The translations under genes and the position numbers were made by a program. Source: Isoetes taiwanensis (Eukaryota; Streptophyta; Lycopodiopsida; Isoetales; Isoetaceae). Taken from it: 64,000 nucleotides of DNA. Shown here in pieces: positions 1-64,000 of the stretch. A model generated the notes under the pieces. The model was given only the letters and a program-made list of their open reading frames with translations. It did no database searches and had not been told where the DNA came from. The DNA lies in contig JAJEKV010000003.1 of NCBI GenBank assembly GCA_021234155.1, positions 19,142,386 through 19,206,385 of the forward strand, given 5' to 3'. Each line of letters begins with the position of its first letter. The stretch's first letter is position 1.

Positions 1-32
1 CGCTTCCTGGCGGTCTGTTTGGTTCGGGCCAT
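1..32 (-). CDS. Start of element A ORF1, with a histone H3-like N terminus (partial)
   Basis: The minus-strand ATG at 32-30 opens MARTKQTARK before the window ends, and the next codon begins CG. After removal of Met this equals residues 1-9 of plant and animal histone H3, including K4 and the ARK motif around K9; H3 then has S, whereas here the codon is Arg. This is not a histone gene: it sits 100 bp downstream of a TATA box in a retroelement leader, and the E1 element has the same start at 24778. The rest of the protein is outside the window. Confidence 0.6.
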   Translation of the reverse strand, partial: MARTKQTARK

Positions 33-130
33 GCTTTACGGATCGTCAATCGGGTAAAAGCCCAAAGATCGCCCTAAGTGGGGAAGAGCGGATTTCTAGG
101 GGACGAGAAAATGAGGGGGGGGGGGTTTAC

Positions 131-142
131 ATCTATTTATAG
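131..142 (-). promoter_or_regulatory. TATA box of the element A ORF1 leader
   Basis: The minus strand reads GCTATAAATAG about 100 bp upstream of the ORF1 ATG. TATA boxes sit at similar distances in front of E1 ORF1 (24665) and E1 ORF2 (16551), which supports a real promoter downstream of the LTR. Confidence 0.55.
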
Positions 143-245
143 CTTGGGAAATTTTTAGGTCAAAGTTCGAGTTGCTCTATTTAACATGCTAAGGCACCTA
201 CTTAGTTAAAATCTACACTTATTTCCGACTTTTTCTAGCTATTGG

Positions 246-310
246 TCTCACAGCTTGCGCCTCGCTTCAAAACTAAAGTTTAGGTTTTAGACCAGGCGCG
301 AGCTGTGAGA
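246..310. repeat. Leader hairpin A1
   Basis: The left arm TCTCACAGCTTGCGCCT (246-262) pairs with AGGCGCGAGCTGTGAGA (294-310), with one mismatch in 17 bp and a 31-nt loop. A second copy lies at 435-499. Equivalent pairs occur in the E1 leaders. Confidence 0.85.
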
Positions 311-434
311 TCTCGTACATTGCTAGGTTATTTAGGTAATTAAAACATGCTATTCTAACTAATTTCTACTTAGAACTAGCCTTACCATATTACTTTTCTC
401 AATTTCATCATGTTCTGATGTTTTTGGTTCGATG

Positions 435-499
435 TCTCACAGCTTGCGCCTCGCTCAAAAACTAAATTTTTGTTCTGCGACCAGGCGCGAGCTGTGAGA
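435..499. repeat. Leader hairpin A2
   Basis: The arms at 435-451 and 483-499 are identical to those of the 246-310 hairpin, while loop and surroundings have diverged. The arms are therefore the best-conserved part. It lies 191 bp from the primer-binding site. Confidence 0.85.
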
Positions 500-689
500 C
501 CACTTCACTTGGAAAATTTTGGGCTTATTCTTTTTAATCTTACCAAATTCCAATTCGCTTAATTGTTACTAGCTTAGCATAACTACAAAAATGAGAAAAA
601 ATTTTCCCACTTTTCGAGGCTTGAGGATCCTATCAAGTCAGTACTACTGGAACATGGCCAGTGCTTTGCTCCTGGTCTCCAAGAACATT

Positions 690-701
690 GCTCTGATACC
701 A
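690..701 (-). other. Primer-binding site of element A (initiator tRNA-Met)
   Basis: The minus strand reads TGGTATCAGAGC, the complement of the 3' end of plant initiator tRNA-Met, one base downstream of the LTR end. It fixes element A as minus strand with its body to the left. Confidence 0.9.
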
Positions 702-702
702 T

Positions 703-2268
703 TGTGACGTCCCCTACTCGCATACGGTGCCCTCACCGTATACAAACAGGAGTTCTCCCCCCATACCAGCTCCACACTGATACAGGGCCCTCCACACATC
801 ACTGCACCCGTAACGAGTCCCAGTGGGAAGAGTGAAGGTGTCATTCTACCCTGTCTCCCTCAGGGCCAACCTAGCTGCGGAAGCGTAAACATACATGTCA
901 GTATATAACATAAGCGCATAACCACCTCCAAGGGTGGTCCATCACATCTGCATAAACAAGGTGAGCACAATACATATGGGAAGCTCTACCCAAGGCTCAG
1001 ACTCAAGGGGATGACTGACGGCTTGGGTCTCCAGAGTTCATTGCAGACAGAATTCATGGCAATGGCTTTGGCTGGCATATGAACATGGCATAGGGTTGTC
1101 CACTCCATCCGCCCCTCCTGTGCACACTTTGCAGAGTAGGCTGAAAAGTGTTGGGACCTGACTGTAGCCCGCCGGATGCATAGCCAAAAGGGCTATTCCT
1201 GGGTTTCATCTCCCCAGTTCCGATGGGGCAGGTAGGGATCATCCCCTCCAGAGGTCTACATGCTGACTCAAGGTGACTAGAGGGCCACTGCCCGTATTCG
1301 ACTTGAACCCATTGGAAGGTGAACCCCACCCCACGGGTGTCGAGCCCATGCCTTGCCCGCACTCAGTGGCAAGGCATTAGACCTAGTCACAATGATCCCT
1401 GGTAGCACTAACACACCATAGGGATCGTTCAAGAGTCAGAACACGAACCTCCTTCTAAGCCAGTCTGGCCCCTTCACCCACAACCAGGTGTGGTTCTTGT
1501 GCACAGGCCGAATCTACAGTGTGCTAGAGAGGCTACTCTAGGAGCATCAACTACAAGCCTTAGGGCCTCTACCCCCCTTCCCAATACAAGGAGTTCACAA
1601 AGATACATCATCCATATACATCACAGAAGAACTAAAGAACTAGATCTAGTCTAGATCATAGAGTTAGGTTCTTTAGTTAGTGTCCGAGATCTAAGATCTA
1701 GATAGCTACTATGGGCAATTTAATAGTCTAAACTTACTGGTTCTATGACTAGGAGACGGTTTAAGCTATTAAATTGACCAAATACCTGATCCCTGAGTGG
1801 CTCCTCCTGACCTGAGTTCAACCATCCTGCTGAGCTGATCGAATTCAGGGAAACTGATGGCGCAATTCGCTTGGGCAGCGTCTGGGATGCGGTTTTGGCT
1901 CCTGGGGCAGCCAAAACAGGGCTCTAAAACCCTAAGGACGAAAACTAGCAAGTTAGGGTTTTCCTACCCTAAATAGACATGGGTTTAGGGCTAGGGTTTC
2001 CAATTATCCCTTTTTGGCATGTGGGATAATTGGAAAGGGCCCACTTGCCATTAATGGCTAGGTGGCAAAATATGCCTACATGGAAAAGTGTGCCCACATT
2101 AATGTGCATAAGTACACATTAATAACATGTGAATCATACCTAGCAAGTTGCCCCTAGGGCTACTTACCTGGCTATCCGTCGGCGTACACGTCGGTCGGAG
2201 TGGCGTGTACGCGTGACGAGGCAGTACAGTATACGTTCTGGGACCGTATACTGTGCTGGAACGTCACA
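703..2268 (-). repeat. 5' LTR of element A (1566 bp)
   Basis: Bounded by TGTGACG at 703 and CGTCACA ending at 2268, a perfect 7-bp inverted terminus. It shares blocks (the CTCAGACTC region, the TGCACACTTTGCAG region, the CCTCCAAGGGTGGTCC region) with the other LTRs of this window but is clearly more distant from the E1 pair than those are from each other. No long real ORF is present. Confidence 0.85.
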
Positions 2269-3764
2269 GATCTTACCCAGGGCTCAGACTTCAGGGTATG
2301 GACTGACGACTTGGGCCTCCAGAAGTCATTGCAGACGGAGTTCATAAGAATGGATTGGACTGGCATAAGAACATGGTTGTTGGGTAGTTCGCTCCATCCG
2401 CCCCTGCACACTTTGCAGAATAGGTTGAAGAGTCTAGGGACTGGACCGTAGCCTGCCGGGTACCCCGGGGGATTCACCTTTGATCAGTGTATAACCCATG
2501 AGAGTTCAACGGAGGGGTGTTTTTTGGACCATTTGTATACGTATACTTAGGGGTTAGGGGTGTTTTTAGGTACTGATTTGGAGCAATATCTATACACAGG
2601 GGAGTCAAATTGCCTTTTAAAATTACGTATACAAGGGGGGTTTTTTGCTACCCTCCGAACGCAGATGCCATACCCCCTTTATGTATAAGTGCAACCCCCG
2701 GGCCGGGTACGTAGCCAGAGGGGCTACTGCTGGGTTACATCTCCCCAGTCCCGATGAGGCAGAAGGAGAGTCACCCCCTCCCCCCCCCTCCAGAGGCATA
2801 CATACCCATCACAGGCAGCTAGAGTGCCACTGCCCGTATTCGACTTGAACCTCATTGAAGGTGACGCATCATCCAAGAGGTGTCGAGCTCATGCCTTGCC
2901 CCCACGCAATGGCAAACCATTAAGCCTAGCCCGCTAAGATCCCTGGTAGGCTTCACACACCAGAGGGATCAATCAGTGATGGGACAAGTCCCCCTTATTC
3001 TACCGGTCTAGCCCCGCCACTCACAACCAGGCGGGCTCTTGTACACTGGCCACATTGATTGAGAATTAATGAGGTTATCTATGATCATCTACTACTGAAG
3101 GTTTCAGGGCCTCTACCCCCTTTCCCACATACACAGGAGAGCATAGAATGGAACATCATCATCATCAAAGAACTGAAATACTGAATAATATCTAATCTAT
3201 CTACCTAAACATACATGGTTAGGTTCATTCGTTTCGGCTAGTGATCTTAGGATCTACGAGGCTGCTAAGATTGACCTAACATACTATCCTAGCTCATTGC
3301 TGGGCTAAGAGTCGTCTTTGCACAATGGAATCACAAGTTACCTGATCCTTGGCTTGCTCCAGCTCCCCGAATCACGTCCATGCCTTCGTTCTTGCTGAAG
3401 ACGGCTGCTCCTGAGGGAACTGTTGTGCAAAAGTGGCTCGGCGGCGCCTGGCAATGTGGAATAGTAGCTTGGCTTGGCCGGAATGGCTCAGGGAAGCCAA
3501 AATGCAAAAATGGAAAAGGTTTATGGTTTCCCCTTTTGTTCCTTTTACATGAACTTTTTAGGTTTAGGTTAGAAGGGACCAATGGGGCTTTGCCACTTGG
3601 CAAGGGGGTTTAATTGCACATGTTTAATATATATGTGCAACATACGAGGTTGCCCCCTAGGCGCAACTCTTTACGGCTCTCAAGTACTTATCATGGTGAC
3701 ATGTACGTGTGACATAGCAATATAATATATATATTCGGACTGCATGTTATGTTGGAACATTACA
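2269..3764 (-). repeat. 3' LTR of E1 (start truncated by element A)
   Basis: It starts within the LTR (CTTACCCAGGGCTCAGACTTC), since element A occupies the first ~280 bp. It ends GAACATTACA at 3764, next to a polypurine tract. It is the partner of the LTR at 34068-35200 and differs by the 238-bp MITE at 2464-2701. Confidence 0.85.
2464..2701. mobile_element. MITE with 9-bp TSD, Mutator-like (238 bp)
   Basis: The insert starts CCCGGGGG and ends CCCCCGGG, with about 14 bp of imperfect terminal inverted repeat. It is flanked by GCCGGGTAC on both sides (2455-2463 and 2702-2710). The other E1 LTR at about 34286 has one uninterrupted GCCGGGTA site, so filled and empty sites can be compared. A 9-bp duplication is typical of Mutator-like elements. 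Confidence 0.75.
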
Positions 3765-3783
3765 ATCTCCCTACCTTGAATTG
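3765..3783 (-). other. Polypurine tract of E1
   Basis: The minus strand reads AAGGTAGGGAGAT directly before the 3' LTR. E2 has the equivalent GGAGGGGAGAA at 47519-47532, followed by the same AATATTGTCCTC-like sequence. Confidence 0.6.
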
Positions 3784-4154
3784 ATATTGTCCTCAGCATC
3801 ACGTGTCTCCTCTCCTTGGAAACCTCCATGAACCCTGCAATACATTTCATGCATCCAATTTTTCAACACAATTACCCCAAGGTAATATGTAAGTTTAATT
3901 TTCATAATCACATCCTTGTTCGATAACATACTATAGTAAGGTGATCTCTCAGTTTCTTACTTTATTATCTATTATTCACAAAATTTTATGGTTTACACCA
4001 TTATCATTAACATAGTTCCAAAATTCTCTAATTAAGGTTCCATTTGGTCTCCTTGCAATACATTATGACAAAACATGTGTTGCAAGTCTTCGCAATGCGA
4101 CCCTCCTCCCGCTAGACTTCCCTATTGGCCTGCAGGTCCAACACTACGTTAATA
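3784..4154 (-). other. E1 3' untranslated region
   Basis: AT-rich sequence between the polypurine tract and the MULE-like insertion. I see no ORF or motif beyond similarity of its first bases to the same region of E2. Confidence 0.4.
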
Positions 4155-4163
4155 TACATTTAA

Positions 4164-4828
4164 GGGAAAAACTATAAAATACCCCTTATGTTTTGACATA
4201 TTTTCTCATATACCCCTAACTTTTAAAAAATTTATGGAATGCCCCTGGTCAACATACAATGTATTTTGTAGTGAAATACCCTTATGTTTTGAAATAATTC
4301 CTCAAATGCCCTTATGTTTCCTTCAAATTCACAAAATACCCTTGATACCTGATCTGTGGCAAATTCCTGATCCTTACTGTGGCTGGAGCTTAAGAATCGA
4401 TGATGGGTTAGCTGGGTTTGCAGGAATCGGATCCTTGTTCCAGTGGCTTCGCTACAATTGCATGGTAATAACAATAATCGGCAAAATCAGTGCGAAATAA
4501 GTGTCATGTTGCTGGTGCGAATTCAAAATCGGCTGATAGCTCGAAATCAGAATCGCTGCTACTGGTGCACCCTCCAATCGAACTCTGTGCCACCGAAAAT
4601 TTGTTGGTATGTGCAAGAGAAAAAGCTTTTCTAGAAAAAGGCGGGAGCGAAAACGAACCGCTTGCACAAGGGCATTCAGTAAAATACGCAAAAATACGAG
4701 GGCATCATGTGATATACAAAATTATACAAGGCCAAATACGTTGACGAGGGGCATTCCATAAATTTTTGAAAAGTTAGGAGTATGTGGGAAAATATGTCAA
4801 AACATAAGGGTATTCTGTAGTTTTTCCC
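4164..4828. mobile_element. Non-autonomous Mutator-like element (665 bp)
   Basis: Long terminal inverted repeats of about 95 bp start GGGAAAAACTA at 4164 and end with its complement at 4828, with a few mismatches. Perfect 9-bp target-site duplications TACATTTAA lie at 4155-4163 and 4829-4837. There is no transposase, and the short ORFs inside are incidental. Confidence 0.9.
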
Positions 4829-4837
4829 TACATTTAA

Positions 4838-5620
4838 TTATTTTAAAGTTGGTTATTTGGGAACCACCGATTAATTACAACTTATATGGATGCAAGGCTA
4901 ATCTCCCGGCGTAAGAAGATGATGTTTCTTCCATCTTGGCTATGGAGACAGTGCCTTATTATGCCTAAGATGATCACTCATGCCTACATCTTTAGTCGCC
5001 TTTGGCGTGAAGGATGACGTCCTTCCCGTAGTAGCTTTCCTATCAATGCATGCCTAAATGACCTCTTATCTCTCAAGTTCGTCTACTTCCGTCAGACAGA
5101 AGTAGACTTCTTGATCTACCTCACACTCACCTATCGGTTTGGTGTCGGCTACTTCGGTGACGAGCCGACCCTTGCATTGCTCCATGAATTGGGGCACTGC
5201 TTCTCCAAATCTGATTGTAGTACCTACGTTGTCCCCAACTTGGAACTCTCTTACTGTTCTGTGCTTATCGGTTACGCTCTTCTGTCAGCTTCTCGCTGCT
5301 AGGAGATACCCTCTCACTTCTTCCACTAGTTGTTGCATATCCGATAATATCTGTTGAGAGACTTCAAGTTTGGACACTGGATTGTGCCACGTATCTGGCG
5401 TCAAGCATTGATACCCATAATTGATCATGAAGGGGGACATCTGGGAAGATTCTTGCTTGGTGCTATTATAGGCAAACTTGGGTTGGGTAACGCATTTCGG
5501 CGTCGTTCATCTTCCTTGAATCATACGCTACCACCCTCCCCTCCTGCATCAAGAACCCTCCTGTTGCAATCTTGCTAGCATCTGTTGCCACCAACTTATC
5601 TTTCTCTGGATCAGGCAACA
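4838..5620 (-). pseudogene. Decayed E1 integrase and 3' pol region
   Basis: No long ORF survives. The stretch aligns by eye with the E2 integrase region: the block around 5390-5460 matches 48655-48730, and the block at 4900-4990 matches 47890-48010. It is the remnant of integrase and its downstream linker on the minus strand. The chromodomain seen in E2 cannot be read here. Confidence 0.55.
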
Positions 5621-6146
5621 CTAGACTAGAGCAGTCATTAAAGCTTCCTTCAATGTCTCAAACGCTGCATGGGCTTTCCTTTGCCAATGACTCGCCCAAT
5701 CTTTTATCTTCTCCGCTTTGGTGAGGTCCGTTAATGGTGCTGCTACCTTTGCAAAGTTCTTGACGAACTTCCTATAATACCCTGCTAAGCCGAAGAAGCT
5801 CCTCACTTCATGGATATTCTTTGGTGCCGGCCAATCAATTACCACTTCAATCTTCGCAGGGTCCATGGAAATCCCTTCCGCTGTGATCACATGCCCCAAG
5901 TACTCTACCCTTTCTGTCGCGAAGTGACACTTGGATAGCTTCGCATAAAGCTGATGCCTCCTCAACTTTTCAAGTACTTTCCTCAAGTGTTGAGCATGCT
6001 CCTCTAAAGATTTGCTGTAGACTAGAATGTCATCAAAGAAAACTATAACGAATGTATCTAGAAACTTGCAGAAAACATCGTTCATAAGCCTCATGAAAGT
6101 TGCTGGAGCGTTAGACAATCCAAATGGCATCACTGTGAACTCATAA
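5621..6146 (-). pseudogene. E1 reverse transcriptase C-terminal half and start of RNase H
   Basis: An open 170-codon stretch starts at [19 protein letters not shown]. It contains the RT catalytic FFDDILVYS, the YLGHVI motif and [15 protein letters not shown] of gypsy RT/RNase H connections. It is cut at its N terminus by the insertion starting at 6147; the missing N-terminal half resumes at 12413. Sequence style ([18 protein letters not shown] upstream) is chromovirus-like. Confidence 0.85.
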
Positions 6147-6152
6147 TGCCAC

Positions 6153-6177
6153 GGTTCTATTGCTGCGCAATAGAACC
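6153..6177. repeat. Hairpin at the left end of the T-rich insertion
   Basis: Perfect 10-bp arms GGTTCTATTG and CAATAGAACC with a 5-nt loop. The same hairpin recurs at 11414-11439 inside a longer palindrome. Confidence 0.8.
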
Positions 6178-6317
6178 GACATTCCTTGGATGGGGACGTT
6201 CTCCTTCACGTCTCCTATTTATTCAGCCTCTTGTCTCATTTCTAGTCATCGGCGTTCTCTTGAGCTCCCTTTCCTGTTCTCTCTTCTTTGGCTCCTCAAG
6301 TTTGCTCCCTTCTCATG

Positions 6318-6430
6318 AAGCGTTGATGGTCCAAGGTTTTCAGGATGGGCGATCCATGGTTTCCACGGTGGGCGATCCATGATTCATAAGGATGGGCGAT
6401 CCATGGTTTCCACGGTGGGCGATCCCTACG
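6318..6430 (+). repeat. Short tandem repeats, GGGCGATCCATG type
   Basis: Four copies of the GATGGGCGATCCATGG / GTGGGCGATCC motif lie within about 110 bp, and two diverged copies lie at 6768-6801. They are direct repeats with no coding sense. Confidence 0.7.
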
Positions 6431-7380
6431 GCGGTCTGATTGGGAAAGCATCTGGGGTTTGGATTGAGCAGGCTTGGTGTGCCTCGAATTCAGATCCTCC
6501 AGTCGGCCACTTCTGCTCTGGATTTTTGGGTATTTTGAGTTTGTATATGTTTTTTCTTGGCTCTCTGTTCTCTTCCTTCTGCAGGGCCGGCTTGTTCCCT
6601 ATCTACATCCAGGATGTGCTGTTCGAGTCAATCAATCCTTTGCAGATTCTAATCTGAGTCAATCCGTGCTAGTATGATCCCGATCCAGTTTAAGGCGATG
6701 CTCTTTGCTGGGTTTGGCCAGTCGCCTGCCCAGTTTGCTGAAGCGGCAGAGCTCCGCGCCCGCTTAGGATGGGCGACCCATGGGATGGGCGATTCATGGT
6801 TCACAGTGCTGGGTTGCAGCATACAAGTTTTGGATCTCTTGATCACTGGGACGGTGAGTTTTTTCAGTTGTGGTTCTTGGGACTTGTATTTCATGCACTT
6901 CGCTGTTGCAATAAGCAGCTCTGATTGCCATTTCTTTGCCTCAGTTTCTGCCTTTGGGGCATATAGCCCAGCTTCGATTAATTGGATTGGGTTGTTGTTG
7001 GTTTTTTGATGCAGATCTGCTGATTGGGGAACATCTGGCGTTGGTTTGAACGGGTTTGGCATGCCTCGAATTTGGATTCTCCAGTCGGCTACCTCTGCTC
7101 CGGATTTTTGGGTGCTGTCGGTTTGTATAGGTTTGAGTTTTCTTGGCTCTCTGATATCTTCCTGCCTGGAGGGCCGGTTTGTTTTCTATCTGCTCGACTC
7201 AATCAGTGCTTTGCAGAATATATCTGATTCAATTCTGTGCTAAGATGATCAAGGTCCAGCCTGAGGCGATGATCTTCGCTGGGTTCGGTCAGAAGCAGGT
7301 CGGCAATCAATTTTTGCTGCCCATGTTTGCACGAAGCGACAGAGCTCCGCGACCTCTGCGTTCTTTGCTTAGGGAAGGGG
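6431..7380 (+). repeat. Diverged tandem duplication (about 590-bp unit)
   Basis: The segment from about 6437 (GATTGGGAAAGCATCTGG) is repeated from about 7022 (GATTGGGGAACATCTGG). The match continues through CCTCCAGTCGGC, GATTTTTGGGT, GGGCCGG and a CGGCAGAGCTCCGCG-like end. The copies differ by many substitutions and indels. No protein is recognised. Confidence 0.7.
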
Positions 7381-8039
7381 ATACCGGGTCGTGGCATCCC
7401 ACTATTCGGTATTTCAAATTTCCTTGGTTTTGGTTAGCATGGTCTAGTTTTTGCATATGCCCATGTAGTTCCCTATATACATGGTTCCTGCCTAGTCTTG
7501 TTTTGGCATGATAGGTGGGGGTCTTCTATTCTCATTTGCTTATCGGGTTTCTTTCTCGCTATCCCATGTTGTTGTCCGGATGTCTTGCATTTTTATGCTT
7601 TCCTCCTCTCTTTCTGTGATCCCAAAACTATATGCGTCAAAGCATTACGTTTTTCTTTTCGGTTTTGTCTTTTTTAGGTCTCGCATTTTTTTTTTCCTTA
7701 CCTCTTTTTGTCTCACTTGTCTTAGTTTTTTCTGATTGTCATCTCTCCTCCATTTGTTCATCTCATCTTTTGACTCGTCGTTGTCCTTTCCGCCTTGTTA
7801 GTGTCCGGTTGCTTTCGGCCTTTTATTCTTGTTTGTTTTGATTCGCGGGGTTCCCCACAGGTTTTCTTATTTCTACGTGTTTACATATAATTTCTTAGCC
7901 CTTATACATATAATTTCTTAGCCCCTATGGTTATCTCATATTCTAATTTATCTGGGTTACACAGATTTTTCCAAGCCACTCCTATGGTCATCTTGCTCTT
8001 TTAACCTCGTTTGCTCCTATGATCGAGTTTCTTTTTGCT

Positions 8040-11000
8040 TTACATTTCCTTCCATGTATCTCAGTATATCCCCTTCGCTTGTTTCATTTGGATATCTTCT
8101 ATTTTTTATGCTTTCAGGTTTATCTTCCACATTTGTCTCTAAGCATCACGTGCTCCTTTTGTTTGAGTTGTCCTCTGCATCTTGTCTACCTTATGAATAT
8201 GCTATCTTGGTTCTCACTCTTGTCATGAATTATTGTGCACGTCCTATAGTATGCTCTATTTCATGGTTTTTCTCGCGAATTCCAATAGATGAACTTACTT
8301 AACAACTTTCTATGGTTTTACCGGCATGTTTTCGTTCTATAGAATGCTATCTCTTCATATTTCTTTGATATGTTCCAGTGTGCAATTGTCGCTATGGTTT
8401 ACTAGCGCATATTGACCTTTTTTGTCATGCGATGGGGGTTTTGCCCCGTAGCATCATTTCATTTTTTTTTGAGAGTCGCGTCCTCCTCGCCTAGCTAATT
8501 TGTTGGTTACGTAAATCGTCTCTTCTATTGTTTTTGCATTATTAGTATCTTTCTTAGGGGTCATTTTGGACATGAATGTTCTTTCTTTTCATATCGTCAT
8601 GAGTGTTTTCCTTTTCCTTAGAATGTGTTATCCTCTAGTACTCCGTGGATGCTTGCTCGATGTCTCCTTTGGGGTTTTTTCTGGTCCCTGGTGAATATTT
8701 TCTCCGGTATTATGGCTTTTGTTTCCAACGTTAATGTGGTAGGGTATATGCTCTTTTTCCTGTGTGTTCTAGTGTTACGACTGTGCAAATTGTATTTTCG
8801 GTTATGGTGTTGGTCGTATGTATTCGCTAGATCGGTGCATGCTCCTTTCTATAGCTTCTCGGCTCTTGCTCATGGAGGTCTTTGAGGGCCTGTTCTTGCT
8901 CTTTCCTCAGGTTCTCTCATGGTTGCCTTTGTGGGCTTGTTTGGCGTTGCATTATACGTCCTTCCATTATGTGACTTTAACTATGTTGTCCCTATGTACT
9001 CTGTTCTCTGTTCACGATCCCTTTATTTTCTTGTTCTTTTCACCATTTATCTTGTTTGTCTCCTTGTATTGCATGTTGATCCTTATCTCTTGATCCACAC
9101 TCCTTGTTCCTCCTTTTTCTCTCACTTACCCTCTTGAAGCGTCTTTGGTGTCCATACGGATCATCTAGGAGCATTGTTGTGCGTATCCACAAAGGTCTTA
9201 TTTCTCAGGGTTTTGGCAGCCTTAGTCAAGTTTGTTTGCAAGCATGCTTTCTTTGATCCCATATCCACTTCTCGCATGCAGGTTTACAATGGGTTTTTAA
9301 ATCAGTTATTTCTTAGTTTCTCTGCGAGCATATTCTCTTTGATGTCATAGTCGATTTCTTTGCCACATACTCTCTTTGATCTCATAGTCGACTCTTGCAA
9401 GCATATTAGCATAACTTCTCAATTATGTAGTTCGACATCTAGTTTATTTGTGTATATTGGCACAATTATCTTTCTTTAAGTATCTTATGTGTGTTGATTC
9501 GTATTTTCAATATTGTTCGTTTTACGCACATTGATTTGTTTCTTTGAGTTTCGCTCATTCTATTTTCCTCGTAACATCATGATTTCACAATCATTGCTCG
9601 ATTATTTCTGGCTTTTTATGTTTGAGGTGTTTGGCCTGGTAGGAGCATGTTTGGCCCCATTGTCTCTTGTCTTCCTTTTTTCATGTTTTTTCGTTGGATT
9701 CCTCAACTTCCGTTACTCCTTCTGTTTTATTGCTCCATATTGCCCCTTTTTGTCACCTTAGATAATATTGTTCTTCTTACTCTCCGACATGCGTTGTGTT
9801 TTTTCAATCCTATTAGTTATTTGTGCCCTGTTGCCTCGCATACCCCTTTTTGCCACTGTCACAGTTCTCTTATTTCTCTTTTTAACCTTTGCTTTTCGGG
9901 TTTATCTCATTCATGTATTGCCATTACATGCTTCCACATTTGCCTCTAGGCGTCACGTGCTTCTTTTGTTCTAGTTGTCTTTTGTCACTTGACAACTTTC
10001 CATGGTTTTACTGGTATTTTAGTAATAGATTGTTATCTCCTCGAATTTCTTTTATATGTTGCGGTTTACAATTGTCACTATGGTTTACTAGTGCATGTTG
10101 ATTTTTTGTTATGTTATGGAGGTTTATCTCATGACACCTTTTCGCTATTCTAAGAGTCTCGTCCTTTATTCCTTAGGTTCTTCTGGCTTGTTTGTCTGTT
10201 TTTACGTAAATCGTTTCTTTTGTTGTTTTTACATTATTAGTATCTCTTTTGACATGGGTCGTTTGGGACATGGATGTTCTTTCTTGAGTTCATATCATTT
10301 TGAGTTTTTCCTTTCCTTTGAAAAGCGTTATCCTCTAGTATTCCGTGGTTGCATGTTTTATATCTGCTTTAGCTTTTTCTGGTGTTTCGAGATTACTTCA
10401 CTAGTATTTCATATTCTAGGGCTCTTGTTTCCTACATCATGATTGGTAGGTTTGATGCTCTTTTTGTTCGTATGTTCTAGTGTTATGATTATGCGAATCA
10501 TGTTTTTGGTTATGGTGCTATTGTATATATTCGCTAGATCCATGCATGCTGCTTCCCGTAATTTTTCAGTTTGTTCTCATGAAGGTCTTCGAGGGCCTAT
10601 TCTCGCTTTTTCCTCAGTGTTTCTTGTGGCTGCCCTTACGTTAGATATTTGTATTATGTGACCTGCATTATGTGACATTCACTATGTTGTCCTTATGTAC
10701 TCTGTTCCTTTGTTCGCGATCCCTTTATCTTCCCATTATTTTATCCTTATGTTTGGTTCGTCTCTTTGGTCCTTTACTCGTAATTTTTCTTCTTTCACTT
10801 ATCCTTTCGAAACGTCTTGGTCCTTCTTGATAGATCTATGCATGTTGCTTCCCGTAATTTTTCAGTTTGTTCTCATGAAGGCCTTCGAGGGCCTATTCTC
10901 GCTTTTTCCTCAGTGTTTCTTGTGGTTGCCCCTACGTTAGATATTTTGTTATGCGACCTTGCATTATGTGACATTCACTATGTTGTCCTTATGTACTCTG

Positions 11001-11240
11001 TTCCTTTGTTCACGATCCCTTTATCTTCCCTTTATTTTATCCTTATGTTTAGTTCGTCTCTTTGGTCCTTTACTCGTAATTTTCCTTCTTTCACTTATCC
11101 TTTCAAAACGTCTTGGTCCTTCTTGAAACGTCTTGGCGCCTGGACTCCTTTGTTTGTTCGCCTCACCTCATGGCTCGCCATAGTTCTTTGCCTTCTTAGT
11201 GCCTCTTTTATCATAGCCTTTGTTCTGATTCGCTTTGCCT
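8040..11240 (+). repeat. Nested tandem duplications in T-rich DNA
   Basis: Blocks in 8040-9140 (CATCACGTGCTC, ATGGTTTACTAGCGCAT, GTAAATCGTCTCTTCTA, GAGGGCCTGTTCTTGC) recur in the same order in 9890-10700, so the unit is about 1.8 kb. The last ~290 bp (10530-10815) is duplicated again at 10830-11110 with high identity. The strand is pyrimidine-rich throughout. Confidence 0.7.
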
Positions 11241-11394
11241 AGCCTTTTTTGTTTCCCAGTTGCCTGTTCTATTCTGGTCATCTTTCTTTGCGCTTTCCTC
11301 ATTTTGGTTGCTCTGCCCTTTCCCCTAGTTATCTTCTTTTAGCCCTTTTGAGATAGATTCCTCTTCTATCGGCCAACTTGTCTGTCTCATAGGA

Positions 11395-11456
11395 CCCATC
11401 CTAGGAATGCCACGGTTCTATTGTGACAGCAATAGAACCGACATTCCTTGGATGGG
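11395..11456. repeat. Long imperfect palindrome
   Basis: The arms of about 28 bp start CCCATCCTAGGAATG and end CATTCCTTGGATGGGG, enclosing GGTTCTATTG-TGACAG-CAATAGAACC. Only the inner part is present at the left end of the insertion, which suggests a junction between two inverted element ends or a foldback structure. Confidence 0.75.
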
Positions 11457-11729
11457 GACGTTCTCCTTCACGTCTTCTATTTATTCAACCTCTTGTCTCA
11501 TTTCTAGTCATCGGCGTTCTCTTGAGCTCCCTTTCCTGTTCTCTCTTCTTTGGCTCCTCAAGTTCCCCCCCCGCCCCTCCCTCTTGGTCGATTTTGGTCG
11601 GTTGGTCATCTTTATTTTCTATCTATTTTTCTATATTTTCTGGGTCGCTCGCAGCTTCTGACATCCTACATGTGTCTTTTCTATATTCTTTATAAGTGTA
11701 GATGTGTTTATGTTTCATTTCTTTTTTCG

Positions 11730-12055
11730 GCGTGGCGCTGTAGCCTCCGAAGCAGACTTATTATTCTTTCTTGGGGGCACGGTAGCCTCCGAGTATTTTA
11801 TTTATTCATGTTTTCTCTCGGTGTGGCATTATAGCCTTTGTGTGGCATAATATTTATTATCCATGTTTTCTCTCGGCGTGGCGCTGTTGCCTCCGAGATC
11901 ATATTTATTGTTTTCTCTCGGCGTGGCGCTGTAGCCTCAGAGGTGACACTAATCGATTGTTTTTTTTTCCCCGCGATGATCATTCAGCGCCGACGGTTCC
12001 CGATTGGTGAATTTGTTGTTTCTTTCTCGGCGTGGCCCTGGAGCCTCCGAGTCTT
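11730..12055 (+). repeat. Dispersed CGGCGTGGCGCTGTAGCCTCCGAG-type repeats
   Basis: Six diverged copies of a ~24-bp motif lie at about 11730, 11776, 11819, 11874, 11922 and 12031. Each is preceded by TTTCTCTCGG or similar and is itself roughly palindromic (CTCGG ... CCGAG). Spacing is irregular (40-110 bp). Confidence 0.65.
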
Positions 12056-12412
12056 CTTGCCTATGGCATCTAACTCATTGACGGGTTATTTTTCTTTCAG
12101 CCTTGATTCTGCAGGTTTGTTTAAGGTCTTGTGGTTGCCATAGTGCGTGGGGTCGTGCTTCAACTATTTGCTTGGGTTTCCTCAAAATCTAAGAAGGCGT
12201 GGTTCTTCTTCCCGATGAGGAGCAGTCACCAAGTCTTCTCACCTTTGCATCGACCAAGTGGCGGATAAAACCATCTTTTTCTTCAGTTTCATCATGCTCT
12301 CGATGATTGTCTAGTTTCGGAGCATTTAAAGTTCACATTTCAAATTTATCTACCCCTAGTGAGGGATCCATTTGTACTCAATGTTTTACAAAGCTCAATG
12401 AGAACACCACTT

Positions 12413-12731
12413 CATAATGGCCATATCTCGTTTTGAATGCAATCTTATGGATGTCCTCTTCCTTGATTCTGATCTGGTGGTAGCCTGACCTCAAGTCTAT
12501 CTTGGAGAAGATATTTGCTTCTTGCAGTTGATCCATCAAATCATCTGATCAAGGTAGCGCATACTTGTTCTTGATGGTGTGCTTGTTCAATTGACGATAG
12601 TCAATGCACATTCTAAGACTTCCATCCTTCTTCTTGACAAAAAGTATTGGCGCTCCAAATGGAGAGACACTAGGTCTTATAAACAACTCCTGCAGTTGCT
12701 TCTTCAATTCCATCAACTTTTGAGGTGACAT
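12413..12731 (-). pseudogene. E1 reverse transcriptase N-terminal part
   Basis: The minus strand encodes the [20 protein letters not shown] region and [19 protein letters not shown], the first RT blocks of gypsy elements. It then continues towards the [15 protein letters not shown]-like region and stops at the T-rich insertion. Downstream RT sequence resumes at 6146. One in-frame problem lies near 12540. Confidence 0.85.
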
Positions 12732-13518
12732 CCTGTAGGATGCTCTACTTGTTGGCTTCCTGGCTCAAGTGCTATTTCACACTCGACTCCTCTGTAAGGT
12801 GGGAGTTGCTTAATCTCATCTGGGAACAAATCATGGAATTCCTTCACCAACTTGGCTATAGGCGTTGGCAGCTTGCTCAATGCTTTGGCCTCCTTGTCTT
12901 CCTCTGCTTCTGGCTCGTCAACTTCGAGCTTAAAGACATAGGCCACTTGCTCCTTCTTTATGCATCTAAGTAACTTCTTACTAGACATGCATTGCATAAA
13001 TGGGTTGACTTCTTTACCTGTTATCTCAATGATCTTGCTATCTGGCGTCGTTAAGGTTACTTTTCGCTTCTCGCAATCAACCACAGCTCCGGTCGGGCCA
13101 AGGTATTCCATGCCTATGATCAAGTCGTACTTGCCGATGTTCATCACTTCCGCTCCCATTCCAACATTGATACCTGACAAGTCTATGTTGAAGTTGATCC
13201 TTTTTCCACTGTGTGTCGGATTGCCCCACTTGCCAACACAATCGGTCTAGGCTAGGGCTTCAGCTTCAACATCTCTACCATCATTGGCGAATCAAAATTA
13301 TGGGTGCTCCCTGTGTCTATCAACACTATGAAGGACTTGGCTCTGACTTTCCCAATCGTCGAGATGACCTGGTATTGACTCTCAGCATTCTCGGAGTCAA
13401 TAGCAGCAAAGATGTGGCACTCACCCCGGATGTAGTCGCAAGCATCTTCTTCGTCGATCTCCGGGGTGTCTCCCATCCTCCTAGCTCTGGTAATGCCGCA
13501 TTCATCACAAATGGGCAT
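12713..13518 (-). pseudogene. E1 aspartic protease and protease-RT linker
   Basis: The 13252-13518 segment contains the retropepsin active site IDTGSTHNF, with the catalytic Asp-Thr-Gly intact. The 12713-13180 frame continues with the NIGKYDLIIGMEYLG flap-side region and the acidic linker (EFHDLFPDEIKQLPPYRGVECEI) that precedes RT. A frameshift separates the frames. Same organisation in E2, where the active site is lost. Confidence 0.85.
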
Positions 13519-14758
13519 TTATGTGTCCGATGTTCTAGCTGGAAGCACCTGAGCACAACTGCTTTTCAATACATTCTTGCCTCTTCTCTTTGGGAATGGA
13601 CTGTAAGAACTGCTTGCTTTGGAGTAGTTTGAACCACCCGCTTGCTCTTTGTCCCTGAAGCTGACCTGCTTCTTGTCCTACTTGCCAAAATTTGCATTCC
13701 CTTGATTTCCATTGTTTGCATTGTGCTGAGGTCTAACAGCTGCTGGGTTTGTTGTTCTTGGGTTGTAGCTTCCCATAGCCCTCCCCTTGTCCTGATAGTA
13801 TTGTTGCTTCTGTCCACTACCTTAAGGGCCTGTTCCTTGTAAGCTCATTGTTTTAGACTCTGCTTCTGACACTGTTCTGGGATTTATTGCTCTCACCAGC
13901 TTCCTGATCTCCTCGTTCAAGCCTTCGATGTACCCCTCTACTGCGTGTCTTTCACTCAACTTTGGCACATAGAGCCTCAGTCTCATGAACTCTTCGGTGT
14001 ATTTTGGGACTGTCTTATTGCCCTGCTCTAAGCTGTAGAACTGTTGCATCATATAGCACTTGTGTTCCCTCGGCACGTAATGACGCTTAAATGCCTTGGA
14101 GAACTTCTTGAATCTGCAGCTATCTCTGCTTAACCCATGGGCTTTGGCATAGTCTTTCCACCAAATTCTAGCTACTCCCTTGAGGTTAGCTGTTGCTATC
14201 CTGCCCTTATCCTTATCTTTCATGCTATAAGCATTCCCGTACTCCCTCATTTCATCCAACCAAGCCTCGGCTTTCATTCCAGACTTGTTGTCTCCTGAGA
14301 ACTGTTCCAACTTCCTAGCTTTGCACACGTTGCTCAGTGCGGAGTCGACTTTCTTTTGGTAGTCCGCGTCAATTCTGCCCCTATCACAGTTAGGATCCTT
14401 CCGGCGGTCCTGCTCCTCAGATTCAGAGTCGGAGTCGAAACTAGAGTTGGAGGAATCCGTGCTAGGTGATCTCCTTCTCCAGTTTCTCTTCTTTGCTTTG
14501 TCTGTTCTGTCAGCCGGTGTTCGAGATAGTTGGATATTCTGGTCTGGTTCGATTGCTATCCCCCCTGCCAGCAGAGCTCTTATTCCGTGGATATCCGATC
14601 TTATTTGCGATATCTCCTCTTGTAGGGTTGGCGCCTCGAACTCTTGGAACAGGTTCCTCGGTTGAAACTGCCTTGGGGCTGTGCTCTTCCTGGGGTTGCC
14701 GATCTTGTTCTACATTCTTGGGTGCTCTAGCTGCATACACATTAGATTGCACTGCCAT
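13519..14758 (-). pseudogene. E1 gag
   Basis: ATG at 14758 starts MAVQSNVYAARAPKN. After frameshifts the capsid-like retrotransposon gag domain follows at 14328-13822 (GVARIWWKDYAK, FKRHYVPREHK, YVPKLSERHAVEGYIEGLN). The tail at 13817-13519 is basic, with one degenerate zinc knuckle (CFQLEHRTHKCP). Gag would form the virus-like particle. The region is broken into at least three frames. Confidence 0.8.
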
Positions 14759-14904
14759 GGTTAGCTTTTGTTTGTTATTGCATTGGTTTGTTTGATGATA
14801 TAGTTGTGGAGACAAGGTATATCAAAGAACACACATAATGCTATAACTTATGTTCATAAGGTGCAATATTTTTACAATCGATAATAGAGAGAAAAAAATT
14901 TAAT
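14759..14904 (-). other. Spacer between E1 ORF4 and gag
   Basis: A 146-bp AT-rich spacer. No primer-binding site or LTR end lies here, although a standard gypsy element would have its 5' leader at this place. This supports ORF2-4 being part of the same element upstream of gag. Confidence 0.5.
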
Positions 14905-16041
14905 CTATTCCTGGAATCTTCTATATGCCGGGTTGTCTTCCAAGAACTTCTTCATTTGGGCTGTGCCAACTGTTCGCTCCAAGTTTCTAAGAATGTTGGT
15001 GGTCGTACCACCTTGGAGTGCCGTCACCAGGTCTTCGATCCTTCTATCTGACGTGTAGGCTATAGTGACGGCCAACCTGCCATGTCGTCTGTACGGGACT
15101 GCGAAGTCGAAGATGCTCAAAGCTATTGTCCTCTTGACCAAGATGACATGGTCAATGTTTGGAGGCATCCGAGCATGCCTTCCAAATCCTGAGCAGGCAA
15201 CCAGCATGAAAACTCCTTCTTCTCCCCGTGGGCTAAACTGGCGGTGTACGATCGCTATCCTTCCGTCGGTGGGGAGTGGCAGGTAAAATCTGAGGGCTTT
15301 GTCGTGTCCTCCCTCCGTTGTTTCTTCTTTGGTTCTGATTCCAGCCCTGTGTCTTTCAGAGTATTCATCTATCGGTACTGTTATCATTTCTCCGTCGTCG
15401 CCGAACATGGACTTGGAAGAGATCAAGTTGATGCCGTCTCTTTCTAATCCGACTGGCGCTACTGCAGAGGTGCTGGGCAGGAGTGCACTTATTGTTTTTT
15501 CTCTGATGCCCATCCGCTCTTGGAGTACTATAAATTCCTCCTCCGAGGGTAGCTCCTGTTGCATCATCATCTGTCGGATGCTGGTGTAAGCTTCGATGTC
15601 CGATGATGACTGGCCAGAGTACATGTGGGCCTCCCTGATGCTGATGGGAAAGTCTTGAGTCTCCCGGTCGATGAAGTCATCGAGGTCGGGCTACTGGCAT
15701 AGAAGGTGGAGGAGTTCGTCCACCCTGTAACCTCTGTCTCTGCGCTCCGGAAGGTTCTTTATATCATGGAGCGTCAGGTACTCCTCTTCTTGGATAATAA
15801 CCGGGGTTAGACTGGTGATACCTAACCCAAGTGGAGGAGCTGTCCTTGTTACTCTCAATCCTTCTTCGAAGCTTGGAAGATCTTCTGCTTGCTGCCTTTC
15901 TTGTATGGGGTCGACTTCGATGATGTCTTCCACGTCGTAACCATGTCCTTCCTCTGCCTCTTCCTCCCGTTCTGACTCTTCATACTCCAGGAGCATTTGC
16001 TCTTCTGCTCCTGCTTCTGTGGCTGTGGGTTCAATCTCCAA
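14905..16041 (-). pseudogene. E1 ORF3/ORF4: unrecognised acidic protein
   Basis: Two open stretches (16041-15691 and 15624-14905) share one frame and are separated only by one TAG after LLHLLCQ and 22 further open codons. The N-terminal third is very acidic (EYEESEREEEAEEGHGYD). The C-terminal part has predicted beta-strand character (KALRFYLPLPTDGRIAIVHR, DHVILVKRTIALSIFDFAVP) and ends KKFLEDNPAYRRFQE. I recognise no family. A link to ORF2 upstream needs one frame change; I found no convincing intron. Its position between leader and gag suggests an accessory retroelement protein. Confidence 0.5.
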
Positions 16042-16129
16042 AGGCTGAACGGAGGGTTACCCTATCTGGGTTTGGGCTCTTTGGGACAAGAAGATAGCTA
16101 CAGCTACAGTATAGGAGAAATACCTCTTC

Positions 16130-16441
16130 CTACTTATGGACATAGTCATGTAATTTGGCATGAGCAGCTTTATTTTCTAGATACTTGTCTATGTTTGGGA
16201 TATCATTCAGAGCTGCACGGAGGGTTATTCTAGGTGCAAAATAGCCTATGCATGGGGGGAGTTCTACTAGAGAAAGTCCTATCTTGGCATGGAACTCAGT
16301 CATGATCTCTTGGTAAAAGGGTGTGGCATTTACGGTGGCATCCACATCGATCTTTTGGAAAATAGAGAAGATCGAGTTGATGTCAGCCTCAGCCACATGA
16401 GCAGTGGCATTGTACCATCGTCTAAATACAGAGGTGGCCAT
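16130..16441 (-). CDS. E1 ORF2: unrecognised protein
   Basis: The start MATSVFRRWYNATA at 16441 was chosen because it is the first ATG after a TATA box (16551-16560) and a leader carrying the same paired hairpins as ORF1. The 103 residues look helical and amphipathic (EADINSIFSIFQKIDVDATV, PFYQEIMTEFHAKIGLSL, NIDKYLENKAAHAKLHDYV). It ends at 16130; ORF3 starts 90 bp later in another frame, so both could be one broken protein. Function unknown. Confidence 0.5.
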   Translation of the reverse strand: MATSVFRRWYNATAHVAEADINSIFSIFQKIDVDATVNATPFYQEIMTEFHAKIGLSLVELPPCIGYFAPRITLRAALNDIPNIDKYLENKAAHAKLHDYVHK

Positions 16442-16550
16442 GATGCTGATGCTGATGGGGTTATCAAACAGATCTAAAAGCACCTTTGGGAGCTAAAAAA
16501 TCGTCTTGGAGTGAGGAATGATAAAGTAGGATGCAAATGAGGGTTGTGGT

Positions 16551-16562
16551 CATATTTATAGG
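16551..16562 (-). promoter_or_regulatory. TATA box before E1 ORF2
   Basis: The minus strand reads GGCCTATAAATATG (part), about 115 bp upstream of the ORF2 ATG. The E1 ORF1 leader has the related GGCCTATAGATA at 24663 at the same distance from its ATG. Confidence 0.6.
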
Positions 16563-16735
16563 CCAAACCCTAATCTGAGAAATTTTTAGGGTTTGGGAAT
16601 ATCTATCATTTCAAGGTCTTGCTATGCAATTGATAGGTAATCCAGGTTAAAGGTACATCCTAATGATCCTATTGCAACAAATTTTATCTTACTTGGAGGT
16701 AGTTGGGATGAATTTGGGCCATTTTACTCTGACCA

Positions 16736-16798
16736 CTCACACAGTGCACGAGAGACATTTTCAAAACTTTTGGAAATGGTCCTGGCACACTCTGTGAG
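16736..16798. repeat. Leader hairpin B1
   Basis: The arms CTCACACAGTGCA (16736) and GCACACTCTGTGAG (16785) are imperfect complements. On the minus strand this resembles hairpin C1 of the ORF1 leader, including CGTGCACTGTGTGAGTGG. Confidence 0.7.
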
Positions 16799-16939
16799 GG
16801 GTGGGCTCCTGTTTGGGTCCTAGATGGCTCTAAAATTACAATCTAAGGACAGAATCCTACTTATCTCGCCGAGTTAAGGTGGACTATGCTCTTACTTTCT
16901 ATATTTGGACAAGTCTAGACATAGATCAGTGGCCAAACA

Positions 16940-16985
16940 CTCATACAGTGCGCGAGAGGCATTCTCTCCTGGCGCACTCTGTGAG
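16940..16985. repeat. Leader hairpin B2
   Basis: The arms CTCATACAGTGCGC (16940-16953) and GCGCACTCTGTGAG (16972-16985) give the second hairpin of the pair, about 200 bp from B1. The stretch 16986-17387 to its right shows nothing else recognisable. Confidence 0.7.
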
Positions 16986-17387
16986 GGGTGGGGCCCAAAA
17001 CAGTGACATTTTGTCCAAATTAACTAATTCCAAATGCAAATGCCATTATTACAACCTTATTAATTACAATCTTGCACTTCACAACTTGATCAAAACACTC
17101 TTTACATTTACAACACAATTACATCATGTTAGCAATCTTCCTTCTTTATGAACCTAGCTAACTTCATGTCTCTAGGCATACATGTGACTCTCTTCACATG
17201 GAGAGCACATGCTAGGGAATCTTTGAAGTGCTGCCTCTTGCAATGCAAGTACTATGTCATCTGTTACTCGCTTGGTCTTGTCAAGTTCCTGCAGGATTTC
17301 ATGGATTAATCTTGCGAAGGCAGCCCTTGGAATTAGTAATCCATAGCTCCTCTGAAAATGTCGAATCTCCCGAACCGCTCTTGCAAA

Positions 17388-17526
17388 CTAGGAGTCCGCC
17401 TTTCTCTTTATTGGTTTCTTAGATGGTACGGCTCTCTCCGAGGGCGGCTTCAAGGTATTCTTCTTGGTTGGCCTTCCTCCCTCCACATAGGTTACCTTAT
17501 TTGCCTCATAGTATTTTGGGTACTCC
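17388..17526 (-). pseudogene. E1 ORF1 C-terminal tail (displaced by the inversion)
   Basis: The minus strand reads PKYYEANKVTYVEGGRP, then a Lys-rich tail (SKKPIKRKADS) and a TAG at 17390-17388. It is in frame with the end of the 28541-29007 segment across the GGAGTA microhomology, so it is the last part of ORF1, separated by the inversion. The basic KPIKRK stretch could be a nuclear localisation signal. Confidence 0.6.
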
Positions 17527-18345
17527 TCGACCTGCTACAGCATATAAGATCTCCTCTAAAAAAGGCAAAGGGTAGCAATCCTTGATGGTGACTTTGTTGA
17601 GATCTCGATAGTCAATGCAAATTCTTAAAGCACCACTTTTTTTTTCCACAGGAACAATGCAAGATACCCATTCTGGATTAATAATTTCAATAATAACACC
17701 TGCATCTAACATCTTATCCAATTCATCTTTGATTAGTCCCATCAGTGAAGCATTAATTCTTCTTAATTTTTGAAAGACAGGTTTACAACCTTCCTTGATC
17801 TTAATTTCAAATTGGCATACCTCAGTTTTGATACCTGATAGCTCTGAATAATCCCAAGCAAATACATCTTTTCTTTCTTCAAAAAACATTTGTATGCTCT
17901 CTTTGTTTTGATATTCAATCAAATCTCCAACAAACAGGGTTCTACTAATCTTACCATTTTTTGTGATTACAATCTCTTCAGTATCTTTTTTCTCTGATGC
18001 ATCAATGGTCAAAATAGGACAGAGTGCTTTTACTTTATTGTCATCAAGGTCATCTTCAGGAATAGCTCCCTCAGTTAAATGTGACATGAGGGTCTCCCTA
18101 CACAAGGCATCAGCTTCAAAAAAAATTTCTCTTGGAATATGAGTGATCTTCCATGAAGCAAAACTTGAGAGTACTCCCATTGCCTGATTCTTCAAGAGCT
18201 CCATATCTGCATTCGTTTTTTGATAATCTCCTGAAACTTGTCTGCAGATTAATTGTGAATCACCATAAATGTGGATATTGGCAATATCCATAGCTTTGGC
18301 TTCCTGAAGACCTGCAATCAAAGCTTTATATTCTGCTACATTAGA
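17521..18345 (-). pseudogene. T1 archaeal-type RNase H (C-terminal part) and RT N-terminal half
   Basis: The frame starts with SNVAEYKALIAGL (catalytic Glu), then IYGDSQLICRQ and EIFFEADALCR (catalytic Asps) of the archaeal/plant RNase H fold. After ~80 residues of linker (FAWDYSELSGI) it enters RT with WVSCIVPVEKKSGALRICID and YPLPFLEEILYAVAG. Coding ends at the inversion breakpoint; the RT palm with YLDD is at 29002. This RNase H lies before RT, separate from the usual RNase H after RT at 29661. Confidence 0.85.
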
Positions 18346-19418
18346 TTGACTTGAGGGAAGATTCTTCCTACTTTAGCTAAGAGTTTGTGAGAAGAGTCTT
18401 TCAAAATAGCAGCAGATGATGCAACATTTAGTTTTTTAGAAATACCTCCATCAAACCATAAGAACCCTGTTGGTCCTTGTCTGCTGGGAAGTGCACATTC
18501 CATAATAAGAGGAACCATTTCATATTTTCTTGGTCTTGTATTTTTTATCCTGTAGGATCCCAAAGGCTCTTCAATTAGCATTTCCTTAATAAAGTTTACC
18601 TCTTCTTTGGAGTCATATGAGCCATCTTGGTTGTAAATTGTAGCAGTTTGAGAGCCATTGGAGATGGTACATCTCCCTTGAGACCAGACTGGCCTAGCAT
18701 CCACAGTGGCTAACCATCTTCTCCCTAAAAGTAGGTCATAAATGTCAGATTCATCTCCTATATCCTCAAAAGCCACTACAATAAAGTTAGCAGCTACAGT
18801 TATGCCTTCTGTATTAACAGGCACTTTAGTCACCACACCAATAGGAGTAATCTTAGCATTATAAAAAGATCTTAATAATATAGAAGCTTTCTTGTCCACC
18901 TCGAAACCACACTTCTTCATAATGTGATATGGCATGATGTTTAGGGGGGATCCCCCATCAAGTAACACATTTGAAAAGGTATAACCCCCTAAAGCAGCTG
19001 AACGTGTAAATGCCCCAGGGTCTTCTTCATTCTGCGCTAGAACAAGATTAGTGGCATCAGTGAAATTTACACAAGCATTGAATTGCTCACCACCAGTTTG
19101 CTGGAGTACTCTTTTTCTATAGCTGGGTGCAATCTTTAGCAAGGTGAAGAGATCCACACTTACTTTGGAATTTTTGAGTAAAACATCAACTTCATCAAGG
19201 TCTTGGTCTTTCTTACCATATTTTTGCTGTGGAGGTGGAGCTATCATTTGAGCAGGTGATTCCATTATAAGTGGTGAAGACCTGGCAGTGGGATGTCTAC
19301 TTGATTCAGCATGTACATTGGCTTCATTCATTCTTCTAGTTTGCACTACCATAACTTCTTCAGCTTTGGGAACTTCTGTAGCCTGAATAAACCTTATAGA
19401 AGTACTTGGTTCAGCCAA
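18336..19418 (-). pseudogene. T1 protease and start of archaeal-type RNase H
   Basis: A 360-codon stretch. The aspartic protease site is NVLLDGGSPLNIMP, with Asp-Gly-Gly in the catalytic position, followed by YDLLLGRRWLATV. The end carries GFLWFDGGISKK (first catalytic Asp of RNase H) and continues to KLLAKVGRIFPQ. There a frameshift leads into the next frame at 18345. The N-terminal ~100 residues are a linker from gag. Confidence 0.85.
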
Positions 19419-20004
19419 ATCTCACAGGAAGCTTAGGTTCTCGTCTCTTTTCTTGTTCCTGCTTAGCAAAGTATTCCTTAACAACACACCTAATATCAGT
19501 ATGACCAACTTCTTTACAGAAAGAACAAATAGGACATTCCTTTCCAAAGTGGCCTTTTCTATTGCATTTAGAACACACTTGCCAATAGCAAATTTCTGAT
19601 GGATGAGTATTCCTATTGCAATGAATACATTCAGGGTAAGTTTTACCTGTTCTTGCAGCCTTGAGTTCAACCAATTGTTTGGTTAGTTCTGCTAAAGCTT
19701 CAGTAACCTTAGATAGGTCTGACGTGACCTCTGCAACTTGAGAATTAGCTTCCTCCTCTTTAGATTTTTTCTTTTCTTTCTGTATGGCATAAACTGGAAT
19801 GGAAGGGTGATGATCATAATGTGCATCAGTAGCATTAGGGTAAAAAGGATCATGGCTGTGGTGAGAAACATGGTGCTTGTCAGGCAAAGTAGAGAGCATC
19901 TGAGTCAGGTCAGTGGTTTTGGCAAAAACTTTGTATATAGAATCAAATCCTTCAGCAGCTTGGATCTTGAGCAACTTCCTTTGGATATCTGGTCTTCTTT
20001 CCAA
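19411..20004 (-). pseudogene. T1 gag C-terminal part with zinc knuckles
   Basis: It contains a coiled-coil-like TEALAELTKQLVELKAA segment. After CIHCNRNTHPSEIC follow two adjacent knuckle-like motifs, CSKCNRKGHFGKEC and CSFCKEVGHTDIRC, as in the nucleocapsid part of Tat gag. It overlaps the protease frame by 8 bp. Confidence 0.85.
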
Positions 20005-20058
20005 ACCATTGATGAAAGCAGTAACTAAAAAAAGGGTTGGGATTGTGACTTGTGCTCT

Positions 20059-20580
20059 TTAGCACCTGCTCATAAATGTGCTAAACCTTTCTTTGTACTG
20101 ATTCACACTTTCTCCTGCATGTATAGAAAAACTTTGCAACTCATTAACCAAATCTTTTGGAGCAGCTAACTTACCAAACCTATCCAGGAACTTCTTGACG
20201 AGTTCATCCCATGAGGTGGTACCCATTAACTTCTCATAAGTTAACCAAGCACCAGCTTCACTCTCTTCTTTGAAACATTTTTCAAACTCTGAAAGCTTGC
20301 ACCCTTTCTTGAAACCATAATCCCTGTAATAATCTTCAAATATTCTCAAAACGTTGTTAGCACTCATGCTGGAATCAAAAGTAGGCAAAGGAACAGGGAC
20401 ATTCAACTCGAATTGGTATGGCATGTTTTGAAGCAGGCTAGTTGAGAAACTTGAAGGCAATGGCCTTTCTCTGCAATGATCTGGTGCATCAACATCTTCT
20501 AATGGTTTTTGTTCTGCTGGAAATTTTTGCTTTGGAGCCATGAGTTCTGAAATCCAGGAATATCTTGGTAGAACCTCCAA
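20059..20580 (-). pseudogene. T1 gag N-terminal part (capsid region)
   Basis: The likely start is MAPKQKFPAEQKP at 20541, only ~40 bp after the LTR end at 20583, so there is almost no leader and the R/U5 part of the LTR must serve as 5' UTR. Retrotransposon gag motifs: GAWLTYEKLMGTTSWDELVK and FLDRFGKLAAPKDLVNEL, FSIHAGESVNQYKERF. A frameshift at about 20050 separates it from the zinc-knuckle part. Confidence 0.8.
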
Positions 20581-22346
20581 AATGTTGACCCTAAACCTGG
20601 CTTAAAGATCAACCACAAGGAACCAACTTGAGTCTACACCCAAATTGAGGTTAGAACCTCCAGATCACTTAAGGTGATTAGTCTATGCAAGATAAATCTA
20701 AGGAGAAGTCCAAGAAACTCAAATTTCATACCTTTCCCATTTCTAGGAAATGGGACCTTGACTCAAACGGCTGTAGTGTCAAGCAATGGATCGATTTTTC
20801 GAGTCAACCACTTCAGACTTGCTCAAAAAAGTTGTAGGAATTCAATGCTGAAGTTTCTGACCAAGTCATATTATAAATTTGAAAGATATTCAATCCCAAA
20901 GTGGGGTCAAAAATTGGTCAATAGAGGTCAACTATGGAAAAAAGTGATCAGAAAATAAGATTTGAAGTTACAGAGCGTATTTTTGGGAATTTCCAAAGCA
21001 CATGTGCTCTAATGGTGATGAGAAAGAGGGGCATGAGGTCAAATTTCCATTTGAAACTACAGAAGCACTTTTTGTGGCTGGATTTGGCAAAATACAGTAA
21101 AAAAATGATCAGACCCGAATGCTAATTTTTCTAACTTGAACTAGAAGTGGTATTTTTTGATGTTTTCAAAGCATTTAGCTCACAGTTGCTCTAAGGATAG
21201 ATGGCAAGTAGGCCAATGGTGCTTTGGAACACTCAGGGATTTTCTGTAAAATATTTTGAATCAAGAATTGCTAAGAAATGTATCAAAGAGGGATTTGACA
21301 ACTTGGCAGTCAATTTATATTGATATGAAGGTAAATACATCATAATAACAATGGATAATGATACTTCAAAGTTTCAGATACTGGAAAATAATCATCATAA
21401 GTCATAAGATAATTTTTGAAAGTAGTATCAACTAGATCTTTGCAAATCCAGTCGAGGAATGCTCAGGGACTTCAAGAATCTTTCAGGTCATGCTCAGCAT
21501 TGATCAATGTCGGATTTGAGTGCGCCTGGGCCTTCGAAAATGTCGTGATTGTGTTTCCCCTTTATATAGTTTCAAATTTCGATTCCAGTGATTTTAGGTA
21601 ATAAATTTAGGCTTAATCTGTTGCTTAGGTTCCGGAATCCAAAAATAGAGTGGTCTCAGAGAGAATGGAGCGCGGGAAGGCATGATTCGAGCCGGATTTC
21701 CAGTTCTAGGGTTCTTCAGCTGTATTTTCGCATAATTTTCGCGATACGGTTTTGTATTTTTGAAGGAATATGCCCTGTATATGCCGTATTCGATCATTTT
21801 TAAAAACTTGGCCAATGGTTTAAAGGCTTTTGTTCATAGGATATTTAAAAGAAGTTATAACCTTTTGACCATAGGGAAGATTGCCCACATGTGTAAAGGA
21901 ATATGGAATCTTTAGGGCATCTTTTGACAAGGTTTGGAATATACCAATGAGGGCATAATGGAATAGGAATAAGGCAAAATAAATCATAAAGGGCTAGTAG
22001 GGAGACAAAGGTGAAAATGCAAAAGAGGGGAATAATAACTTTGCAATAGGGGCTTGAATGTCTTTTTGAATAACCAATGTAGGGATATTTGGAGGAAATG
22101 GCAAGGACTTGGGCAAAATGACAAGGTGGGCATGGCAAAGAGATGAGCAAAGGACATGAAAACAATATTGGGCCAAAGGTGCAAAAATGGAGGTAGTGGG
22201 GTGAAACAAAGGCCAAAATTAGAAACTATACACCATGGGGTCTTCCAAACTCTTAACTTCCAATCTTCAAAAGATGTCTTCCAAACTTCATAACCCAGAT
22301 TCTTCTAGAGCATATTCTTAACTAAGCATTTGATCCCAAATACAAT

Positions 22347-23176
22347 GTTGTCACATACGTTGCATACCGTACGGGTACCATATATTTTTAAAGTTTTTTT
22401 TAAGTTTTTTATTTTTGGTTTTTAAAATCTTAGAATACGTTTTTATAACATTAAAAACGTTAAAAACATTGTAAACGTTAAAAACGTAAAAAAACGTAAA
22501 AAAAAACTTTAAAAACCCCAAATTGCCCCCTTGAAACAGATTATATAACATTTTTTTAATACCAGCACCATATTTGGGTTCCAATCAAATCACAAAAATG
22601 TGTATTCAATTCAAAGGTTTAACTTAATAATATAAGCATTAACATAAAGGTTTAGTATATTATCATACTAGAGGTAGATAGAAGAGAAATGAATAGAAGT
22701 AAAAAAGAATTATTTGAAGCAGCTATACCTTTGGAACGGTTTTGGGTCACTTCCTGCTTCTATTTATCACTTATGGCCGTCGGATCTTCAGAAGCAATAC
22801 AAAAAAATGAATCGAAATAAAATTAGTTGTAAAAGAAGAAGAATGGAAAAGTTACCTTGGTCGACTTGTCTTGGATTGGCGCAAGAACTGTTTCCTGGTT
22901 TGCATGGTGGAGTAAAAACCTTTCTTTCATTGAGTAAAAAACCAAAACCCTGGTTCTATACGCATTCGGCATGTTTCTACATGCATGCGGCTGCTCATAG
23001 TTCCAAAATCTTGTTTGCTAGACCAGAAAATCTAAATGAAAGGCATTCGAGGCATTAGCAATGGTTTTTTTTTTTTACATTTTTTTATAACCCCCGATGG
23101 TTGCAAACGTCTAGAAAACGTAGGGGTTTTTTAAGAAGTACTCTATGGTTAAAAACGGGGTTTTTTAACAATACTG
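22347..23176. mobile_element. Unclassified 830-bp insertion in the T1 LTR
   Basis: Absent from the sister LTR (empty site at about 32298-32310). Flanked by CCCAAATACAAT and CCCAAATATAAT, a 12-bp duplication with one mismatch. The interior has AAAACGTTAAAAACGT-like runs near the left end and a poly-T stretch at 23060. No terminal inverted repeat or protein recognised; the long duplication would suit a non-LTR element. Confidence 0.65.
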
Positions 23177-23265
23177 CCCAAATATAATACCTCTTGTGAA
23201 CTTTTGGCTTGAGCATTTGTTGACCTAGAAGGTAAGCATCTTTTGACCTTCACACCAATGTTGAC

Positions 23266-23731
23266 TGTAACGAGCCCATGGTAGACCGCTCGAGTATTTG
23301 AACCTTGAATGTGCCTGTGGGGCGTTCCCGAGACACCGGCATAAATGGGTAGAAACGACTACTCATAAACGTCTAGACGTTTTTGCCCAGTTGGTTAAGG
23401 GCATGTCGGTTAGGAACGTTACAGTTGGTATCAGAGCAGGTCTCGAGTTCGAGTCTCCATGGGTGCCTACTATATGCATGGGTAATTTGCAAAGACTTGG
23501 TAATCATTGTGACATGGTATGCATGGTATAACCTTGGATGCTCGAGGACGAGCATAGTTTTAGTGGGAGAGACAATAACGGGCCCATGGTAGACCGCTCG
23601 AGTATTTGAACCTTGAATGTGCCTGTGGGGCGTTCCCGAGACACCGGCATAAATGGGTAGAAATGACTACTCATAAACGTCTAGACGTTTTTGCCCAGTT
23701 GGTTAAGGGCATGTCGGTTAGGAACGTTACA
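23266..23731 (+). mobile_element. TRIM: miniature LTR retrotransposon (466 bp)
   Basis: Two 158-bp LTRs (23266-23423 and 23574-23731; TGTAACG ... CGTTACA) flank a 150-bp interior. The interior has a perfect initiator-Met primer site TGGTATCAGAGC at 23426-23437 and a purine tract GTGGGAGAGAC just before the second LTR. The TSD is TTGAC at 23261-23265 and 23732-23736. The sister T1 LTR at about 32219-32225 has the single uninterrupted TTGAC site. No coding capacity, so it was mobilised in trans. Confidence 0.95.
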
Positions 23732-23839
23732 TTGACTACCAAGCTCTTCCAATCTTTGACCTAGTCTTCAGAAATGACTTAACCTGACTTGAATGCATAG
23801 AACACAATTAGCATGTTGCCCTTTGGGGGCAACACCCTT

Positions 23840-24068
23840 CGAGGTGACTCTGATTACATTTGATGTCATGTGCTTATGTTTACTCACGCTTCCGCAGCTA
23901 GGACGGTCCCGAGGGAAGATGGGACAAATGACCCATCTATTCTTCCTCATCGATCCATTGTCAAAGGATTGGTGTCAGGTGGATGGCCCCTATCAGCTTG
24001 ACTGCCAGGGGGATGAACTCCGCCTTCCAATACGATGGGAGCATCGTAGAAGAAGTAGGAGACGTCAT
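23840..24068 (+). repeat. E1 5' LTR, terminal piece (moved by the inversion)
   Basis: Reverse-complement of the LTR start: it runs from the T1 target site in the CACCTCGAAGGG region, through GCTGCGGAAGCG, to GACGTCATA next to the primer site at 24071. The rest of this LTR is 34068-35200. Confidence 0.8.
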
Positions 24069-24070
24069 AG

Positions 24071-24082
24071 TGGTATCAGAGC
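24071..24082 (+). other. Primer-binding site of E1
   Basis: TGGTATCAGAGC, initiator tRNA-Met type, two bases after the LTR end. It now reads on the plus strand because of the inversion. Confidence 0.9.
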
Positions 24083-24290
24083 CAAGTTCTTGGTAGACCA
24101 AGATCAGGCACTGACCATTCCCTGTTAGGACTAACAGTAGACTTTCAGTCTTGGAAATACCAACCCAAGCATGAACCTCGAAAAATTGGGAAAAAAAATT
24201 TCAATCCTTAGAGCAGTAAAGTAGGATAATGTTAAGTTAGGAAGAATAGTAGAAAAACCCTAAAAAATTTTGGTCATTAGGGAGTGATCC

Positions 24291-24353
24291 CTCACAGAGT
24301 GCGCCCCACGCATTTTCAAAAAATTTGAAGAAGGCTCTCGCGCACTGTGTCAG
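24291..24353. repeat. Leader hairpin C1
   Basis: The arms CTCACAGAGTGCGC (24291-24304) and GCGCACTGTGTCAG (24340-24353) enclose a 35-nt loop. It lies 208 bp from the primer site, as in element A (191 bp). Confidence 0.75.
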
Positions 24354-24499
24354 TGGTTGACCCATTTTGACCTAGTTAGATGCATAATTAGAGTAATCTG
24401 ATAGCTCAGCGTAGCTTAAAGCTTGAATTTGAGCTAGGAATGTATGTTCTAACACTAAGAAACTGCTTAAAAAATGAAAGTTTGAGTAAAAAAAGGAGT

Positions 24500-24553
24500 G
24501 ACCCTCTGGGCATTTGCAAAAGTTTTGAGAATGCTTCTCGCGCACTGTGTGAG
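24500..24553. repeat. Leader hairpin C2 (left arm decayed)
   Basis: The right arm GCGCACTGTGTGAG (24540-24553) is intact; the left arm ACCCTCTGGGCATT is degenerate. Spacing to C1 is the same as between the hairpins of the other leaders. Confidence 0.6.
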
Positions 24554-24662
24554 TGGTAGGTACTTTTTGCCTGAAAGAACCCAATGTATTAATCTAGCAA
24601 ACACTAATGCTTTACAGAATGGTATAACATGAAATTGCAGGTCCAAATCCTAAATATTCCAG

Positions 24663-24673
24663 GCCTATAGATA
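24663..24673 (+). promoter_or_regulatory. TATA-like box before E1 ORF1
   Basis: CCTATAGATAG, ~107 bp after hairpin C2 and 105 bp before the ORF1 ATG, matching the layout of the element A leader. Confidence 0.5.
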
Positions 24674-24777
24674 GACCCTTAGGGTTCTTCATTTTCACTT
24701 TTCTTCTCCAGCTAGCCACTCTCCGGCCAAGAAGGCAATTTTTAGGCGCTCGGAAGGTGATTGACATATTTCAAAAC

Positions 24778-25083
24778 ATGGCCCGCACCAAACAAACTGC
24801 TCCGAGTGGTTATGCCAAACAATTACACTAGCACCCAAGTTCTTGCAGCTCAATAGAAGGCCAGAGAGGCTGAAGAACGAGCCAGACAAGAAGAAAACCC
24901 TAACCCTAATCCGGATGCTGAGGAGGAGGACCAACAGCAGGAGGACGAGCAAGAACAAACCCAGAACCTTGATGATCAAGAAAACCCTAAGGATCAGGGA
25001 AATGGCCAGGAGGAGGACGACGAGGAGGGCGAGCCGATACCGGAAGTTGGGAGAGAAGTTGAGAGAAGTAATGGAAGGGGATA
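24778..25083 (+). pseudogene. E1 ORF1, N-terminal part with histone H3-like start
   Basis: ATG at 24778 opens MARTKQTAPSGYAK, identical to H3 residues 1-7 after Met removal, then diverging (Pro in place of R8). A frameshift near 24820 and one TAG (24875 region) precede an acidic, Gln-rich segment (KAREAEERARQEENPNPNP, EEEDQQQEDEQEQTQNLDD). The next part was displaced; a Lys-rich and then acidic segment is at 28541-29007 and the tail at 17526-17388. The start agrees with element A ORF1. Function unknown; the H3-like tail suggests a chromatin-directed role. Confidence 0.6.
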
Positions 25084-25365
25084 AGTTAGAAGAAGGGGGG
25101 AGGGAGGAAGTTCGAAAAGGGGGTTGAGAAGGTGGAGAAAGAAGAGTAGGAAGGAAGGGGAGACCGGAGGTAGGGAGGGAGGGGAAAGGCAAAGGAGCAC
25201 GAGGAAGTCAAAAGGGCAAAGGGGAGGGGAGGGGAGGGGCAGGACATGGGGAAGAGGAGGAGGGGCAAAGGGGGAGAGCAAAGAGGCAAAGGGTTGGGAT
25301 ATGGGGAGGGGCAAAAGGGGGAACATGACAAAAGAAGGGAGGGAGGGGTTTATGGCTAAACAACC
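25084..25365 (+). repeat. Polypurine stretch
   Basis: About 280 bp almost entirely A and G on the plus strand (AGGGGAGGGGAGGGG and similar). It follows the acidic ORF1 segment directly and may be an expanded, decayed part of ORF1. ORFs on both strands here are compositional. Confidence 0.8.
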
Positions 25366-25370
25366 ATTCG

Positions 25371-25466
25371 ACAATTAATAAATATAATTAATTAAATAAT
25401 ATAATTAAATCACTTAATAATATAATTAATTGATTAATTAATTAAACAATAAATAATTAAACAAAG
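25371..25466. repeat. AT-rich low-complexity stretch
   Basis: Runs of TAATTAATTAAATAATATAATT. Nothing else seen. Confidence 0.7.
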
Positions 25467-25474
25467 AGGTTTTT

Positions 25475-25494
25475 TCTCGCCTCACGAGGCGAGA
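25475..25494. repeat. Palindrome TCTCGCCTC-CGAGGCGAGA
   Basis: Nine- to ten-base arms around one A. Similar in style to the TCTCGACTCGCGAGTCGAGA palindromes at 27712-27864. Confidence 0.7.
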
Positions 25495-25521
25495 ATGGGC
25501 AGGATTCTTAGAACAATATGT

Positions 25522-25643
25522 TTTTAAATGTTCCAGGGGCATTTGAGGGGCGTATCATTTACATGGACCGCCTATCCTCTGATTTTAAATGTTCCAGGGG
25601 CATTTGAGGGGCGTATCCTTTACATGGACCGCCTATCCTCTGA
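25522..25643 (+). repeat. 61-bp tandem duplication
   Basis: Units 25522-25582 and 25583-25643 start TTTTAAATGTTCCAGGGG and end CCTATCCTCTGA; they differ at two or three positions, so the duplication is recent. Confidence 0.9.
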
Positions 25644-26765
25644 TAATACCGCCAGGGCAGAACACAAAAGGCAGAACACAAGGTAGAACAAGGCAGAAAA
25701 ATGGAAAAGCGACATGATTTTAAACCAGATGGGTTGGCCGATTTTCTTGCAGATCGATCTCGGCTGCTTTAGAAGAAGCTCGACTTGCCAGAGTAGCTGC
25801 ATCCATGGCTCCGCCGGTCCCATCTTGGTAAGTAAACAAATCTGCAATGAGCAGAGATTCCAGTCCAGCATAAGATTTTGAGAGGAATTCTTTTGTAAAT
25901 GATTACCTTTTTGGAAAGGGAAATTTTCGATATATTTTTTACATTCTTGCTTCTTAATTTCTTGATCGCAGAGATGGTTCCACCATTCCGGCTTTCGGGT
26001 TGATTGTTGAAGGCGGCATAGCTATAGCGTATAGCTGAGAGCATCCAAGAAGGTAATAACTTGGTAAATCAAGCAAACAGCAAACAGCAAACAGCAAGAA
26101 CGCACCTCAGATCGCCTTCTTCACGCGGAGTCAACAGGGAACAAAGCTCTGGCTATGGCGGACAACACCAGATCTCCCGAGTGGTTTTCATTTTTCCTTT
26201 CATAGCAAGAAAAAAAATCCGACACAAAAGCTCTGCTGCCGTAAATCGGTCTTCATGTTTTATCTGTGGGCTTTTCAGTCCACTCCAGCACCACAAGCGG
26301 CATGAGCAGAGCCGCCCCATTTTGTAAGCCCTAACTCGCCCATTTCTGCCTCATAAAACCAGAACTATTTAACAGCTTGGAGGCGCCATAGTAAAGCTTG
26401 GAAGCGGTTTGAAAGCGGAGCAAAGGGAGCAGAAGTCATATCCGGATTACCTCTTCGATGTTAGCGTCTGAACGGCAAGTTTGATCTCAAGAACAAGAAT
26501 GTGTAAGTCTGAACTCTGCTTCTGATGCATTCAGTCTAATTTGCCCTGTTTGAATGGAAGAAAACTATGCATTAAATCCACCGCTTTCTCAAACTGCGTT
26601 GAATCTCTCGCATTGCCTAGATCCTTCAAGACTAATTCTGGAGCTTCAGAGGATGCGAGATGTGGCCACCAAAAAAGCTCACTATTTTGAAAGAAGCACA
26701 CGATCGTTCTTCAAGAAACGCTATGGCGCCCATGCTTGGACTCAAAGGTGCGTACCAAAAATCTG
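25644..26765 (+). pseudogene. Gene-like fragment, possibly captured host exons
   Basis: I see good plant splice signals: a donor TTG|GTAAGTAAAC at about 25827 and an acceptor TTGATCGCAG at about 25971. Between and around them are open stretches (SAALEEARLARVAASMAPPV; then GSTIPAFGLIVEGGIAIA). A later open stretch at 26554-26765 has PSRLILELQRMRDVATKKAH and RSFFKKRYGAHAWTQ. I do not recognise a family. It lies in an insertion within E1 ORF1, so transposon-mediated capture is possible. Confidence 0.35.
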
Positions 26766-27711
26766 ACCCAAAATTCTGTACCAAATTTTAAAAAATAAGC
26801 CACCGGCGGGAAAAAATAAGCCATGGGCGGGAAAAATAAGCCCATTTCGCCTTAATGGTACGAGACCATTGCCATACTAAACCATTCACCCCCAACAGCT
26901 TTAAAGACCTATGAAGCCCTAGGTCCGTCACCTCACCCCCTACTATTTTTGGTGTGCATTTTACATATCCGGTAGTGCCCAAACAAGCCAGTATCGTCAA
27001 AGTGACGTACCTTGTGTTACCATTACCATACTTGCCGAAATATGCCATTGTGCTATCTCCTTGAGTATCCATTGGTACATCGCCACCCCAATGTCAAATG
27101 TACCCCTATGGTATTATTTTGCAAAAGCCTTTGTCCTTTGACCATGCTCCAGCTTCGAGACCTTATAAGCACTACATCCCATGCTGACTTCTCCATCTAC
27201 TATTAATGCTGGTCCTAAAGGTGATATAATGTAATCTTCTCCTAATGGCCCAAGTGTCTTAGGATGTTTTATTTTCCCATTACACGCCTAAAAATGCTCC
27301 TGTGTTCCAAATCTTATACCACAAAGTATGCTCCAGTTAGCTCTACGCATACCTCCATTAGTATGTTGTCATCCCAAGGTCTGTTAATGCATTGCAAATT
27401 CCTGCAATTCCTAAAAGTCTTACCTAAGCTATAGCCATTTGACTCTCACATTTAAGATGTGCATAACTGCAGGTTAATTTGATATTAAAATGTGCTTACC
27501 TTGTCTCAAAGGCCTATGTGTCCTAACTTATTTTGCTTTCAACCCTCGTGCTTACCTATGCCCATTTGGTCCATAGCTCGTGTTCCAAAAATAGTGTCCA
27601 GTTTACATGTTAATTTTTTGCCACCCTAAGGTCAATTGCTACCCTGCCAATTTCTTGCAGTTTCTGCTAGTTACACATAAGATACAGCCATGCGGTTTTC
27701 GTTTTGAGCTG
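26766..27711. other. Unassigned insertion sequence
   Basis: About 950 bp with many short repeats such as AATAAGCCA and no long ORF or motif. It belongs to the insertion between ORF1 parts (roughly 25370-28540), whose ends I could not define. Confidence 0.3.
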
Positions 27712-27864
27712 CCTTTCTCGACTCGCGAGTCGAGAAAGGTCTTCTGACCCCTAAAACCGCGGCTGCTTTGAGCTGCCTTTCATTCGCGCGAGTTGAGAAA
27801 GGCCTTCCCGACTAAAACCGTCAAGGGCTTTGGCTGCCTTTCTCGACTCGCGAGTCGAGAAAGG
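27712..27864. repeat. Tandem palindromes TTTCTCGACTCGCGAGTCGAGAAA
   Basis: Two perfect 28-bp palindromes (27712-27739 and 27837-27864) and one degraded copy (27776-27802) in ~62-bp units that share GAGCTGCC before and CTAAAACC after. A partial fourth unit starts at 27897. Confidence 0.85.
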
Positions 27865-28540
27865 CCTTCTGCCCCTAAAACCTGCGTTTTTCGCTTTGAG
27901 CTGCCTTTCGCTTTGTCTTTTGCAGTCCTTATCTCGACCAGATAGTACATGCTTGTGAGCAATGAAAAGACCAGTCATTGAAGAAAGATGCCGAGAAGAG
28001 GGTGGTGACATCAGTTGGACATACAAGCACGTGGCCTATGAAGGAACTCCTCATACAAATTTCTATCGTCTGTAAGTTGCTCCGTGACTTGGACAGAGCT
28101 CCACGCGCCGTTTGCACTAGGTGGTTCATGTGTGAAGAGGGTGTAATCATTGTGATAATATGCCCACTATGGTCTCTTCACCCACTGTAATATATATTAT
28201 AATGAGCCCATTTATAAATATAAGGTATCTCAAAACTAGTATTTTTTGGTGATTAAGTAAACAATTTGCTTAATTTTTGTTGGAATTTGTGATCTCTTGT
28301 CTACCCACCTAAGAAAATAGAGCCAAAATGTCTTGATGAAGGATTTCACCCTCACGCGAAAAACTCTTATTTTGAATGACAAACAAGCCCCAAAACAGGG
28401 ACTCGACTCGTTATCTGAGAAAACTGGGAGAAAGTTTGGATGCACAGTAACAGATAAAAATTCGAATTAAGGACAGTTTTCGGGTCGAGGTGCTTCTTTT
28501 TGTGTAAAATAACAGGGTTCCGAAAAAAAATGGGAATGGA

Positions 28541-29007
28541 ATGAGTCCCACTTTAATTAAATACGACTTATTAAAGAAAATGGCCAAGAGGAAGAAGGCA
28601 GCAAAGAGGAAGAGAATTGCAGAGAAGGAGGAGCGCAGAAGTCAAAAGGAGGAGCAGCAAAAGCTGAAGAATGCTAAAGGGAAAGACCCCGAAATGCTAA
28701 AGAAAACCCGGAGGAAAACAAAGACGACACCAAGCAAAGGGATTAGCATAAGGGAGTGGGAGCCCGACAGACCACCATCGTCTTCATCAGACAGAGACTC
28801 GAACGAGGATGCGTCAAGAGTCCCCCGCCTAGCAGAAGGCTCGGGACCTTCAAACCCAGATGACGAGGAGGAAGAATCTGCAACAGCACCTCCATACCCG
28901 AAGTGGCCGAAGCCAACAACTGACCCCAAGAAGGGCAAACCGGCACGGGAATCCTTCGTACTCAAGCACGAGGGGGAGTACAAGAAGAAGTTGGAGTACT
29001 AGGAGTA
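28541..29007 (+). pseudogene. E1 ORF1, central part
   Basis: It starts in a Lys/Arg-rich helical stretch (MAKRKKAAKRKRIAEKEERR), then a disordered acidic part (RPPSSSSDRDSNEDASR, NPDDEEEESATAPP) and ESFVLKHEGEYKKKLEY. A single TAG follows, and at GGAGTA the frame continues into 17521 (minus strand) when the inversion is undone. The basic-acidic layout suits a chromatin or nucleic-acid associated protein, but I recognise no domain. Confidence 0.55.
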
Positions 29008-29009
29008 TA

Positions 29010-29704
29010 TGAAGATGTATGGATTCTCAGGATTCAATCAGATTAGCATTAAGGAAGAAGACCAGCCAAAGACTTCTTTCATCATCCTTTGGGGCACATA
29101 TGCTATGAAAAGAATGCCTTTTGGTTTAATGAATGCTCCAGCTACCTTCCAAAGAGCAATGGATGTTATTTTCAAATCAATGTCTGCTGAGGAGTTCAGG
29201 GTGTACTTAGATGATCTTTGCCTAGGCTCTCATCCTACTAATCATGTGGAGTTACTTGCAAAAAATTGTTCTCTATGCAGGAGTTCAGGAGTTAATCTAA
29301 ATCCAAAGAAATGCATCTTTTTTGCATCAAAAGGACAACTCTTAGGACATGAAGTATCCAAGCAAGGCATTCAAGTTGCTCAAGACAAGATTGAAGCCCT
29401 CAAAAAGCTAGCACCTCCCAAGAATCTAAAGCAGGTTAAGAGTTTTATTGGTATGACAAGTTTCCTCAGGATGTATATTCCTAATTTTGCTCATATTTTG
29501 AGTCCCATTTCTAGATTGACAAGGGTAGGCAAGTTTTCTAAGTCTGAAAGTAAGCATATACCTATAACATGGACTTCAGAATGCCAAGAGGCCTTTGACT
29601 TTCTCATTCTATCCATATGTGAAGCCACACTTTTGAAAAAACCAGATTTGAACATGCCATTTGAAGTTTATATTACTGTTAGGATTAGCCATTTTGCAAG
29701 ATAA
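29010..29704 (+). pseudogene. T1 reverse transcriptase C-terminal half
   Basis: YGFSGFNQISIKEEDQPKTS, MKRMPFGLMNAPATFQRAMD, catalytic FRVYLDDLC, KCIFFASKGQLLGHEVS and the connection region FIGMTSFLRMYIPNFAHILSP. It directly continues the RT cut at 17521 on the other strand, apart from a small frame change at the breakpoint. Confidence 0.9.
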
Positions 29705-30011
29705 ACATACCATAGTATTTGCAAGTAAACAATGGTCTGCCCTTGAAGAAAGATATACCAGAATAGAAAAGAGTGCTGCTGCACTCATGTTCCTTATCAA
29801 TAGGCAAGGACACTTGCTTCTGAAGAGTCAAGTCCAAGTTTACATGAAGCAAAATCCAATGGGTTTACTGTTTGGCAAGGCAACCAGTAAGCCAAAGATC
29901 CAGAGATGGGCTTGTAAGTTGCAAAGTTATGATATTTCTGTAAAAGAGTTGCATTTGGTGCGAAGTCCTAGCCTTTATTTGCCTTATATATTTTTTGACC
30001 ATGAAGATTAG
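29661..30011 (+). pseudogene. T1 RNase H (retroviral type, after RT)
   Basis: LAILQDKHTIVFASKQWSAL, ERYTRIEKSAAALMFLINR, then SKPKIQRWACKLQSYDISVK, the usual RT-linked RNase H blocks. The element thus encoded two RNase H domains, one on each side of RT. Confidence 0.75.
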
Positions 30012-31355
30012 TTGGATGCTACTGACACTTCACTTGCAGTAGCTCATATAGAGGTAACTCCAGAAGATCAAGCTAAGGGGGGATGGCAACAACCTATTAG
30101 AGACTTTTTACAATATGGGATTATCTTTCCAAGCCTCACTTCAAGCCAAAAAAGGAGACTCAAGGATAAATGCAGACAATTCAAGATGATAAACAATATC
30201 CTGTGCAAAGTCAACCAAGATGGAGTCTTGTTGAGGTGTGTAGATGAAAGTGAGTCTGCTCTAATTATCAGGGAAATGCGTAAAGGTATTTGTGGAGGAC
30301 ATTTTGCTGGTGATATTACAGCAAAAAAGATTCTCAGGTCTGGATACTACTGGCCTACTATTTTTAAAGATTGTTATGAGATTATAAAGACTTGCCATCA
30401 ATGCCAAATCTTTAGCAAAAGAATTTTACTGCCAGCTGCCCTTAATCCCATCATATCTCCAGGGCCTTTTCAGATTTGGGGACTAGATTATATTGGCCCC
30501 ATTAATCCTTCTTCTGCAGGTCAACATCAACATATTATTGTAGCCACAGACTATTTTACAAAGTGGGCAAAAGCTATACCTTTGAGGCAGGCTAATGCTG
30601 CAAGGTTTTTACATGAATATGTTTGTTCCAGGTTTGGTATTCCTTTCCAGTTGCATTCTGATAGGGGTACACCTTTTGTTAATGAAGTTATTGCTAACCT
30701 GTTGGACATTTTGAAGGTCAAGCATACCAAAAGCTCCTCATACTATCCTTAGGGTAATGGACAAGCTGAAGCCACTAACAAAGTGTTGAAAAATATTTTG
30801 CAGAAGACAGTTGAGGTCAACAAGAGGGATTGGCATGTCAAAATAGTGGATGCACTTTGGGCTTATAGAGTCACCATCAAAACAGCTACAAATCATACAC
30901 CTTTCAATTTGGTTTATGGCATAGAGGCAGTTTTACCAGTGGAACTCGAGTTGCCTTCCCTGAGATTGGCTCATAAATTATGCTTACTTTTTGAACATGC
31001 CTTGCAAGAAAGGTTGGATGCCTTGCTGCACCTAGATGAATATAGAATGGAAGCTGACAATACTAATTTACTGAAAAAGGCTAAAGATCTGGCTGCATTC
31101 AAAGCTGCACATAGAATACAGGGTACTTTTAGGAAGGGGGAGCTTGTCCTTAAGTGGAATAAGTCAAAAGAAGACTCAGCTGGCAAGTTTGATAATATTT
31201 GGGAAGGACCCTTTGTGGTGCAGGAATCTGCAGGTACCAATTTATATTGGCTACAAGAGGTTGCCTCAGGAATGTTGTTACCAAATCTTATCAATATCCT
31301 GCATTTGAAAAGGTATTGGGACCAGCATGCTTGCTTGTCCCTCTTTTTGCATTAG
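30012..31355 (+). pseudogene. T1 integrase
   Basis: HHCC zinc domain (GGHFAGDITAKKILRSGYYW ... CHQCQ). DDE core: Asp in WGLDYIGPINP, Asp in QLHSDRGTPFVNEV, Glu in GNGQAEATNKV. One TAG (30750-30752) sits between YYP and GNGQAEA, where a Gln is usual. C-terminal part 30783-31355 has WAYRVTIKTATNHTPFNLVYG and GKFDNIWEGPFVV. No chromodomain, as expected for Tat. Confidence 0.9.
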
Positions 31356-32124
31356 AAAGTTCAAGGATCTATGGTAGGTTTAGAATAGTCAGATCTATTT
31401 GATTTTTGAGCATATTACTTTGATAAGTTAATTTTATGATTGTAGGTTGGGCTGACCTGAGGACAGTATAGGTGATCTCAAGAAAAAGAGTGATTACTAA
31501 TGCTTTACCAAGTGCCATATGCAGGAGCATCCTTTTTTCCATCTTTATTCACCTGCCATAAGTGGTCCTGCTACTCATCTAGACTTCTTACTCCTGTTTT
31601 CATTCCCATAAAAGCACTCTGCAATTCAGCTTCACCACCATATAGCAGAGTTCCAAGGTTTTGAGACTAACTAGTTTGTGTGTTTCCATGACAGGTGCAT
31701 CCTTTCTCCATTTTCATTCATCTGCCATAAGTAGTCCTGCCATCCATTTAAACTCCTTATTCTTGTTTTTCATTCCCAAAAGAAAGCACTCTGCAATTCA
31801 GCTTCACCATCATAGCAGAGTTGCTCTTTAAAGGATCAAGGAGGCACACATTCTTTTGTTTTGGCGAGATCTCAACACTTGCACATTTACCTCACCCTCA
31901 TACACTCCACCCCCATCATCACCCTATCATATTCTCACTCATTCTCATCCTGTTTTCACTCATCATATTCCACTCACATCCTCCCACCACCATATTCACT
32001 CTTATTCCATCAATACTTGCAATTACGCCCTCTCTCTACCATGATTCTTACTTAGGCATCTTGGTACAAAGTTGAAGACCCTCTATGGCTGAGGGGACCA
32101 GCCATTCTTTTGTTTTGGCAAGAT
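31356..32124 (+). other. T1 3' untranslated region with tandem duplication
   Basis: Two diverged ~135-bp copies (about 31520-31655 and 31690-31825) share TGCCATAAGT, GTCCTGC, and ACTCTGCAATTCAGCTTCACCA. A GATGGCTGAGGGGACC stretch at 32083 may be the purine tract. No ORF of note. Confidence 0.6.
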
Positions 32125-34062
32125 GTTGCCCCCAAAGGGCAACATGCTAATTGTGTTCTATGCATTCAAGTCAGGTTAAGTCATTTCTGAAGACTAGGTC
32201 AAAGATTGGAAGAGCTTGGTAGTCAACATTGGTGTGAAGGTCAAAAGATGCTTACCTTCTAGGTCAACAAATGCTCAAGCCAAAAGTTCACAAGAGGTAT
32301 TGTATTTGGGATCAAATGCTTAGTTAAGAATATGCTCTAGAAGAATCTGGGTTATGAAGTTTGGAAGACATCTTTTGAAGATTGGAAGTTAAGAGTTTGG
32401 AAGACCCCATGGTGTATAGTTTCTAATTTTGGCCTTTGTTTCACCCCACTACCTCCATTTTTGCACCTTTGGCCCAATATTGTTTTCATGTCCTTTGCTC
32501 ATCCCTTTGGCATGCCCACCTTGTCATTTTGCCCAAGTCCTTGCCATTTCCTCCAAATATCCCTACATTGGTTATTCAAAAAGACATTCAAGCCCCTATT
32601 GCAAAGTTATTATTCCCCTCTTTTGCATTTTCACCTCTGTCTCCCTACTAGCCCTTTATGATTTCTTTTGCCTTATTCCTATTCCATTATGCCCTCATTG
32701 GTATATTCCAAACCTTGTCAAAAGATGCCCCAAAGATTCCATATTCCTTTACACGTGTGGGCAATCTTCCCTATGGTCAAGAGGTTATAACTTCTTTTAA
32801 ATATCCTATGAACAAAAGCCTTTAAACCATTGGCCAAGTTTTAAAAAATGATCGAATACGGCATATACAGGGCATATTCCTGCAAAAATACGAAACCGTA
32901 TCGCGAAAATTATGCAAAAATACAGCTGAAGAACCCTAGGACTGGAAATCCGGCTCGAATCATGCCTTCCCGCGCTCCATTCTCTCTGAGACCACTCTAT
33001 TTTTGAATTCCGGAACCTAAGCAACAGATTAAGCCTAAATTTATTACCTAAAATCACTGGAATCGAAATTTGAAACTATATACAGGGGAAACACAATCAC
33101 GACATTTTCGAAGGCCCGGACGCACTCAAATCTGACATTGATCAATACTGAGCATGACCTGAAAGATTCTTGAAGTCCCTGAGCATTCCTCGACTGGATT
33201 TGCAAAGATCTAGCTGATACTACTTTCAAAAATTATCTTATGACTTATGATGATTATTTTCCAGTATCTGAAACTTTGAAGTATCATTATCCATTGTTAT
33301 TATGATGTATTTACCTTCATATCAATATGAATTGACTGCCAAGTTGTCAAATCCCTCTCTGATACATTTCTTAGCAATTCTTGATTCAAAATATTTTACA
33401 GAAAATCCCTGAGTGTTCCAAAGCACTATTGGCCTACTTGCCATCTATCCTTAGAGCAACTGTGAGCTAAATGCTTTGAAAACATCAAAAAATACCACTC
33501 CTAGTTCAAGTTAGAAAAATTAGCATTCGGATCTGATCATTTTTTTACTGTATTTTGCCAAATCCAGCCACAAAAAGTGCTTCTGCACTTTCAAATGAAA
33601 GTTTGACCACATGCCCCTCTTTCTCATCACCATTAGAGCACATATGCTTTGGAAATTCCCAAAAATACGTTCTGTAACTTCAAATCTTATTTTCTGATCA
33701 CTGTTTTCCATAGTTGACCTCTATTGACCAATTTTTGACCCCACTTTGGGATTGAATATCTTTCAAATTTATAATATGACTTGGTCAGAAACTTCGGCAC
33801 TGAATTCCTACAACGTTTTTGAGCAAGTCTGAAGTGGTTGACTCGAAAAATCGATCCATTGCTTGACACCACAACCGTTTGAGTCAAGGTCCCATTTCCT
33901 AGAAATGGGAAAGGTATGAAATTTGAGTTTCTTGGACTTCTCCTTAGATTTATCTTGCATAGACTGGTCACCTTAAGTGATCTGGAGGTTCTAACCCCAA
34001 TTTGGGTGTAGACTCAAGTTGGTTCCTTGTGGTTGACCTTTAAGCCAGGTTTAGGGTCAACA
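32125..34062 (+). repeat. 3' LTR of T1 (1938 bp)
   Basis: TGTTGCC ... GGTCAACA. It is the uninterrupted partner of 20583-23834 in inverted orientation, and carries the empty sites of the TRIM and of the 830-bp insertion. Confidence 0.92.
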
Positions 34063-34067
34063 AAGGG

Positions 34068-35200
34068 TGACTATATCATAGCATACATGTAATAACACGT
34101 CAACAATATCATCATCACATGGGGGTTCCTACCCAGGGCTCAGACTCCAGGGTATGGACTGACGGCTTAGGCCTCCAGAAGTCATTGCAGACGGAGTTCA
34201 TAAGAATGGACTGGATTGGCATAGGAACATGGCTGTTGTGTAGTCCGCAGAATAGGTTGAAGAGTCTAGGGACTGGAGCGTAGCCTGCCGGGTATGTAGC
34301 CAGAGGGGCTACTGCTGGGTTGCATCTCCCGAGTCCTGGTGAGGCAGGAGGAGAGTCACCCCCTCCTCTAGAGGCATGCATGCCCATCACAAGCGGCTAG
34401 AGGGCCACTGCCCGTATTCGACTTGAACCTCATTAAAGGTGACGCATCACCCAAGAGGTATCGAGCTCATGCCTTGCCCCACGCAGTGGCAAACCATTAA
34501 GCCTAGCCCGCTAAGATCCCTGGTAGGCTTTACACACCAGAGGGATCAATCAGTGATGGGACAAGTCCCCCTTATTCCACCGGTCTAGCCCCGCCACTCA
34601 CAACCAGGTGGGCTCTTGTACACGGCCGCATTAATTGGGAATTAATGAGGTTATCTAGGATCATCTGCTACTGAAGGTTTGACATACACAAGAGAGCATA
34701 GAATAGAACATCATCATCATCAAAGAACTGAAATACTGAATAATACCTAATCTAGCTCATTGCTGGGCTAAGAGTCAGTTTTGCACAACGAAATCGCAGG
34801 TTACCTGATCCTTGGCTTGCTCCAACTCCCCGAATCGCGTCCATGGCTGCTCCTGAGGGAACTGTTGTGCAAAAACAGCTCGGCGGTGCCTGGCAATGCG
34901 GAATAGCAGCTTGGCTTGGCCGCAATGGCTCGGGGAAGCCAAAATGCAAAAATGGAAAAGGTTTAGGGTTTCTCCTTTTGTTCCTTTTACATGAACTTTT
35001 TAGGTTTAGGTTAGAAGGGACCAATGGGGCTTTGCCACTTGTAAAGAGGGTTTAATTGCATATGTTTAATATGCAACATACGAGGTTGCCCCCTAGGCGC
35101 AACTCTTTACAGCTCTCAAGTACTTGTCATGGTGACATGTACGTGTGACGTGGTAGTATAATATACGTTTTCGGACCGTATGTTATGCTGGAATGTCACA
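34068..35200 (-). repeat. E1 5' LTR, main piece
   Basis: Ends GAATGTCACA at 35200. Partner of 2269-3764. It is interrupted at 34068 by T1; its first ~230 bp are at 23840-24068. There is a 300-bp internal difference at 34670-34760 where the 3' LTR has extra sequence. Confidence 0.85.
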
Positions 35201-35982
35201 TTGCTTCAATCTTTGCTGTCTGAACTCTGAAGGTAAGTCCAAAACATCTATAACTTTAAGTTCCATTCTTTCATCTCTCATTCTCAATCATCCAAGACAC
35301 CTCTACTACAGGTCCTCTGCTATGACGTCTGATGTTGCAGGAGGAATTGAATTTGTTTCTTTCCTTTGTAGGGTGAAAAAAGTAAAACAGTATTTTGAAT
35401 CAAAAGGAAATGGAACTCTTGAACTTATTTATATGTTTTCACTTCAGTTAGTATTTTTAATTTCTTTATTTTCAGTTATTATATTCTAGTCTAGTTATGT
35501 GTTTTCTACTACATATGTTTTATGTTTTAGATAATGATACTAGAAGCTTATCTACTTATTTAAAATTATTGTTTTCAAACTCTTGATGGAAATCAAAGAG
35601 TGGTTTTATCTATTACATTCACACATCACTATGTATTTCATATTTTTTCTGTTCTAAGTGTTCTATGATGATCTATATGCAAAGGGAACTCCAAAACCGT
35701 TCCAACTTTTAAAAAATTTGAAAGTTGGACGCCCCCGTTCCCATACGTTCCCGTTCCCGTTCCGAGATTTGGGCCCAAGTTCCCATTCCCGTTCCCGTTC
35801 CGGGTAGCTATGGATGTTTGGCCATCTATTGTCCTAAAAAAAATCAATTTTCCACTGTGAAAATAAGACATGCTTTATTTAGGTTCGGGATAGGTTTGAA
35901 TTGTAAATGGAGTCTTGTTTTATTCAGGGCGATTTCCCCTGCCGTAAAATAAGACACCTAGTCTTATTTGAATATAAAACTA
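35201..35982. other. Unassigned flank of E1
   Basis: AT-rich sequence with a GTTCCC-type tandem repeat at 35740-35805 and no recognised protein. It is the older DNA into which E1 inserted, perhaps the upstream part of the LINE that becomes readable at 35983. Confidence 0.35.
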
Positions 35983-36282
35983 GAAATAAGATGTGTCTTA
36001 ACTCCAACGCAAAGCGTGATGGACTTAAAGGTTGCCTTTCTTCTATTTCTTTTGACATTGTTTTCTTTCAGGAACATAAATTCATAATGATGAGTTTGAT
36101 AGATTATTATCTAACACTCTTCCTCCAGGCTTTAGGCTTTGGGCTATCAAAGCAAACAATAGTTCTACAGGTATTTCAATTGCTTGGAGAGAAAGCTTAA
36201 ACCTCTCAAACATCCAGATGATGCATGATAATGGTGGGAGGTGGCAAATCCTTCAGGATAACCTTGGTAACACCAAAATTGC

Positions 36283-37614
36283 ATGAAGGCATCTAGAAAG
36301 GCAAGGGTAGCAACTGCTTTACAGGTATTGTCTGAAGGGAGTAAGGATGAGTTGTCCGCAATCTTGGACACATTGAAAGCTCGACAGACTCAGCTTCAAC
36401 AATAATTGCCTCCAGATGATATATTTTACCAGTCTGACTGTCAGGATGTAGTTCAAGCTTTTGGTATTCCTGTGGTTGAGGTGGACCATTAAGCTCATAT
36501 TAAGTGTGCTGAGAACCTATCCTCATGTGCAGTCCTTGCTTATTTTACTGGTGGCTATTTGGATTTTTCACGGTTCCGTATTTGGTTATCTCGGCTTTTG
36601 AGACGTCTTCAGCTTCCTCCTTTTCAGTCCATCAAGTTGTTGGCAAAAAACTTTGTTCTTATTATGTTTGGTTTGAAAGTAGTGATGCAATGGATTCTTT
36701 GGTATCAAGAGGGATTGATCCACTTGGTAGGGAGTATATGATGTATCAGTATTACTCTCCTGGTTTTACACCAGATATGGTTCGCGCATTAAAGATGCCT
36801 TGCTGGTTCTCGATACCTAATCTTCCGTCTGATCTAATGGCCCATCAATTTCTAGTTGCAATTGCAACTGGTCTTGGGGTTCATATCTCACATTCCATCA
36901 TGAACGGTCCGAGGATTTGTGTCTCAATGCCAGTGGACTCAGCTTTACCTGATTGTATAGTGGTGAAAAGTGGGCCTTGGTATAAGAAGTTGGATCTTAA
37001 GCTTTTGAATGGTCCAGAATTAGCCCGTCTGTTTCCTAACAAGGAGGCTTTTGCTAGCTTTCGTCGAGGCACTCGTGCGTCTCACGCATCTATTCAACCT
37101 TCTTCTCAGGCTCAAGCTCCCGTTGTTACTTCTTAATCTATTCATGATCAACCTTCACCAGTTGTGTTGCACTCCTCATCCATGGAAGATGCTCTAATTC
37201 CAGGTCCGACAGTGTCGTCTTTAGCGCCATCATCTGTACCTGTAGTTCATTCTTCTCTCCATGTTGATGCTTCTTCCTCTCATGTGCGCAAAAGAGTCAT
37301 GGCAGCAGGTCAATTGGAAGAAGGCGGCAAGGAAGAAGTCTGTTATGTCATCTCACGAGGCTATCCCGCCTCGTTCTATTCAGTGGCATGATAATTTGAT
37401 GTCTGTTGATGATCATCTCGATGTGGTAGACCATGTTGATTATGATGAGGCCATTAAACGCCTCAAGGTGGCACAAGGAGTTTAAGTATATACTGTGTAT
37501 GGGTGGTTTTGCTTAGTGGACTATTTCGTCCTCTAGGTCTTAAGTCCCATGTCACAGGTCCCTTGTATGTATCTTGATTTTTCTTGATAATAGATTGTCG
37601 TCCTTCAAAGAAAA
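36283..37614 (+). mobile_element. ORF1-only LINE-like insertion
   Basis: It begins right at an ATG (MKASRKARVATALQVLSEG) and ends with a 3' UTR and an A-rich tail (CAAAGAAAAAAAA). Flanked by AAAATTGC (36275-36282) and AAAATGC (37615-37621). Its ORF holds the DUF4283-like block of plant LINE ORF1 (MPCWFSIPNLPSDLMAHQF, ATGLGVHISHS, PRICVSMPVDSALPDCI). The host LINE endonuclease reads through when it is removed. There is no RT, so it probably moved in trans. Confidence 0.7.
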
Positions 37615-38237
37615 AAAATGCTTTCAAATAACCAGGTGATAGGTTTCTCTTTTGGCATACAATTAGAAACGATCTAAGTCATGTTCCCTATGAGGAATGT
37701 GTTATGGCTGGGAATTTCAATATGGTAACACATGGTTATATGAGAAGCACGAATTTTAGACCCTTGTCCAACCAAGAAAACAACTCCTCGTCTCACTTGC
37801 TTTCCTATCATAATTTCAAGCTTGCCAAAACTCAACCCAATTCATATAGCTGGTTCAACCAAAGGATGGATGATCCTATTTACTGTTTGCATGATAGGTT
37901 TTATCTTAGTGAGAATTTATGGAATATTAGTAGCAGGGTCTCAAATCTTAGTGGATTCACTCTTTCTGATCATTTCCCTCAACTTCTTGAGATCAGAGGG
38001 CACAACACCTTAATACTAATCTTTTAAATCATGCAAATTTTTTGAATGAGTTTACACAGGTGTGGCATGGTATTCCTAGGCCAACAACTCGAGTAGGTTG
38101 GATGGATTGGTGGGTTCAGACTCAGCAAAAAATATCAAAAACTGGCTTATCTCCAAGAAAAATTCCAGTTGGATAACCTGAGAAGGCAGTTGCATTCTTT
38201 TACCCAAGACCAGCAGGAGCAAATCAAGATTTAAATA

Positions 38238-38397
38238 GAAAGGAAGGAAGGAAGGAAGGAAGTATATTTTAACGTCCGCGGAGGCCAAACTTGACCTATG
38301 AGACGGTACATGCAGTACACAAAGCAGATAAAAGCACACCAAAAAAGACAAATGCTACTATACAATGTGTCCCTACTACTGGGATGAAAAAACCCCC
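38238..38397 (-). mobile_element. Short LINE 3'-end fragment with (TTCC)n tail
   Basis: A GGAA microsatellite (38238-38262, plus strand) next to ~135 bp without coding sense, splitting the LINE linker region. Read on the minus strand it looks like a truncated insert ending in a TTCC tail. No clear duplication found. Confidence 0.4.
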
Positions 38398-38863
38398 ACA
38401 TGAAAGAGATTAAAATTGCAAGAGGTTGGCAGCTTAAATCTAAGATCAGAGACCTTAAAGATGATGAAAGGGCAAATTCCAAATACTTTTTTATCAAAGC
38501 TAAGGGGAAACTGAAGAGGAATCAAATCTTTAGTATTTCCATGGGAAATAATATAATCACAGAGGATATTGAGCTCAAAAGGGCAACCACCAATCACTTC
38601 ACTAGAATAATAGGTACTGCTATATATTGCAATAAGAAGGATATTGACAACTTCATCAAGTTGATGCCTCTGGTGGAGGATCATCATAATCATAGCTTGA
38701 CTCGCCCCTTTACAAATAAGGAGCTCTAGGCGAATATTCAAGGTATGGACAATGGTAAGACTCCAGGCCCTGATGGCCTGCAAGTTGAATTTTTCAAAAA
38801 GGCATGGGATATTATTGGATAGCTATTATTAATATTTGCAATGAGTTTCTTCTTCTTAAAAGT

Positions 38864-39153
38864 TGACGCTCCCAGAATCCATATGATGCTTCCATCGTAC
38901 AAATACGGGAAATTCCCCTTCCATGGCAACTATATCACAATGGAAAGGTCCTCCGTCTTATTCGGACCACTTGGGATGGCCAAGTGTCGGGTGAGGAATA
39001 CGGAGGTGTCATTCAGCCTATGTCCTCTATGAAAATCCTATACAGCGGAAGCGTACGTACATGTTAGCACACAGCAATCATACACAAATATTATACCACC
39101 ACGAAGGGTGGTCCATCCATCATCATATAAATAGCAATATAAGTACAAAGTAC
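38864..39153 (-). repeat. E2 3' LTR, first piece
   Basis: Starts TGACGCTCCCAGAATCC. Interrupted at 39153 by copia-1 (TSD AGTAC); the LTR continues at 46485. Confidence 0.85.
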
Positions 39154-39660
39154 TGTGATTGATAGATCTCAAATTTCAACAAACAAGATGGCTTCTCAAC
39201 TCTAGACTTTAGATAATAAATTGAATCTTCTCCCAACAATGAACATTCAAACTAAGATATCAGAGTTAAACAAGTGTTATCCAATGGTTCAATGGTCAAA
39301 ATTCAAATTCCTTTGTTACTGTAGCAATGGGATCGAAGCAAAAACGAACTCCTTCTAGATGCACTATTTCAATGCCGATCTGATCCAATCTAACTCCTCC
39401 TTGGCCGATATGCCCCAAACCATCTCAAGTTTATTGCACACTTCCAATCCTCTTATCACAATTCCGATCGGTCAGGCTAGAAGCTGGTCTTACTGTTTTC
39501 TCTCGATCTTCTTTGCCTAATTCTCATTTGGCCAGGTGTCCGTCCATATACCATAGACCTTAGTTTAGTTTCATCAATATAACCATGCTACAACCGTATT
39601 CAAACTTTACCTCAGCCAGAAATTTAAGATGAATTATCAACTGCATGCCTATATTTCACA
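39154..39660 (-). repeat. Copia-1 3' LTR
   Basis: 507 bp, TGTGATTGATAG ... TATTTCACA. Preceded on the minus strand by the purine tract AAGATGAAAGGAGGAG (39661-39677). Confidence 0.92.
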
Positions 39661-39702
39661 CTCCTCCTTTCATCTTAAGTTTCTGTACACTGCTTTGCAC
39701 AT

Positions 39703-40613
39703 TTATTTATCAGTTATGAACAACTCTTCTCTGAACTTTATAAACTTTCTCTCAACCAATGCTTTAGTGAAAATGTCTGCAATCTGTTTGTCTGTATGAA
39801 TATATTCCATTTCCACATATCCTTTCTCTGCAAGATCCCTAATGAAGTGAATATATAATTCAATATGTTTTGTCCGTTTGTGATAAACAAGATTCTTTAC
39901 TATTGCTATACAGCTTGAACTGTCTGTCATAATCTTTATAGGAGAAGTCTGTGTAAATCCAAGTTCAACAATCAATCGTCTTAACCATGCTATTTCTTTA
40001 GCTACTAATGAGCTGGCAGCATACTCTGCCTCTGCAGAGGACATGGCCACAACAGTTTGCTTTTTGCTTCTCCAGCATATAGCACCTCCTGCCAAAAGTA
40101 CAACATAGCCACTAGTGGATTTCCGAGTGCTCAAATCACCTGCCCAATCTGCATCACTGTATGCACAAAGAGTTATGTCCTGATTATGATATGTAATTCC
40201 AAATGTGGCAGTTTCCTTTAAACATCTGAGAACCCTTTTTGCAGCCAACCAATGAATTTTACTTGCATCATGACAGCGTCTACTTAGCATATTTACAATG
40301 TAACTTATATCAGGTCTTGTGTTATTTGCCAGATAAAGTAAACAACCAATCAACTCTCTATATGGAATTTTTTTTATTTCCATCTCTTCTCCATCTGTTT
40401 TAGCTGTCACAGCAGTTAATTTGTGGCCTAGCACAACTAGAGTTCTAACAGGTTTGGCATTTTGCATGTTAAACCTTCTGATCATATTCATGATATTCTG
40501 TTCTTGGCTGAGCTTTAAAATGCCTTTGTCTCTATATTTGTGGACTTTAATTCCAAGAAATTGTTTAAGTTCACCCAAATCAGACATTTGGAATCTCTGC
40601 TTAAGAATGTTTT
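39703..40613 (-). pseudogene. Copia-1 RT C-terminal part and RNase H
   Basis: MSDLGELKQFLGIKV, RPDISYIVNMLSR of RT; then RNase H with ADWAGDLSTRKSTSGYVV, WRSKKQTVVAMSSAEAEYAA, TDSSSCIAIVKN and HTDKQIADIFTKAL. The open stretch runs intact into the solo LTR at 40614, where RT is cut. Confidence 0.92.
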
Positions 40614-42271
40614 TGTGACGCTCCCTGAATATATACGACCCCCGGTCGTATACATACGGGGACTTTCCCCTCCCATAGCGACCATATCGCCACGAGCAGG
40701 GCCCTCCGTCTATCCCGGGCCATCTATGGGAAGATGCCCGAGTGAAGGACGCGGAGGTGTCATTCGGCCCACGCCTTCAGTGGGACTCCTACGTCGCGGA
40801 AGCGTGAATACGTGTTAGCACACAGCACAAATATATATAAATAACCACCACGAAGGGTGGCACATCCATCCAAATACCACGGCAAAGAATATGCATCTAA
40901 TCCTAAGGAAAACACCCAAACCCCAGGTTCTACCCCGGTTCAGACTCCTGTGAGGATAGATTGACGGCTCGGTCGCAAGAGATCAGCAGACAGAGGTATA
41001 ACCTGGCGTTGGCTGGCATAGAACATCGGCTAGGGTTGTCCACTCCATCCGCCCCTCCTATGCACACTTTGCAGATGGGTCGATTCACGCTATGGCTTCG
41101 CTATAGCCTTCCGGAGACGCAGACTCGAGGTATCACCCTGCTGAGCCTACTCCAGGGTTCATGACGCCCCGGTCTGATGAGGCAGGTCAGGGAAGTGTCC
41201 CCTTCCAGGATCACAGTGGTTCCATGGGTGAGCTAGAGAATACGTGCCGCATCAGCGACCCCCGCATTCATACCCAACTTACTCACCCTAAATCTACTCA
41301 AAGTGCAAGATGCTCCATACGGATCACACCTCTACACCCAGGGAGTGTCAGACCCATACCCGGCCCTCTACGTGACCGGCTATCAGGCCTAGCCCACTGT
41401 AGGAGTCTCAGGAGCCTTTTATGTTCGTGCAAGACCCCACCCCCACTTCACCACTGTGTCCCTTCTCTGGTGCTAAGCCAGACCATAGCATCTACGACCC
41501 GGTGGTCTCTTGTACACAGGCCGCATCTACTGGGAAAATACAGGGCTCTATCTAGGAGCATACTACAATACATGGGCTCAGAGGTCTCTACCCCCCTTAT
41601 CCCCCCCATTTCCAGAGTAAAGCTATGCAAAGAATTATCAATCCATCCTTTAAGAGCAAGACCAGCATCAGAAATAAAGAGAACTCACCTTTACAATCAA
41701 GGGTTAGTTCCTACAAGTAAAACATAGAGAGAACAGAGAAGCAAACATAACCAGTGCCCAACAGGGGCGTTATTCTAGAATTCACAGGCTATCCTAGCCA
41801 CCCACCTGAGTTCTGGCTGGACCCGTTACCATTGGGTGCTTCCATCTCCTGGGTCTTGGTGTTCAGCTTCAGCTACACAGGTGAAAGTGCTTGGTATGGT
41901 GGCGCTCAGCTTGGCAGGGTTAGGCGCTCAGCTCCTGCTCCTTTTGGACGAATTTTGGGAGTCAATTAGGGATAGGGATCAGGTTGGCAGCCCACTTTGG
42001 AAGTCCCCATGCTGGCCAATCGATTTAGGCCAGGTGGCGCCTTCCCAAAGCATTAGTTAATCTAATTAACCCATTTAATATTAATTCCCTAAATTATAGG
42101 TTATTATCATTAATGATTAAATTAGCATAGCTAACTTAATCCCTTTTAGGTTTTCCCCCTAGGTTACAATACCCCATGTTGGCGTACCTTTAGTGGTTGA
42201 CGTGTCGGTATATTTATACGTATACCGTATAAATACGTTACATATACCGTATAAATACGTGGAACGTCACA
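40614..42271 (-). repeat. Solo LTR in copia-1 RT (1658 bp)
   Basis: TGTGACG ... CGTCACA with perfect TSD GTTTT at 40609-40613 and 42272-42276. Same superfamily as the E2 LTR (CACCACGAAGGGTGG block). No internal region or second LTR, so unequal recombination removed the rest. Removing it restores the copia frame exactly between EFCKN and ILKQRFQ. Confidence 0.95.
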
Positions 42272-43144
42272 GTTTTTGCAAAACTCCAAGCATTTCTTGC
42301 TGCTACTAGCCATGATGCAATCGTCTACATACAGAGCAATAATGCAAATATTATTCCCTTCTTGGAATTTGTAAAGATTGTTGTCATTCTTCAATCTTGC
42401 AAATCCTTGTTCTTTCAGAAATGAATCCGTGCACAAGTACCATTCCCTAGGTGCTTGTTTCAGCCCATATACAACTCTACATAATCTCCATACCTTGTCA
42501 GAATCTTGCTCAAAGCCAGGCGCTTGATACATGTATATTTCTTCATCCAGTTTTGCATTCAAGAATGTTGTTTTGACATCCATGTGATGTAATTCCCAGT
42601 TCTGAGCATTTGCAATTGCAAGTAGGATTCTTAAACTGGTTAGTTTCACAATTGGAGCAGATATTTCTCCATAATCTTCCCCTTTTCTCTGTGTAAATCC
42701 TTTTGCAACTAGTCTGGCCTTAAATCTTTGACTCCCATCTGCATTAGTTTTAATTCTGAATATCCACTTGTTGTCCACAACATTTTTCTCTTTTGGATAG
42801 TCCACTAATTCGTATGTTCCTGTACGTTTGAATGAATCAATTTCCTCAAGCATGGCTGCCATCCATTCATTCTTTTCTTTGGAATTTACAGCCTCCTCAA
42901 ATGAATTTAGTACATTTATGTCTTCTAGCAATGCTAATATTTGCTCCAGATCATCATACTCATGTTGCCTTTTATTAATTCTCATGCTTTTTCCATCTTC
43001 ATATCTGCCATACTGCCCTTCTCCAACACCAGCAGATTCCTTCAATCTTTCTACTTGAGTTTTTTTCTTTTTGGCGGGTGCATGCTCAGCAGGTTGCTCG
43101 AATGAGGAACCACTTCTAGCATCATTTGGATTTAATACATTCAT
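42272..43144 (-). pseudogene. Copia-1 RT N-terminal part
   Basis: AMLEEIDSFKRTGTYELVDY, NVVDNKWIFRIKTNADGS, RFKARLVAKGFTQRKGEDYG, LHHMDVKTTFLNAKLDEEIY, KAPREW-type block and catalytic ALYVDDCIMAS. Interrupted after EFCKN by the solo LTR. Confidence 0.92.
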
Positions 43145-43189
43145 TCTTTCCTCTTCATTATCTGAATCAACATCAAAGTTTACATGCTT

Positions 43190-43895
43190 TTATTTTTCTG
43201 ATTTTGTCACTGTTATATCTGCTGCAGCAAATTTTCTAAAATTGTGTCTATGTTTGTAGAGAGTAGTTTCATCAAATATTATATCTCTGCTGACAATGAT
43301 TTTGTTTGATTCAGGTATGTACATTCTGAAGCCCTTTGATTGCTCATCATAACCCACGAGATAACCAATGTTGGCCTTGTCATCCAGTTTACTTCTTGTT
43401 TCTTTGGACACATGAATGTATCCTAAGCAGTCGTATACTTTGAACATGTTATAATCAATGTTAACCCTGTTTGATGACCATGCAAGCTCTGGAATATTTC
43501 CATGCAATGCTGCAGAGGGAATTTTGTTTTGTATCATAGTTGCTGTTCTTAATGCTTCTTCCCACAATTTATTTGGCAGACCAGAGCTTTTAAGCATTGA
43601 TCTCACGGCATCCAGAAGTGTTTGATTCTTTCTCTCTGAAACACCATTCTACTGTGGGGTGAATCTGCAAGTTAACTGCCTTTTGATTCCACGAGCCATA
43701 CAGAATTGTTTAAATTTTGTAGAGAGATATTCGCTGCCTCTATCAGATCTAATACATTTAACCTTTCTTTCAGTTTGTCTCTCTACTTCTGAAACAAACA
43801 ATTTTAGAGCATCTAGAGCCTGATGTTTTCTAGTCAAGCAACAGCATTTACATTTTCTACTAAAATCGTCAATAAAGTATCTCTTTCCAGTTCTG
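43190..43895 (-). pseudogene. Copia-1 integrase
   Basis: Core with CIRSDRGSEYLSTKFKQFC, the TPQ-stop-NGVSERKN region (TAG at 43653 region instead of Gln) and C-terminal AWSSNRVNIDYNMFKVYDC, IGYLVGYDEQSKGFRMY. At least two stops and one frame change. Confidence 0.88.
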
Positions 43896-43897
43896 CT

Positions 43898-44575
43898 TTA
43901 GACATTCAGAGGTCCACATAAGTCTGTGTGGATGAGATCAAGTATTCCATGTGCTTTATGCTTCGATCTCTGAAATGGCAATCTGCTTATCTTTCCTAGT
44001 ATGCATCCTTCACACATAATCTGTTTATTTTGATCTTCTTCTACTTCTTTACATTCCAACAAACCTTTTTTCACCATAAATTTGACATTGTTACAATGCG
44101 TATGAGCTAGTCTATTATGCCATATTTCCATGTTTGGAATCATAACAGCATTTATGCTGTCCAAAGTCACGTCATTCAGCTGAAACAAATTACCAATGCG
44201 TTTTGCGAAAAATCTCAAATCATTATTCATAAACACTTTACATTCTTGCTTGTCAAAGACAAGTTTATATCCAAGATCGACCAACTGACTTACTGAAATC
44301 AAGTTCTTTATTAAACTAGGCACACATAAGACATTTTGAATGTCAACAACATTTCCTTCCAAATCAAGTAGCTGCAGCAGTCCACAACCTTTAATTTGCT
44401 GCATCTCCCCATTTCCGACCTGCACATGTTTAGATTTGGCTGCTATCACATTCTTGAGAATATCAGTTGAGGTAACTACTGATCTCTCAGCTCCGCTATC
44501 AACTATAATTGCACCATGCTTATTGTTAGTGTCTTTGTCAAACTTAGAATCAGCAACGTATGAATTGTATGATAC
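43898..44575 (-). pseudogene. Copia-1 protease and pre-integrase zinc domain
   Basis: Protease site IIVDSGAERSVVTSTDIL, then LDLEGNVVDIQNVLCVPSL and LVDLGYKLVFDKQECKVF. HHCC: WHNRLAHTHCNNVKFM ... CEGCILGKISRLPF. Ends at a TAA after GPLNV. Confidence 0.9.
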
Positions 44576-44935
44576 GATACATATTTGCCGTATAAAACGT
44601 AAAAAATACGGCAAAAAAAAATTCCGGCGTCGGAAGATTTTCGGCGTCTGAAAAACAACGCGGAAAGCCGCGACGCTGAATTTTTCGCGTCTGTGATCTG
44701 AAGGTTTCAGCGACGCATTTTTTTTTTTTTTGCAGACGCGGTTTTGACTATTTCGCGTCGACGCGAAAAATTTTCACAGACGCGGCTTTCCGCGAAGCTT
44801 TTCGCGTCAGACGTGAAATTTTTTTTTTTTCGGGCGGCGTGAGGTTTTAATACGTTAAATACGTATTTTATTAAAAAATACGTATTTTTTTACTTTATAC
44901 GTCAGGAATTTTAATTTTGTACGTATAGAACCTAT
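44576..44935. mobile_element. Foldback-like insertion in copia-1
   Basis: About 350 bp between gag and protease, foreign in composition: many CGCGTC/GACGCG and ATACGTATTTT motifs, T-runs of 10-15. Inverted repeats such as ACGCGGAAAGCCGCG against GACGCGGCTTTCCGCG, and CGCGTCTGTGA against TCACAGACGCG. Exact ends not found. Confidence 0.55.
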
Positions 44936-45917
44936 CCCTGCTCTTGTTCAGACTTTGCATGTTCTTCCCTAGCAAAATGAATGCCACTGGTACGTCCTCT
45001 CCTTCGTGGTCCTCTTCCTCTTTGAGTAATACCTCTGCCCCTTCCTCTATTGTTTCTTCTTGGACTGGAACATTTTGCTGCTATATGGCCTTTTCCGCCA
45101 CAATTATAGCATGTCAACTCATCATTAAGTTTAGGACAATTAGGCTTAACGTGCCCAGGCTCATGGCAATAATAACATGTCCCCTTTTCAAAGCTTTGCT
45201 TTTTTCCCTTTCCAGCATAAAGTATTTCAGCAGAATCATCTTCTGACTTATTTATTTTTTTCTGTTCTACTTCTGTCCTCAGCATGCTCTCTGCTCTTGT
45301 TCTTGTTTTAGCGGCATTCCTTATTAGCACGACCAATTGATCATTATCTGAAACAGCTCTAGCAATTGAGAGTACTTGGTACCTCTCATTAATATTCACA
45401 CCAGCCCCTTCTAAATCCGCTATAATATTATCAAACTTATTGAAAAAATCAGATATATCATCATCATCATGGAACTTTAATGATCTCAGCTCATTTTCAA
45501 GAACTTCTATCTGAGAAGAGGTCCTAGCTTCATAGTGTTTAAGTAAATATGACCACGTCTGGCGAGGAGTCTTACCTCTGAGTTTAAGCATTATAGTTGG
45601 GCCAACTTTGCTGCAGATTATCCCTTTTACTTCTTTGATTTTGGCAGATTGGGTTGCAGCTCCTGAATTGACTCCTCTTCCACCATGAGCAGCTTCATAG
45701 TTGCTTGAAGATCCTCCTACTGCACCAGCTGTTGAGCTTGCACCACTAGCTGCAGATGTTTCACCCTCGCCATTATCTGCACCATTTGGATAACAAGTTC
45801 CCATAAGTCTTCCACCTCAAGAATATGCATTATTTGGTCTTTCCATATTTGAAAACCTGCTCCCCCTTTATACACTTCAACTGCGCTCAGCAAACTTGCT
45901 CCAAAATGACTTGCCAT
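44936..45917 (-). pseudogene. Copia-1 gag
   Basis: Starts MASHFGASLLSAVEVYKGGA at 45917 with the FQIWKDQIMHILEVEDLWEL block; frameshift at about 45800. Then TPRQTWSYLLKHYEARTSSQ, DDDISDFFNKFDNII and two CCHC knuckles (CYYCHEPGHVKPNC and CYNCGGKGHIAAKC). Arg/Gly-rich end. Confidence 0.9.
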
Positions 45918-45939
45918 TATTAAAATGACAGGATTTAGC

Positions 45940-45954
45940 AACTCTGATGCCAAA
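45940..45954 (-). other. Primer-binding site of copia-1
   Basis: The minus strand reads TTTGGCATCAGAGTTG next to the 5' LTR, a slightly diverged initiator-Met primer site. Confidence 0.75.
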
Positions 45955-46484
45955 TGTGATTGATGGATCTCAAATTCCAACAAACAAGATGGCTTCTCAA
46001 CTCTAGACTTTAGATAATGAATTGAACCTTCTCTCAACAATGAACATTCAAACTAAGATATCAGAGTTAAACAAGTTTTATCCAATGGTTCAATGGTCAA
46101 AATTCAAATTCCTTTGTTACTGTAGCAATGGGATTGAAGCAACAACGAACTCCTCCTAGATGCACTATTTCAATGCCGATCTGATCCAATCTGACTGCTC
46201 CTTGGCCGATATGCCCCAAACCATCTCAAATTTATTGCACACTTCATCCTCTTATCACAATTCCGATCGGTCAGGCTAGAAGCTGGCCTTACTATTTTCT
46301 CTCCATCTTCTTTGCCTAATTCTCATTTGGCCAGGTGTCCGCCCATATACCATAGACCTTAGAAAAGTTTAAGGCATATCGGATCAACTTATTTTCATCA
46401 ATATAACCATGCTACAACCTTATTCAAACTTTACCTCAGCCAGAAATTTAAGATGAATTATCAACTGCATGCCCATATTTCACA
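45955..46484 (-). repeat. Copia-1 5' LTR
   Basis: 530 bp, close partner of 39154-39660; the length difference is a ~20-bp indel (AAAAGTTTAAGGCATATCGG region). Confidence 0.92.
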
Positions 46485-47518
46485 AGTACAAGGGGTTCTA
46501 CCCCGGGTTCAGACTCTAGGGGGTCGACTGATGGTCAAGGCCTCAAGAAAACAATAGACAGAGGTATAACATGGCGTTGGCTGGCATAGAACAATGGCTA
46601 GGGTAGTCCACTCCATCTGCCCCGCCTGTGCATACTTTGCAGATAGGCTGAAACATGCTATGGCGTGATTGTAGCCTTCCAGAGACGCAATCTCATGGAA
46701 TCACCCTATGAGACTACTCAAGTTTATATCTCCCTGGTCCGATGAGGCAGGTCAGGGAGGCATCCCCTCCCGGGGCATGATGGATCCCTGGTTATGTTAG
46801 AGGACACGTGCCACATCAGCAACCCCCGCATCCATACCCCACTTACTGCCCTAAATCTAAAGGCCGCTCAACGTGCCCATTCGAGCCCCAGGACGTCCAT
46901 ATAGGCACTCATCCTGCGTCCCAAGGAGTGTCAGACCCATATCCGGCCCTCTTCAGTGACCGACTATAAGCCTAGCACATTGTAAAAATCATGTAGCCAA
47001 GCTAGGCAAGATCCCACTCCTGTTTCACCATCATACCCGTTATCTGGTGTCGAATCACAACATACATGCTGCAATTATTGGGTCTTAAGGGTTCTAGCTA
47101 GAGATATATCTACTATTAGGAAGCTTTCAGGTCTCTACCCACCCTTAACCCCCAACATACAGGAGGAACAGAAAGAGAGAATATAATCATCCATAAAGTA
47201 ACCATCCTCATCTTAACGGTACATAATAGAGAGATGCAGAATTAAGGGTAGATACCCAATTTGGACCCTATTCTTAGCAAGTTCCCCCTGGCCAATCGAT
47301 TTGGGCCAGGTGGCACTCCCTAATTAGCTGACTTTTGCTAATCATTTTATTAATTAGCCTAGTTAGGCTATTTAACTTATTAACAATTTACCATAGCTAA
47401 TAAAAGCCCTTTGGGGTTAACCCAAGTTATCCCCTAATGACCCAAAAGGATCTACTTATACCCTGGTGATGTGTCATAGTATGTATACATATATTGTATA
47501 AATACGTGGAACGTCACA
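46485..47518 (-). repeat. E2 3' LTR, second piece
   Basis: Resumes AGTACAAGGGGTTC after copia-1 and ends AACGTCACA at 47518. Similar to the solo LTR 40614-42271. Confidence 0.88.
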
Positions 47519-48059
47519 TTCTCCCCTCCTTGAAATAATATTGTCCTCAACATTGGGATTAGTTTAATAAGAAAACAATTAAATTAGAGAAAATAAACTT
47601 ACTTCATAATGTAATACAGAATTACATAAGTGATCGATGATCAGAGTTCTTTTAGGACTCGAGTCCATTAATAAATAACAATACAGATTATCAACTCAAA
47701 ATTATAGGGAAAACACACATGTAGATACACTGAAACAATAAGAGGCGGCCCCAGACAAGGCCTGGATTCTTCTGCAGATATCACAGTACACGCTACTGGC
47801 TTGGAGAGTTACGGTACATCAATACTAATAAATAATTAAGATAGTGTGATTGAAGGGACCACCCCCTTAAAGAAAGAAAGAAATAGGAACGTAGGAAATC
47901 CTATCATGCCTAAGGGTTGCATTCCGTCTCGGCGTAAGGATGGCAATGTTCCCATTATAGCCGTAGACAAATGCGTCCTATCATGAATACCTATATGCCC
48001 ATTTCCCCATCTAGGATGCATCTAACCCAACCTCTTATGATCGCTGTCGGATCAAACAC
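47519..48059 (-). other. E2 purine tract and 3' UTR
   Basis: The minus strand has GGAGGGGAGAA directly before the LTR. The rest is non-coding as far as I can read; it shares a CGGCGTAAG block with E1. Confidence 0.55.
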
Positions 48060-48242
48060 TCAGATGACGCCTGCCGGATCCCTAATGCAGTGCTTCCCAT
48101 TAGAGTTGGAGTCGATCGCATCATGAATGGTTCGGCCTTGGCTTTGCCACATGAAGTCCGGGTAAGCCTTGTCCAAATCCGCTTTAAGAACCCAGGTTGC
48201 GTCTTCTGTTGATAAGTGTTTCCACTTAACCAAATACTGCAA
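48060..48242 (-). pseudogene. E2 chromodomain
   Basis: QYLVKWKHLSTEDATWVLKA followed by PDFMWQSQG is the conserved strand-helix of the chromodomain found at the integrase C terminus of plant chromoviruses. Such domains bind methylated H3K9 in characterised elements. The first aromatic-cage strand is upstream in another frame. Confidence 0.8.
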
Positions 48243-48579
48243 TATTTAAGTTATGTGGGTCTGCTTATATGCACGATCAAGGAGAGCCTCAGGCACAATC
48301 TCCAAGTGATCCTGTCATCTCCAGAAGTGTCAGGGTATCAAGGATCTCTTCCGGATCGGGTGTGTGCTTCTTGAGAAGGCTCATGTGAAAGACTTTATGA
48401 ACCTTCAAATGTGGGGGTAGATTCAAAGGGTCCCGCCCATTTAGGTGCCAGCTTCTTGCAATTTCCAATTTTGAGGGCTTCACCTTAATCTTTATCCATA
48501 CAAACTCACCAACTTGAAATTCCCATGGTGTCCAATGCCAATCAGCAAGGCTCTTTTGCCGAGTTCTGGCAGCTAACAA
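48243..48579 (-). pseudogene. E2 integrase C-terminal domain
   Basis: ARTRQKSLADWHWTPWEFQV, GEFVWIKI and LKVHKVFHMSLLKKHTPDP, standard between integrase core and chromodomain. Confidence 0.82.
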
Positions 48580-48726
48580 ATACTCTCGAACTTCTTAGAC
48601 TAGGCCCTGCATATCTGTAAGAAACTTCTGAGAAACTTTGACCTTAGAAATTGGACTATGCTACGTGTTTGGAGTAAGGCATTGATAGACATAGTTGATC
48701 ATAAAAGGAGACATCCTTGAAGACTC

Positions 48727-49270
48727 TTATTTAGTATTGTTATACGCAAACTCCACCAAATGGATATAATCTGCCCATTGGGATTGCTTGTTCCAGACAT
48801 AGTTACGTAGCATATCTTTGATTATGCGATTGGTACGCTCCATTTGGCCATCTGTCTGCGGGTAGTAAGCTGTGCTCATGGCAAGTTTAGTTTGAATAGT
48901 GCTAAAGAAATCCTTCTGAAATGCACTAACAAACTTAGAATCCGGGTCCGATATAAGGTACGGGGCATCCCATGGAGACAGAATATCTCCCTTGTTGAAC
49001 AACAAGGCGGTGTCTAATGCAGTATCCATAGTTCGACATGGCAAGAAATGCGCCATTTTGGAAAGCTTGTCAACCACAACCATCAATGCATCAAAGCCCC
49101 TTAGAGTGTGTGAAAGCTCCACGATGAAATCCATGGTAATAACTTCCCACTTTGCATTTGGAACATCTAAGGGCTGCAATTCCCCTAGAATACGCAATTG
49201 TTCCGCCTTTGTTTATTGACATACTTGGCATTGCTTAATAAATCGGGCAATGTGCTTCTTCATCCCTGGC
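48727..49270 (-). pseudogene. E2 integrase core
   Basis: CQVCQ-type zinc remnant at about 49230; then WEVITMDFIVELSHTLRGFD, LISDPDSKFVSAFQKDFF and TDGQMERTNRIIKDML provide D, D and E of the catalytic triad. One frameshift before the C-terminal domain. Confidence 0.85.
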
Positions 49271-49453
49271 CAAAAATAGCTGGAGCGGATTTTAAAATAC
49301 CTCGTCATAGATCCTGCATGTCTCGCTATAGGACTGTTATGTGTGTTGTAGAGAATGAATTTGCAAACTCCTGATGTCTTGGGGATATATAAATTATTAT
49401 TACAATATAGAAGATTACCTTCTTTCTTATAATGGCAGAAAGCTTCCCTCTCC

Positions 49454-49975
49454 TTAATCCGTTCTGGCTTCTTTAGATAGACTTTGCCATATTTCTTGAA
49501 ATTTAAGATCCGTAGGAAGAGTCTGTTCTATCTGCTTACCAAACTCACTGGTGAGAGTGGAAATTGCATTACAATGCATTCGGGTGACCAATGGATGCCT
49601 AGAGAGAGCATCAGCAACAAAGACTACATCAAAATCATACTCCTCCAGAAATTCCATCCATCGTCGCTGTCTAAGTTTGAGGTGAGGTTGCGTAAAAATG
49701 TATTGGAGACTTTAGTGATCCGTATCCAACTGGAATCGTCCCCCAAGCAAGTAATGTCTCCATATACACAAGGCACGCACAACCGCAAGTAATTCCTAGT
49801 CATGCGTTGGGTATCGTTGCTCCACATCATTCTAGAATCATAGGCGATTACCCTAGAGCATTAATACTTCGCCTGTAGCGATTTTACTGGCGTCTGTGGC
49901 AACCCACTTATCTTTCTGAGGATCTGGCACGGTAAGAACTGGAGCGATTATCAAGGCATCTTTCAATGACTAAAA
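49454..49975 (-). pseudogene. E2 RNase H
   Basis: RYPTHD, RALCIWRHYLLGGRF, LKLRQRRWMEFLEEYDFDVV and VADALSRHPL blocks, spread over two or three frames. Confidence 0.75.
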
Positions 49976-49981
49976 TCCAGC

Positions 49982-50808
49982 CTAGACTTTCTCCTTCCAA
50001 TGTGCTATCCAATCTCTAACCTTCTCATGTTTTGTAAGGCTGGTAAGAGGTGCTACAAGCTTGGCGAAGTCCTTAATAAATTTGAAGTAATGGCCCGCCA
50101 AGCCTAGAAAACTGCGGACCCCCGACACATTTGTGGGGACAGGCCAATCTTTTACTGCCTCAATCTTGGCTGGGCCCGTTGCTATCCCTTCAGCAAAAAA
50201 ATGTGTCCCAAATAATCGACCTTGGTGGTCGCAAACCTGCACTTAGAAAACTTGGCATAAAGTTGATGGCGTCTCAATTTCCATAGATCCATCCCGAAGA
50301 TGACGCTCATGGTCAAGAATATGAGGTAAATGAGGTCTTCTAAGTTTTGGGGTAAATGAAGATATCATCGAAGAAAATGATGAAAAAGTCATCAAGGTAT
50401 TCGAGAAAGACATCGTTCATCAATGTCATGAATGTAACAGGAGCATTAGTTAGCCCAAATGGCATAACAATAAACTCATAGTGCCCATAACATGTCCGAA
50501 AAGCGGACTTAGTAGATGTCATCCTCTTTAATTCTTATCTGGTGATATCCTGAGCGAAGATCAATCTTTGTAAAGTACCTGGCCCCTTGTAATTGATCCA
50601 TCAAATCATCAGCGTGCGACAGAGCATACTGATTCCTAATTGTGTGCTTATTCAATTGTCTGTAATCAATGCACATTTGTAAGGTCCCGTCCTTCTTCTT
50701 TACAAACAAAATAAGGGCACCAAAAGGCGATACACTTGGCCGAATGAATCCCAACTTAAGAAGCTCTTGCAGCTGCTTTTTAAGCTCTGCCAATTCCGGT
50801 GTACTCAT
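49982..50808 (-). pseudogene. E2 reverse transcriptase
   Basis: [70 protein letters not shown], catalytic [12 protein letters not shown] and VRSFLGLAGHYFKFIKDF, with frame changes near 50520 and 50250. Confidence 0.88.
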
Positions 50809-51565
50809 TCGTACGGAGCCTTACTGGTAGGTTTAGTACCTAGTTCCAAGGTGATTCACATTCCACGCTCGGAAGGGTGGCAATCTATGAATCTCATCCG
50901 AAAAGAGGCCGTGGAATTCTCGAAGTACGGCAGCTATTGCCGTGGGCAAGCCCTCAATAACTTCTTCATGTTTGGACTTCTTGACCTCTACTGACGCAGG
51001 TCTAACAATGCAGGCAACCTGATACCTCTTGATGGCTTTATCCAACTGATGCAATGAAATACATGCATAATTGGAATAACTGGTTTACCTGCTATAGTGA
51101 TACTACGAGCTCCATTAGCTGCGTTAAAGGTGAATTCTCGTTTTTCACAATCAATGTTTGCCTTTGCAGCAGCCAAGAACTCCATATCCACAATGAGATC
51201 GTACCGACCGATATTCATAATTTTGGCCCCTAAAGCAACGGGTGCTCCTGGCAACTGAATATTCAAATTAATGCGTCGACCTGAGTATGACGCACGGCTC
51301 CGCTAGCTAGCATAACTGGACGTGGCTTTGACTTCAAAGGAGTAAGCTATAAGACTTCGGTCATTCTAGGTGAGGCAAAATTGTGTGTATTATACATGTC
51401 CATAGGGATGACAAAAGGTTTACGGTCTACTTGGCCAACCGTGGATATGACAGATGGTTGACTATCTGCTTGGCCTATTTCAATAGCAGTATAAATGTGG
51501 GACTCACCTTGTATATAGTCTGGTGCCTCGTCATCAACAACCACTGGAGGTTCATATGGGGCCAA
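50809..51565 (-). pseudogene. E2 protease and linker
   Basis: PEYIQGESHIYTAIE-like start (51565), then MDMYNTHNFASP where the catalytic Asp-Thr-Gly-Ser has become Asp-Met-Tyr-Asn, and NIGRYDLIVDMEFLAAAKAN. The same layout as E1 but catalytically dead. Confidence 0.8.
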
Positions 51566-51790
51566 AAGATCGTCTCAATTCACTTCGTCAAGGGCAGCTT
51601 GAGCAGCCTGAATAATATAGATGCAATCCTGCATATAGTGTTCTGGTCAGAAACATCGAAACCAGGCCTTATCTCTTCGTAACTTCTCACGAGCTTCCCT
51701 TGGAATTGCTTGTAAAATGTCTAGGATAGCTTCTGTGGTACTAGCAGACTTATCTGCTACATTAAAAGAAACTTTCTTGTCATGAACCAA
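51566..51790 (-). pseudogene. E2 gag C-terminal remnant
   Basis: The minus strand reads DKKVSFNVADKSASTTEAIL and IPREAREKLRRDKAWFRCF, a gag tail with a spoiled zinc knuckle. The stretch 51791-52100 to its right has no recognisable feature. Confidence 0.5.
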
Positions 51791-52764
51791 CTGATGGGGG
51801 AGGTCCTGGAGTAGGAGAGCATCCCCAATAAGGTGTATAGTTGTTGTTCTGGCAATGCCACCTCATCATGTGGCATTGAATGCATTCAATACACGTGGCA
51901 ACATCTGGGCCAAGCACATTCAATGGCCCAAATCAATTTGGCTTAAGCTGCCCCTTTGATGTTCCAATACTTTGAGGTGTCGCTGCATGGACCATCGATC
52001 TCATATCTGGACGGCTCACACGGAGACATCTCAAAGTACTAGAACAAAGGGGGTGCTTATATATATAAGAGATATAATAGTCTAGAGGTCAAAATTTCTG
52101 TATTCTATTCAAAATATATACAACAAAATGCTTTACAAAATGACTTTGGAGAAGACAATGCTGGATAAGTAATCATCACATGTTTGAGCGGGCAACAGCT
52201 TATCTGATGGGAAATTGTAGCCAGACACAGTTAAAAGGATAAGCAGAACTAGACCTAAGCAAATGATACATTGTGAAGACCTTAACCGCCGAAATATTAT
52301 TATTATAAGGTTAATGGTTAGTGATTAAGTTTAATGGTTATGTCTATCCATTAGACCAATTATGGTAAAAGTTTTCGATGGAATAAGGAGGAGGCAAATA
52401 GCATTTCAAGTTGGAAAATTTGCTGAGAACAAGGATGCTGAGACACAATGCCTATAGAGGACGGATCGATGCCTGCTTGGCCGGATCTGGCCCTATAAAT
52501 AACTATAAGATGTATGTACATAATTTATCTGAAGATTGGAGTTCGTTTCGAGGTTCGCCAATATATTCGAATGTATTCAGATCATTACAATGAACTGAAC
52601 TGATATATTTAAGGTTATATTATTGTCATGGTTCTTTGCCATTAAATAGAATGTAAGGGTTGTATAGGCTTTGCACTAATATTTAAGAAGTTGATTCAGC
52701 AAAGTATTACTTAACTTCTTCGTTTGGTATCAGAGCCAGCAAAAGGGCTACAAGGTTTGGTGCA

Positions 52765-53630
52765 GGATTGTTAAGTGCAGTTGAGGTTTACAATGGAGGA
52801 TCAGGCTTTCAAGTCTGGAAGAATCAAATTCAACATATTCTAGATGTTGAAAACTTATGGAAAATTGTCGATCCTAACAATGTTGATGTGACAACTACTA
52901 ATGCAGGTGCAAGTAGCAATACTGTGGCAGCAAATCTTGCTGCAACAGAAGAAGGGGATGCAACATCTGTAACTCCTGGAAGCAGATCTATTGCAGAATT
53001 GGTGAGTGTCCAAGGAAGCATGACTCCTACAAGTACATTATCTACAAAAGTGAAGGAGGCAAGGGGAATCATTATCAGCAAAGTAGGACAACAATTTGGT
53101 TAAAATTGAGAGGTATGTTCCCTAGGCAGATGTGGTCTTATATGTTAAATCATTATGATTCTTCACAAATCGATGTGTTAGAAAAGGAGCTAAGAAACTT
53201 GAAATATAATGAGGAAGAAGAGGTATCGACTTTTTTCAATAGGTTTGACAATATTGTTGTAGATCTTGAAGCTTCAGGAGTCGATATTAGTGAGAATACT
53301 CAGCTTTCTGTTTTGATCAGAAATGTTGCAAAAACAAGGGATGAAGCAGAAAACATGTTAAGGACTGAAATTGAGCAGAATAAAATGATTAAAGAAGAAG
53401 AGAAAACTTCTGAAATATTATATGCTGGAAAAAAAAATCAAAAGAAAAAGACTGTTTGCTATAATTTCTTTGAGAGTGGCCATATAAAGCCTAATTGTCC
53501 TAAGCTTGCAAATGAGTTTAGCTGTCACAACTACAAAGGAATAAGACATATTGCAGCTAAATATCCCAGCCTAAAAGACATCCAGTTTAAAGAATATGGC
53601 AGAGGTAGGGGCAGAGGACGAGACTTTTAG
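52765..53630 (+). pseudogene. Copia-2 gag
   Basis: LLSAVEVYNGGSGFQVWKNQ, HILDVENLWKI, PRQMWSYMLNHYDSSQIDVL, EEVSTFFNRFDNIVVDLEA. The knuckles are damaged (CYNFFESGHIKPNC, CHNYKGIRHIAAKY). One stop at 53101. Confidence 0.85.
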
Positions 53631-54103
53631 AGGAAGAGCAAATTATTTTAGAAAAAAGGGAGGTGCTGCAAATTTACATATAGCTCAAGAGAGGTCTGAA
53701 TTAAATAACAAAGATGATCCTATTGATGGTGATGAGGTAAATTGCATTTGTTCTTTAAATTCTGATACAAGGCCTAATCTCAAACATTCTATGATTGTAG
53801 TTGATAGTGGAGCTGAGAGATCATAAGTACGATCCTCAGACATGATCAAAGATCATTCTTCAGCTCGTGCGAAATATGTCCAAGTCGGAAATGGAGAATT
53901 GTAATCAATTGAGGGATGTGGAATGTTGCAGTTGTTGGATCTTGAGGGCAATATTGTGAATATTGAAGATTCTTGTGTGTTCCCACTCTAATTAAAAATT
54001 TGATCTCAGTGTGCCAGTTGGTTGATCTAGGTTACAAAGTTGTCTTTGAGAAGAAACATTGTAAAATCCTTTTTGACAATAAATTAAAGTTCTTGGCAAA
54101 ATC
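53631..54103 (+). pseudogene. Copia-2 protease fragment
   Basis: SMIVVDSGAERS followed by a TAA, then in other frames LLDLEGNIVNIED and LVDLGYKVVFEK; ends at FLAK where copia-1 continues into the pre-integrase domain. Confidence 0.8.
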
Positions 54104-54120
54104 ATAGTGGTAGGGGGAGA

Positions 54121-54570
54121 TTAAATGGGTTCCCCGCGATTATGGCTTGTCCATCTCCCAGGTAGACAATACTTCCTACCCCGGGCTTTTGGGTCTCCTG
54201 TCTCCATCTCGCGCGCATCATCGCCCCAGGCTAGCCCCATAATCCTTTCGGCCTCTGCCCGAATGGCCTCATCTTCAGCAACTTCCATGCACGAAGGAGG
54301 GTAGAACATAACCAGCATCAGGACTTGGTCGGGCTGCTCCACCAATGTGTATGGCTCCCCTAAGGCATTCAACTTCAGCAAGAACTGCTCCGACAGATAA
54401 AAGATAGGGTAGGGTACTCTACGTCCAGTGGCGAACCGCTGAACAAGCTCAGTTAGAAGGAGGTCAACTTTGCCCAAGTCATCGGCAAGCTGCTCGCCAA
54501 GCTCGGCAAAGACCTGGTAGACACTGAGGTTATAGTAACTAACATAACCCCTGGTACGAGCCATGTTCAT
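54121..54570 (-). CDS. E2 ORF upstream of gag, unrecognised protein
   Basis: 149 codons, starting MNMARTRGYVSYYNL. The N-terminal MART recalls the MARTKQTA start of E1 and element A ORF1. The rest is helical (FAELGEQLADDLGKVDLLLT, DEAIRAEAERIMGLAW) with FYLSEQFLLKLNALGEP. Position between leader and gag matches the extra ORFs of E1. The C terminus may be cut by copia-2. No family recognised. Confidence 0.5.
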   Translation of the reverse strand: MNMARTRGYVSYYNLSVYQVFAELGEQLADDLGKVDLLLTELVQRFATGRRVPYPIFYLSEQFLLKLNALGEPYTLVEQPDQVLMLVMFYPPSCMEVAEDEAIRAEAERIMGLAWGDDAREMETGDPKARGRKYCLPGRWTSHNRGEPI

Positions 54571-54910
54571 TTATCCAAGAAAAGGTTCAAAAAGGGGGCA
54601 CTGATACGGCGGCAGTGGCGGCAGCCAAGAACAAGGTTAGGGGAAAGCAAGGTCTTCTCCAGCGGCTATGGCGGACGGGTTCAAGGCGATGGATACAAAC
54701 AAACAAAATGGGAAAGGAAATAACCGTCATTTTTTTTTAAGAACAAATTTTTTTCAATTTTGTTTTTTAAATAAAAAAATTTTATATGGCAGAAATATGC
54801 CTGTATTTGTATACGTGTTTTTATATGGAGGGGCGTGATAGAGAAAATACGTGTTTATTTTCAAATTCTGAGTCGATGTTTTGTCGATCACGCCCCTTTG
54901 ACTTCTAACA

Positions 54911-54985
54911 AAGTTGCGTATTAAACGGGAGCAAATCATTGAAACGAGAGCGAAAGGAATATTCCTTAAAGATTCCCCTTTTTTT
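54911..54985 (+). repeat. Left terminal inverted repeat of the ParB-methyltransferase transposon
   Basis: Matches the reverse complement of 63311-63368 in blocks (ATTAAACGGGAG, AAAGATTCCC, T-run). Confidence 0.6.
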
Positions 54986-55249
54986 TTTACAAAAAGGGGG
55001 TAAAACGAGGTTTAAAAAAAAAAAGATGCATGAAATTCTATTTTGACCCCCCCAAAAGTGACTAATTTTTTTGTGCAACGAAAGAATTGACTGTTTGAAA
55101 GTGTCATTTTTCTTAGCAAATAGAATGTTCTTGAAGTATATTTTACGTGAGAAACCCTAATTTCAGAGGATAAAATATTTAACAAAAAATTGAAGTTAGT
55201 CCGTAACTGAAACTGTAGTATTCTCAAAATTTGAAGATACAATCTTCAT

Positions 55250-58200
55250 ATTCACAACAAAATTCTGAGTTTTTTTTCTAAGACTCGGTTATGTGCAAAA
55301 GTGTGAGGAGTGATGAAGGAGGGATCCAAGGCGTCATCATGTTCATTTATACCATCCTCATCACCTTCACTTTTTTCCTTTGTCACTAGAGGAAGTGCTT
55401 GAGTTATCTTCCTCATCACTATCAACAGATGGTGTAGCATTGCCACCACCTTCTTCATCCCTTCTTCTTCGTAATTACAAGCTTTTTTTAAGCAAATTGA
55501 TAGTCCTCTGGCGTGAGGCGATTGTCGATTTCAATTTAAAATCATAGCACAATATAGTCCGTCATTAAGGATCAGCTCATCCCTACAACCCACCTTCTTG
55601 GACTTTCTTTTTTTTCCTTGGCTTCTCATTTCTAACTCATATCTACCTTCAAAAGCATTTTTTACGATCGTGTTGCAAGCCAATGAATCTTGAGTTTAGT
55701 GACTAAGCCTTCCTCCTTGGCGGTGTCAAGCACTTTTGCTATCGAAAGGTCGACCTTTGTCATCCTCCTCGGTTGGAAGAGCAATTAGCATACCCTTGCA
55801 AATTTACGTGATATTACCTTGAGGTTCATTCCTGCGTCTTGGTCCAGAGATACATGACTCGATCCTCATCTTCTTCTAATGCAGGTGCTAATGTAGCCTT
55901 TGCTTGGACCTGCTTAGTCTTTGGGGTTGATGGAAGGTGTTAGGCCATCGAAATGGTTCTTGCAACTGTCTTAGAGCTATATTTTTTCACAACAATTTTA
56001 CGTCGAGAAAGAAATTACTCCACCACATCCGATCTTCTTCTAAGAAGTACTTAAAAAGCTCGAGGAAATTCCATTTTCAATGGCTTTTAAGGATGACTCG
56101 GGGTACTTTTCTTACGCTTGGACTCCTTAGGATTTTTGAGAGGAAGTTGTTCAAAGACGTTCTATGAAGGAAGTGTGCGGAATATATTTAAGGAAGCGTA
56201 ATCCCTCTTGTGGACTCGGTCCTTAGTTGTGGTATACTTTTTCCCCCAGAAGAAACTCGGCCATCCTTCAAGTAGAACTTGATGTGATGTTGAAAGGTGA
56301 GATCATTCAACTTGTTCCACGGCTTGTTCTCTGTGCGAGCGTTGAGAGAAAACAAACTCTCTCGAAATCAGCAGTCTCTTTAAGAAGATCGATCCTTTGG
56401 AGTGGGAGTGTAAGAATCTTCAATAATTGAACTAATGTAGGAAGGGAGAAAGCCTTCTTCCTTCTAAAGGCGCCTGAAAATCTCTTTGAACATCCGGTCA
56501 ATCGATCATGAGTGTGGCCTACAAGTAAAAACCGAGCTTCACTTTTCTAAAGATCCCTAGCTCCACTAACATAGCACGGTATGCAAAGAGTGTTTGATTC
56601 TTGTTCTCCCTTGTAGTATTGTCAAGTTGCGAGGTAAAAACCGGTGGTAATTGCTCTTGCTTTCGCATACGGGACCTGGTTAAGAATTGTAATTGTGAGG
56701 TTGGTCACCATGCAAGTTTGGATATGTCAAAATACTTTGCACTTTAGACTTCCTTTGAAGACCATAGCTCCTACAAGGTGGACCTTAACAAAACATTCCT
56801 CGGCACATCTTTAGGAATGTTCAAGAAATGTGGTAGAGTAGTTTTTTTTTGGTCCATTCCATCAATCTACAGAGACATATATTGCGTGCGGACGTTCAAG
56901 AGCTTTTTACGTGTTTGGCAAGCTTTCTTTCTCTGGCTTTGCTTGTTGTTCACGATGTGCGGCAAGGTTACATTTGCACAATATCGTAGAAGAAATAAGG
57001 TCAAAGCATTTTTTTTAAAACAAGTGAGAGTTTGAAGAACATGAGCTTACTTCTTTCGACTTACGTCTTTTTGCGGTTTCTCTTTGACTTTTTAATTACG
57101 CACACCTTGAGCAAAGCGGACATTACGTGTCTCCTCGGAATTTTCACTAAACCGAATTCACTTTTCCACAATCGGTGAAGTGTGAGTAAGAGATGTCTTT
57201 GAAGTTGAGTGCAAGTCTCTTTGTACTCATTAAAACATCTTTTTGGTGATGTTATCGGTTAAATGATACATGTTTTTGTTAGGACTTCTCACATGTTTCT
57301 CTAAAATATTTCTCCATCCATGACACGGCAAAGACAAGGGCATGCATGGTTACAACTCTTCTTGGTCCACAATGATCATCAATTCTTTGGATTTTTGTCC
57401 GATCTTTTGTGTATTCTAGACATTACGGTAGTCCCTAAGCGGTGGACAACCATAAAGCATTCGGCAAACTTCTTGGCCGGTTAATGTAGTGCAAGAAGGT
57501 GTTGCTTGGGTCTGGCCTTACATGATAGGCCAAGTAGGCATTACGGTCAGCCAATGTCATTGAGCGTAGTTGTCTCTAATTGCTCGTAATTTAGACATGT
57601 TAAATTTGTTGATGCAACCCAATGAGCAGCATTTACTTCTTAAAAGTCTTCTCATTTTATGCTCGTCCATAAGGTTTCTTCTTCTTCTGAGGAGGAGCAT
57701 GCTCTCACACCATAATCCACCTTAAATTTTTGGTGGGTGGCTAGAAGAACATGTAATCTCGTTGCACCGTTGGTGTCTTCATCTTACGAAGAGAGTTCTA
57801 CTCGGGGGTGACCTCCTACGCCCTTAGTGGTGTGCTTGTAGAGGAGAACAAACCACGTGAAGTCTGTACCGAAAAAGGCGGAGGTGCGGTGTTGAATGAA
57901 GGAGATGGGCCAGCATATGATGTGCCGGCCGAAAGTTGTTGTAAGCGTCTTCACGGGGAGTTCGATCGAACATCTCTTTATAGCGGTGAAATTCTGCAAA
58001 CCCATGTGTCACCACGTTTGTGTGAAGAGGAGTAGATCTTTGCAGGGGTCGTCTTCATTTGTAGTGAAATCGTGGTGGGAGAAAGCGATGGAGAATCTCT
58101 GATCTTGAGCGTCGGTTTGTATTCTGGCATGTGTAAGTGAAGATGGAGAAACAACAAGCGGCGGAGGTAGTCTGTTCGAAAAATTTTTTGAGGTCGAGCC

Positions 58201-58485
58201 ATTGTAGTGTCGGGGGGATGGAACAAATGGTGGTGGAAGATTGCTCACGTGCAACGGTGAGGGTTGGAAAGGTGGTGGCAGCCGGTTTCCTATTGGACTT
58301 GGAGAGGGTTGGAAAGGTGGTGGCGGTCTACTAGTTCTTGGACTCGGAGTTTCTTCTAGAAGTAACAAAGACCTTGTCGAGGTAGGTGTTGAAGAAGCAT
58401 CTCCGTCTTGTGTTCCATCGAAGTAGAGGTACTTGGGCAAACAAATGGTGGTGGAAGTTTGTTCTGAAGCGGTTAACCATTTCAA
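55250..58485 (-). pseudogene. DDE-type transposase, DUF7869-like (decayed)
   Basis: Minus strand, many stops and frame changes. N terminus (58485-58010): proline-rich repeats (RPPPPFQPSPSPIGNRLPPP, LPPPFVPSP). Middle: a DTC..C-like zinc site followed by RETAKRRKS and AAHREQQAKPEKE (about 57120-56930). Catalytic region: IDGMDQKKTTLPHFLN (56868-56820), SQLDNTTRENKNQTL (56635-56585) and VGHTHD then IDRMFKEIFRRL (56520-56462). These three blocks in this order are what I know from eukaryotic DUF7869 transposase-like proteins. An acidic tail lies at 55250-55458. It would mobilise this unit. Confidence 0.55.
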
Positions 58486-58882
58486 ACAAGCAAAAAAAAT
58501 TGTGGGCTTGTTACTAACTCACAAGTCGATTGGACTAATGCTATTCGAGAATACAAATGCTATTACGGAATAGTATTACGTAATGCGACATTTCTTTGTG
58601 TGTGTGCAAGAATGCTATTCGAATACACTTATCAGTGTTTGGACAAGGCGTATTCCGCATCACATAGAAAAACACAACCGGCGGTTGCCTACCTTTAAAA
58701 AAGGAAAATTCGGCGCCTGGGTTGCGTATTCGCTTTCAGAGATTTAGTCGCCCAGCCCAAGGCGCCTTAGATTAATATATATTTCTTTGTATTCCGATTC
58801 ACATAGCGAAAACAATGGGCGGGGTAAGCATGTAAAAGTACATAATACGTCTTTCTTTGGTTTTCGATTTTTTTTACGTAGG
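58486..58882. other. Divergent intergenic region, left part
   Basis: Contains scattered single GTATTCGAATAC-like half or whole palindromes (58555-58790: CTATTCGAATACACT, GCGTATTCCGC, GCGTATTCGC) leading into the array. A TATTAATATA stretch lies at 58770. Confidence 0.5.
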
Positions 58883-59195
58883 CCAAAGTGTATTCGAATA
58901 CACTTTGCCCATCGGCGAAAGAGCAAAGTGTATGATACGGAATACACTTTGCTCATCGGCGAAGTGCAAAGTGTATTAGGAATACACTTTGCCCTTCGGG
59001 TGAAAAGTAAAGTGTATTAGGAATACATTTTACTCTCGCTGAAAGGGCAAAGTGTATTCGAATACACTTTGCTAAATCTCCCGATAGGCAAAGTGTATTA
59101 GGAATACACTTTGCACTTTCGCCGATGAGCAAAGTGTATTCGAATACACTTTGCTCTTCGTTGATGGGCAAAGTGTATACGGAATACATTTTGCT
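58883..59195. repeat. Palindrome array 1 (eight units, ~40 bp each)
   Basis: Eight tandem units with core CAAAGTGTATT-CG-AATACACTTTG, three of them perfect palindromes of 24-26 bp, the others with AGG, ACGG or GATACGG in the centre. Spacers of 13-17 bp often read CATCGGCGAAAG. The outer arms are as conserved as the centre. It lies between the divergent transposase and ParB-methyltransferase genes. Confidence 0.92.
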
Positions 59196-59429
59196 TGTAG
59201 TTTTGAGAAGCTTGCTTTTTTTACTAAAATCACACACTTTTTAGGCTGCATTGAGACAACATTTTATGTTAAAAATTACTCTGTTAAGTCTAATTTAGGT
59301 ACACGAAATTGACTTAGACTGACAACATTTTAGCTTGTTTTCTTGTCTTTTTCTGGCCTTTAGGGCATAAGATTAGCAAATGTTATTACGGAATACAAAT
59401 TTCTTTTGCATTTTCTGTCTTAACATGGT

Positions 59430-60837
59430 TGTTTTAAAGCGTTTGATGGCGGGGAAGAAGGAAGCAAGAGGGCATCAAAGAAATCTCATAAGCCTAAAGC
59501 GTCCACACCCACAAAAGCACGCCCGACGACGGACGAACACGCTATTTACGAAAACTTTCAAAGCGCGGTGGTTCGTAACGGGGGGCAGATGGAAAATCTG
59601 ACCTGCTTGGCGTTTTTATGCGTCTGTAAAAGTCTTTGGTAACAAAAATACGCCGACTCCATGTTTGTTAACCTTGGGACAATAAAAGATGTCTCAGGGT
59701 TCTTGGGACAAGGAGGTCAAGCAGGGGAGGCTATCCTTCAAGACCTCCCAAGGCTTCATTGTTGTGGACCTTGCATTCTTTAAAATTGTCGGTGTGCAAC
59801 CACCGGCCTTTGTACAAATTTTTTCACACTACCGGCTAAAAGCGAAGCTTTGTGTTCATTAATTAAGCAGGTTTTTCCGGCCTGGCGAGGACTTTCTGTC
59901 GGTGAGTCAGAGCAATCGGATGGAGAAAGATCGCAATCACCACCTTCTCCTAGTTACGCTGGTTCTTGGGGAGGTCATCGGATAAAGGTTTTGAGGAAGA
60001 AGAGGAGGAAGAACCCCCTTGTGCCAAAGAAACTTAGCACGCCAAGAGAGACCATAGCTGCTAAAGAACCAAAGAAAAGGAAAAACACATGACTTGAAAT
60101 CATAGAAGTCCCCGAGGAACCTAAGAAGAAGAATGGAAAGGGTAAAGCACCGGTGTTGCTATTAAAGAAAAAAAAGTTGATAAAACATCTGAAAAAATGG
60201 AAGAGATTAACACGCACAAGTTTGTGCAAGGTGTCATTATTTGCCGATCACTTCAATGAAGCTTCCTCCAAAAAATGAAGCTGGTGAAAGGCCACTTCAG
60301 GTTCGCAAAATTTATGCCCGATCACTTGAGGAACACGAAAAAGAGAATAAGGAGCAATCAAATGCTCATGTGGCCCCAATAGTTGTCCTTGTTGGCGGGG
60401 GGACGGTGCACAACCCCCGGGAGTATGGCGGAGGAAAAAATCGACACCTACACTCACTACGTCTTGGGAGGGAATCATAGCTTCAAGGCAAGAAGGCAAC
60501 TTTACAAAGAAAAGAAGAACCGAGGAGGGTACCTCTCCGTCCTCTGCTTGGCCATCTTTGTGGTCTTCTGGATGAAGAAGCAAAAATCGTTGCCAACACC
60601 CACAATGCTGACAACGAGTACAAACTAAAGATGAGCTTTGTCGACAAGATCCGGTTTATGCACAGGGAGTGCGTAATTTTCAAGGAAAATGCGGTGAGGA
60701 CTGAAGAAGCCAGCGTTTTCCTTGGAGCTTAAGGGGCGTGTGCCATTGAATCTGCTGAAATATGAGCGAGGCCAACAAAAGGCGATCTCTTATTCCCCAT
60801 GACAAGCTGGTTTCAGTTAGCTTTTAGAGATGGCAAG
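59430..60837 (+). pseudogene. ParB/Srx-like domain part of a ParB-DNA methyltransferase gene
   Basis: N-terminal part (59430-60240) is basic and disordered (SKRASKKSHKPKASTPTKAR; SPPSPSYAGSWGGHRIKVLR; KEPKKRKN). ParB-like core: RPLQVRKIYARSLEEHEKEN and APIVVLV (60286-60393), then YTHYVLGGNHSFKARRQLY (60447-60506), YLSVLCLAIFV, DEEAKIVANTHNADNEYKLK and MSFVDKIRFMHREC (60571-60670). The GGNHS..A block occupies the place of the G-[NH]-R..A motif of ParB/Srx domains. Three frame changes. A splice donor CAAG|GTAAGC is at 60838. Confidence 0.55.
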
Positions 60838-61132
60838 GTAAGCACAAAATGTATTCGAATAGCAAACCAACTATTTGGCGTGAAATCTGCTTGAGCAGAT
60901 TTGGGAACTCCAGGACCAGATATTCACAATGTTCGAGCGAGGGGAGTTAAAGAGCAAGGGCAAGGAGACAGCCAAGAAAAAAACCTCGGACGTGCCCAAA
61001 AAAGAAATGACCATTACCGATGCGGAGGGAAATGCGGGGCTTCTCCGAGCCACGAGAGATTTTGGAAAGGCTTCTCCAAAAAGTTGTTGACAAGGAGTTT
61101 AGCCTAGAAGAAATGTCAAAGGAATTGCACAA

Positions 61133-61554
61133 GTAAGATCTACGCCACAAACTTTACTCTTTAGGCGTTAGAGTCCCAAAAACATCGTGGTAGATAGTGT
61201 ATTCGAATACACATACCTTTCTTCACTTGGGCCTTTGTGTATTCGGAATACACAATCTTTGTTCTAGAGACAAGCAATGTGTATTCGGAATACACAATGG
61301 ACATGTAAAGGAAGCCATGTGTGATACGGAATACACATGTCCTCTTCTAAAAAAAGTATTGTGTATTCGAATACACATTGCTTTCTTCGAGGAGAAGCAA
61401 TGTGTATTCGGAATACACAATGCATTTTGTTTCGAGGTAACATCACCCGGTTAACGGTTTGTATTCGAATACATTTAGCTTGACTTTTATTTGTTTTTCT
61501 TCTTCTTTGCCTTGTTTCTTACTTTTTTACTCATTGTTTCCTTAACGTCTTGCA
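61133..61554 (+). other. Intron of the methyltransferase gene with palindrome array 2
   Basis: Donor CACAA|GTAAGATC, acceptor TTTCCTTAACGTCTTGCAG|CC with a T-rich stretch before it. It separates KELHK from the next exon. Confidence 0.65.
61198..61473. repeat. Palindrome array 2 (seven units)
   Basis: Units at about 61198, 61236, 61276, 61316, 61360, 61399 and 61458 with core GTGTATTCGAATACAC or GTGTATTCGGAATACAC and outer arms CAAT/ATTG (GCAATGTGTATT...). Same core as array 1 but a different outer arm. Confidence 0.92.
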
Positions 61555-62992
61555 GCCAAAAGAGCGTCATAACATGTCAAACATGTTTGATGGAGCAGAC
61601 TAAGCGTAGAGACATGGGAAAGGTGCAAGGAACTCTACCACTGTAGCCAGCCGCCGACGGCCGAATTGTGCAATATGCACCAAATTTTGAGGGCTGGGTA
61701 AGTACTCTCAACATTACTTCGCCTTTGCACACCACGATCTCCTTACAATTGTTGTCATGTTTTTCTCGAGCAAAAAGAAAAACAAAGACCTTCAGGGGCT
61801 TCATGCATTTGGTTAGAACGACACGGGGAAGAGAGGTCGTTAAATTTGAAAAGAAGAACTGTTGAGTTAGAACCATCCGATTACGAGAATTCGGCATGTT
61901 TGATCAAAACAATTTATATTCAATCATTCATGGTGATTGCACGAACCTAGTCGGAACGGTTAAGCCACGAGGACTTCACTTTGGTTATTCTTTGATCTTC
62001 CCTACGGGTTTAAGCTTAAAGGCGGCCGAGATATGGCGACCAGCCCTTCAAATTTTCAGAGTTTAATGCTTTTATTGATGGAATCAAGCGGATCACAACG
62101 GCTAAACATTGGCGTTTAGTTACTTTCCATTCGAGCATGCGATGCGGCTTGGTAGAATCAGCTTTCAAAAACCACTTTGGTTCTCCGGTTCGGCGGGGAT
62201 ATGAAAACCTTGTATGCGGTAAGTCTTATTCGAATCTGAGTTACTTTTCTCTTTGATTCGTAGTGTATTAGGAATAGTATTTCTATACGGTTTTTGAAGT
62301 GTGTTCTTGTTTTTGCTAAGTAAACATCACTTTAAATGTTTTACTAGGTACAAAGCGAACATCAACTACCATGGTGGAGGACCAAGGTTGCTTAGCAAGG
62401 TAGAGTACCTTCATGTAGCTTATTGGAGTTTTGATGGGAAGAGGACCATGGAACACTTCAACACTTTGCCGCTGTCAAAACTTCTCAAGCGTCCTTGAGT
62501 TTCCAGTGATTATTCTGAGAAAGTGCGGGACCCAAGCGCACAAAGGCGGGATTGTGAATCACTACTAGAAACCACAAAAGCTCATCAACCATCTCACGGA
62601 CATGTTCTCGGCGTCGAGACCGGGTGCTTGATGCTTTCTCACGGTTCTGGTACTACTATCGCATGTGCACTTAAGAAGGGCCGCAAGCTGTAGCCGTGGA
62701 TATTGATAAGGATCTTTGTTAATTTTGTGAAGATGAGGCTGGCTGCCTTACCTACTTTACGGATGAACATCAAGAGCTAGGGGCCAAGTCTTCATCGATT
62801 ATGCTAAACTAACATCCTCGGAGATCTGACCTCCATTCTCCGACTCACTAGGCGATGAGGCAACCTTTGCGAGCTTAAAGAAGTAGCTTTAGCTACCATT
62901 CCAGGAAGGACAAGGAGGATACAAAACTCAAGTCTCCAGCAAAGGGCGAGATAGAAACGAAGGGCGAGATGGCGAGAGAGCAGCAAAAAGAA

Positions 62993-63310
62993 TGAGGAGG
63001 ACTATGATGTAGATCTTTTGACTCTTGCATATTAAAATTATCATTATTTATTACAATGAATCTTCAATATTGATGTACAACAATTTATTAAAAACATAGT
63101 ACTTTTTTTTCCTTTCTATTCTGGTGCTTGTTTTTTGTAATGCTTTCAGTCTCTTCAAGTCTATGCCTAAATTTCGCTATTTTTATGATTTCTGTTTCAT
63201 AAGTACAAAGTTTTCGTCTAATAATGGGCCAAAATGGCATGAAAAAAAATGCAAACCTCTAGAAATTCTTAACAACTATCAAAAAAGGCTTATTTTAGAA
63301 ACTTGGTGTT
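62993..63310. other. Transposon sequence after the methyltransferase gene
   Basis: AT-rich, with ATTAAAATTA-type possible polyadenylation context at 63028. No other feature seen. Confidence 0.4.
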
Positions 63311-63368
63311 TTTTTAAAGGGAATCTTTGAAACGGGAGTGATGCAACACTCCCGTTTAATTTGCAATC
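63311..63368 (-). repeat. Right terminal inverted repeat of the ParB-methyltransferase transposon
   Basis: It also contains its own hairpin AAACGGGAGTG-ATGCAA-CACTCCCGTTT (63329-63357). Confidence 0.6.
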
Positions 63369-63697
63369 GTGTTTTCTGCGCCCATTTGATGTTGTTTTGA
63401 TGCCGGCTACCTATGCCCCTTAGTCAATTCGACTGTCCCCGACATGTTGTTGCAAGAATCACCCTCCATCCGAGTTACCTAAAAAACTTTATGGCCCTTG
63501 GAAACAAGAGACCTCCTTCTTTTCAAGAACTTAACATACCTAATCCTAATAACTCAAACCTTAATCCCTAACTAGCTTAGTCCTCTCATGAATAGGCCAA
63601 TACATGTATAGTTTAACTTAAGTTGAAGTCCTCTACAACTAAACAATCTAACGAGTTAGACTATTTCCAGTGCAATGATTTGGTCCACCAAAATCAT
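63369..63697 (-). other. E2 leader remnant
   Basis: Between the transposon and the primer site. It lacks the CTCACAG/CTGTGAG hairpin pair of E1 and element A, either because the transposon displaced it or because E2 differs. Confidence 0.45.
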
Positions 63698-63709
63698 GCT
63701 CTGATACCA
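63698..63709 (-). other. Primer-binding site of E2
   Basis: The minus strand reads TGGTATCAGAGC (initiator tRNA-Met), three bases from the LTR. Confidence 0.9.
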
Positions 63710-63712
63710 CTC

Positions 63713-63828
63713 TGACGCTCCCAGAATCCATAAGATGCTTCCATCATACAAATACGGGAAATTCCCCTCCCGTGGCGACTACATCACCACGGAAAGGCCC
63801 TTCGTCTAACTCGGACCACTTGAGATGG
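63713..63828 (-). repeat. E2 5' LTR (start only)
   Basis: TGACGCTCCCAGAATCC ... CACTTGAGATGG, nearly identical to 38864-38979. Interrupted by another LTR at 63829. Confidence 0.85.
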
Positions 63829-64000
63829 TGTGACGCTCCCTGCTAAACGTACGGCGCCCGGCCGTACACTCGGCAGGAAATCCCCCATCCGGCTCAACAA
63901 CCGCATGGGCCCTTCGTCTACCCCGCACTCTGAGGTGACTCTTAGTGCGGGAAGGGAACACGAAGGTGTCTTGCGCGCCCTTCCCCTATGGGCTCCTATA
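63829..64000 (-). repeat. LTR of a further gypsy element (partial)
   Basis: Starts TGTGACGCTCCCTGC inside the E2 LTR and runs off the window. Related to the other LTRs, GC-richer. The 5 bp before it (GATGG) should be its target duplication. Confidence 0.75.

Follow-up and report, generated by a model that had tools for sequence, protein, structure and literature searches.

Why would a transposon, probably of a plant, carry a bacterial-type DNA methylase beside its presumed transposase, and what would the enzyme do there? A sequence-only reading of this locus had proposed that such a methylase, preceded by a ParB-like domain, acted on the transposon's own DNA. We followed this proposal in a single copy of the element, within a 64 kb window that is the whole stretch of DNA analyzed. 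The element, at about 54907-63373, is real: it is a DNA transposon of ~8.5 kb that has decayed, leaving both of its genes broken.

Inside it, a DUF7869 gene and a methylase gene stand back to back in divergent orientation, enclosed by a single pair of short terminal inverted repeats, as in a cut-and-paste transposon. The left repeat (54907-54931, plus strand; 25 nt, 80% matching) contains the core TTGCGTATTAAACGGGAG at 54914-54931, and the right repeat lies at 63349-63373 on the minus strand. The imperfect inverted repeats reported earlier for both ends are thus present, though short: in their core, the pair (TTGCRWATTAAACGGGAG) matches at 16 of 18 positions, a score that 15 of 4930 random window pairs also reached. 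The left repeat begins AACA and adjoins a TTCT (54903-54906), with an identical copy across the element at 63374-63377. This 4-bp candidate target site duplication is weak because 13% of 5000 random boundary pairs also match over at least 4 bp when the offset is free. Elsewhere in the window we found no second copy of the element at E 1e-3 and no match to the joined flanks that would mark an empty site; Rfam gave 0 matches on the window as a whole. The surroundings hold copia- and gypsy-type open frames and one DUF4283 frame, all of which we take to be plant in character, making a plant origin of the element plausible.

The broken DUF7869 gene occupies about 55200-58490 on the minus strand, with predicted limits. 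Without any choice of frame, two of the three raw minus-strand frames match its profile (PF25273) significantly, at 1.1e-8 and 1.5e-13 (35.3 and 51.2 bits against a curated cut-off of 26), and the read-through reaches 4e-27 and 95.5 bits. The blocks DGMDQ (56849-56863), QLDNTTRENKN (56597-56629) and GHTHD (56505-56519), previously assigned to a transposase, all lie on this strand where they had been placed. DUF7869, the sole significant profile match of this gene, is presumably the element's transposase, of DDE type. A limited paper search returned no match for DUF7869, which does not establish its absence from print.

On the plus strand, a broken amino-methyltransferase gene extends over 59450-62720, as delimited from its frames, splice borders read from the sequence, Pfam and hhalign. 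We predict four GT-AG introns (60838-60898, 61133-61555, 61698-61795 and 62219-62347); inside the predicted exons, the key motifs switch frame at least five times. None of the three raw plus-strand frames gives a significant Pfam match to the methylase. On the read-through, N6_N4_Mtase (PF01555) matches at 3.2e-10, with 40.8 bits against a cut-off of 26.7, over columns 164-216 of 221 only. A frameshift-aware profile scan, run over the full 64 kb on both strands, has the methylase motif as its top match (34.4; next 26.7). PHROG and NCBIfam also match, the NCBIfam matches lying under those models' own cut-offs. Searched in full, the read-through finds two phage records, from one phage, over a 38-residue SAM motif only (E 4e-3), and four weak PDB matches, the best at 0.092.

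In beta-class members of the N6_N4_Mtase family, motif IV, (D/N/S)PP(Y/F)-like, precedes motif I, FxGxG-like. The letters IIHGDC, DLPYG and VLDAFS/GSGTT, from which this class had been proposed, are in the DNA in that order. The motif IV region spans 61923-62008 (IIHGDC at 61923-61940, DLPYG at 61994-62008). Motif I, which binds SAM, follows at 62597-62713, where the top match of the frameshift-aware scan and the N6_N4_Mtase match lie, with RVLDAFS/GSGTTIACALKKGRK (RVLDAFS at 62621-62641, GSGTTIAC at 62643-62666) and AVAVDIDKD. Judged by its sequence, the plus-strand gene is the remains of a bacterial-type beta-class DNA amino-methyltransferase, of the 6mA or 4mC type.

Phage ParB-methylase fusions have the same domain order as that proposed for this gene, and hhalign aligns the methylase read-through with them collinearly over 194 columns (probability 94.9%, E 4.7e-8). 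The putative ParB part of the element, in contrast, has no significant alignment to these fusions (E 0.16-0.23), a comparison in which a broken single sequence has little power. The region read as ParB/Srx-like (60467-60639, plus strand) is defined by the motifs GGNHSFKARR (60467-60496) and HNADNE (60601-60639). The letters of the first are present, but every profile test of the domain was negative, with no match in Pfam or NCBIfam, none in phage or plasmid searches that allowed E up to 10, and none in PDB. Aligned by hhalign with 80 Spo0J relatives, the region scores 16.4 and 60 shuffles reach 22.1, again with the little power of a broken single sequence. A ParB helix-turn-helix in EQIWELQDQIFTMFERGELK, which hhalign puts on the matching part of Spo0J, was dropped because the score falls below the shuffles. 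Nor did we count a ParB-profile match at 60565-60663 in the frameshift-aware scan (25.3; within the window it ranks fifth when the full profile is used and second when the profile is cut down to its ParB part), because it is at noise level and its alignment leaves the GGNH motif outside. That the methylase carried a ParB/Srx domain is a reading of motifs and is not confirmed.

Searches of IMG/VR viral contigs by peptide patterns confirmed no relatives of the methylase, the ParB region or the transposase; a degenerate ParB pattern, in which the first glycine was given in two of its four codon forms, gave 0 hits, as did the palindrome array described below. A limited literature search combining ParB, transposable elements and adenine methyltransferase returned, by title, bacterial plasmid and phage topics, and does not establish absence from print.

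The non-coding parts of the element contain two arrays of the palindrome GTGTATT-N2-4-AATACAC, with eight and six sites and a period of about 41 bp in both. Array 1 (58888-59189; centre spacing 39.5-43 bp) lies in the intergenic region between the divergent genes, a presumed two-way promoter whose limits (58490-59450) are predicted from the frames. Array 2 (61197-61418; 40.5-42 bp) falls in predicted methylase intron 2, with a further site beyond it at 61459-61474. Eleven sites matching at least 13 of 14 positions occur in the element and none elsewhere in the window; the eight places at which the exact 10-mer TATTCGAATA is present all fall within the element. The strong sites are confined to the intergenic region and the predicted introns, where some stand singly outside the arrays. 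The predicted methylase exons contain no site of at least 11/14, and the transposase gene contains one weak site (11/14). Neither the arrays nor the loss of CAG/CTG with retention of CpG, described below, had featured in the sequence-only reading.

Because strong sites in the window occur only in the element's own intergenic region and predicted introns, it is now more plausible than before that the element's own DNA was a target of the methylase. Our best explanation, to which we give roughly even confidence as a whole, is that the element is a dead copy of a DNA transposon with two divergent genes, and that this transposon carried an amino-methyltransferase, directed to specific sequences, as a means of anti-silencing or self-marking. 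In intact ancestors, the methylase itself or a fused DNA-binding part would have served as a sequence-targeted epigenetic factor. The protein would have bound the 16-18 bp palindromes, which sit in the shared promoter and the methylase introns with a spacing of ~41 bp, or four helical turns, and would have placed an amino-methyl mark on the element. The mark could have held the promoter open against silencing by host cytosine methylation; alternatively, it could have let the transposase recognize its own copies. We infer from sequence both that the methylase's own protein would be the one to bind the palindromes and that its mark would oppose silencing. The arrays could instead serve the transposase or a host factor.

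In the strongest alternative, which we consider possible but doubtful, the arrays were sites for the transposase or its DNA-binding part, used in promoter regulation or in a transposition complex, and the methylase was a passenger or had a general role. Array 1 does sit between the two genes, and in other plant elements repeated motifs serve as transposase binding sites, for example those of TnpA in Spm. However, neither array is close to the element ends, array 2 and the single sites lie in predicted methylase introns, and the transposase gene has just its one weak site.

Less probable still, and in our view unlikely, is that the arrays are passive palindromic minisatellites or RNA hairpins, aiding splicing or acting as a source or decoy of small RNAs, unlinked to the methylase. 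Folding is very strong in both (z -13.1 for array 2 as RNA, z -23.4 for array 1 as DNA), and slippage can spread tandem arrays. Slippage alone, however, would be expected to preserve the spacers too, whereas what is kept between the arrays is the 14-base core and the 41-bp period. Core identity between them is 93%, a value inflated by the picking of sites for their match to the core, against 34-47% in the diverged flanks; 23 of 28 half-sites are exactly AATACAC. Within array 1, the five flanking bases are also 83% alike. The existence of single sites outside the arrays also speaks against this alternative.

The base composition of the element sets it apart as well. CAG/CTG, where the plant CHG methylase preferentially acts, is halved (99 against 231 expected), and CpG is retained. 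Segmentation of the window by CAG/CTG alone gives 54701-63650 as the best segment, with 54901-63650 nearly equal. The depletion is not unique and its right edge is not sharp, because weaker depletion occurs at 8-12 kb and 22-24 kb and the 627 bp to the right of the element are also depleted (9 against 17.8 expected). Simple C-to-T decay was considered as the cause and is not shown, because its products have no excess (CAA/TTG 1.06 in the element and 1.06 in the rest; TAG/CTA 1.01 and 0.98).

From the palindromes and the CAG/CTG depletion, we argue that the two genes are one unit, which probably moved as one. This part of the earlier proposal is strengthened by the divergent arrangement within one repeat pair, and it is read from a single copy only. 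That the genes are chance neighbors, from two elements or from a host gene beside a transposon remnant, agrees with the single copy and the short terminal repeats but is improbable given that one repeat pair encloses both, one palindrome family runs across the promoter and the predicted methylase introns, and one composition domain covers the two.

Several known systems resemble parts of this arrangement. In Arabidopsis VANDAL (MuDR) elements, the targets of VANC are tandemly repeated short motifs in the non-coding parts of the element (PMC5735166), and our element has the same layout, its tandem motifs being element-specific within this window. VANC is described there as acting against silencing by causing loss of DNA methylation, and not as a methylase; the motif of VANC, YAGTATTAY, is non-palindromic (PMC5735166), and VANDAL belongs to another transposon superfamily. 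Enzymes of epigenetic marks also ride on DNA transposons, with TET/JBP in 11 lineages and SET in oomycete elements (PMC12730594). The fungal TET/JBP transposons likewise place a DNA-modifying enzyme, thought to help escape silencing, beside a transposase; unlike our methylase, it is a dioxygenase acting on 5mC, its transposases are of other superfamilies, and the excerpted account does not mention palindrome arrays (PMC12730594).

Other elements carry methylases that could mark their own copies: C5 DNMTs in dinoflagellate and charophyte retrotransposons, Dam-like N6A methylases in DIRS elements, and a DNMT encoded by DNA transposons in marine viruses (PMC5890265). These differ from our element in being retrotransposons or in a viral setting, and their enzymes, where a type is stated, are of C5 or Dam type. 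In bdelloid rotifers, N4CMT is also a bacterial amino-methyltransferase at work in a eukaryote; it is encoded by a host gene with a fused chromodomain, contributes to transposon silencing and is not transposon-borne (PMC8885841).

Transposons with epigenetic enzymes (TET/JBP, SET, VANC, DNMTs) are thus already known. If our explanation is true, the present element, a cut-and-paste transposon of a plant, would have used a different tool: an amino-methyltransferase together with phased palindrome arrays of its own, serving self-recognition or anti-silencing through a mark of which the host makes little use. We put forward tentatively, and hold as somewhat unlikely, the fuller picture of a plant transposon with its own non-5mC epigenetic system, in which a palindrome-binding amino-methyltransferase would act through parS-like phased arrays in promoter and introns, marking the element's copies with 6mA or 4mC, to escape host CG/CHG silencing, CAG/CTG sites having been shed. 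If true, the locus would offer a concrete place to test for element-derived 6mA or 4mC in plants and would represent a natural sequence-specific DNA-marking module. Read from its remains, this element, while still intact, may have placed an unusual DNA modification on its own copies.

The decayed element at 54911-63368, probably a DNA transposon, carries a broken DUF7869 (PF25273) gene, the presumed transposase, on its minus strand and a broken amino-methyltransferase gene on its plus strand. All of the peptide motifs quoted by the sequence-only reading are present in the DNA. When raw single-frame translations of the six frames, with stops written as X, were scanned against Pfam, two of the three minus-strand frames matched DUF7869 (1.1e-8 and 1.5e-13), each scoring better than the family's curated threshold, and none of the three plus-strand frames gave a methylase match. 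With frames joined by eye across the breaks into a read-through protein, the Pfam matches were 4e-27 for DUF7869 and 3.2e-10 for N6_N4_Mtase. The methylase read-through also matched PHROG methylases (down to 5e-9) and three adenine-type methylase models of NCBIfam (5.8e-6 to 1.3e-4, under those models' own cut-offs). Because joining by eye is biased, we also ran a frameshift-aware scan over the whole 64 kb, on either strand, using a profile built from 21 phage ParB-methylase fusions. Its top match was the methylase motif at 62597-62687 (score 34.4; runner-up anywhere, 26.7), and hhalign aligned 194 columns of the read-through, from HGDC through the SAM motif (probability 94.9%, E 4.7e-8). The proposed methylase is real. 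The gene is broken, with at least five frame changes between motifs inside exons predicted, like its introns, from GT-AG borders and frames.

The same reading saw a ParB-like domain in the plus-strand region containing the GGNH motif, which our searches leave unconfirmed. At E up to 10, this region had no match in Pfam or the PDB or among phages and plasmids, and NCBIfam had none at E up to 1. By hhalign it reached E 0.16-0.23 against the phage ParB-methylase fusions and scored 16.4 against 80 Spo0J relatives, below the maximum of 22.1 from 60 shuffles, in tests given little power by a query that is one broken sequence. A possible lead is that some animal proteins have a similar GGNH...HN...DK layout.

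A tandem repeat search identified arrays at 58884-59195, between the divergent genes (array 1), and at 61236-61423, in predicted methylase intron 2 (array 2). Both are made of one palindrome, GTGTATT-N2-4-AATACAC, with eight sites in array 1 (centre spacings 39.5-43 bp) and six in array 2 (40.5-42 bp); 23 of the 28 half-sites match AATACAC exactly. Compared across the two arrays (48 pairs), identity is 93% in the 14-base core, somewhat inflated since sites were picked by core match, 47% in the five flanking bases per side and 34% in the next five. The corresponding values are 90%, 83% and 44% inside array 1 (28 pairs) and 95%, 47% and 41% inside array 2 (15 pairs). Such retention of core and period between the arrays, with drift in the rest, is the trace expected from binding of a dimeric protein to phased sites. 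Sites matching at least 13 of 14 bases number 11 in the element and none elsewhere in the 64-kb window; lowering the threshold to 11 gives 28 entries inside, some of which count one site under two spacings, against 13 in the rest of the window. Those in the element lie in the intergenic region and predicted methylase introns, including single or partial sites in introns 1 and 4 and none in intron 3, apart from one weak site in the transposase gene; the predicted methylase exons contain none. Both arrays fold strongly, as expected of palindromes: array 1 in the form of single-stranded DNA (z -23.4) and array 2 in the form of RNA (z -13.1).

The element also differs in composition. Its CpG observed/expected ratio is 0.83, against 0.52 in the remainder of the window, a value reached by none of 186 equal-length upstream segments. 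Elsewhere, 18001-20000 and 30001-32000 are nearly without CpG (0.08 and 0.04), the latter containing a retroviral-type integrase frame (30012-30749); a 261-codon minus-strand frame without a Pfam match at E 0.01 (14905-15690) adjoins a Ty3-type gag frame. CAG/CTG occurs 99 times in the element, where a first-order Markov model predicts 231 on average and never fewer than 189 in 300 simulations. Of the 32 trinucleotide pairs, none is changed more than this one once the arrays are taken out, a comparison in which CCG shows no depletion. On a 50-base grid, the best single CAG/CTG-poor segment in the 64 kb is 54701-63650, with 54901-63650 a close second; in the former, CAG/CTG is halved in coding and non-coding parts alike and CpG is retained. 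This segment, close to the element, supports one unit containing both genes, although the 627 bp to the right of the element are also CAG/CTG-poor (9 against 17.8 expected), which counts against it. Weaker depletion at 8001-12000 and 22001-24000 (Markov ratios 0.53 and 0.59), with CpG fairly high, unlike most of the window, means that the feature is not unique to the element. The cause may lie in methylation at CHG sites, in their avoidance or in the base composition of another host; the expected C-to-T decay products of CAG/CTG are not in excess in the element.

Both 140-bp ends share TTGCRWATTAAACGGGAG (16/18, a score reached by 15 of 4930 random pairs). If the repeat begins at AACA, TTCT lies on either side (54903-54906 and 63374-63377), a weak target site duplication because matches of at least four with free offset arise in 13% of 5000 random pairs. 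A short inverted repeat, GGGGCGTGAT...ATCACGCCCC, occupies 54829-54897, immediately beyond the left end; the right end contains an inner hairpin, AAACGGGAGTG...CACTCCCGTTT (63330-63357), only part of which is in the left end. The whole analysis concerns this single broken copy, and the window contains no further one at E 1e-3.

VANC, a VANDAL-encoded protein, is described as binding short motifs in tandem repeats of the element's non-coding parts and removing silencing, and its targets have an anatomy like that seen here (PMC5735166). The VANDAL protein lifts silencing, whereas the second gene here encodes an amino-methyltransferase, so that targeted marking of the element by this enzyme is the most likely mechanism. 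Such a mark would oppose host cytosine methylation or identify copies. DNA transposons are already well known to carry epigenetic enzymes (PMC12730594), and rotifers provide a known case of a bacterial amino-methyltransferase at work in a eukaryote (PMC8885841).
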